37,032 bases of DNA from Nitrospiraceae bacterium (GTDB lineage Bacteria; Nitrospirota; Nitrospiria; Nitrospirales; Nitrospiraceae): contig JABFSG010000036.1 in the NCBI GenBank assembly GCA_013140715.1, positions 1 through 37,032 on the forward strand. The letters run 5' to 3'. The position numbers and the translations under genes were made by a program. Positions within the stretch are counted from its first letter, which is position 1. The number at the start of each line of letters is the position of its first letter. The notes below the pieces were generated by a model. That model was not told where the DNA came from. It searched no databases and saw nothing but the letters and a program-made list of their open reading frames with translations. Below, one piece after another: positions 1 to 37,032 of the stretch.

Positions 1-110
1 TTCTGGGGCTGACCTATAGTTACTCGAATAATAATCAATCGCGCGGGGGACAGGGGTTCCTGATCGAACGGCAAGTGGTGCAACTGACGCTCTCCCAGGC
101 GTTCTACTAA
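1..110 (+). CDS. C-terminal end of an outer-membrane beta-barrel protein (partial)
   Basis: The frame is open from the window edge to TAA at 108-110 and encodes about 35 residues. The end alternates polar and hydrophobic residues and finishes in LTLSQAFY, an aromatic C-terminus as expected for a last beta-strand recognised by the BAM machinery. The next gene starts 19 bp downstream, so the two are probably cotranscribed. In exosortase/EPS loci an outer-membrane barrel often sits next to the Wzz/kinase gene. That would fit a polysaccharide export or anchoring role, but only the tail is visible and the family cannot be named. Confidence 0.6.
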   Translation, partial: LGLTYSYSNNNQSRGGQGFLIERQVVQLTLSQAFY

Positions 111-129
111 CCTAGCGAAGGCGGGATCC

Positions 130-2481
130 ATGGCTATGCAAGCGCTCACTCCAGATGATCTATTTAGAGCATCGCTCAAACGAAAGTGGTGGATCCTCGC
201 CAGTGTGGTGCTGTGTGTCGCCATGGGATATGTGGCGTGGAAATATTTTCCGAAGACATTCAAGTCGACCGTCATCATGACCATCGATAGTCCGAGGATT
301 GCGAAGGAGTATGTCAAAGGGTTATCGCAAGGCCAAGAGGCTAGGTACGGTGAGGACCCGTCAGTGATGGCTATGCAGCAAATAGCCATGGGACTCACAA
401 ACAAATCTATTCTCATGCCGGTCCTTGACACGCTCAAACCCTATCCCGACGCAGAGAAAGATTCCTCAGACCAGCTGATGAAACGTCTGCGGAAAGCCGT
501 GACATTTGGAAAACCAAAAGATGGAGTGGGGGTAGCCGTGTCGTACGTCAATCCTGACCCATTCATGGCTCAATCAGTGGCGAGTCTTTTGGCGGTCAAG
601 TTGCAGGAGGACAGTCTGAAGAAACGTGAAGGTATCGTGGAGGCGACCACGGGGTTTCTTTCTATCGAACTTGAGCGGGTGAAGGGGGACCTTGATGCTA
701 AGGAACGTGCGATCTCGGATTTCAAAAGAATGCATCTGGGAGAGCTGCCACAGCAGATGGATGCCAATCTCCGTACCCTCGACCGGTTACAGACTGACCT
801 CACGAATTCCACTGCATCATTGAATAGGATGGAAGAGCGTCTCGCAGCGCTGGAGAAGGGAATTAAGGAAGTTTCTGATCTTGGTCCTGCCGGGAATGGA
901 TCGTTTACTAAAGAAGGGCGAGCAGAAGAGGTCAAGCCGCTTGATCCTCGGGTCACCAGACTTCGAGAGTTGAAACAAAAGCTGACAGAATTGTCGGGCA
1001 TGTACAAGGAAAACTATCCGGATGTAGTTCGTTTAAAAGAAGAGATTCGTCAGGTAGAGGCAATGCCACGGCTGGACGTGAGTCAGCTGAACGCGGCAGA
1101 GCCAGCGGTAGGGAAGACAAGTAACGGTACTGGGATTGTCCATAGGCCAACTGATCCGTATCTGCGAGAGCTGATGAAAGAGCGCAGCACGGTGAAGAGC
1201 GAAATGAGTTTTTTAAATGAAAAACAAACCTATGTGACTCGGCAGATCAAGGAACTTGAGACTCATATCCAACGTATGCCGTCGACGGAGCAGGGGTTGG
1301 CTGTGCTGCTTAGAGACTATGAGAATATGCAAAAAGCTTATCATTCTCTGCTCGATAAGCGGACGAACGCCAGAATCTTAGAAAATTATGAGACTCAGCA
1401 ATTCGGTGAACAGTATCGAATTATTGAGCCTGCAAGTTTTCCGGAGAGGGAAGAACCTCCGACATTGCTTCACTTTTTGCTTGGCGGCCTGATCCTGGGC
1501 GGTCTCATCGGGTTTGGATCAGCCACGGGCATAGAAATCATGAAAACCGGCTTCCGTCGGCCTGAGGAGGCTGAAGACTATCTCGGCCTTCCGGTGATCG
1601 CCTCTATCCCACCTTTTTCGAGTGCGATGATTGGAATCGGCATGATGCAGTCCCGTGCATTGCTGGCCGGCCCAGGCATGGCAGCAGGCACATCCAGTGA
1701 TGCGGTGTCCTACCTCGGATCTCAAAAGCGGAGCGAGAGCATGATGTATGGCACGAGGGGTGGTCTGAACTCCTCCAGAGACCTTCCTCCCAAATTCCAT
1801 TTGATTGCAAAGTGGGGGCCCGCATCATTGATGGTTGAACAATACCGAGTGGCGGCCACACGACTGATCCTCATGACCGCCGAAACAAAAAATGTGGTAA
1901 CGCTGGTGACCAGTAGTGTGATGAGCGAAGGCAAGACAACGACTGCAGTCAATCTAGCCTATGTTCTCGCTCATGATCTCGGTAAGTCCACCTTGCTGAT
2001 CGATTGTGACTTTAAACGCCCGATGGTGCACGAGTATATGGGGCTCACTGCAGGCCCAGGCTTGGGTGATGTGCTTCAGGGGGGAGAAGTTCTGGAGAAT
2101 TGTATACGTCAGTGCGACGGTGTTCCGCTATGGATTTTGTCGACTGGAACTCCCGGCGTCCGTCCGGCCGGACTGTCGGGCATTCAGTATGTGAAGAAAA
2201 TTCTACCGGAACTCAAGACACGCTATGACTATGTAATTTTGGATGGCCCGCCTGTGATGCCGTTGGCGGATGTGAATATTCTCAGCGGTATGACAGACAT
2301 GACGGCTTTTGTGGTTCGTGCCGGTGGAACAAGTCAGGACATCGCCAAGAAGGCTTTGGGAGCGATTGGTGGGACTGCCGGCGCAGCGGGCATCATCCTG
2401 ACTCAGGTGGAAATGGAATATGCCCCGTATTTCACATATGCAGCAGCCTATACAAATGAAAACAGCGGAAGTCGTTCCTAA
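130..2481 (+). CDS. Polysaccharide chain-length determinant fused to BY-type tyrosine autokinase
   Basis: An inner-membrane co-polymerase and kinase of 783 aa that controls chain length and export. An N-terminal Wzz domain has one transmembrane segment near residues 20-40, then a long periplasmic coiled coil (about 170-430) and a second transmembrane segment near 447-470. The cytoplasmic part is a bacterial tyrosine kinase. It has a Walker A motif around K602 (SEGKTTT, with the first Gly of the P-loop replaced by Ser, as is common in this family), Walker A' (LLIDCDFKRP) and Walker B (YVILDGPP). The C-terminus carries four tyrosines, Y764, Y767, Y770 and Y774, the expected autophosphorylation cluster. 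The single-chain layout resembles proteobacterial Wzc/EpsB rather than split Gram-positive pairs. ATG at 130 has a purine-rich stretch upstream; ATG 136 is an alternative. Confidence 0.93.
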   Translation: MAMQALTPDDLFRASLKRKWWILASVVLCVAMGYVAWKYFPKTFKSTVIMTIDSPRIAKEYVKGLSQGQEARYGEDPSVMAMQQIAMGLTNKSILMPVLDTLKPYPDAEKDSSDQLMKRLRKAVTFGKPKDGVGVAVSYVNPDPFMAQSVASLLAVKLQEDSLKKREGIVEATTGFLSIELERVKGDLDAKERAISDFKRMHLGELPQQMDANLRTLDRLQTDLTNSTASLNRMEERLAALEKGIKEVSDLGPAGNGSFTKEGRAEEVKPLDPRVTRLRELKQKLTELSGMYKENYPDVVRLKEEIRQVEAMPRLDVSQLNAAEPAVGKTSNGTGIVHRPTDPYLRELMKERSTVKSEMSFLNEKQTYVTRQIKELETHIQRMPSTEQGLAVLLRDYENMQKAYHSLLDKRTNARILENYETQQFGEQYRIIEPASFPEREEPPTLLHFLLGGLILGGLIGFGSATGIEIMKTGFRRPEEAEDYLGLPVIASIPPFSSAMIGIGMMQSRALLAGPGMAAGTSSDAVSYLGSQKRSESMMYGTRGGLNSSRDLPPKFHLIAKWGPASLMVEQYRVAATRLILMTAETKNVVTLVTSSVMSEGKTTTAVNLAYVLAHDLGKSTLLIDCDFKRPMVHEYMGLTAGPGLGDVLQGGEVLENCIRQCDGVPLWILSTGTPGVRPAGLSGIQYVKKILPELKTRYDYVILDGPPVMPLADVNILSGMTDMTAFVVRAGGTSQDIAKKALGAIGGTAGAAGIILTQVEMEYAPYFTYAAAYTNENSGSRS

Positions 2482-3529
2482 CAGGTTTCACAAAGATCCC
2501 GCAGTGGTGCTGAGCCGCTTTCCTGGCGAAGTGAAAGCAGCATGGCGCATGCTGGGCTTCAAGAAGCGGCTCCTTATCCTTGGTACGGGGCCGTTGGCGG
2601 TGGGCCTATGCCGCGTCATCCTGTCGGACTTGCAGACGGTTAATGTCGTCGGGTTTTTGGACGGGAAGATGGAACGAGTTGGAGAGCGACTTGTCAATCC
2701 AGGCATTGTAGGGACGTATGATCAATTGGCCCAGCTGGTCGAAGAGTATCGCGTCGACACCATCGTGGTCTGTCTGGAGGATCGCCGCTCTATACTGCCG
2801 GTCCAGTCGCTTCTTGATTGCAAAGTGATGGGGTTGGAAGTCCTTGACGGCCATCACCTCTTCGAAGAGGCTGCCGGGCGCCTCTCGATCGATTCGCTTC
2901 AGCCAAGCGCGTTAATTTTCTCGGAAGGGTTTCGCCGCCGGTTAACATGGGTGGCAAGCAAGAGGTTTCTCGATGTCGCGGTATCGGCGATGGGCTTGCT
3001 GCTGTTGGTTCCTCTTTTCCTCACTCTTGCTGCGCTCATTCGAGTGGACTCTCCGGGACCGACATTTTATCGGCAACAGCGCGTGGGGTTGCGCGGTCAA
3101 CCGTATGTGATCTGGAAGTTTCGGTCGATGCGCCAGGATGCGGAGAAGTATGGGCCCTGCTGCGCTGAAACGAACGATCCCAGAATCTCTCGTGTCGGTT
3201 GGTGGCTGAGGAAAACCAGAATGGATGAGTTGCCCCAGCTCTTCAACGTGCTCAAGGGCGAGATGAGTCTCGTAGGGCCCAGGCCAGAACGGCCCGTCTT
3301 TGTCGAGACATTGCGTACGCAGATCCCATACTACGATATTCGCCACACGGTAAGACCGGGTATCACGGGATGGGCACAGGTGCGGTTTCGCTATGCAGCG
3401 TCTCAAGAAGATTCCCACATGAAATTGCAATACGATTTATTCTACATCAAGAATTTTTCATTCCTTCTGGATCTGGAGATATTGATGCGCACAATCCGAG
3501 TGGTTCTGCTCGGGGAAGGCGCACGTTAA
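2456..3529 (+). CDS. Undecaprenyl-phosphate sugar phosphotransferase (exosortase-type EPS initiating enzyme)
   Basis: This enzyme starts the repeat unit by transferring a sugar 1-phosphate to undecaprenyl phosphate at the inner membrane. The N-terminal half has a nucleotide-binding-like fold (LLILGTGPLAVGLCR), followed by a hydrophobic segment and the catalytic bacterial sugar transferase domain. With the start at 2456, the motifs are KFRSM from K221, the DE pair D257/E258 in DELPQLFNV, then LVGPRPERP and RPGITGWAQ. The four or five N-terminal transmembrane helices of long WbaP-type enzymes are absent. ATG 2456 overlaps the kinase gene by 26 bp; in-frame ATGs at 2420 and 2438 overlap it further, and none has a clear ribosome binding site. 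The architecture resembles the PEP-CTERM/exosortase-associated sugar transferase family. Confidence 0.9.
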   Translation: MKTAEVVPNRFHKDPAVVLSRFPGEVKAAWRMLGFKKRLLILGTGPLAVGLCRVILSDLQTVNVVGFLDGKMERVGERLVNPGIVGTYDQLAQLVEEYRVDTIVVCLEDRRSILPVQSLLDCKVMGLEVLDGHHLFEEAAGRLSIDSLQPSALIFSEGFRRRLTWVASKRFLDVAVSAMGLLLLVPLFLTLAALIRVDSPGPTFYRQQRVGLRGQPYVIWKFRSMRQDAEKYGPCCAETNDPRISRVGWWLRKTRMDELPQLFNVLKGEMSLVGPRPERPVFVETLRTQIPYYDIRHTVRPGITGWAQVRFRYAASQEDSHMKLQYDLFYIKNFSFLLDLEILMRTIRVVLLGEGAR

Positions 3530-3550
3530 GTCTCACGGTCTAGGGTTTTT

Positions 3551-4693
3551 ATGGATATTGCATTTAACATTGTCTTGTACGGTTCTTTTGCTATGCTCGG
3601 TTACACCTATCTGGGGTATCCCCTACTGTTGGCGTTGCGGACCCGACTTAAGAAGAACTCTATTCGTAAAGCCGCAATGACCCCTTCAGTTACGGTGGTC
3701 ATTGCGGCTTGGAATGAAGAATCGCGAATTCAGAGGCGAGTGCAGAACTGTCTCGACCAAGACTATCCCGATGGGCAGCTTGATGTGCTTGTAGTGTCTG
3801 ACGGGTCAACGGACGGCACCGATGCAGCAGTGCTTGCGATGGCGTCGAAGCGAGTCACACTCATCTCGCTCAAGAATCGAAAAGGTAAGGCGATTGCCCT
3901 CAACCACGGTGTAGCTTCTGCGCGGGGTGAAATCGTCGTGTTTACGGATGCACGTCAGCGGTTCGCCTCATCCACTGTCCGTGAGCTGACAGCGAACTTT
4001 TCCGATTCTTCTGTGGGGGCGGTCACAGGTGAATTAACCTTGGAGGATGCTGGTCAGGATAAGGGGCGGGCGCATGCAGTCGGCATGTATTGGAAGATTG
4101 AAAAGTGGATCAGGAAAAATGAGGGGGCTATCGATTCGGTGGTTGGAGTCACCGGTGCAGTGTATGCAGTCCGCAAACAGTTATTTCAACCGCTCCCTCC
4201 AGGCACAATTTTGGATGATTTGCTGATTCCGATGAGGATTGCGATGAAAGGATACCGAGTGGTGTTTGAAGCCGGCGCCCTTGCGTTCGACTCTATGACG
4301 GCCGATTACCGTGCTGAATTTTCCAGGAAGGTACGAACGCTTGCGGGCAACTATCAGGCCATGCACCTTTGCCCCAATCTTTTGAATCCTTGGAAGAACA
4401 GGCTCTTCTTCTCTTTTATATCGCATAAGGTTTGTCGACTGATAGCTCCCTTCTGCATGTTGCTTCTTCTGATCGCGAATTTGAATGTGCGTCAGGGGTG
4501 GCTTGGTATGCTTCTGGTCGTCCAAGTTATGGCCTATGGAATGGCGTTGGTTGGCTGGGGATTTCGGGCGGTGGGAATTAAGGAACGGGTGACGGCAACT
4601 GCATTTACCTTTTGCTTGTTAAACTGCGCCGCCTTCTTTGGGGCGGTACAGTTCTTTAGTTCGCGTCCCATCGCGTGGGAGAAAACTGTCTAA
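3551..4693 (+). CDS. Membrane-anchored family 2 glycosyltransferase
   Basis: A 380-aa GT-A fold enzyme that probably adds a sugar to the lipid-linked repeat on the cytoplasmic face. It has an N-terminal transmembrane helix (about 5-25), the GT2 core beginning VTVVIAAWNEE, the nucleotide-binding DGSTDGTD from D84, and FTDAR with D133 in the metal-binding position (DxD reads DAR here). An acidic pair D222/D223 in DDLLIP sits where the catalytic Asp is expected. Three or so hydrophobic helices follow near residues 295-370. The stop at 4691-4693 overlaps the ribosome binding site of the NusG-like gene, so the two are translationally close. Donor and acceptor cannot be read from the sequence. Confidence 0.9.
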   Translation: MDIAFNIVLYGSFAMLGYTYLGYPLLLALRTRLKKNSIRKAAMTPSVTVVIAAWNEESRIQRRVQNCLDQDYPDGQLDVLVVSDGSTDGTDAAVLAMASKRVTLISLKNRKGKAIALNHGVASARGEIVVFTDARQRFASSTVRELTANFSDSSVGAVTGELTLEDAGQDKGRAHAVGMYWKIEKWIRKNEGAIDSVVGVTGAVYAVRKQLFQPLPPGTILDDLLIPMRIAMKGYRVVFEAGALAFDSMTADYRAEFSRKVRTLAGNYQAMHLCPNLLNPWKNRLFFSFISHKVCRLIAPFCMLLLLIANLNVRQGWLGMLLVVQVMAYGMALVGWGFRAVGIKERVTATAFTFCLLNCAAFFGAVQFFSSRPIAWEKTV

Positions 4694-4701
4694 GGAGCGG
4701 C

Positions 4702-5232
4702 ATGGCGACAGATGGTGGTGGGAGTAACTCGATGAACTGGTACCCGATACAAACAAAGCCGAAGCAGGAGCGTCTCGCCTCTGCGAACTTATCGCATATC
4801 GGTATGGAGACCTTTCTTCCATTAATGAAAGAGAGAAAAGGAACGCGGCGTACGGAAGAAACGATTACAACGCCGCTCTTTCCGGGGTACATCTTTGCCA
4901 AGTTCGATCCGATTGACCATTTTCGAACGGTGAAATATGCCCGTGGGGTCAGAAGTATCGTTACGATCGGAACGGTTCCCGCAATTGTGGATGAAGAAAT
5001 TATTGCAACGATTCAGAGTCGAATGGAAGAAGGCTATCTTACGGTTTCTACGCAGAGAATCGCCAGGGGCCAACTTGTCAGAATTCAAGATGGTCCCATG
5101 CGAGGGCTGGAAGCGATATTCGAGTGCGAAATGCCAGGGCAACAACGGGCTCTTTTGTTACTCAAGGCATTGGCGTATCAGGCCCGCGTCGTCGTCCCAT
5201 TCGATCACCTGGGACTGGTTGTTGGATTTTAA
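4702..5232 (+). CDS. NusG paralogue, RfaH/LoaP-like transcription antiterminator
   Basis: A specialised NusG-family elongation factor. An N-terminal NGN domain starts at WYPIQTKPKQE and continues through the characteristic TPLFPGYIFAKFD and ARGVRSIVTIG. A C-terminal KOW motif (RGQLVRIQDGPMRGLEA) follows a short linker. Its place inside an EPS operon, not beside secE or ribosomal genes, identifies it as a paralogue that relieves polarity or termination in long operons. Two starts are credible: ATG 4702 (AAGGAG four bases upstream, 176 aa) and ATG 4732 (GGAG seven bases upstream, 166 aa, closest to the length of RfaH). The ops-like element in the following leader is a plausible recruitment site. 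Confidence 0.9.
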   Translation: MATDGGGSNSMNWYPIQTKPKQERLASANLSHIGMETFLPLMKERKGTRRTEETITTPLFPGYIFAKFDPIDHFRTVKYARGVRSIVTIGTVPAIVDEEIIATIQSRMEEGYLTVSTQRIARGQLVRIQDGPMRGLEAIFECEMPGQQRALLLLKALAYQARVVVPFDHLGLVVGF

Positions 5233-5559
5233 CGGCACCTATTTGAGCTGTGATCAGCAGTCCTGTGTCGGGACTCTATGGGCATCACGTTTAAGTAAGG
5301 TTCCTGGCATGCGATTCACTGCCTGCGCCCTGTATTCGTATGTTGTAGATGGGGCGAAGTAATGGTGTCTAAGCATAGTGCTCACCGGTGACTGTCCCGG
5401 AACGGCGGTAGCCCGCGCTGATATAGGGACATGGATTCTGTCACGTAGCGCTTGAAACCTCTGGTCAAAGTCCCGCCGGTATTTCCGGGAATTTAGCAGC
5501 ATCTTAGCCGGTTAGAGCTATACAAGGTGCATCTAGACTAATCACCGTAGAGGCGTTCG
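5233..5559 (+). promoter_or_regulatory. 327-bp untranslated leader with hairpins between the NusG paralogue and the EPS genes
   Basis: No convincing gene lies here; the short open frames have no family features or ribosome binding sites. The stretch holds a small hairpin 27 bp after the NusG-like stop (AGTCC 5259-5263 with GGACT 5271-5275), a 10-bp palindrome TCACCGGTGA at 5382-5391, a nested hairpin with an ops-like core at 5393-5431, and a TCCCG/CGGGA hairpin at 5471-5490. None is followed by a T-tract, so none is a standard intrinsic terminator. A promoter cannot be assigned with confidence. Confidence 0.5.
5393..5431 (+). promoter_or_regulatory. ops-like element inside a nested hairpin
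   Basis: GGCGGTAGCCCG at 5404-5415 matches 10 of 12 positions of the E. coli ops element GGCGGTAGCGTG that recruits RfaH, with the first nine identical. The same bases form a hairpin, GCGG (5405-5408), TAGC loop, CCGC (5413-5416). This is enclosed by a second stem, TGTCCC (5393-5398) with GGGACA (5426-5431). It lies on the transcribed strand downstream of a NusG-paralogue gene and upstream of the first gene of the long EPS run. Whether this protein reads ops DNA like RfaH or an RNA hairpin like LoaP is unknown. Confidence 0.45.
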
Positions 5560-6624
5560 ATGGTTGTCGCTCCAAGGCTGCGTAAGGCTACAAAAAATGT
5601 CGTGGTTACATCCTTGTGGCTGATCGGCCGCTACCGGAAGGCACTGCGCGAAATTCGACAGCCGATAATTTTGAAATACCATCGAACCAGCGCATCCAAT
5701 GGCGGGATGATGTCTTCAAGCGACTCTTTTGAGTTTGAGCGTGGGGTAAGCGCGCGTCATCTTGAAGCGCAGGCCCGTCTTATTGCGCGATATCGGCGAC
5801 CGATTGGAATGGATGAGCTGACCGACGCGTTGCGATCAGGGAAATCGCTTCCGGAAAAGGCTGTTGCGCTTACGTTTGACGATGGCTACATCGACAACTA
5901 TGAAGTCGCGTTTCCGATTCTTCGCCAACATATGATTCCGGCTACGTTCTATGTCTGTCCGGGACTTATAGACTCGAACCGTGGATTTTGGTGGGACGAA
6001 ATCTATTCCTGTTTCAGGAAGACGGAGAAGGTTGCCATCAATGCATCTGAGTTGGCTGCGCATGGAATGATTTTCCAGAATTTGAAAGAAGTACTGCCTA
6101 CAAGGACAGTCGCTGAAAGAGAGTCCGCCGCCCAACGGGTCATTGTCATGGCAAAGCGAATGCCGGCACACTCAATCCGGAAATTTATCGCCGATCTTGC
6201 TGACGTGCTGCAAGTGTCGGGGAAACCTTCGTGCTCTGCGGCACGGCTTATGGGATGGTCTCATATCAAAGAGATGGCCAACGGTGGAATGGATATCGGC
6301 TCGCATACGATGACACATCCTATGATGAGTCAAATATCGGAGCGTGAGTTACGGCAAGAGGTTCAGGATTCTCGAAAGCGACTCCAAGATGCTCTCGGGC
6401 GGGCAATCAATGGTTTCGTCTATCCATCAGGGGATTATCATGCCATGGCGAGAGAGGTGGTGAAGGAAGCTGGTCATTGGTATGCATGTACAAGTGAGAG
6501 CGGTTTGGTGAGACCGACAAGCGATCCATATCTGCTGAGGCGCGTGAATATCTCAGACGGGAATATGGCGCTCTCGTGCCGTGAAATCGTACTGACGTAC
6601 AACCGTCACGCTCAGGACCGGTGA
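5560..6624 (+). CDS. Polysaccharide deacetylase (NodB/CE4 family)
   Basis: A 354-aa carbohydrate esterase-family-4 enzyme that would remove N- or O-acetyl groups from the polysaccharide or its precursor. The catalytic and metal motifs are visible: TFDDG with D107/D108, and SHTMTHP with H249 and H253, giving the expected Asp-His-His metal site. The strand FPILRQHMIPATFYVCPGLI follows the first motif as in NodB domains. An insert of about 80 residues (roughly 150-225) separates motif 1 from motif 2. There is no signal peptide, so a cytoplasmic or peripheral location is likely. It is the first gene after the leader and overlaps the next gene by four bases. Confidence 0.9.
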   Translation: MVVAPRLRKATKNVVVTSLWLIGRYRKALREIRQPIILKYHRTSASNGGMMSSSDSFEFERGVSARHLEAQARLIARYRRPIGMDELTDALRSGKSLPEKAVALTFDDGYIDNYEVAFPILRQHMIPATFYVCPGLIDSNRGFWWDEIYSCFRKTEKVAINASELAAHGMIFQNLKEVLPTRTVAERESAAQRVIVMAKRMPAHSIRKFIADLADVLQVSGKPSCSAARLMGWSHIKEMANGGMDIGSHTMTHPMMSQISERELRQEVQDSRKRLQDALGRAINGFVYPSGDYHAMAREVVKEAGHWYACTSESGLVRPTSDPYLLRRVNISDGNMALSCREIVLTYNRHAQDR

Positions 6625-7955
6625 CTGTACCCATGGCGCACGTCGTAAAGCAAACTGCCGGGGACGACGAAGTATGGACCTTGCCGTTTAAGGGGCTGGT
6701 CGCATTCCTGGGTCTCTATTACCTGAGCCCTGAAGATATTTTCCCCTTTCTTGCCAATCTACCAATAGGGAAGATTATTGCGGGGGTCACCTTGAGCGTT
6801 GTTATTGCTCGGAATTTGTCGAAGAAGCAGTCGTGGCTTGTGTTTTCAAAGGAAGCAAAGCGATTTTTTATCTTTGTTGCAGTCATTGTTATTGGTATTC
6901 CCTTTTCAATTTGGTCGGGCGGTAGCGTAGAGGTGTTTCTGCAACGGATTATTCCCATTGCAATGTTTTTTGTGATCATCGGCAATACTGTTCAGACTCC
7001 AAAGCAAATACGCATTCTGGCGTCTTTGATGGTGGCATGCGGTGTTCTGATAAGCGCAGTAGCGTGCTATCACTATGCCATTGGAGAGGTGGACCAGTCA
7101 GGACGATTAGTTGGATACGGCAGCAAAGAGTACCAGAACCCCAATGATCTATCCTTCGGGCTGTTGACCCTTATTCCGTTGAGCGCCGCGCTATTTGTAG
7201 GCGAACAGCGCACGGCCAGAAAGTGGTTTTTTGCCGTTGCCATCGGGGTCATGGGCGCCGCAATCCTGGCATCGATGTCCCGCACAGGGATGGTCGGTCT
7301 GGCGTTTCTCGGAGGGCTCATGCTCGTGAACATGGCCAAGAAGAATCTCTTGAAAACCCTGCTTGCCGCGGCTCTATTGACCGTCTTGGGTGTGACAGCC
7401 ATCGTGATTTCTCCGACGCTGGCAGACCGGATTGAATCTATATTTAACGATGAGAAGGATGATGCCGGTAGCAAGGCAGAGCGTCTGGCCCATATGTACG
7501 ATGCCCTTATCGTTATATCCGAGCATCCACTTATGGGTGTAGGGATCGGACAATCCATGGTGGCCATCGTAGCGATGCATAATAATGCTGCGGATCAGTG
7601 GGTGAAAATTCACAACGTGTATTTGCTGGTTGGGACTGAACTGGGGATTCCGGGCCTCTGTGTATTTGCCTGGATGATCATTGCAGTGTTCAGGGCCTTG
7701 AAGCAGACGAAGGTGGTGGAGCCTCAAAACCATATGCCTGTAAATGGGCCAACCGACTATCTGGGGATTGGGTTACGCCATGCCATTCTCGTGTTTGCGA
7801 TCGTGGCAGCGTTTTCGCCCGTTGCGTACAACTGGTTCCTGTACATCTTGATTGGTCTGGCGAGCGCCCACATGAAGGCGAGCGCCCAATTGGTTTCGTC
7901 CAGCAGTGCATCCATGAGCGTTCTTCGCCATTCTCTGCGGCCTGCGCGGGTCTAA
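6621..7955 (+). CDS. O-antigen ligase / Wzy-type polymerase membrane protein
   Basis: A 444-aa polytopic inner-membrane protein with about ten to twelve hydrophobic segments. The C-terminal half has the Wzy_C/WaaL signature: EHPLMGVGIG around H302, then a periplasmic-loop HNVYLLVGTELGIPGL beginning at H331. In a Wzx/Wzz locus the likely role is polymerising flipped repeat units, though ligase and polymerase cannot be told apart by sequence alone. The start is GTG 6621 overlapping the TGA of the deacetylase (GTGA), which implies coupling; ATG 6633 is an alternative. Confidence 0.88.
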   Translation: MTVPMAHVVKQTAGDDEVWTLPFKGLVAFLGLYYLSPEDIFPFLANLPIGKIIAGVTLSVVIARNLSKKQSWLVFSKEAKRFFIFVAVIVIGIPFSIWSGGSVEVFLQRIIPIAMFFVIIGNTVQTPKQIRILASLMVACGVLISAVACYHYAIGEVDQSGRLVGYGSKEYQNPNDLSFGLLTLIPLSAALFVGEQRTARKWFFAVAIGVMGAAILASMSRTGMVGLAFLGGLMLVNMAKKNLLKTLLAAALLTVLGVTAIVISPTLADRIESIFNDEKDDAGSKAERLAHMYDALIVISEHPLMGVGIGQSMVAIVAMHNNAADQWVKIHNVYLLVGTELGIPGLCVFAWMIIAVFRALKQTKVVEPQNHMPVNGPTDYLGIGLRHAILVFAIVAAFSPVAYNWFLYILIGLASAHMKASAQLVSSSSASMSVLRHSLRPARV

Positions 7956-8008
7956 CGGTTTTCTCTATTCGTAGAGGCCCCTGAAGAGGGGTAGGATCGA
8001 TCCAATCC

Positions 8009-9505
8009 ATGAAACTTTCCGATCAAGCAGCAGCGCTGTTTCTCAGTAAGACCGTCACGGCCGGCCTGGTATTCATACTCGGTCCTATCCTTGTGCGTTA
8101 TTTGACGCAAGCCGAGTACGGAACATTCCTCCAGGTGAATCTCCTCACGACATTTGTCGTTACGGCAGCGCCCATCGGTCTCTCCCAATCGTTTGCCTAC
8201 TTTGTTCCCAGACTTGGGGCTGGAAAGCATTATCAGTTTGTCGTGCGAACTCTGACATTGTTGGCTGGTATGGGAGTCATCGGCGCCGTCGCGATTTTTG
8301 TTGGCCGGAACTACCTTGGCGACTGGATGAACAATGCGAACCTTGCGATGCTCGCTCCCTATATCGGCGCCCTCATTGTGGCGACGATTATCAGCGATAC
8401 GACAGAGACCATTTTTCTGTCAGAAAAGCGTGGCAGCCTTGTCGCAACTATCCTGCCGATCAAAGCGGTGGCTCGTCTTGCAGCGATCTTGATTCCCCTC
8501 CTGACGGGGGCTGGACTTACAGGCGTCTTTCTGGGACTTTCCGCCGCATTGTTCTCTGAGGCAGGCATCCTCTATGGCTATTACGTATATAAGTGCAGAT
8601 CCCATGAGCCCAATGTTGAATCGGTCGAGCTAAAAGAACAGTTCACCTATTGTCTGCCGATCGGCGCTGCGCTGGTCGTTGCATCGGTTGGCGGATCTGT
8701 CGACATGTTTGTGGTCTCGACATTGTTTGATTCGGCACATTATGCCGTCTATGCGAGGGGGGCATTCGATTTGCCGTTGGTGGGTATTATTCCAGCGATG
8801 TTGTTTGATCTGTTGGCGCCACGGTTTGTCGAGCAATGGTTTGCGGGCAAGAAAGAAGAAATTGCCGGGCTTTTACGAGAGTCTGTTCGGCGCATTGCCC
8901 TCATTTTTTACCCGATTATGTGCCTCACCTTTGTCTTGGCCCATCAGATCATTACATTTCTCTTCACGGACAATTACTCGGCCAGCGTTCCGGTCTTTCG
9001 TATCTATGTGCTGATGATGCTTTTTCACATGGGGTACATGGTCGTCGTGTTTCGGGCGAGCGGGAATACGACTGAATCGCTCAAGGTTGCCGCTCTCAAA
9101 GTCGTGCTTGTGGCAATACTGAGTACGGTTTTCCTCAAAATTTTAGGAGTAATCGAAGGTGCAGTTATAGGAGTTGTATTGGCGAATGTATTGACAAGAT
9201 TGTACATAGTTCGCCGTGCGAGCCGGGAATTGGGAGTCTCTATTTCAACGCTTATTCCCTGGAGCGATTTAGGTAAAACGCTTTTGCTCAGCGCAACGGT
9301 GGCAGCCTTGATCGCGCCGGTTATTTGGTGGGACGCACCGAAATGGCTGATTCTCATAGCCGGATCGAGTCTCTTTGGGCTGATATTTGTAGTTGCTGCC
9401 TTCTATCTCAAGAGACTGTCTGAGGGAGACAAAGTTATTATTCTGCGATGGGTTTCGTATGTGACACCATCGGCATTTATGAGAATGCGTCGGCAGCCGT
9501 TGTAG
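8009..9505 (+). CDS. Wzx-type polysaccharide flippase (MOP superfamily)
   Basis: A 498-aa protein of the MATE/oligosaccharidyl-lipid/polysaccharide exporter superfamily that would move undecaprenyl-linked repeats across the inner membrane. It has about 12-14 hydrophobic helices and the family N-terminus (ALFLSKTVTAGLVFILGPIL, then YLTQAEYGTFLQVN), which matches the usual Polysacc_synt start with a conserved YG in loop 1. It follows the polymerase gene after 53 bp, the standard Wzx/Wzy pairing. The ribosome binding site is weak (AGGGG about 20 bases upstream). Confidence 0.88.
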   Translation: MKLSDQAAALFLSKTVTAGLVFILGPILVRYLTQAEYGTFLQVNLLTTFVVTAAPIGLSQSFAYFVPRLGAGKHYQFVVRTLTLLAGMGVIGAVAIFVGRNYLGDWMNNANLAMLAPYIGALIVATIISDTTETIFLSEKRGSLVATILPIKAVARLAAILIPLLTGAGLTGVFLGLSAALFSEAGILYGYYVYKCRSHEPNVESVELKEQFTYCLPIGAALVVASVGGSVDMFVVSTLFDSAHYAVYARGAFDLPLVGIIPAMLFDLLAPRFVEQWFAGKKEEIAGLLRESVRRIALIFYPIMCLTFVLAHQIITFLFTDNYSASVPVFRIYVLMMLFHMGYMVVVFRASGNTTESLKVAALKVVLVAILSTVFLKILGVIEGAVIGVVLANVLTRLYIVRRASRELGVSISTLIPWSDLGKTLLLSATVAALIAPVIWWDAPKWLILIAGSSLFGLIFVVAAFYLKRLSEGDKVIILRWVSYVTPSAFMRMRRQPL

Positions 9506-9654
9506 GATAGTTTCCGAGATTTCGACATGTAGTGTTCCAGGCAATCAGGGCATTAGGCCGATCATTGTGCTGGTTATTGGATAGGCTCTCAAAAAGTTTT
9601 AAGCGCAGTATATATGCGTAGAGCTTTCAAGATGAGAGAGGGGAGCGTTGTGCT

Positions 9655-11586
9655 ATGTGTGGAATAGCCGGGTTTATCGATAATGGGACGATGGACCATC
9701 GGGAGCGAATGGCGACATTGGACCGGATGTGTCGAGCCATTATCTCTCGGGGACCTGACGATCAGGGCACTATGCTTCAAGGGCCGGCGGCCTTGGGCAT
9801 GCGCAGACTCTCGATTATCGATGTCGCAGGGGGGCAACAACCGATTTTTAACGAGGATGGACGGATCGCCGTGGTGTTTAACGGAGAGATCTACAATTAT
9901 CTGGAACTACGGCATGAACTTGAACACCGAGGGCATCGCTTCCAAACCCAATCGGACACAGAGGTCATTGTCCATGGCTACGAAGAGTATGGGGCCGATT
10001 GTGTCAAACGACTGCGGGGGATGTTCGGTATTGCTATTTGGGATTCACGCGATGAAACGTTGCTCCTCGCCCGTGATCGGGTCGGAAAAAAACCCTTGCA
10101 CTACGCACAACTTAATGGCGCCTTGGTATTTGGTTCGGAGATCAAGTCTCTCCTGCAACATCCGCTGGTAAAACGGGAGGTTAATTACGAGGCATTGTCG
10201 AGCTTTCTTTCATTCGGATACGTTCCTGATCCACTGACCGCATTTAGTGGCGTTTCGAAGCTTCCGCCCGGTCACATTCTGTCCTTTCGCCGCAACACTG
10301 TTCAGATCAAATCGTATTGGGATTTTCAAAGTTATTCACCTCATCAGGCCGTCCCTGTGCGATCAGAAGAAAGTTATGTGAACGACCTCCGGATGCATTT
10401 GGAAGATGCCGTAAAGGTCAGACTTATCAGCGAAGTGCCGCTGGGTGCATTCCTTTCCGGGGGAATTGATTCCAGCACAGTTGTGGGTCTGATGACGAAA
10501 TTGACGGGCAGGCCGGTCAAGACATTTTCAATCGGGTTTTCGGAAGGTTCCCACGATGAACTGATACATGCTCGTATCACCGCGCGGCACTTTGAATCAG
10601 ATCATCATGAGTTTGTCATCACCCCAGATATCTGCGGACTTGTCGGTGAAATCGTCTGGCACCATGACGAACCGTTCAGCGACGCATCGAGTATCCCTAC
10701 GTTCATGGTCTCCAAAATGGCGCGTGAACATGTCACTGTTGTGCTTTCGGGGGACGGGGGCGATGAGGTATTCGGCGGATACACTCGGTATCTGGTTGAC
10801 CGTGATCGCGCGTATTTCGACAAAATGCCTTCCGTTATGAAACGGGCTCTGCTTCGTCCTCTCGTCGAACGGATGCCTCGGTCGTGGTACGGGAGAAACT
10901 TTCTGTACAACATGGCGTTAGACCAGACGGATCGGTATCTTCACAGTATGAGCTTGTTTCCGGCCGATGCAAAGCGAGGCATTCTCAGTCAGCATAGCCA
11001 AACTCTGTTAAACGGCTATTCGCCTGAAGCTTCATTCCGACGGCTGTTCGATCACTCGGATTCTCCAGAAAGACTCGAGCATCTTCTCTATCTGGATAGT
11101 AAGACCTATTTGCCGGGCGATATTTTGGCCAAAGTTGACCGGATGAGCATGGCGCATTCCATCGAAGCCCGATCGCCGCTTCTCGATCACAAGCTCATTG
11201 AATTTGCCGGTACCCTGCCGTCGTCACTTAAAGTGCATGGCGGAGAGACCAAGTACATTCTGAAGCGGGCTGTAGAAGGGCTTATTCCTGAACAGATCAT
11301 TCATCGCCCCAAGCACGGGTTTAGCGTGCCGTTAGAAACATGGTTGAGGCATGAACTTCATCCCATGTTGAACGACCTGCTGCTGGATCGTACTGCAAGG
11401 GCTCGTGGGTTCTTAAATACAGAAGGTGTCGCAGAAGTGATGGCGGAACACCAGCGTGGCCGTCGTGATCACTCACAAAGGTTGTGGGCGCTGCTGAGCT
11501 TGGAAGTATGGTTCCGTACGTTTATCGATCGTGCACCTGAGCTTTCGTTTGTCGGCGAAAAAGAGGCAGTTTTGTCGAAAGTTTGA
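9655..11586 (+). CDS. Glutamine-hydrolysing asparagine-synthase-type amidotransferase (exosortase-associated type 1)
   Basis: A 643-aa class II amidotransferase. The N-terminal Cys2 nucleophile (MCGIAGF) starts a glutaminase domain with RGPDDQG, the RLSIID strand, FNGEIYNY and SDTEV. The C-terminal synthetase domain has an intact ATP-binding PP-loop SGGIDS at 268-273 and a conserved HDEPFSDASSIPT segment. It is the length of asparagine synthetase B. In EPS loci such enzymes are thought to amidate sugar carboxylates, as shown for WbpS-like enzymes on uronic acids, rather than make asparagine. A GAGGGGAG-like ribosome binding site lies before ATG. It stands apart from its neighbours by 149 bp upstream and 333 bp downstream, so it may be separately controlled. 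Confidence 0.92.
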   Translation: MCGIAGFIDNGTMDHRERMATLDRMCRAIISRGPDDQGTMLQGPAALGMRRLSIIDVAGGQQPIFNEDGRIAVVFNGEIYNYLELRHELEHRGHRFQTQSDTEVIVHGYEEYGADCVKRLRGMFGIAIWDSRDETLLLARDRVGKKPLHYAQLNGALVFGSEIKSLLQHPLVKREVNYEALSSFLSFGYVPDPLTAFSGVSKLPPGHILSFRRNTVQIKSYWDFQSYSPHQAVPVRSEESYVNDLRMHLEDAVKVRLISEVPLGAFLSGGIDSSTVVGLMTKLTGRPVKTFSIGFSEGSHDELIHARITARHFESDHHEFVITPDICGLVGEIVWHHDEPFSDASSIPTFMVSKMAREHVTVVLSGDGGDEVFGGYTRYLVDRDRAYFDKMPSVMKRALLRPLVERMPRSWYGRNFLYNMALDQTDRYLHSMSLFPADAKRGILSQHSQTLLNGYSPEASFRRLFDHSDSPERLEHLLYLDSKTYLPGDILAKVDRMSMAHSIEARSPLLDHKLIEFAGTLPSSLKVHGGETKYILKRAVEGLIPEQIIHRPKHGFSVPLETWLRHELHPMLNDLLLDRTARARGFLNTEGVAEVMAEHQRGRRDHSQRLWALLSLEVWFRTFIDRAPELSFVGEKEAVLSKV

Positions 11587-11919
11587 TGGTCCCCCTCCTA
11601 TGTTGTTACCTCGCTAATTCAGGGCATTTGCAACCACTTAAAAAAACACCGTTTTGCTGCCTAGCTCGCACCAGACTCTAGGGTTTGCCCCACTTCTGTA
11701 GGGGGAGACATATAGGGCTAGCGTGGGTAAGGTAGTTTGTAAGCAATGCCTGTGGCGAGGACCCAATAGGGTCATGTCCTCACAGGGTACTGAGAGAATA
11801 TCGGCGATCCGATTGCAGCTCAGATGATAGGTGAAAGGTGCCGGGTTTTTGCGGCAAGCCGGGTGTCGCTGGGTATGCAATATTGCTTTAGCGGATCACT
11901 CAGTTCTTCGGAATGCACA
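11587..11919 (+). promoter_or_regulatory. Leader region upstream of the first GT4 gene
   Basis: About 330 bp with no supported gene. It holds a dyad GCCCCACTTCTGTAGGGGG at 11687-11705 that resembles sites at 25800-25835. Two mutually exclusive hairpins share bases 11760-11762: GAGGAC 11757-11762 with GTCCTC 11776-11781, and GACCC 11760-11764 with GGGTC 11769-11773 (AATA loop). There is no T-tract after them. The last ~95 bp could be coding if the next gene starts at ATG 11824 rather than 11920. Confidence 0.4.
11687..11705. promoter_or_regulatory. Dyad motif of the CCCYACTTYTGYWGGG type (possible operator)
   Basis: The core 16-mer at 11688-11703 reads CCCCACTTCTGTAGGG: CCC pairs with GGG and AC with GT around a four-base centre. 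It matches a 16-mer at 25800-25815 at 11 positions, the others mostly being C/T changes. A two-fold symmetric site of this size would suit a dimeric regulator such as a LuxR/NarL-type response regulator, which is an inference. Confidence 0.35.
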
Positions 11920-13182
11920 ATGCCAAGTATGTCCTTTCCAATCAGTTCCGAGGCAAGTGGAACTTTTGTGACATCGGTCACTGGGCGCCGGCCAAAAGTT
12001 CTACATCTTATCAACCATTTTCAGTTGGGTGGTACCGAACGTCAGGCAGTGCTGCTGTTGCAACACCTTGACCGGAACCGGTACGACGTTTGTCTCGCAG
12101 CTTTGAGCACAGCCGGGCCGTTATTCGAAGGGGTCGCGCGAATCTATCCGGATGTAGAGGAGTATCCCCTGACGTCGTTCTATAACTACAACGCGCTAAA
12201 GCAGGTAATCAGGCTTCGTAGGTTTCTACGAAAGAATGATATTCGAATAGTTCATACCCATGAATTTTGGTCAGGTGTATTGGCTGTGATCGCAGCAAGG
12301 TTCACGGACACACAGGTAATTGCAAGTCAGCGTCACCTGCGTATGTCGGATCGGCTGGCGCATCTTTGGGGGCGGCGGGTTCTCAATGCTGTTGCGGATC
12401 GAATCCTTGTGAATGCAGATGCGATTCGAAAACAGATCTTGGAAACTTCGTGGGTGACTCCAACCAAGGTGGTGGTGGTTAGGAATGGCTTGGCTCATGT
12501 GCAGGATGAAACCCGTGAAGCAGCATCGAGCAGCAGCATCGCGTGCGATGAGGGAGAGCAAGGTGTCAGGCTCAGACATCGTTCGGCACGCACTGCGCTG
12601 ATCAATGCACTCGGGATTTCGGATACATCGATCATTGTGGGAACGGTTGCCAACCTTCGTCCCGTCAAGGGGCATCGATATCTCATTGATGCCGCAGCTC
12701 ATGTCCTCCAAGCATGTCCCAATGTGCATTTTGTCTTTATCGGCGAAGGGGAGTTGCGCAATGCGCTTGAAGGGCAGGCCAAAGATCTGGGAATTGCCGA
12801 CCACGTCCATTTTATAGGCCATCGGGAGGACGCTCGATTTCTTACCTCCGGATTTGATCTAGCTGTGCTGGCGTCGTTGCATGAGGGCATGCCGAACACG
12901 GTTCTTGAGGCCATGGCTGCAGGGGTGCCTGTTGTCGCCACGGCAGTAGGCGGGGTGACGGAGATTATCGTAGACAAAGAAACCGGCTTCCTCGTTCCTC
13001 CAGGTGATACGGCTGCCATGGCCCATTGTCTTAGATATGTACTTGGGCAGGATCATCTTCGAATGGCTATCGGTATGAGCGGCTACCGATTCGTTTGTCG
13101 CACCTTCGGCGTAGAACGAATGGTCTCATCGGTACAGAGCCTCTATGACGAATTGCTGAACGTAGGCGGCCATCGCTCTTGA
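11920..13182 (+). CDS. Family 4 glycosyltransferase (GT-B fold)
   Basis: A retaining GT-B enzyme of about 420 aa that extends the lipid-linked repeat. The N-terminal acceptor domain begins KVLHLINHFQLGGTERQAV, the usual GT4 opening with a G-G-x-E/R turn. The C-terminal donor domain has GTVANLRPVKGH and the EX7E motif in EGMPNTVLEAMAAGVPVVAT. The start is uncertain: ATG 11824 gives 452 aa, but its first 50 residues are Cys-rich and unlike the family, and no candidate has a good ribosome binding site. ATG 11920 leaves 26 residues before the conserved core. It resembles the PEP-CTERM/EpsH-associated sugar transferases that usually occur in pairs. Confidence 0.87.
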   Translation: MPSMSFPISSEASGTFVTSVTGRRPKVLHLINHFQLGGTERQAVLLLQHLDRNRYDVCLAALSTAGPLFEGVARIYPDVEEYPLTSFYNYNALKQVIRLRRFLRKNDIRIVHTHEFWSGVLAVIAARFTDTQVIASQRHLRMSDRLAHLWGRRVLNAVADRILVNADAIRKQILETSWVTPTKVVVVRNGLAHVQDETREAASSSSIACDEGEQGVRLRHRSARTALINALGISDTSIIVGTVANLRPVKGHRYLIDAAAHVLQACPNVHFVFIGEGELRNALEGQAKDLGIADHVHFIGHREDARFLTSGFDLAVLASLHEGMPNTVLEAMAAGVPVVATAVGGVTEIIVDKETGFLVPPGDTAAMAHCLRYVLGQDHLRMAIGMSGYRFVCRTFGVERMVSSVQSLYDELLNVGGHRS

Positions 13183-13263
13183 GCAGCAATGGAAGTCTCG
13201 TTTCTGAGGATGGGCAAGTCTTCGATGCATAGTATTGCGATAACCATGTGCCGGAGGAGTCAG

Positions 13264-14406
13264 GTGGGAGAGATGACGCACTCACATAAACTTCGAGTGT
13301 GTATTCTTGCGCCTTCCGCGGAATATCTCGGCGGACAAGCCAGACAGGCGATTCGCCTTATTGAAGGTTTCCGGATTGAAACGACACTCGCAGTCTCGTT
13401 TATTCCTCATAACCCGAAATTCTGCAGCGGACTGCAATGGTTACAGAAAATCAAGTACGTGCGGACGGTGGTAACATCGCTTTGGTACTGGACCGTCCTT
13501 CTCTTCAAGATTCCGTCTTGTGATGTTGTTCATGTCTTCTCCGCTTCCTATCTTTCCTACCTTCTTGCCGTGGCACCCGCGATCCTTCTTGGGAAACTCT
13601 ACGGCAAGAAAGTGGTATTGAACTATCGAAGTGGGGAGGCGGATGATCACCTTAGCAGATGGCCGATCACGACGGTGCCTATCATGCGCCTGGCCGCCGC
13701 CATCATTGTTCCATCCGGTTATCTCGTCGACGTATTCGCACGTTTTGGGTTGAAAGCCCAATCCATTGTAAACACCGTGGAGCTGGACCGGTTTCGGTTT
13801 CGAGGCCGACAGCCATTTCGTCCGGTGTTTCTGACCAGCCGATCATTGGAGCCTCTGTATAACGTCCCTTGCGTGTTGCGCGCGTTTGCTCTGATCCAGG
13901 CGCAGGTTCCCTCTGCGCGGCTCATTGTAGCTGGGAGTGGGTCGTTGCGCCGAGGTCTCGAAGCTTTGGCGCAAGAACTCGGCCTCTTCAACGTGGAATT
14001 TCGTGGGGGAGTTCCCTTCGATGCTATGCCGGATCTATACGATGAGGCAGATTTCTACTTGATGGCCCCCAACCTCGATAACATGCCGGGAACGATCATT
14101 GAGTGTTTTGCATCCGGTCTTCCAGTCGTCACAACCGATGCAGGAGGCATCCCATATATTCTGACCCATGAGGAGACAGGCTTCCTTGCCGGCTGCGACG
14201 ATCACCGTGCTCTGGCCGGACACGCGCTGCATCTGCTGGAGAATCAGGAGGTCGCCTCTGCGATTGCGGCTCGTGCTCACAAGTATGTGCAGGAATATAC
14301 CTGGACGCACGTCCGCGAGCGGTGGCTCAGCCTGTATCATGGGCTTGCGGTTCCAAAGGCAGCAGGAAACACGTTAGCTCCAAACAATCCGCAGCGGGTG
14401 GATTAA
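13264..14406 (+). CDS. Family 4 glycosyltransferase
   Basis: A GT-B enzyme of about 380 aa. The acceptor domain starts LRVCILAPSAEYLGGQARQAIRL and the donor domain carries the EX7E-type segment in DNMPGTIIECFASGLPVVTT, followed by GGIPYIL. The open frame extends to ATG 13189, but GTG 13264 has GGAGGAG four bases upstream and places the conserved core 10 residues in; ATG 13273 is the other candidate. The gene follows the previous GT4 closely and precedes the heparinase-fold gene by 16 bp, so they are likely cotranscribed. Sugar specificity is unknown. Confidence 0.87.
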   Translation: MGEMTHSHKLRVCILAPSAEYLGGQARQAIRLIEGFRIETTLAVSFIPHNPKFCSGLQWLQKIKYVRTVVTSLWYWTVLLFKIPSCDVVHVFSASYLSYLLAVAPAILLGKLYGKKVVLNYRSGEADDHLSRWPITTVPIMRLAAAIIVPSGYLVDVFARFGLKAQSIVNTVELDRFRFRGRQPFRPVFLTSRSLEPLYNVPCVLRAFALIQAQVPSARLIVAGSGSLRRGLEALAQELGLFNVEFRGGVPFDAMPDLYDEADFYLMAPNLDNMPGTIIECFASGLPVVTTDAGGIPYILTHEETGFLAGCDDHRALAGHALHLLENQEVASAIAARAHKYVQEYTWTHVRERWLSLYHGLAVPKAAGNTLAPNNPQRVD

Positions 14407-14422
14407 GCAACTGGAATAGCCT

Positions 14423-16636
14423 ATGCGAATCAGAAGTTTCGACGAATACAGGGTGCGAGGAAATCAAGAAGCGATGAAGATGTTCGAGCGTTTTCTTGGT
14501 TTTCGCTGCGGCGAATTGAGTGATGATCAATTGAGAAGCGAACTTTCCAACATTGAGGCGGCTGTCTCGACGGACCAGATGATCGCTTCCATGATAAAGA
14601 GGATGGCGACGTCAGGGGCACCGCTGTTTGCCTCATGGCAAGAACGCACGGAAATTCCCGCCCTAATGGCCAGTCGATTTCCTGATGCTGCAAAAGACAT
14701 TATCGAACGGGCCGACCGGGTCTGTGCGTTTCAGTTCGACCTTCTAGGATTCACGAGCCTTCAGTTTGGTCGTCCGATCAACTGGCATCTGGAACCGGTG
14801 TCGGGGCGCTGTGCTCCTGTAAAGCACTGGAGCCAGGTTCCCTATCTCGACCCTCTAGTAGCAGGCGACAAAAAGATTACATGGGAATTGAATCGCCATC
14901 AATTCTTTGTGACGCTGGGGCAGGCATACTGTTTGACGGGCGATGAGCGGTATACCGAGACGTTCATGGCTCAGGTTTGCTCATGGATGGATGCGAATCC
15001 TCCTAAACAGGGGATCGCGTGGGCCAGCAGTTTGGAGCTTGCTTTGCGTGTCATCTCGTGGGTGTGGGCACTGCACCTGTTTGCAGGCTCGCCGCGGTTA
15101 TTCCCGCATGTGGTGCAACGCATGCTGAAGTCTCTCCTTACGCAGGGGCGCCATATTGAAACGTACTTGTCCCATTATTTCAGCCCAAACACCCATCTGA
15201 CGGGCGAGGCTTTGGGGCTATTCTACCTGGGCAGTGCGCTGCCCGAGCTGCAGATTGCAGAAAAGTGGAAAGCCTTAGGCCTGAAGATCCTTCTTCAGGA
15301 ACTCCCCAAACATGTGCGCGAGGACGGAGTCTATTTCGAACAGTCGACCTACTATCACCGGTACACGACGGACATCTACCTCCATCTATATCTTCTGGCT
15401 AAAGCCCAGGGCATGTTGCTTCCCATCCTGGTCAAGGACAGATTACTGCTGCTCCTTGACCACTTGATGTGGATAACAAGACCGGACGGCACGTCGCCTT
15501 ATATCGGCGATGATGACGGAGGAATGTTGGTGCCGTTGGGCGTCCGTTCTCGGAACGACTTCCGCGACACGCTTGCTCTCGGAGCAGCGGTATTCCGGCA
15601 ACCGACTTGGAAGCATGTCGCCGGGGAACAATCTCCTGAGCTTTTGTGGATCTTGGGGGCAAAGGGGCTTCACAGATACGACAACCTAACTATTGAGCCG
15701 CCCCAGGAGACCGCGAAATCATTCGGTCAGGGTGGATATTTCGTCGTTCGCAGTGGATGGTCCGCTAAGTCGACCTATCTGATGCTCGATTGCGGTCCGC
15801 ATGGAGCGATGAATTGCGGCCATGCCCATGCGGACGCTCTATCCTTTGAATATTCAGCCGGTGGCACAGCCTGGATTATCGATCCGGGAACCTACACCTA
15901 TACAGGGGATGCCGAGCAGCGAAATTATTTTCGATCCAGTCAGGCGCACAATACGGTCACGGTGGACGACCTCTCTCAGTCGCTTCCCCTGGGTCCCTTT
16001 TCGTGGGAGGCGATCGGATCATCGCAAGCTGGAGCGCTCATAGATACCGGGCGGTGGGTCCACTTTACAGGGCAACATGACGGATATCGTCGTCTTGCCG
16101 ACCCTGTAACCCATGTCCGTGCTCTGGCCTTCAGGAAGACAGATTCCAGCGAACTTGCAGGGAGCTCATACGTTGTCGTTCATGATTGTTTGATGGCGAA
16201 AAAGGAACATCGGTATGCATCCCGCTTGCATTTCTCGCCGGCTTGCCAAGTTGCTCCAGGGACGTCGCATCTCGTCGTATCAACGGAAGCGGGGCAAGAG
16301 TTACTGGTTGTCACGGTGGTAACCGATGGTCGGGGTCTGGTGGCGACCCCGCGTATGCAGATTGAAGATGGGTGGGCATCGTCATGCTATGGACTTCGTC
16401 TAGGCGCCCCTGTTCTCGTCAATTCCTGGGAGGCGGAAGGGATCTGCAGCTGCACCACGCTGCTTGTTCCGATAGCTGAGATGGGCAACCGCGCGGTGCT
16501 TGAGCGGGTTGCATCCGAGGTCGAGAGTGCAGCGGAATTTTTGAATATGCCGCACGATGTGGTGCGGGCGCTTGCTAAGGTTTTACAGGCTAGTGCGGTG
16601 AAGCTGTCGCCTGTCGGCGCCCAATCGCTGCGCTAG
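14423..16636 (+). CDS. Heparinase II/III / alginate-lyase-fold protein
   Basis: A 737-aa protein with the two-part architecture of polysaccharide lyases of the heparinase II/III group. The N-terminal (alpha/alpha)6 toroid spans roughly 50-400 and contains the conserved NTHLTGEALGLFYLG and the YFEQSTYYHRY strand. A C-terminal beta-sandwich begins near 440 with the diagnostic NCGHAHADALSFEY (H467 and H469), IDPGTYTYTG and HNTVTVD. Lyases of this fold cleave uronate-containing chains by beta-elimination. No signal peptide is seen, unusual for a secreted lyase but common in EPS clusters, where a trimming or chain-modifying role is suspected. An AlgD-like dehydrogenase in the same run supports a uronate-containing substrate. 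Confidence 0.88.
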   Translation: MRIRSFDEYRVRGNQEAMKMFERFLGFRCGELSDDQLRSELSNIEAAVSTDQMIASMIKRMATSGAPLFASWQERTEIPALMASRFPDAAKDIIERADRVCAFQFDLLGFTSLQFGRPINWHLEPVSGRCAPVKHWSQVPYLDPLVAGDKKITWELNRHQFFVTLGQAYCLTGDERYTETFMAQVCSWMDANPPKQGIAWASSLELALRVISWVWALHLFAGSPRLFPHVVQRMLKSLLTQGRHIETYLSHYFSPNTHLTGEALGLFYLGSALPELQIAEKWKALGLKILLQELPKHVREDGVYFEQSTYYHRYTTDIYLHLYLLAKAQGMLLPILVKDRLLLLLDHLMWITRPDGTSPYIGDDDGGMLVPLGVRSRNDFRDTLALGAAVFRQPTWKHVAGEQSPELLWILGAKGLHRYDNLTIEPPQETAKSFGQGGYFVVRSGWSAKSTYLMLDCGPHGAMNCGHAHADALSFEYSAGGTAWIIDPGTYTYTGDAEQRNYFRSSQAHNTVTVDDLSQSLPLGPFSWEAIGSSQAGALIDTGRWVHFTGQHDGYRRLADPVTHVRALAFRKTDSSELAGSSYVVVHDCLMAKKEHRYASRLHFSPACQVAPGTSHLVVSTEAGQELLVVTVVTDGRGLVATPRMQIEDGWASSCYGLRLGAPVLVNSWEAEGICSCTTLLVPIAEMGNRAVLERVASEVESAAEFLNMPHDVVRALAKVLQASAVKLSPVGAQSLR

Positions 16637-16673
16637 GCGAGGCAAGTATCTAGGAGCGAGAAACGAGAACATT

Positions 16674-18611
16674 ATGTGTGGCATCTGCGGCATTACAATT
16701 CCGTTCCACGAAAGTCGCGAGGTCAGCGAAGCTGCACTGAGGCGTATGAGGGAAACACTGACCCACCGTGGCCCGGATGATGCGGGTTTCTATATGGCCC
16801 GGAATGTCGGACTTGGCCATCGTCGATTGTCGATTGTCGATGTGGGCGGTGGTCACCAGCCGATGCCCAATGAGGACGGGACAGTCTGGATTGCGTTCAA
16901 TGGGGAAATCTACAACCACCGTGAACTTAGACCGGCACTCGAGCAGAAGGGGCATCGCTACAAAACGGCAAGCGATACGGAGACCATTCTTCATTTATAT
17001 GAAGAAGAAGGCGCACTCGGGGTGGCGAAGCTTCGGGGAATGTTTGCCTATGCGATTTGGGATTCGGTGAAGGGGAAACTCTTGCTTGCCCGCGATCGCC
17101 TCGGCATCAAGCCCTTGTACTACATTTTGAAAGAGGACGGATCGCTATACTTTGCATCGGAAATCAAAGCGCTTTTAGAAGGGGAGGCGGTCAGTCCGGA
17201 ACTAAACTTTTCCGCGTTGGGAGAGTTTGCCGCCAATCGGTATACATCAGGAGATCAGACACTGTTCAAAGGCATTCAGCGATTGCCGCCAGGGCACGTT
17301 TTGGAATGGGAGGACGGGAAAGCCACGCTGACTTCTTACTGGGGACTTGATTTTAATAAGCCGGCGCCTCTTTTGACAGAACGGCAGTATGTTTCGGGAT
17401 TCTTAGATTTGTTCCGTGAATGCGTCCGCACCCATCTGATGGCCGACGTACCGCTCGGAGTATTTTTGTCGGGCGGAATCGATTCAAGCGCAATTGCCGC
17501 TGTCATGAGCCAATTCGTCAAGGGACCGATCAAAACGTTTTCCGTCGCGTTCGCAGAACGAGAGGCGAACGAGCTGGAGTACGCGAAGGTCGTAGCCGAG
17601 GCATTTCACACGGACCATCATGAGATCGTTGTCAGCCCGCAACAGTTTTTCGACGCTTTGCCGACACTGGTATATCAGGAAGATGAACCGATTGCCCATC
17701 CCTCGTCTATTCCGTTGTTTTTTCTTTCGAGGCTGGCTGCGCAACACGTCAAAGTCGTGCTGACAGGGGAAGGAAGCGATGAGCTGTTAGCCGGATACAA
17801 CAAGTATCGAGTCACCGTCTATAACATGATGTTGGGCAAGCAGTATGATCGTTTCGTTCCGGCGCCGATCCGTGGATTGATCGAACGCACGATTCAAGAT
17901 CGGGGTGCCGCACCAGGAATCTGGAGGGCGTTGTCGCGGACGTTCCTTGCGTTGCCGCCAGACTTGCGCCGCCTATACTTCGATAACTTTGCTGTGTATC
18001 CCGCCGCAATGCATACAGACCTGTTCAGCGATACTACGAGGGAACAGATACAGGACTCCGATCCCTATCGCATTGCCATGCGGTACTCGAAGCAGCCAGG
18101 TGCGGATACATTGTTGGATCAATTGTTGGCTGTGGACTTGAAAAGCTATCTCCATGAACTGTTGATGAAGCAGGACCAAATGAGCATGGCCGCCTCCATC
18201 GAAAGCCGGGTCCCATTTCTCGACCATAAACTCGTTGAATTCGCCACTCGATTGCCGATCGATATGAAGCTTCGCGGCGCAACGACCAAATATGTGCTAC
18301 GCAAAGCCATGGCCGATGTACTTCCTGAGCGGATCTTGAACAGGAAAAAAATGGGATTTCCGGTTCCTGTTGGGAACTGGTTTCGAGGGGAATTCCGCTC
18401 GATCGTCGATGAATATGTGTTGAGCGAACGCGTCCGTGCACGAGGCCTGTTCAATCATGAATTTGTGCGCACACTCGTCTCGCGGCATAACGCCGGGGAA
18501 AATCACACAGAACGGATTTGGATGCTCCTCAATATCGAGATTTGGTTCAGGCGGTTCTTCGATGGGGAGCAAGCGCCCCTTATGGATATGCCGGGCAAGG
18601 GAGGACGGTGA
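16674..18611 (+). CDS. Second glutamine-hydrolysing asparagine-synthase-type amidotransferase
   Basis: A 645-aa class II amidotransferase parallel to the one at 9655-11586. Cys2 (MCGICGI) is present, as are HRGPDDAGF, RLSIVD, FNGEIYNH and SDTET in the glutaminase domain. The PP-loop SGGIDS at 266-271 and EDEPIAHPSSIP lie in the synthetase domain. The two copies are clearly diverged (for example TNGEx/GEGSDE against GDGGDE segments), so they probably amidate different positions or sugars rather than being a recent duplication. Its stop TGA overlaps the ATG of the next gene by one base (TGATG), implying translational coupling. Confidence 0.92.
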   Translation: MCGICGITIPFHESREVSEAALRRMRETLTHRGPDDAGFYMARNVGLGHRRLSIVDVGGGHQPMPNEDGTVWIAFNGEIYNHRELRPALEQKGHRYKTASDTETILHLYEEEGALGVAKLRGMFAYAIWDSVKGKLLLARDRLGIKPLYYILKEDGSLYFASEIKALLEGEAVSPELNFSALGEFAANRYTSGDQTLFKGIQRLPPGHVLEWEDGKATLTSYWGLDFNKPAPLLTERQYVSGFLDLFRECVRTHLMADVPLGVFLSGGIDSSAIAAVMSQFVKGPIKTFSVAFAEREANELEYAKVVAEAFHTDHHEIVVSPQQFFDALPTLVYQEDEPIAHPSSIPLFFLSRLAAQHVKVVLTGEGSDELLAGYNKYRVTVYNMMLGKQYDRFVPAPIRGLIERTIQDRGAAPGIWRALSRTFLALPPDLRRLYFDNFAVYPAAMHTDLFSDTTREQIQDSDPYRIAMRYSKQPGADTLLDQLLAVDLKSYLHELLMKQDQMSMAASIESRVPFLDHKLVEFATRLPIDMKLRGATTKYVLRKAMADVLPERILNRKKMGFPVPVGNWFRGEFRSIVDEYVLSERVRARGLFNHEFVRTLVSRHNAGENHTERIWMLLNIEIWFRRFFDGEQAPLMDMPGKGGR

Positions 18612-19873
18612 TGCGCATCTTGTGGTTGAAGACGGAACTCCTCCATCCAGTCGATAAGGGAGGGAAGATTCGAACCTATCAGATGCTCAAGGAGATGAAG
18701 CGGCAGCATCATCTTACGTATCTGACTCTCGATGAGGCGCCTGAGGATCGGGCTTCCCATGAACAGGCGCATGAATATTGCCATGAACTCATCTGCGTGC
18801 CGCACCGAACGGAAGACAAGTTTACGGCCAGATTCTATGGCGAACTTGCGCTAAACTTCGTTTCTCCGCTCCCCTACTTCATTCAGAAGTATCGTTCTGC
18901 TGCGATGGCTCGGATGCTCAAGTCCGTTCTGCGTGAGCAGAAGCCGGATCTGCTGGTCTGTGATTTTCTCCATCCCAGTGTGAATCTGCCGGACGCGATG
19001 CCGTGTCCCTCTCTGTTGTTCCAGCACAATGTCGAGGCGATGATCTGGCAGCGTCACTACGAAGAGCAGACGAATCCATTGAAGAAAGCCTACCTGTGCA
19101 ACCAGTGGAAAAAGACGCAGCAATACGAGAAGGCTGCCTGTCACCGGTTCGATCGCGTGGTGGCGGTCTCAGTCGATGACGGCGAGACGATGAAAAGGGA
19201 GTATGGTCTGTCCGATGTGTCGGATATTCCAACAGGAGTCGATACCGCATACTTTCAGCGCAACCCAGCGATTTCAGCAGAGCCTCACCATCTGGTGTTC
19301 ACAGGTTCGATGGACTGGCTCCCCAACGAAGACGCGATCCTATATTTTGCAGAGCAGATACTGCCTCGTATCAAAAACATTCTTCCCGATATCAGGTTGA
19401 CGATTGTCGGGCGTAGTCCGTCTCCTCGTGTGTTTCAGCTCAGCCGTCAAGAGTCCGGCATCACCATCACCGGACGTGTCGAGGATGTGCGGCCTTACAT
19501 GCAACGGGCCGGCGCATATATCGTTCCGATACGCATTGGCGGCGGCACGAGGCTCAAAGTGTATGAAGCCATGGCGATGGAAATGCCCGTCGTTTCGACC
19601 AGGGTCGGCGCCGAAGGTCTTCCGGTTCTCCATGGAGAACATCTGTTGTTCGCCGATACGCCAGAAGACTTTGCTACAGCCGTCATCCGCATCTTGACCG
19701 ATGCCGATCTCGCTCGTGCGTTGGGTGAGAAAGCCTCCGCCACGGTACGAGAACGCTATGGCTGGGGCAATGTGGCGACGAAGTTTTCTCTCATTTGCCA
19801 GGATGTTCTCCGGGAATGGCATGAGCAGAAGGAGAAGGACGGAAGATCGTGGCGTCTCGACGCCATTGCATGA
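18611..19873 (+). CDS. Family 4 glycosyltransferase, exosortase/EpsH-associated type
   Basis: A GT-B enzyme of 420 aa. The N-terminus, ILWLKTELLHPVDKGGKIRTY, matches the family signature in which a hydrophobic strand is followed by P-x-DKG-x-KIR. The donor domain has FTGSMDWLPNEDA, GRVEDVRPYM and the conserved PIRIGGGTRLKVYEAMAME with the EX-type catalytic glutamates, then VSTRVGAEGL. This is the pattern of the PEP-CTERM/EpsH1 sugar transferase 1 family. The start ATG 18611 overlaps the stop of the upstream amidotransferase gene; a longer in-frame reading to 18518 lies inside that gene and is rejected. Confidence 0.9.
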   Translation: MRILWLKTELLHPVDKGGKIRTYQMLKEMKRQHHLTYLTLDEAPEDRASHEQAHEYCHELICVPHRTEDKFTARFYGELALNFVSPLPYFIQKYRSAAMARMLKSVLREQKPDLLVCDFLHPSVNLPDAMPCPSLLFQHNVEAMIWQRHYEEQTNPLKKAYLCNQWKKTQQYEKAACHRFDRVVAVSVDDGETMKREYGLSDVSDIPTGVDTAYFQRNPAISAEPHHLVFTGSMDWLPNEDAILYFAEQILPRIKNILPDIRLTIVGRSPSPRVFQLSRQESGITITGRVEDVRPYMQRAGAYIVPIRIGGGTRLKVYEAMAMEMPVVSTRVGAEGLPVLHGEHLLFADTPEDFATAVIRILTDADLARALGEKASATVRERYGWGNVATKFSLICQDVLREWHEQKEKDGRSWRLDAIA

Positions 19874-19916
19874 TCGGACACTGTGTCGAAAGAAATATGC
19901 TGAAAGAGGTGCATAT

Positions 19917-20696
19917 ATGAAAACGCTCGTTATTTGTCACGATGGCGCTGCTTTGGATAAGGAAGGGCTGGCGCGATGGCTGGCCTCGTTTTCTGAAGTG
20001 GTAGGATTGGTTGTCTTGCGTGAGACAGGTAAACGCGCTCGTCGACGAGTCTCCACAGAGATCAAGCGCGTGGGGCCTCTGCGATTTCTCGATGTGCTGG
20101 CCTTTCGCGCGTACTACCGCCTCGTATTGGCGGAGAACGATCGCCGCTGGGAAAATCATAAACTTGAGGAGTTGCGCGCGAGTTATCCGGCGCTCAAGGA
20201 TGTTCCAATCTTGATGACGCATTCTCCGAACTCTGAAGAGGCCGAACGGTTCATCAAGGAGCGGCGTCCGGATATCATGATTGCCCGGTGCAAGTCGTTG
20301 CTCAAGGAAACGATCTTTTCAATTCCCACAAAAGGCACGTACGTCATGCATCCGGGGATTTGCCCTGAATATCGGAACGCGCACGGTTGTTTCTGGGCCC
20401 TGGCAAACGGCGATCGTGATCGAGTCGGTATGACACTGCTGCGGATCGACAAAGGCGTGGATACGGGGCCGGTGTTCGGCTTCTACTACTATTCCGGCGA
20501 CGACAGAAACGATTCGCATATCGTCATCCAGCATCGCGTGGTAGTGGATAACTTGGCGTCGATAGGGAAGAAACTGCAAGAGATTTTTCTCGGGGAGGCG
20601 ATTCCCATCGATACGAAAGGCAGGCATTCGGCAGTATGGGGACAGCCCTGGTTGACCAAATACATGGCATGGAAGGCGAGGGCGCGGCGTGGCTAG
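19917..20696 (+). CDS. Formyltransferase-fold protein, possible sugar N-formyltransferase, lacking the catalytic Asn
   Basis: A 259-aa protein with the methionyl-tRNA/GAR formyltransferase hydrolase-like domain. The core reads VMHPGICPEYRNAHGCFWALANGD, then GMTLLRIDKGVDTGPVF, which aligns with HPSLLPxxRGAxPxxxAI and the D-x-G loop of the family. His145 and Asp182 occupy catalytic positions, 37 residues apart as expected. The catalytic Asn two residues before the His is replaced by Val143. Related proteins in O-antigen clusters N-formylate amino sugars with N10-formyl-THF; with Val here, activity or substrate may differ. ATG 19917 has GAGGTG seven bases upstream; longer in-frame starts lie in the previous gene. 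The stop is overlapped by the next gene. Confidence 0.82.
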   Translation: MKTLVICHDGAALDKEGLARWLASFSEVVGLVVLRETGKRARRRVSTEIKRVGPLRFLDVLAFRAYYRLVLAENDRRWENHKLEELRASYPALKDVPILMTHSPNSEEAERFIKERRPDIMIARCKSLLKETIFSIPTKGTYVMHPGICPEYRNAHGCFWALANGDRDRVGMTLLRIDKGVDTGPVFGFYYYSGDDRNDSHIVIQHRVVVDNLASIGKKLQEIFLGEAIPIDTKGRHSAVWGQPWLTKYMAWKARARRG

Positions 20697-21510
20697 GACG
20701 CAAGCACTCTCGCTCATGTATCACGACGTCGTCGATGGGCGTGAGCATCAAGGCAGCGGATTTCCGTCGTCTGATGCCGCTATCTATAAGGTGGAACCGC
20801 TTTTGTTTGCCGCACACATGAGAGCGATCGCCCAGGCGGTATCGGAAAAGCCAAGCAGTGTGTTTGCGCTTGACCAGGTGGAACGGCGCAATTCTGTTTT
20901 CCTTACGTTCGATGATGGGGGAGTGAGTGCCTATTCTCGAGTGGTCGATCTCCTCGATAGCCTTGGTTGGGTGGGGCACTTTTTCGTCACGACCGGTTGC
21001 ATCGGGCACAAGTCTTTTATGAGCAGACAACAGATTCGCGAGTTGGTTCGCCGAGGTCATGTCGTTGGGTCACACTCTCATACGCATCCTTTGATGATGG
21101 CGAACTGTTCTCCGGAAGAGTTGCGGACAGAATGGCAGTCGAGTGTCGATATTCTGTCTGAAATCATTGGAGCACCTGTGAAAGTAGCATCGGTCCCAGG
21201 AGGATACTATTCAAAACAAGTGGCCGAAACTGCTTCGCTGGCCGGTATCGAAGTCTTGTTCAATTCGGAACCGACGACAGCGATTCATCGAGTGGGCCAG
21301 TGCTTGGTCCTGGGTAGATACGGAATTCAGCAGACTACCTCGGCAGGAGTGGCTGCATCCCTTGCTGCTGGTTATGGAGTCTCACGAATAGGGCAAGGTG
21401 TTCTATGGAATCTCAAGAAGAGTCTGAAATGTATCGGGGGCGAACATTATCTCACCGTGAGGAGAATGGTGATTGAAAAGATCAGGGCAGCCCGATGCGA
21501 TCGGGAGTAG
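20689..21510 (+). CDS. Polysaccharide deacetylase (NodB/CE4 family), second copy
   Basis: A 273-aa CE4 enzyme. The N-terminal strand SLMYHDVV is typical, followed by FLTFDDGG with D75/D76 and GSHSHTHPLM with H129 and H133 as the metal-binding pair. Motif 3 is seen in ASVPGGYYS (R/P-x-x-G type). It is shorter than the deacetylase at 5560-6624 and lacks that protein's insert, so it is not a recent duplicate. GTG 20689 overlaps the formyltransferase-like gene by eight bases; ATG 20716 is an alternative. Coupling to the formyltransferase-like gene suggests sequential N-deacetylation and N-acylation of the same sugar, which is inference. Confidence 0.88.
   Translation: MARTQALSLMYHDVVDGREHQGSGFPSSDAAIYKVEPLLFAAHMRAIAQAVSEKPSSVFALDQVERRNSVFLTFDDGGVSAYSRVVDLLDSLGWVGHFFVTTGCIGHKSFMSRQQIRELVRRGHVVGSHSHTHPLMMANCSPEELRTEWQSSVDILSEIIGAPVKVASVPGGYYSKQVAETASLAGIEVLFNSEPTTAIHRVGQCLVLGRYGIQQTTSAGVAASLAAGYGVSRIGQGVLWNLKKSLKCIGGEHYLTVRRMVIEKIRAARCDRE
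21491..21505 (+). repeat. Perfect hairpin at the end of the deacetylase gene
   Basis: CCCGAT (21491-21496), GCG loop, ATCGGG (21500-21505) forms a six-bp stem ending just before the TAG stop. No T-tract follows, so it is not a canonical intrinsic terminator. It could limit 3' decay or be chance. Confidence 0.3.
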
Positions 21511-21597
21511 CGAAAAGTGGTGGCATAGTCCGTTCAAGGCAGTGTGAGTAACAATAAATACCTACAAGGTCTTCCCTTGGGATAAGGAGAGGTCGTC

Positions 21598-22911
21598 ATG
21601 AAAATCAGCATATTCGGGATGGGTTATGTGGGATGTGTCTCAGCAGCCTGCTTTGCCGATCGGGGCCATGAAGTAATCGGTGTCGATGTCAATCCGCTGA
21701 AAGCGGACATTATTAATCAGGGCCGTTCCCCGATTGTCGAACCAGGGGTCGGGGACATTATTGAGAAGGCGGTGAAGGACCAGCGGCTGCGTGCCACGAC
21801 CGATGCAACCGAGGCCGTTCATGCCTCAGACATTTCTCTCATTTGCGTCGGAACGCCTGGTCACCACAACGGCAGTCTCGACCTCACCCATGTCAAGGGG
21901 GTCTGCAAGCAGATCGGAGCGGCGATTGAAACGAAGCGACGCTATCATGTCGTCGCTGTGAGAAGCACGATGCTTCCAGGCACGATTGCCGAAACGGTCA
22001 TTCCGGCGCTTGAGGTGTTTTCCGGTAAGAAGTGCGGGCGGGACTTCGGTGTCGCCATTAATCCGGAATTTTTGCGAGAAGGCACCTCCATCCACGATTT
22101 CAATAACCCGCCCTTCACTCTGATCGGGGCGGACGACGAAGAGGCGGCGGAACTACTGAAGAAATTGTACGAACACTTGCCCGCTTCTGTCGTGACGGTG
22201 CGCATCAAGGAAGCTGAGATGGTGAAGTATGCGTGTAACTGTTTCCATGGCTTGAAAGTGGCATTTGCAAACGAGATCGGAACGATTTGCAAGGGTCTCG
22301 GCGTCGACAGTCATCGTGTGATGGAAGTGTTCTGCCAAGACAGGAAGCTCAATTTATCTCCCTACTATCTCAAGCCCGGTTTTGCATTCGGCGGATCCTG
22401 TTTGCCTAAAGATCTTCGCGCAATTAATTACAAGGCAAAAACGCTCGATGTCGAGGTGCCGATGTTGAATACGATTCTCGTCAGTAACCGGCAACATATC
22501 GATCGTGCCGTCGACATGGTACTGAAGACTGGACGGAAGAAAGTCTCGATCCTCGGCCTGAGTTTCAAACCTGGCACCGACGACTTGCGTGAAAGTCCAA
22601 TGGTGACGCTGGTAGAAACGCTGATCGGAAAAGGGCTGAAACTCAACATCTACGACAAGGAAGTCGAACTGGCCAGAATATTCGGTGCGAACAAGGAATA
22701 TATCGAACGTGAAATCCCCCATATCTCTTCGCTTATGAAGAAGGATCTGAAGGATGTCATCGAACATGCGGATGTCATTGTGGTGACCAAGAAGTCCGAG
22801 GAGTTCAAGGATCTGGGGAAGTATGCGGAACAGGGCAAGCTCGTTCTCGACTTAGTCCGCATGTTTGATCGAAAGGCGCCGCAGGGTAACTATGAAGGGC
22901 TCTGTTGGTAA
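21598..22911 (+). CDS. algD: GDP-mannose 6-dehydrogenase, AlgD-like
   Basis: It oxidises GDP-mannose to GDP-mannuronate in two NAD+-dependent steps, supplying a uronate donor. At 437 aa it matches AlgD in length and order: N-terminal Rossmann ISIFGMGYVGCVSAACFADRGHEVIGVD, NPEFLREG, EMVKYACN, and the active-site GFAFGGSCLPKD. Its Cys lies at position 268, the same number as in Pseudomonas AlgD. The later LGLSFKPGTDDLRESP, HGANKEYIE-like GANKEYIEREIPHISSL and the final GLCW (AlgD: GICW) also agree. Other UDP-sugar dehydrogenases lack that terminal GxCW, which favours GDP-mannose. AAGGAGAGGT precedes the ATG. It suggests mannuronate in the polymer, in line with the heparinase/alginate-lyase-fold neighbour. 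Confidence 0.87.
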   Translation: MKISIFGMGYVGCVSAACFADRGHEVIGVDVNPLKADIINQGRSPIVEPGVGDIIEKAVKDQRLRATTDATEAVHASDISLICVGTPGHHNGSLDLTHVKGVCKQIGAAIETKRRYHVVAVRSTMLPGTIAETVIPALEVFSGKKCGRDFGVAINPEFLREGTSIHDFNNPPFTLIGADDEEAAELLKKLYEHLPASVVTVRIKEAEMVKYACNCFHGLKVAFANEIGTICKGLGVDSHRVMEVFCQDRKLNLSPYYLKPGFAFGGSCLPKDLRAINYKAKTLDVEVPMLNTILVSNRQHIDRAVDMVLKTGRKKVSILGLSFKPGTDDLRESPMVTLVETLIGKGLKLNIYDKEVELARIFGANKEYIEREIPHISSLMKKDLKDVIEHADVIVVTKKSEEFKDLGKYAEQGKLVLDLVRMFDRKAPQGNYEGLCW

Positions 22912-22931
22912 CTGAATGGGCGGGCTGGTTG

Positions 22932-22978
22932 TCGGCGTCATTCGGCGTCAGATAGGGAGTAAGGGCCAGTTTTACTCC
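22932..22978 (+). repeat. Direct repeat and hairpin between algD-like gene and acetyltransferase gene
   Basis: TCGGCGTCA occurs twice in tandem with a 10-bp period (22932-22940 and 22942-22950). It is followed by a perfect seven-bp inverted repeat, GGAGTAA (22956-22962) with TTACTCC (22972-22978) and a nine-base loop. No T-tract follows. The position, 40 bp before the next start codon, would suit an operator or a leader hairpin. Confidence 0.35.
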
Positions 22979-23017
22979 AACGTGTGCTAGCGCCATTGGA
23001 CGGCAGAAGAATTTCTT

Positions 23018-24292
23018 ATGAACAGATCATTCGATTTGCCCGGCGTTTCGTCTGATTTGCTGAATACGGCTGACCGTGCGGTCGTTTCGTCAAGTCAAGA
23101 ATCTGTTGGAATGAGCTTCCGTTCCGACGAAATAACCGCAACGGTTCTCACCCAAGGTCCCGAGTTCGATGCCATTTGCGAAGAATGGGATCAGCTCGTG
23201 TCTGAGAGTTGTCAGCAGGGAGTCTTTTTCCTGCGTTGGCACTGGAACCGTCTTTGGTGGAGGATGTATGCCCCGTCTGGCAGCGAATTATTTTTGATCG
23301 TGTGTCGCGGCACGAGCGGCCGGTTGGTAGGGGTCGCGCCACTTTATCGGCATTCCCGAAAGGTGCTGGGTGTGCTCAGTCTGTACGAAGTCTGTTTTCT
23401 GGGCACCGGCACCGCGCTGAAGTCCAGTGAACATCTCGACATCATCGCCTTGCGCGGATACGAAATGTTCGTTGGAGAGGCTGTGGCAAAGTGTATTCGT
23501 CAGCAATCGACGTGGCATCGCATTTGGCTATGGGGCATTCATGCGACCTCTCCCGTTCTTCCGCATTTTGCGAAGGCGTTTGGCGCTGAAGCGACAGTGA
23601 ACTCCTGTGACAGGCTCCCGTACATATCCACCGATGTGGATTGGGCCGCGGTGAAGCTGGGGTTCGGATCTAACTTGCGGACGAACATCGATCGATATAT
23701 CCGTCGGATTGAAAAGCAGTACAAGTGCAGATTCGTCCGTGTCGAAACATCGGAGCAGGTCGATGAATTTATGGAGGCGTTCGTTCGCTTGCACCAGGAG
23801 CGGTGGCTGTCTAAAGGGGAACGTGGGTCATTTGCATTCCATGGATTCAAGGATTTCATGGACGAGACATTGCGCGAGGCCTTTCGCTGTCATCGAGCCA
23901 GACTCTGGATGTTATTCTTGGACGGTCAATGCGTGGCCACATTACAGGCATTTCTAGATCGCGGTGTGGCGCACTATTTTCAAGGGGGATTTGCTTCCGG
24001 ATATGAAAAGTATCACCTGGGGAGCGTCATGCTTGCTCGCTCCATACAAGATTGCATCGAGGCCGATGATGTGGATCAGTTCGATTTCATGGGCGGAGGC
24101 GCTTCGTACAAGGAGTCCTGGACGACCAGTGCTCATGACGCGGTCGAAGTAGAAATCCTAACCCCTGGCTGGGTTCCCGGGATGTACAAATACAGCTGCC
24201 GAGCCAAGACTCAGCTGTCAAGCCTCTATCGATCTCTGTTGCCGGTCGCGCTTCGATCTGCCGTCAGGAAGTACCTTGTTCCTTCGTCTTAG
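23018..24292 (+). CDS. BioF2/CelD-type GNAT acetyltransferase (FemAB-like)
   Basis: A 424-aa protein of the GNAT superfamily with the BioF2-like acetyltransferase domain found in many EPS loci. A first lobe covers about 45-195 (WDQLVSES.., FFLRWHWNRLWWRMY). The second lobe has the family landmarks RTNIDRYIRRIEK, LHQERWLSKGE, LFLDGQCVATLQAF, YFQGGFASGYEKYHLGSVMLARSI and FDFMGGGASYKESW. Such proteins are presumed to acylate sugars or peptides. There is no signal peptide. It begins a group of accessory genes after a 106-bp gap with repeats. The acyl donor and acceptor are unknown. Confidence 0.8.
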   Translation: MNRSFDLPGVSSDLLNTADRAVVSSSQESVGMSFRSDEITATVLTQGPEFDAICEEWDQLVSESCQQGVFFLRWHWNRLWWRMYAPSGSELFLIVCRGTSGRLVGVAPLYRHSRKVLGVLSLYEVCFLGTGTALKSSEHLDIIALRGYEMFVGEAVAKCIRQQSTWHRIWLWGIHATSPVLPHFAKAFGAEATVNSCDRLPYISTDVDWAAVKLGFGSNLRTNIDRYIRRIEKQYKCRFVRVETSEQVDEFMEAFVRLHQERWLSKGERGSFAFHGFKDFMDETLREAFRCHRARLWMLFLDGQCVATLQAFLDRGVAHYFQGGFASGYEKYHLGSVMLARSIQDCIEADDVDQFDFMGGGASYKESWTTSAHDAVEVEILTPGWVPGMYKYSCRAKTQLSSLYRSLLPVALRSAVRKYLVPSS

Positions 24293-24371
24293 TGCTTATG
24301 GGGAATGTTCCTCGAATGCCTAATTAAGCTAAGAATACTGTGAGCAGTCAATAAGCGGGGCAGAACGAAAC

Positions 24372-25598
24372 ATGAACGCACTCGGTCCAACATACACCGA
24401 AAAGATCTATCACTCGCTCCCTTGGCTGACGCGATATCCGTTTTGGCGTCTTGGCCGATTTCTGCAGGGCCTCCGTTCTGCCCAACAACATACTCATCTC
24501 ATTGTAACCGTTGCGAACCACTATGAGCCTGGCTGGGCTCCCGGTGGAGGTTGTGAAGACCGCAAGACACAATTGTCGCGTGTGCGGGAATGGCACAGGG
24601 AAGCGCGTATCACGGGTCGGCTAATCAAGGATGCCGATGGCACGCCCTTCCGGCATACAGCATTCTATCCCGGTGAGCAATACGACCCGGCACTCTTGGA
24701 GGTGTTAGCGGAGATGCAGGCTGAAGGTTTAGGGGAGGTCGAAATCCATTTGCATCACGGCACCGAGCAGCCCGATACTCCGCAGAACTTAAAGGCGAGT
24801 TTAATCGGGTTTCGAGATCTGCTGGCCGACAAGCATCGATGCTTGTCGCGATCCCATCCAGCGGATATCCCACGCTATGCGTTCGTCCATGGCAATTTTG
24901 CATTGGCCAACTCTCGGGGCGGGTTTGGGTGCGGGGTCGACAATGAAATGGAGATTCTGGCGGAAACAGGTTGCTATATAGACATGACCCTTCCGGCGTT
25001 CCCACATGAAGCGCAAGTTCCGAAAATCAATGCGGTTTACCAATGCGGTCGTCCGTTGCACGAGGCTGTCCCTCATCGCTGTGGGCCGAGCCTGCGGGTT
25101 CATGGGACGGTGGCATATCCTGTCATCATGACCGGTCCGTTGGTCTTTGAATGGACCAGAAAGAGATGGGGCCTTCCCTTTCCCCGTGTCGATGATGGAG
25201 TGCTGACAGCCAATTACCACTGCGATCTGGCCAGACTTGATCGGTGGAGAGGCGCACAGGTGAGTGTTCAAGGAAGACCGGAGTGGATCTTTATCAAGCT
25301 CTACTGTCACGGATTCTTTCAGGGCGATCTAGAAGCCACGCTTGGCGATCCGATGAGACGATTTTGGGGAACTGCCTTAGAAGAGGGTAGCCGTACCGGT
25401 GCCTTCACGGTTCATTTCGCCAGCGCGCGAGAGGCATTTAACATCGCCTTGGCGGCAGTCCATGATAAAAAAGGGTCACCACATAGCTACCGGGACTACA
25501 GTCTTCGGCCTATTATGCAGCCTTGGCCAGCTGAGCAAAAAATACAGAGCTCTATCGGGAACCCAGGCACGATCAGGCAGGCGGTCTCTCTCTCATGA
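24372..25598 (+). CDS. Unrecognised 408-aa protein, possibly deacetylase/glycoside-hydrolase-like barrel
   Basis: I do not recognise a named family. The order of motifs resembles a polysaccharide-deacetylase-type barrel: VTVANHYEPGW early, HTAFYPGEQYDP, a His-rich strand EIHLHHG (H126, H128, H129), YAFVHGNFALANS (H173), and CGVDNEMEILAETGCYIDMTLPAFP, a stretch like the discolouring GYDxDFTLP part of NodB-type proteins. The canonical TFDDG is absent. It has no signal peptide or transmembrane segment. ATG 24372 has no strong ribosome binding site, though a GGGGCAG stretch lies 12 bases upstream. Its place between an acetyltransferase and a secreted-protein gene in an EPS locus suggests a role in polymer modification, which is inference. 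Confidence 0.65.
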   Translation: MNALGPTYTEKIYHSLPWLTRYPFWRLGRFLQGLRSAQQHTHLIVTVANHYEPGWAPGGGCEDRKTQLSRVREWHREARITGRLIKDADGTPFRHTAFYPGEQYDPALLEVLAEMQAEGLGEVEIHLHHGTEQPDTPQNLKASLIGFRDLLADKHRCLSRSHPADIPRYAFVHGNFALANSRGGFGCGVDNEMEILAETGCYIDMTLPAFPHEAQVPKINAVYQCGRPLHEAVPHRCGPSLRVHGTVAYPVIMTGPLVFEWTRKRWGLPFPRVDDGVLTANYHCDLARLDRWRGAQVSVQGRPEWIFIKLYCHGFFQGDLEATLGDPMRRFWGTALEEGSRTGAFTVHFASAREAFNIALAAVHDKKGSPHSYRDYSLRPIMQPWPAEQKIQSSIGNPGTIRQAVSLS

Positions 25599-25799
25599 TC
25601 TGAATCCTGCAAGCGTGGACTGCGGATTGCGGCTCTGAGCGTGATACATCCCGGAAGTAGCAGCCCAGGCGAGCCCATCCACTCTTTCATCCTCAAGTAT
25701 GATCCCTCCCTTTCAGCACATCTCTTGATGTCATTTCGATTTTGGACTTCAAGGCACCGTTTCCTCGGGCGGAAGTCGATCTCCAGTAGCTTGTGGAAC

Positions 25800-25835
25800 C
25801 CCTACTTTTGCTGGGACAGCCCTACTTAGTTGGGG
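25800..25835. promoter_or_regulatory. Two tandem dyad sites, 20-bp period
   Basis: Site one CCCTACTTTTGCTGGG (25800-25815) resembles the dyad at 11688-11703. Site two CCCTACTTAGTTGGG (25820-25834) is nearly symmetric, CCC-T-ACT-T-AGT-T-GGG, with one mismatched pair out of seven. Same-face spacing of 20 bp is typical of cooperative binding of a dimeric regulator; the regulator is unknown. Confidence 0.45.
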
Positions 25836-25840
25836 ATTGC

Positions 25841-25858
25841 TATAGGAATATTCCTATA
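25841..25858. repeat. 18-bp perfect palindrome upstream of the lipoprotein gene
   Basis: TATAGGAATATTCCTATA is identical on both strands. It may be an operator or overlap the core promoter; it is six bases downstream of the second dyad. Confidence 0.45.
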
Positions 25859-25917
25859 TATGATGAAATTCCAGAGAGACAGTCACTGTTTCTGCAATCA
25901 TTCGGGGCTTGAGTTGA

Positions 25918-27366
25918 ATGCAAAGTTCATTGAAGGTAACGCGGAGTATCGTGCACTGTCTGAGCATGCTTGCCCTTTTGAATCTCGCTGCCTGTGGATC
26001 TGGCGCTGATCCTTCTTCTGGCACCACCACGCCGCGTGCGTTTCTTTCTGACTCCAACGTGCATATGCCGCCCATGAGCGGGCAGTTTGCGTATAACACA
26101 TGGAAACCGGGCGCTGCTGGTTTCCCAAAGGTTGGCGAGACGTATACCGATCCGGTATTCGGCGGAACTGTTCGACGATTGACCGACAGAGTGGGGCTTC
26201 GCAATCAGGAAGATATCTATGCTCACCATTGGGCCAATGCCAATGGGACGCTCTGCTTCTCACGCATAGTAGACCCGATTACAAATAATAATGTCGGGCG
26301 AATCCTCAGTATCGCTACTGGGCAGGTCGTCTATGACGATCAACCAGGAATGGGCGGGCTAATGGCTTCGGATATTGCTTGGGACGCAATGGATCCAAAT
26401 GTGTATTACTATTACAACGGTGCCAGTCTCATCCGTCGTAATTTAGGGACCAAGCCTGTTCCCACCGATACGGTCATAAAGACCTTTCCCTTCCTTCTCA
26501 GGCCCAACGGAGGGTCACTGAACTCGCAGGATCGGACTGGTCGGTACTTTACTGTGCGGTACGGGCTCACTAACGGCCCTGGTGAAGTAGGCACTAATAA
26601 AATATGGGACAGCCAAACACCCGACAACCCCAATACTCCAAATGACGAGAGTATCTATTCTGGTGAAGTGACACCCTTGAGTACCGGTGGATGGGTGGCG
26701 ATCACGCCCGATGGCAATTATCTTGTCACGGCGGCGGGGCCTGGGGTATCGCCCCAGATCGAGCATTGGTCCTACAAGATCGACCACGCAACGCAGGCCA
26801 TCCTCCCCACGCCGACGCAATTCTGGGGCCTCTGCGGGGACCATGGGGTCTTGATCTCAGCATCTAATGGAAAGAACTATTTCATTACGCACAGCTGTAA
26901 TTCTACTGGTGCAAACACGGCTGACGCGGGCACCTATCGAGTCGATATTACTCTGGATCAGTCTAAGGACACCACAGGAGCTCAACAAATTGCTGCTAAC
27001 CAACTGCTGGTTCCTGGGGTGTTTCTCAAAACTGTGGATGGGCATTTTTCTGCTGTGTCGAAGGGACCTAATCAAGATTGGGTATTTGCCGACTATGAAA
27101 CATTTGTTGATGATCCCTTCAATGGGACCCCATCAGGCTGGGTTCCTTACGAGCAAGAAATTGTCGCAATCAATGTAATTACGTTGGAAGTGCGTCGGTA
27201 TGCCCACCATAGATCGCAAGGGCTTGTGGCAAATGTTAGCGATAACTACTATGCTCAGCCACGGATCTCATGTTCCTGGGATGGCTCAGTCGTGTTATGG
27301 ACCAGTAACTTCAATATCGCTTCTCCGGTTGGCTATTCAGACCTCTACGCAATGCCGTTCCAGTAA
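25918..27366 (+). CDS. Secreted lipoprotein, likely beta-propeller, paralogue of the convergent gene
   Basis: A 482-aa protein with a lipoprotein signal peptide: hydrophobic stretch about 8-22, lipobox L-A-A-C with Cys26, then CGSG and a low-complexity linker. The mature part is rich in short beta-strand repeats (VRRLTDRV.., YAHHWANANGTLCFSR, GGWVAITPDGNYLVTAAG, WGLCGDHGVLISASNG, YYAQPRISCSWDGSVVLWTSN), with the ITPDGNY and SWDGS patterns of TolB/WD-like propellers. No catalytic motif is recognised. Its paralogue is the minus-strand gene at 27458-28837, and the two converge with 91 bp between. Anchoring to the outer membrane and a role in polysaccharide binding or surface assembly are inferences. 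The upstream region carries dyads and a palindrome. Confidence 0.8.
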   Translation: MQSSLKVTRSIVHCLSMLALLNLAACGSGADPSSGTTTPRAFLSDSNVHMPPMSGQFAYNTWKPGAAGFPKVGETYTDPVFGGTVRRLTDRVGLRNQEDIYAHHWANANGTLCFSRIVDPITNNNVGRILSIATGQVVYDDQPGMGGLMASDIAWDAMDPNVYYYYNGASLIRRNLGTKPVPTDTVIKTFPFLLRPNGGSLNSQDRTGRYFTVRYGLTNGPGEVGTNKIWDSQTPDNPNTPNDESIYSGEVTPLSTGGWVAITPDGNYLVTAAGPGVSPQIEHWSYKIDHATQAILPTPTQFWGLCGDHGVLISASNGKNYFITHSCNSTGANTADAGTYRVDITLDQSKDTTGAQQIAANQLLVPGVFLKTVDGHFSAVSKGPNQDWVFADYETFVDDPFNGTPSGWVPYEQEIVAINVITLEVRRYAHHRSQGLVANVSDNYYAQPRISCSWDGSVVLWTSNFNIASPVGYSDLYAMPFQ

Positions 27367-27457
27367 AATTATTCCTGGATGACCTTGAGAGGGTCGGGCC
27401 GGCCGTCAGCGTCTGGTTTCTTGAGTGTTTGTCTGCGGTTCTGGATCTGTCCGGTCT

Positions 27458-28837
27458 TCAGTTGACGATACTCAATCCTGTCGGTGCGTTCGGTGGGGTG
27501 GTGTCTACCGGTGGCCCGGGGGGTGGTCCAGTCGGTGATCCGGTGGGGTTGAATCCTATGGCGTAGGTGTCGACATAATCTTTCGGTGAACTGACGCCCA
27601 TATTACTCTGCCAGACGATGATCGATCCGTCCCATGAAGAGCTGATATGGGGTTGTGCGTAATAACTGCTCGATAAATTTCTGCTTCGGTGATGGGCTAA
27701 TCTGCGGACTTCACCGGTCACGATGTTCATCGCGATGATCTCCTGTTTCCAGGCAGTCCAGCCAGTGACACCACCATTAAATGGGTCGCCATTTAAATTT
27801 TCAGTATCCAGAAATACCCAATCTTTGAGCGCTCCACGCATATTGCCGGTCAGGTGGCCGTCGTTGTTCTCCCAGGCCAAAGGAACCAGCCGCTTATTCG
27901 CTGCGAGTTGCTGATCTTCCGTCTTTCCCGCTTGATTCAGTGCGATGTCGGCTCGCCAGACACCGGGGTTATTCTGACAATCGTAGGTGATGAAATAGCT
28001 GTGCCCGTCGCTTGCGCTGGCAATGACGCCGTGATCGCCGCAGAGACCCCAGAATTGCACTGGCATTGTGGTAACTGTCGCTGTCGCATGATTAATCGCA
28101 TAGGACCAATGTTCTTTTTGAGGCGGGGCTGTGCCGCCTGCCGCTGTCACAATATAGTTTCCATCCGGTGTGATGGAGATCCAACCGCCATTCGTCGTGA
28201 AATTTACTGTTTCACCTGCATAGAGGGTGTTCGTCGATCGTTTCCATATATGTCCCCGGCCATTCCATGAGAAGACATAGATGTCGCCGCTTCCATCGAC
28301 CCAGGGGAGCGATCCCCCGAAATTATCGAAGTTTGCGGGAGCCGTAAAGATGGTCACATCGGTCTGTGTCGGGAGATGTCTCTCGACTATCTTGTTTGTT
28401 TCAAACCGCTGATATCTGCTTGGGTCTATCGGATGCCATTGGAGATTTGCCCGTGGCAGGTCGCCGTGGCCAACCGGCTGATTCGTAAATTGGACGGCTC
28501 CCGTAACAGGGCTATAAATATCTAACCCTCCACCGTTTGTCGTGAAACAGCTTGTTCCATTGGCGTTACACCAATGGTGAGCGTAAATATCGTCGTCATT
28601 TGCAGTCAATCCTACATCCGTGACACGGCGAACCGTCTCGCCGAACACGGGGTCCACATAGGTGCCGCCCAGCGCTGGGAAAGCAGCGACGCCGGGTTTG
28701 AAGGTATTGTAGGCATGGGTCCCACTGGTGGGTGGAGGATGCGGAACCGAGTCTATGACCGCGGCATGGGTTGGTACCGTGATAGTGGAGAGCAGTCCCA
28801 CGAGACCGAGAATAGTCCATTGCCGTCGACGCGTCAT
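27458..28837 (-). CDS. Secreted paralogue of the lipoprotein, likely beta-propeller with a truncated C-terminal linker
   Basis: A 459-aa exported protein. Start ATG (28835-28837 on the complement) is preceded by a very strong ribosome binding site, GGAGGAGGT, six bases away; the longer reading to 28957 lacks this. A signal peptide of about 25 residues begins MTRRRQWTILGLVGLL and ends THA-AV. The body repeats the same landmarks as its neighbour: VRRVTD, YAHHWCNANGTSCF, ITPDGNYIVTAAGG, WGLCGDHGVIASASDG, VRRLAHHRS and SSWDGSIIVWQSN. It ends in a Pro/Gly-rich linker and DTTPPNAPTGLSIVN, the usual opening of a fibronectin type III domain, which then stops. It is not a lipoprotein, unlike its paralogue. 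Confidence 0.8.
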   Translation of the reverse strand: MTRRRQWTILGLVGLLSTITVPTHAAVIDSVPHPPPTSGTHAYNTFKPGVAAFPALGGTYVDPVFGETVRRVTDVGLTANDDDIYAHHWCNANGTSCFTTNGGGLDIYSPVTGAVQFTNQPVGHGDLPRANLQWHPIDPSRYQRFETNKIVERHLPTQTDVTIFTAPANFDNFGGSLPWVDGSGDIYVFSWNGRGHIWKRSTNTLYAGETVNFTTNGGWISITPDGNYIVTAAGGTAPPQKEHWSYAINHATATVTTMPVQFWGLCGDHGVIASASDGHSYFITYDCQNNPGVWRADIALNQAGKTEDQQLAANKRLVPLAWENNDGHLTGNMRGALKDWVFLDTENLNGDPFNGGVTGWTAWKQEIIAMNIVTGEVRRLAHHRSRNLSSSYYAQPHISSSWDGSIIVWQSNMGVSSPKDYVDTYAIGFNPTGSPTGPPPGPPVDTTPPNAPTGLSIVN

Positions 28838-29343
28838 AAGATGACCTCCTCCACAAGCTAGTAAGGCCACTCTAGTTGTAGCCGTTCTAGAGATCCTGCA
28901 AAGATTTTGCTGGATGAAAGTTCTTGTTATCTGGACCATGGGCAGAGACCTACGCAAAACCGATGCCGCCTCTACCTTGTGCCGCGCCTGGCCGCATCAG
29001 GCAGGATTGAAAGATGTCAGGCGTATATTCGTAACATATTGATTCTCAAAGAGGCAGAAATAACAAATGAGATTGCAAAGTGCGATTTTTGTGAAAGAAT
29101 TCATTTATTCGTAGCTGAAAAGTAAAAAGCGCATCATTTTTCAGAACTCTAGAATCTGAAGGATTATCCATTCAAGAAGATGCTGCTTGTAGTGGCTTGA
29201 CCGATAACTTTCAAGCCATTTGAAAATATCGAGGGATTCTATAACGGCGGAATTTAAGTGGCGCGGGATTTGTGGCCAGCGGTCTCTACTGAATCAGGCG
29301 AAGTCCAGCTGCTGCATTGGACGGCCAGAATAGGGAATGCACC
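28838..29343. promoter_or_regulatory. 506-bp divergent intergenic region with an inverted repeat
   Basis: It separates the minus-strand secreted gene from the plus-strand acetyltransferase module and should hold promoters for both. The open frames here start with TTG, lack ribosome binding sites and have no family features. The clearest element is a perfect eight-bp inverted repeat, TGGCTTGA (29193-29200) with TCAAGCCA (29211-29218), ten bases apart. The stretch around 29030-29160 is visibly AT-rich compared with the genes. Confidence 0.4.
29193..29218. repeat. Perfect eight-bp inverted repeat, possible operator
   Basis: TGGCTTGA and TCAAGCCA are separated by CCGATAACTT. No T-tract follows. 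It lies 126 bp before the acetyltransferase start and is the strongest dyad in this intergenic region. Confidence 0.35.
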
Positions 29344-30456
29344 GTGAAATTGACTGTTCGTCTGCTGCAGTGGAGGGATCTTACTCCAAGCCGGCTGTCG
29401 GCGTGGGCCGATCTCGAATCGCGCGCGATCGATCCGAATGCCTATCTTTCGCCCCACTTTGTGCTGCCGGCCCAGCGCTATCTCTCCGGTCATACTGAGC
29501 CGATTATCATGTGGATTGAGGAGGAGGGGACAGCGGGCCATGAGCTGATGGGTGTGGGTATTTTTGAAATGGCGCAAGCAACGCGTCGTTTTCCCTTCGC
29601 ACATCTGCGCGCGTTCCGTTCGCGACATTCCTACCTGTCCGGACTGCTTCTCGATTCCACTGCGGCAAGGGAGGCGATTGAGGCCTGGATTGCCTATTGC
29701 CGGGGCAAGGCATTTCAGTGGCATGGTATCGATTTTGGGTGCTGGCCTGCGGACGGGAAAAGTGAGCAACTTGTGCGTAGTATCGCACCGCAACATGGCG
29801 CCACCTGGCAGGAGTATGAGCGCATGCCGCGCGCAGTACTATATCCGCAACAGGCGGGTGAGTCTTACGTTGAGTCGCATTTGAGTACGCACCGTCGTAA
29901 GGACCTTCGGCGGTGCATGAGGCGATTGGGAGAAATCGGCCCTGTGGCCTGGACTTTCTTACAGGGCACTACGTTTGATGAGGCATGCGTGGATCGCTTT
30001 CTCGAGCTTGAGCAGGCAGGCTGGAAGGGTGAGCAAGGAGACGCGCTTATTTCGGATGGCCGTGATGAGCAATTTTTTAGAGAAATGGTGCGTGGGTTTG
30101 CCGGAGCTGGCCGGGCCATTTTCACCGAGCTACGAGTCGGTGAGAGGGTTGTGTCCTCTACCTGCAACTTCGTTTCGGGCCGTGCCTGTTTTGCGTTCAA
30201 GATCGGTTGGCATCGCGATTTCGCCAAAATGTCGCCGGGAATCCTGAATGAGGTCGAGTTGATGCGCCAAGCTCCATCAATGTCCAAGGATCTCGATTTT
30301 TTCGATAGCGGGGCTAGCCAGGGCTCCTACATCGATGAGCTGTGGGGCGAGCGCCGCCAGCTGAGTAACGCTATTCTTGTCACAACCCCTGCAGGCCGCG
30401 CCATGCTCGGCGCTATCGATTTGGGAAGACAGGTAAAGCGTCGGCTGCTTGGTTAG
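29344..30456 (+). CDS. BioF2-type GNAT acetyltransferase
   Basis: A 370-aa GNAT-superfamily protein with the BioF2-like domain. The landmarks are STHRRKDLRRCMRRLGE (basic helix), FLELEQAGWKGEQGDAL, ELRVGERVVSSTCNFVSGRACFAFKIGWHRDFAKMSPGILNEVELMRQ and LDFFDSGASQGSYIDELWGERR. The layout is the same as in the acetyltransferase at 23018-24292, but the sequences have diverged widely. GTG 29344 has AGGGA seven bases upstream; a TTG at 29317 extends the frame but is unlikely. It heads the decorating module, with no signal peptide. The substrate is unknown. Confidence 0.8.
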   Translation: MKLTVRLLQWRDLTPSRLSAWADLESRAIDPNAYLSPHFVLPAQRYLSGHTEPIIMWIEEEGTAGHELMGVGIFEMAQATRRFPFAHLRAFRSRHSYLSGLLLDSTAAREAIEAWIAYCRGKAFQWHGIDFGCWPADGKSEQLVRSIAPQHGATWQEYERMPRAVLYPQQAGESYVESHLSTHRRKDLRRCMRRLGEIGPVAWTFLQGTTFDEACVDRFLELEQAGWKGEQGDALISDGRDEQFFREMVRGFAGAGRAIFTELRVGERVVSSTCNFVSGRACFAFKIGWHRDFAKMSPGILNEVELMRQAPSMSKDLDFFDSGASQGSYIDELWGERRQLSNAILVTTPAGRAMLGAIDLGRQVKRRLLG

Positions 30457-30541
30457 GGGTGGTGGGACCGGCAGGCAGTGAGTATGTTGAGCCCGAATAG
30501 TCGAACCTCCCAGCCCATAGAATATGCAGTGCCGGAGAGAT

Positions 30542-31207
30542 ATGAGATTTCCTGACGCGGTGCAATCGTTAGTCAGTCGAGCGTATCGCTATGTGTGTAG
30601 GCCAGGGCCGGTACGGACTCTCGAATTGGCATATGTAATTCTTCCGAGTGACGAAGCTCATAACTACATGAGCAAGCTGGAAATAGAAATCTTGAAACTA
30701 TATGGGCCCCATGAAGGGCTTAAGGCGACTCCGCACATTACGCTCAAGTTGGGGTTTCGCGTGCCGGATATCCAGCCCTTTGAGAAATACTTTGACCAGC
30801 TTGTAGCCGACATTGAACCCTTTGAGATCTGCATCAAGAACATTGGATTCTTCGATGAAATGGGGATCGTCTTCATGGATGTGGTGCATACCGCAGAGCT
30901 CGAAAACCTGCGACAGCGAATTCTTCGCGAGCTGTCGGATCGGTATGGCATCAAACCCTATCCACTGGAAGGCGATCAGTATCACTTTCATGCCACGTTG
31001 GCCTATTTGCAAAAGGAAGATTTTCCCAAGGTGCGTCACGAGCTTGAGAATGTAAATATAGAGTTTAAGTTTATGTTGGATGCCATTGGACTCATTTGTC
31101 ATACAGGTGATGAGTGGGTCACATACAAGCGAGCGAGATTAATGCAGCCAGCGGCGAGTCTTCGTGCATGCACGGAATCTGTGCACAGTCTGGAATCGTT
31201 CCTGTAA
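30542..31207 (+). CDS. 2H phosphoesterase family protein (2'-5' RNA ligase/cyclic phosphodiesterase-like)
   Basis: A 221-aa protein with the two H-x-T motifs that define the 2H superfamily: PHITLKLGF (H65, T67) and FHATLAYL (H150, T152), 85 residues apart, each on a beta-strand of a two-lobed fold. Members hydrolyse or form 2',3'-cyclic or 2'-5' phosphodiesters. Here the neighbours are sugar-modifying genes, so a cyclic-phosphate sugar intermediate is possible but unproven. ATG 30542 has GGAG four bases upstream; ATG 30524 is less likely. The C-terminal 25 residues after VTYKRARL are extra and low in family similarity. Confidence 0.83.
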   Translation: MRFPDAVQSLVSRAYRYVCRPGPVRTLELAYVILPSDEAHNYMSKLEIEILKLYGPHEGLKATPHITLKLGFRVPDIQPFEKYFDQLVADIEPFEICIKNIGFFDEMGIVFMDVVHTAELENLRQRILRELSDRYGIKPYPLEGDQYHFHATLAYLQKEDFPKVRHELENVNIEFKFMLDAIGLICHTGDEWVTYKRARLMQPAASLRACTESVHSLESFL

Positions 31208-31274
31208 CGATAGTGATCCGTCTATTTGGTCTGCCGTTATCGGGAATGAGTGGTGAGAAGGGGTAGGAAATCCT

Positions 31275-32804
31275 ATGGGTACGCAGGGCGATTACAGTCC
31301 TCAAGCGCTGGAAATGCTGCAGTTCCGTCGGCAGTTTTTCTTAGGTCCAGAATTTATCAAGGAATTCCCTGCGTGGACCAGAAAGAACGTTGGGGCAGTA
31401 TTTTGTCTGACCGTCCATCCCGAGCTGGAGATCTGCCAGGCTACGAACGAGAACAAGTCAGTCACCTTGCTAGGGTATATTTTAGATCCGAATAATCCTC
31501 AGGCCGGCAACTCAGATGTATTAGGCGGTCTGGTACGTAAACTCGATAGATGCGATGACTTTTGGAAGTTCACCAGCGACTTCGGTGGTCGATGGATACT
31601 TATCGTAGACGACGGCCAAGAAACCATACTCTTTACTGACGCGGCAGGATTGCGAAGTGTGTATTACGCGCAGTCCGCATCTTTAAAGAAAACATTCTGT
31701 GGATCTCAGCCAGGTTTGATCGCAAAGACCCTGAATCTGTCTATGGACGAGGAAGCGTTGGAGTATGTCGATTCACGGGAACTCGCGGACAGTGAGGTGT
31801 ATTGGCTGCCCGGCGATGCTTCGATGTATCGGGACATAAAAGCGTTGCTGCCGAACCACTACTTGAATATGCGAACCGGGCGATCGCATCGATTCTGGCC
31901 CGATGCGGACTTGAAAGGCATGTCCCGTCAAGAGGCGGTGGCGGAGTGTTCACGGCTATTGAGCGGATTGATGGTGAGCGCCAGACAGAGATTCGGCTTA
32001 GCCTTGTCATTGACTGCCGGATGGGATAGCCGGGTGATGCTGGCACTCAGTAGGGACATAGCCCGCGATCTGTACTGTTTTACCTTGGCGTATCCTGATA
32101 CCGAACAGACAAGAGACGTCACCATTCCTGCTGAATTGCTCAAGAAGCTGGGGTTGAAGCATTCCCTCTTAAAATATCCCGAACATGTCGAGCCGGATTT
32201 CAAGGCTATCTATCAAGCGAACATCGACGCAGTAAACAAGTCCTATTGCGCCGACGCGCAAGCCATGTACGATCGCTATCCCCAAGGTCTGGTCTGCATC
32301 ACTGGTGATGTCGCTGAAATCGTCAAGTGTTACTATCGGCTTGCGGAACACAGAAGCAGCAATGTCTCCGCCAGAGATCTAGCGGAGCTGTGCGGAATTG
32401 GAACCCATCCATTTCTCATGCAAGCTTTCGATAGGTGGTTGTCAGCCACTGACTCGCGAAACGTTCATCTGCTGGATCTGTTCTGTTGGGAACAAATAGC
32501 GGGAAGAAAGCAGGCGCTAATTCGCGCGCAATTTGACATTGCCCACGAGTCTTTTGCTCCGTTCAGTTGTAGAAGTCTGCTTACGACGATGCTCTCGGTC
32601 GATGAGGATTACAGACGACCGCCGGAGCACAAGTTTCTCAGAGAGCTGATCGAACTGTTTTGGTTCGAGGTATTACGCCTGCCGATAAACCCTCCCGAAA
32701 AGATACGCGCGAAGAATCTCGTTATCGGTACTCTCAAAAAACTGCATCTCTATCAATTAGTTCCCGAATCGGCAAAGAGACTCGGAAAACGTGTCGTGAA
32801 GTGA
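31275..32804 (+). CDS. Asparagine-synthase-like protein with degenerate glutaminase domain
   Basis: A 509-aa homologue of class II amidotransferases that has lost key residues. The N-terminus begins MGTQGDYSP with no Cys2, and the glutaminase domain is reduced to strands such as GGRWILIVDDGQETILFTDAAGLRSVYYA. The synthetase domain keeps the position of the PP-loop but reads TAGWDS at 247-252 in place of SGGxDS. Asp251 and Ser252 are retained, followed by RVMLALSRD. Glutamine hydrolysis is therefore not expected; ammonia or another nucleophile may be used, or the protein may adenylate a carboxylate. Lasso-peptide cyclases also lack the Cys, but no precursor, RRE or protease gene is nearby. Confidence 0.8.
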   Translation: MGTQGDYSPQALEMLQFRRQFFLGPEFIKEFPAWTRKNVGAVFCLTVHPELEICQATNENKSVTLLGYILDPNNPQAGNSDVLGGLVRKLDRCDDFWKFTSDFGGRWILIVDDGQETILFTDAAGLRSVYYAQSASLKKTFCGSQPGLIAKTLNLSMDEEALEYVDSRELADSEVYWLPGDASMYRDIKALLPNHYLNMRTGRSHRFWPDADLKGMSRQEAVAECSRLLSGLMVSARQRFGLALSLTAGWDSRVMLALSRDIARDLYCFTLAYPDTEQTRDVTIPAELLKKLGLKHSLLKYPEHVEPDFKAIYQANIDAVNKSYCADAQAMYDRYPQGLVCITGDVAEIVKCYYRLAEHRSSNVSARDLAELCGIGTHPFLMQAFDRWLSATDSRNVHLLDLFCWEQIAGRKQALIRAQFDIAHESFAPFSCRSLLTTMLSVDEDYRRPPEHKFLRELIELFWFEVLRLPINPPEKIRAKNLVIGTLKKLHLYQLVPESAKRLGKRVVK

Positions 32805-32959
32805 TCGAAACGTCTGGTTGCGATCTCTTGTGAGGCGATGGCTTGCTGTCTTGCGCAAGTGATATGGAGAGGTCTTGGGAGACTGCAAACGGATAAAGCG
32901 GTTTGCTGAATACGTTCTATCGGCTGTGTGGCTCGTATGGATTGGAAATAGGAGTCTCG

Positions 32960-34033
32960 GTGATCAGCTTTATTAAACAAAAACTGTATCCCTCTGTATC
33001 CAAGTTTGTTTCACGCACAACGTTAGTGGAGGGTCGTTTGAAGGGGGGGAGCTCTTCCTTCAAATGTCTGGTTGTCGGAAATTCTCCTTTCACCGAGTAC
33101 TTGAAGGCGCGCATGTATGATGAGCCGCCCGTTGTTCTTCAACGAAGGCGCATCTGGATCCCCTCATTGAAAAAACTGCTTTGCAGCAAGACGGACACTT
33201 TCGATCTCTGTATTGCCGTCCTTCCAAAGGCCTATGAGTCAACCTTTCATGGTTTGTACGATTACAAGTGTACGGAAGAAGTCCAACAGGTTATTGATAC
33301 GTCAGGCTCATGGGAAGATGTCAGAAGCAGGTTCTCCAGTACAAAGCGCAAAGTAAGCAATAGAGTAACCGAACGATATGGTCTCGGGTATCGAATTTCC
33401 ACTGATGTGGAGGAGTTCGACTATTTTTACCATCGCATGTTCGTTCCCCATATCAAGAAGCGGTTCGGAGAGTTATCCGCTATCGACTCATATGACGAGA
33501 TGAAAGAGTTCTTCCTGAAGGGGCGGTTGTTGTTTGTGACCAAAGGTAGCGAGGCGGTTGCAGGAGCCCTTTCTCTAGTCGAGGATGGGACGCTGATATT
33601 TCGCCGAACCGGCGTTTTGGATGGGGATGAAACGCACATCGAAGGCGGCGGGCAGCAAGCATTGTATTATTTTCAGTTAAAGTACGCGAACGAGCACAAC
33701 CTTCGTGCCGTCGATACCATGATGAGTGCTCCTTTTCTGAATGATGGTGTGTATATCAATAAGAGAGAATGGGGCGCCACCGTGATGCCCGATACGAAGT
33801 CTCAAACCTGGGTCTATTTCTTTCATGCCACCCCTTCGGAAAAAACAGCCCGTTTTTTCGAGAACAACCCAACCATCGTTCATTCCGACAAGGGGTTGAA
33901 GGGGATAATCGGGGTTTCGAACGACATGGAGATTTCGATCGCGGCGATCAATGACTTGACTCGTCGATATCAAGCGAGGGGAATCGAAGGGTTTACGATA
34001 GTAACCCGAACCGGCGCATTGAGCGCTCCATAG
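32960..34033 (+). CDS. GNAT/FemAB-like acyltransferase of the EPS decorating module
   Basis: A protein of about 357 aa with a GNAT-type fold. Landmarks are SSTKRKVSNRVTERYGLGYRIS (basic helix before the second lobe), VEEFDYFYHRMFVPHIKKRFG, FVTKGSEAVAGALSLVEDGTLIFRRTGVLDG and GGQQALYYFQLKYANEHNLRAVDTMMSAPFLNDGVYINKREWGA. These correspond to the central beta-hairpin and the acceptor-side helix of FemAB/BioF2 proteins. GTG 32960 has TAGGAG five bases upstream; a TTG start at 32903 is less likely. It is the third member of this superfamily in the window and the most divergent. The function is presumed to be sugar or peptide acylation. Confidence 0.68.
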   Translation: MISFIKQKLYPSVSKFVSRTTLVEGRLKGGSSSFKCLVVGNSPFTEYLKARMYDEPPVVLQRRRIWIPSLKKLLCSKTDTFDLCIAVLPKAYESTFHGLYDYKCTEEVQQVIDTSGSWEDVRSRFSSTKRKVSNRVTERYGLGYRISTDVEEFDYFYHRMFVPHIKKRFGELSAIDSYDEMKEFFLKGRLLFVTKGSEAVAGALSLVEDGTLIFRRTGVLDGDETHIEGGGQQALYYFQLKYANEHNLRAVDTMMSAPFLNDGVYINKREWGATVMPDTKSQTWVYFFHATPSEKTARFFENNPTIVHSDKGLKGIIGVSNDMEISIAAINDLTRRYQARGIEGFTIVTRTGALSAP

Positions 34034-34114
34034 CCGGCAGCATGCCAGCAACGGGCGGAATCGGTCGCCCAATTCAGTCGCCAGGGATCAGGTGAATAAT
34101 TCGGAGGAAGTATT

Positions 34115-35125
34115 ATGCTGACTCAGAGCCTCCTGCGCTGGTCATTGCGCTCGGCAAGGGCTGTCAAGGCAAAGGCCATGTCGAGCCAAACTCTCTCCAG
34201 CCTGTTTTATGACTATGACAATGTCGGAGAGTTTAGTGACTTGTTTGAACATGAAAAAATGTTGGCGGATTCTGTTCGCGTCGATACCTATGCGGCGGCG
34301 ATCCGCAGGCATATTAAGGCGGGCGATGTCGTCATCGATCTTGGAACAGGAACTGGAATATTGGCAATCCTTGCCGCTCGCCAGGGTGCAACGGTCTATG
34401 CCATCGACCACTCAGACTTTATCAATATTGCGGAGCAGATCGCCAAGAATAACGGCGTGAGCAATATCCAGTTTCTGAAAGTGAACAGCCGGGACTTCGC
34501 CTGCCCGGAGAAAGTGGACTACATTCTTCACGAGCAGATCGGAGACGATCTGTTTGATGAGAACATGATCTTCAATCTGCTGGATTTGAAGCAGCGTGCG
34601 ATGAAGGACACTGGGACCATTTTCCCAGGGCGTTTTGAGTTGTTCCTGGAACCGGTGGCCTTGACTAGAGCGTACCGCGTTCCCTTCATTTGGGAGACAT
34701 CAATACAGGGAATAGATTACGGGTTTATTAAAAACCATCCCGGCATTGAAAAGTATAAAAGGGCGAGCTATGCGAGTCGTTATGTCGATCAGGCTGCCTT
34801 CGATCATTTTCTGTCGGAGCCCGCGCCCGTTCTTTCGGTGGACTTGAACAGCATAAAAGGGCCGGATTCGATAGCGACCCGGTTCTCTGTCTCCCGGCGT
34901 GTTATTCATGCGGGCAGAATGGAAGGACTCTATTTGTTTTTTCGGGCAGTCTTCGATGAGGAGTGCCACTTCGATACTGCTCCGCAGCATACTCATACTA
35001 GTTGGGGGAATCGGCTGTTACGTTGCGCCCATCATGACTATGCCGCAGGGGATACCATTTCGTTTCAAGTGGAAATTGGGGATATTCGTTTTGTCGATAC
35101 ATGGTCCTGCACCTTCAACCACTAA
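34115..35125 (+). CDS. PRMT-like SAM-dependent methyltransferase with intact double-E loop
   Basis: A 336-aa class I methyltransferase. The SAM site is VIDLGTGTGILAILAA (D75, G77, G79, G81), with acidic D near AIDHSD. Then comes HEQIGDDLFDENM, which carries two Glu, E140 and E149, nine residues apart, as in the double-E loop of protein arginine methyltransferases (SEWMGYxLFYESM). A beta-barrel half follows, and HTSWGNRLL at 294-302 matches the THW loop with His replaced by Ser (T295, S296, W297). GGAGGA lies 8 bases before ATG. Bacterial PRMT-like proteins are uncommon; here the neighbours suggest a sugar or guanidino-type acceptor, or a cell-surface protein. It could be a distant sugar methyltransferase. 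Confidence 0.8.
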   Translation: MLTQSLLRWSLRSARAVKAKAMSSQTLSSLFYDYDNVGEFSDLFEHEKMLADSVRVDTYAAAIRRHIKAGDVVIDLGTGTGILAILAARQGATVYAIDHSDFINIAEQIAKNNGVSNIQFLKVNSRDFACPEKVDYILHEQIGDDLFDENMIFNLLDLKQRAMKDTGTIFPGRFELFLEPVALTRAYRVPFIWETSIQGIDYGFIKNHPGIEKYKRASYASRYVDQAAFDHFLSEPAPVLSVDLNSIKGPDSIATRFSVSRRVIHAGRMEGLYLFFRAVFDEECHFDTAPQHTHTSWGNRLLRCAHHDYAAGDTISFQVEIGDIRFVDTWSCTFNH

Positions 35126-35470
35126 TTGAGTGGGATATTCAGCAAGAGGTCAAGAAAACCAGCCCCGTCGGCCCCACACAGAATAGAAAAAGTCGGTGGG
35201 AGCAGGGAAGTTCTGGCGCCTTTTCCCGCGAAACAGACCATTTTTCTGATGTCTCGTCAGCGCCGATCTGTTTGCAAGGGGACTCGCGCGGTGGACCGTT
35301 AGAGCGACTGTCTGAGGAAGCAGTCGTTTGTAATGGGTTTCAGAAACAAAATAAAAAGTTCGATGGAACATGTCTCCTGCCAGCAGAAAACTTCATACGT
35401 ATAATTTACTTAATTTATTGACGGAAGCCGGAGGCTCTGCCATTCTGACCGAAGCTTAAGGAGGAGACTC
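35126..35470 (+). promoter_or_regulatory. 345-bp intergenic region before the second nucleotide-sugar dehydrogenase
   Basis: No supported gene. It holds an imperfect terminator-like hairpin, CGACTG (35305-35310) with CAGTCG (35321-35326), followed by TTTGTAATGGGTTT, and an AT-rich stretch with a perfect TATAAT at 35400-35405. There is no good -35 hexamer at 17 or 18 bp. These suggest that transcription ends here and a new unit begins. Confidence 0.4.
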
Positions 35471-36796
35471 ATGGCTCAAAAGACTCAAAAAAAAGACACT
35501 CAAAAGAATGAGCGAGAACGAAAGGTCGCAATCGTTGGACTCGGTTACGTGGGTCTTCCCATTGCCGTGGCCTTCGGTAAGCGGGGGAAGGTCATCGGTT
35601 TCGATATCAATAGAGCAAAGATCGACGAACTGCTCGGGGGGCACGATCGAACGGGGGAAGTGTCGGCGGCCGATCTCAAAGCTTGCCAGGTGGAGTACAC
35701 GTCTGAGCCTACCGATCTCAAGGCAGCGGACTTCATCATCGTCGCTGTTCCAACTCCGATCAATGAATCGCTTCAGCCGGATCTCAAGGCTCTGCGGATG
35801 TCCTCGGAACTGATCGGTAAAAATTTGTCGCCTGGAACGATCGTGGTTTATGAATCGACGGTGTATCCGGGAGTCACAGAGGAAGTTTGTCTCCCTATTC
35901 TGGAGAAGTTTTCCGGCCTTAAGGCAGGAGTGGATTTCAAGGTTGGATATTCACCGGAGCGTATCAATCCAGGAGACAAGGAACATACCCTCGAAAAGAT
36001 CGTCAAAGTCGTTTCGGCTCAGGATGCGGAGTCGCTTGAAATCGTTGCACAGACATACGGCCTCATCATCAAGGCTGGGGTCCATCGGGCGTCCAGCATA
36101 AAGGTTGCGGAAGCAGCCAAGGTGATTGAGAACACGCAGCGCGATCTGAACATTGCGTTGATGAACGAGCTGGCTCTCATCTTCCATCGTCTCGGAATCG
36201 ATACCAAGTCGGTTCTCGACGCGGCCGGTACCAAGTGGAACTTTTTGAAGTTTTACCCGGGATTAGTCGGCGGACATTGCATTGGGGTGGATCCCTACTA
36301 TCTCACTGCAAAGGCGGAATCGGTAGGCTACCATCCCCAAGTGATTCTGGCTGGCCGACGGATCAACAACGGCATGGGAAAGTTTGTCGCAGAACAAACG
36401 ATGAAGCAGCTCAGTCAGCTCTCCAGCCCCGTCAAGGAGCTGAAGGTGGCGGTCTTAGGCCTCACCTTTAAGGAGAATGTGCCGGATTTGCGCAACAGTA
36501 AGGTGCCTGAAATCATTCAAGAGTTGCGTGAATATGGAGTTCAAGTGCTGGTGCATGATCCGATTGCAGAACCGGAAGAAGCGGTTGCTGAATATGGGAT
36601 TCACCTGCAGAAGTGGAGCGAGCTGGATAAGGTCGATGGGCTGGTCATTGCGGTCGCTCACCGTATGTATACGGAGATGGGGCTACAGGAATTGCTCAAG
36701 CCTCTCCGAAATCAGCAGGACGGGGTGGTGATCGATGTGAAGAGCCTGCTCGATCAGAGTAACCTTCCTAAGGCCCTTAAGTACTGGCGTCTGTAA
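35471..36796 (+). CDS. Nucleotide-sugar dehydrogenase, TviB/WbpO-like (UDP-HexNAc or UDP-glucose 6-dehydrogenase)
   Basis: A 441-aa NAD+-dependent dehydrogenase that oxidises a UDP-sugar to a uronate. It has the Rossmann start VAIVGLGYVGLPIAVAFGKRGKVIGFDIN, VAVPTPIN, VYESTVYPG, GYSPERINPGD, the central AKVIENTQRDLNIALMNE, and active-site GGHCIGVDPYYLT with Cys270. The second lobe has LGLTFKENVPDLRNSK. The VGLP start, the SPERINPGD stretch and GGHCIGVDPYYLT are typical of TviB/WbpO/CapL enzymes that make UDP-GalNAcA-type sugars, and differ from AlgD at 21598-22911. Specificity between UDP-GlcNAc, UDP-GalNAc and others cannot be fixed by sequence alone. TAAGGAGGAG ahead of ATG is a strong ribosome binding site. 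Confidence 0.88.
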   Translation: MAQKTQKKDTQKNERERKVAIVGLGYVGLPIAVAFGKRGKVIGFDINRAKIDELLGGHDRTGEVSAADLKACQVEYTSEPTDLKAADFIIVAVPTPINESLQPDLKALRMSSELIGKNLSPGTIVVYESTVYPGVTEEVCLPILEKFSGLKAGVDFKVGYSPERINPGDKEHTLEKIVKVVSAQDAESLEIVAQTYGLIIKAGVHRASSIKVAEAAKVIENTQRDLNIALMNELALIFHRLGIDTKSVLDAAGTKWNFLKFYPGLVGGHCIGVDPYYLTAKAESVGYHPQVILAGRRINNGMGKFVAEQTMKQLSQLSSPVKELKVAVLGLTFKENVPDLRNSKVPEIIQELREYGVQVLVHDPIAEPEEAVAEYGIHLQKWSELDKVDGLVIAVAHRMYTEMGLQELLKPLRNQQDGVVIDVKSLLDQSNLPKALKYWRL

Positions 36797-37032
36797 ACAG
36801 CAGGTTCGAGAACAGGCCGCTTTTAGCAGGCGAAACCGTTCCCTGCAAAATTCTTAATTAGTAGAGCCGAAAATATTCTCGGAGGAATCTCTCATCGCCC
36901 TATCTTCCCCCCCCATGTGTTGCGTGCTCTCCCCGTGAATCCGTAGCCCCTGCCGGTGTTTCCTGTCAAATTCCGTAATTTCCATGGCATTCGCGTTGAG
37001 ATAAGCGTAAAAGATTCATCGTATGCGTATTC
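36797..37032 (+). promoter_or_regulatory. Intergenic tail with a possible sigma-54 promoter
   Basis: No gene is recognised to the window edge. TGGCAT (36985-36990) and TTGAG (36996-37000) have the spacing of a -24/-12 sigma-54 promoter, TGGCA-N6-TTG, though the expected GC at -12 reads GA. Small hairpins occur, such as GCAGG with CCTGC near 36818-36844, without a T-tract. Confidence 0.35.

Follow-up and report, generated by a model that had tools for sequence, protein, structure and literature searches.

A PRMT-family protein in a bacterial EPS cluster as a candidate N-methyltransferase of polysaccharide tailoring

Protein arginine methyltransferases (PRMTs) are usually regarded as eukaryotic protein modifiers. 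The motif set of the family includes motif I (VLDxGxGxG), post-I, motif II and motif III (LKxxGxxxP) (PMC12925635). Among bacterial enzymes, SznE/StzE of the streptozotocin pathway is an arginine-guanidino methyltransferase (PMC11705231), and PtmH (Cj1325) and ORF8 of L. pneumophila are N-methyltransferases whose acceptor is the acetamidino group of legionaminic acid, an amidine on a glycan (PMC3766260, PMC13306086). For HfsK, a FemX-like acyltransferase, a function in holdfast polysaccharide modification was inferred from indirect evidence (PMC5362036). In the open-access literature searched, we found no paper on a bacterial PRMT or on a PRMT connected with polysaccharide, and none on FemAB proteins in exosortase EPS clusters.

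The window, which is the whole stretch of 37,032 nucleotides from a Nitrospiraceae bacterium that was analysed here, contains an open reading frame of 336 amino acids whose ATG is preceded by CGGAGGAAG, a good ribosome-binding site (Table 1). Using phmmer against the PDB, PRMTs alone lead the list of matches, with an E-value of about 2e-21 (1.9e-21) and alignments that cover residues 26–297 or 26–316. A profile built from 43 relatives matches Arabidopsis PRMT10 (PDB entry 3r0q) at 1.6e-49, and the profile–PRMT alignment begins near residue 40, continues through the barrel of PRMT8 and PRMT10 and includes the dimerisation-arm region. The AlphaFold model (pLDDT 91, pTM 0.84) displays the PRMT fold, a Rossmann SAM domain followed by a β-barrel. 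In both Foldseek and VIA the top 50 PDB matches to this model are exclusively PRMTs (PRMT2, PRMT3, PRMT4, PRMT6, PRMT8 and PRMT1); the best Foldseek E-value is 9.1e-24 and the VIA superposition on PRMT2 aligns 301 residues (18–336) with a Z-score of 29.9 and an r.m.s.d. of 2.9. With PRMTs making up all of the top matches in both sequence and structure, the similarity is far beyond chance, and the protein almost certainly belongs to the PRMT superfamily, as the original prediction had proposed.

A sugar O-methyltransferase was ruled out, since the model retrieves only PRMTs in its structural top 50 and has only the SAM core in common with such enzymes; a better fit to this class had been named beforehand as a ground against the assignment, together with loss of the two loop glutamates, and neither was found. 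PrmA was likewise rejected, since its SAM core alone matches. Pfam and NCBIfam see only a generic SAM domain in the window protein, with Methyltransf_31 and PrmA as the best matches, which explains how HEQ-type proteins (defined below) can receive an L11 or class I methyltransferase annotation. The PRMT_C model (PF22528) does not match the window protein at E ≤ 1; 38 of the 43 relatives match it at E ≤ 0.1, the best at 2.7e-13. The N-terminal segment shows the highest helical hydrophobic moment of the protein, at residues 2–19, and a net charge of +4 (the family median is +3), which is suggestive of an N-terminal helix that might associate with the membrane.

Table 1. Positions of the PRMT gene, its motifs and neighbouring genes in the window.
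Feature	Position	Strand	Basis
Formyltransferase-like protein (ArnA/sugar-formyltransferase type)	19701..20696	+	PF00551 1.3e-8; ArnA-like 1.2e-10
FemAB-like Acetyltransf_6 protein	23018..24292	+	PF13480 3.3e-28
FemAB-like Acetyltransf_6 protein	29317..30456	+	PF13480 2.8e-21
2H phosphoesterase (2'-5' RNA ligase superfamily), co-located in genome G017	30524..31207	+	PF13563 1.7e-18
Asparagine-synthetase-like protein	31275..32804	+	Aligned with both intact AsnB proteins of the window; NCBIfam asn_synth 1e-4
FemAB-like (Acetyltransf_6) acyltransferase, divergent, directly upstream of the PRMT gene	32903..34033	+	PF13480 E 0.013, below cut-off
PRMT-family SAM-dependent N-methyltransferase (predicted), HEQ subfamily	34115..35125	+	phmmer, profile, AlphaFold model, Foldseek/VIA
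N-terminal basic amphipathic helix (residues 1–33)	34115..34213	+	Hydrophobic moment, charge
Motif I VIDLGTGTG (residues 73–81), predicted SAM binding	34331..34357	+	Homologue conservation
Double-E loop HEQIGDDLFDENM (residues 139–151; E140, E149)	34529..34567	+	Profile alignment to SEWMGxxLxxExM
PRMT β-barrel with dimerisation-arm region (residues about 172–336)	34628..35122	+	Alignment to PRMT8/PRMT10; PF22528 in relatives
THW-loop equivalent TSW (residues 295–297; H294 precedes)	34997..35005	+	Profile alignment to THW
Nucleotide-sugar dehydrogenase of the EPS cluster	35471..36796	+	PF03721/PF00984/PF03720

The motifs of the PRMT list (PMC12925635) occur in order as VIDLGTGTG, VYAID, KVDYI, the double-E loop, MKDTGTIFP and TSW. 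In motif I, Asp75, Gly77, Gly79 and Gly81 are kept in all 67 homologues with sequence there. The expected double-E loop is present: in the profile alignment Glu140 and Glu149 coincide exactly with both glutamates of the PRMT loop. Compared with SExMGxxLxxExM, both Glu residues, the Gly, the Leu and the last Met are retained, the first Ser is replaced by His and the first Met by Ile. Both glutamates are invariant (68/68 homologues), a count that is partly biased for Glu140 since some homologues were fetched with a pattern containing HEQ, and that is independent of the search patterns for Glu149, where many members carry EAM, EDM or EGM. They are also both kept in the HEQ-subfamily members from a whole-genome search that did not use the biased pattern.

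At the predicted THW-loop position (residues 295–297), Thr and Trp are retained, and Trp297 is found in 67/67 homologues with sequence there, but the middle residue is Ser296, so that the loop reads TSW and is not a strict THW. The relatives carry THW, PHW, TNW or TCW, mostly THW or PHW, and 54 of the 68 subfamily homologues have His in the middle. Ser296 resembles PRMT5, which also has Ser at this position. The YFxxY motif of type I PRMTs is missing and the corresponding stretch is NVGEF, of which Phe40, at the position of the last aromatic residue, is retained in 67/67 homologues with sequence there. Met49 is conserved and, as in type I enzymes, sits at the position of Met48 of PRMT1. Taken as a whole, the protein is very probably an active methyltransferase.

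In the subfamily, His stands in front of the first Glu where PRMTs have Ser, and Gln follows that Glu; in the window protein the THW His is in addition replaced by Ser, so the acceptor may differ from guanidinium. The HEQ and TSW variants, together with the polysaccharide deacetylases, formyltransferase and acyltransferases of the cluster, would suit a PRMT fold that has been turned to N-methylating a plain amine or an N-acyl/N-formyl amino sugar, or to O-methylation. We consider this highly improbable given that the guanidinium-binding Glu pair is invariant throughout the subfamily, whereas a separate Nitrospiria group has lost it. The five loci of that group read ADQIGEFGFDAGI (ADQIG...DAG) and lack both glutamates as well as the THW loop, which indicates that the Glu residues can be lost when not needed; from their sequences these proteins are possibly pseudo-PRMTs. 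As in PRMTs, the invariant Glu pair of the HEQ proteins points to an acceptor that is cationic and resembles guanidinium or amidinium.

In a quick tree of 104 PRMT-like proteins from bacteria and archaea, in which long branches are noted, the window protein falls in a 71-row clade (SH-aLRT 99) with the signature HEQ[IM]GD in place of SExMG. This HEQ subfamily is an uncharacterised prokaryotic PRMT branch that spans seven bacterial phyla (Nitrospirota, Bacteroidota, Balneolota, Pseudomonadota, Thermodesulfobacteriota, Actinomycetota and Verrucomicrobiota) and methanogens (Methanoculleus). Its distribution is patchy. PRMT_C domains occur in 15/295 genomes of the window's phylum, an underestimate since the window's own protein escapes this model, and in 0/14 controls, and the HEQ gene is found in 3/148 genomes of the Lunatibacter family and in 1/141 and 1/194 genomes of two other orders. 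These counts agree with the expectation that such enzymes are rare in bacteria, but Opitutaceae do not follow it, as about 30 of 120 of their genomes, roughly a quarter, carry the gene. The source genome has one clear PRMT-like gene. Genome contigs searched with the window protein alone gave no match, and an alignment as the query did find homologues; the viral contigs searched contained no PRMT relatives, and the plasmids searched contained only three distant ones, which carry the L11 methyltransferase (PrmA) name.

Other PRMT-like proteins were encountered alongside this subfamily. Sixteen loci, mostly from one genus of the window's order, form a PRMT group of their own, marked by TETMGTFGFEEGI and SHW, that is present in most searched genomes of that genus. 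Two loci encode bacterial PRMTs with the canonical SEWMGHCLFYEAM and THW, nearer to the eukaryotic type I loops. A Lunatibacter locus harbours tandem PRMT copies (9998–11038 and 11130–12170), the second with QEQ for HEQ and TVW for THW, and in a genome of the Lunatibacter family a degraded PRMT-like copy contains four in-frame stops.

The PRMT gene lies within a run of same-strand genes (29317–36796) of an EPS cluster that encodes a bacterial sugar transferase, glycosyltransferases, Wzx/Wzy-like proteins, polysaccharide deacetylases, two AsnB, a heparinase-like protein and nucleotide-sugar dehydrogenases. The FemAB-like gene directly upstream supports the predicted location beside acyltransferases; its product and the two clear Acetyltransf_6 proteins of the window served as seeds for a FemAB-like HMM. 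The degenerate amidotransferase that had been noted next to it is also present: the asparagine-synthetase-like protein lacks the catalytic Cys2 (its N-terminus reads Met-Gly) and retains the PP-loop SLTAGWDSR, a sequence that would possibly suit an ammonia- or amine-using ligase. As a general amidine-forming partner of the PRMT this protein was rejected, since its gene adjoins the PRMT gene only in the window and in G017. The window yielded neither an amidinotransferase nor a known amidine-forming gene, which speaks against an amidino acceptor. Two similar WD40-like proteins, probably secreted, are encoded in opposite orientation (25918–27366, +, and 27458–28957, −) between the EPS genes.

The gene order FemAB-like, 2H phosphoesterase, AsnB-like, FemAB-like, PRMT is the same in G017 as in the window. 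In three further genomes the PRMT gene lies in different EPS clusters with FemAB-like proteins 2–5 kb away, and all orthologues from the window's order except one are in polysaccharide clusters. A FemAB-like gene lies within 5 kb of the PRMT gene at 8/21 TxW-group loci versus 0/45 PHW-group loci, counts in which some loci end at contig edges. These neighbours are spread over five phyla, being found in Nitrospirota, Geobacteraceae (a Geobacter MAG), Balneolaceae, Gammaproteobacteria and Cyclobacteriaceae, with Acetyltransf_6 confirmed using Pfam outside Nitrospirota, and the trait requires only four changes on the 71-row tree. In one Cyclobacteriaceae genome a homologue of the formyltransferase-like gene begins 37 bp downstream of the PRMT gene, which is surrounded by five FemAB-like paralogues. 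At two Cyclobacteriaceae loci, five or six FemAB-like (Acetyltransf_6) paralogues surround one PRMT gene. Since EPS clusters often contain FemAB-like proteins, their presence near the PRMT is no proof of coupling.

The original prediction had suggested a surface protein, a guanidino sugar or a peptide as the target. A true protein arginine methyltransferase acting on a cell or surface protein, with an EPS location that is incidental or regulatory, would be compatible with the retained PRMT fold and main motifs. The lone genes in about a quarter of the Opitutaceae suit such a pathway-independent protein modifier. The gene is a solitary one in Opitutae, methanogens and Acidimicrobiia, where its loci have no FemAB-like or EPS neighbours and no widely conserved neighbour, and its ancestral substrate may therefore have had nothing to do with EPS. 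That a stand-alone gene in many lineages fits a protein target equally is the main weakness of the EPS reading. Nevertheless, we regard a protein target as unlikely, given that the gene repeatedly occurs near FemAB-like acyltransferases in the polysaccharide clusters of five phyla and that no candidate protein substrate was identified. As the HEQ branch is found beside presumed sugar-polymer decorators in these phyla, it may methylate a nitrogen-rich polymer group and not a protein.

Free arginine or an agmatine-type guanidino compound would be another acceptor, methylated as by SznE (PMC11705231) and then attached by a FemAB-like enzyme. Besides the FemAB neighbours, this agrees with the case of saskemycin, which has N-methylagmatine and a SznE-like gene that lies beside glycosyl- and amidinotransferases (PMC12637814). 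It appears distinctly unlikely, however, since neither an amidinotransferase nor an aminoacyl-carrier gene was found next to the PRMT gene and most homologues are not housed in biosynthetic clusters.

The invariant Glu pair and the precedents of HfsK, PtmH/ORF8 and SznE lead us to prefer N-methylation of a glycan- or amino-acid-linked guanidino or amidino group during EPS assembly. SAM would be bound at motif I, the double-E Glu pair would grip a cationic nitrogen of guanidinium- or amidinium-like type and activate it, and the TSW loop together with the barrel would form the acceptor side. A glycan precursor or an amino-acid substituent could supply the acceptor in the form of a planar nitrogen group, be it guanidino, amidino or an acylated amine, and the enzyme would act in polysaccharide tailoring alongside the cluster's FemAB-like acyltransferases, polysaccharide deacetylases and formyltransferase. 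A role in EPS tailoring in this organism is probable. That the acceptor is a guanidino or amidino group belonging to a glycan or a small molecule, and not to a protein, is a more tentative proposal, which we hold with slightly less than even confidence. For the complete proposal, in which an active N-methyltransferase of PRMT type has been recruited to polysaccharide tailoring and its acceptor is guanidino- or amidino-like, we see the chances as balanced. Its extension to the HEQ subfamily, as N-methylating a glycan guanidino/amidino group in concert with FemAB-like acyltransferases, is conceivable but rather doubtful.

If true, arginine-type methylation chemistry would be applied to a sugar polymer. 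An intact guanidinium site combined with repeated placement in polysaccharide clusters would widen the known scope of the PRMT family, and the HEQ subfamily suggests that bacterial matrix polymers may carry N-methylated groups that have escaped recognition. Automatic annotation as L11 methyltransferase or class I SAM methyltransferase hides such prokaryotic PRMTs.

Of the known systems, PrmA (ribosomal protein L11 methyltransferase) has the class I SAM-binding core in common with the window protein, which it matches at residues 62–138 only, and to our knowledge has no PRMT barrel or double-E loop. The type I PRMTs (PRMT1/2/3/4/6/8 and plant PRMT10) have motif I, post-I, motif III, the double-E Glu pair and the barrel in common with the window protein. 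They are about 23–25% identical to it and carry SExMG, THW and YFxxY, whereas the window protein, which is prokaryotic and in an EPS context, has HEQ[IM]GD and TSW and no YFxxY. PtmH and ORF8 are alike in the reaction described; they act on CMP-legionaminic acid, for which no pathway was seen in the window. SznE/StzE, also likened to the window protein by the reaction described, performs bacterial small-molecule guanidino N-methylation in another pathway context.
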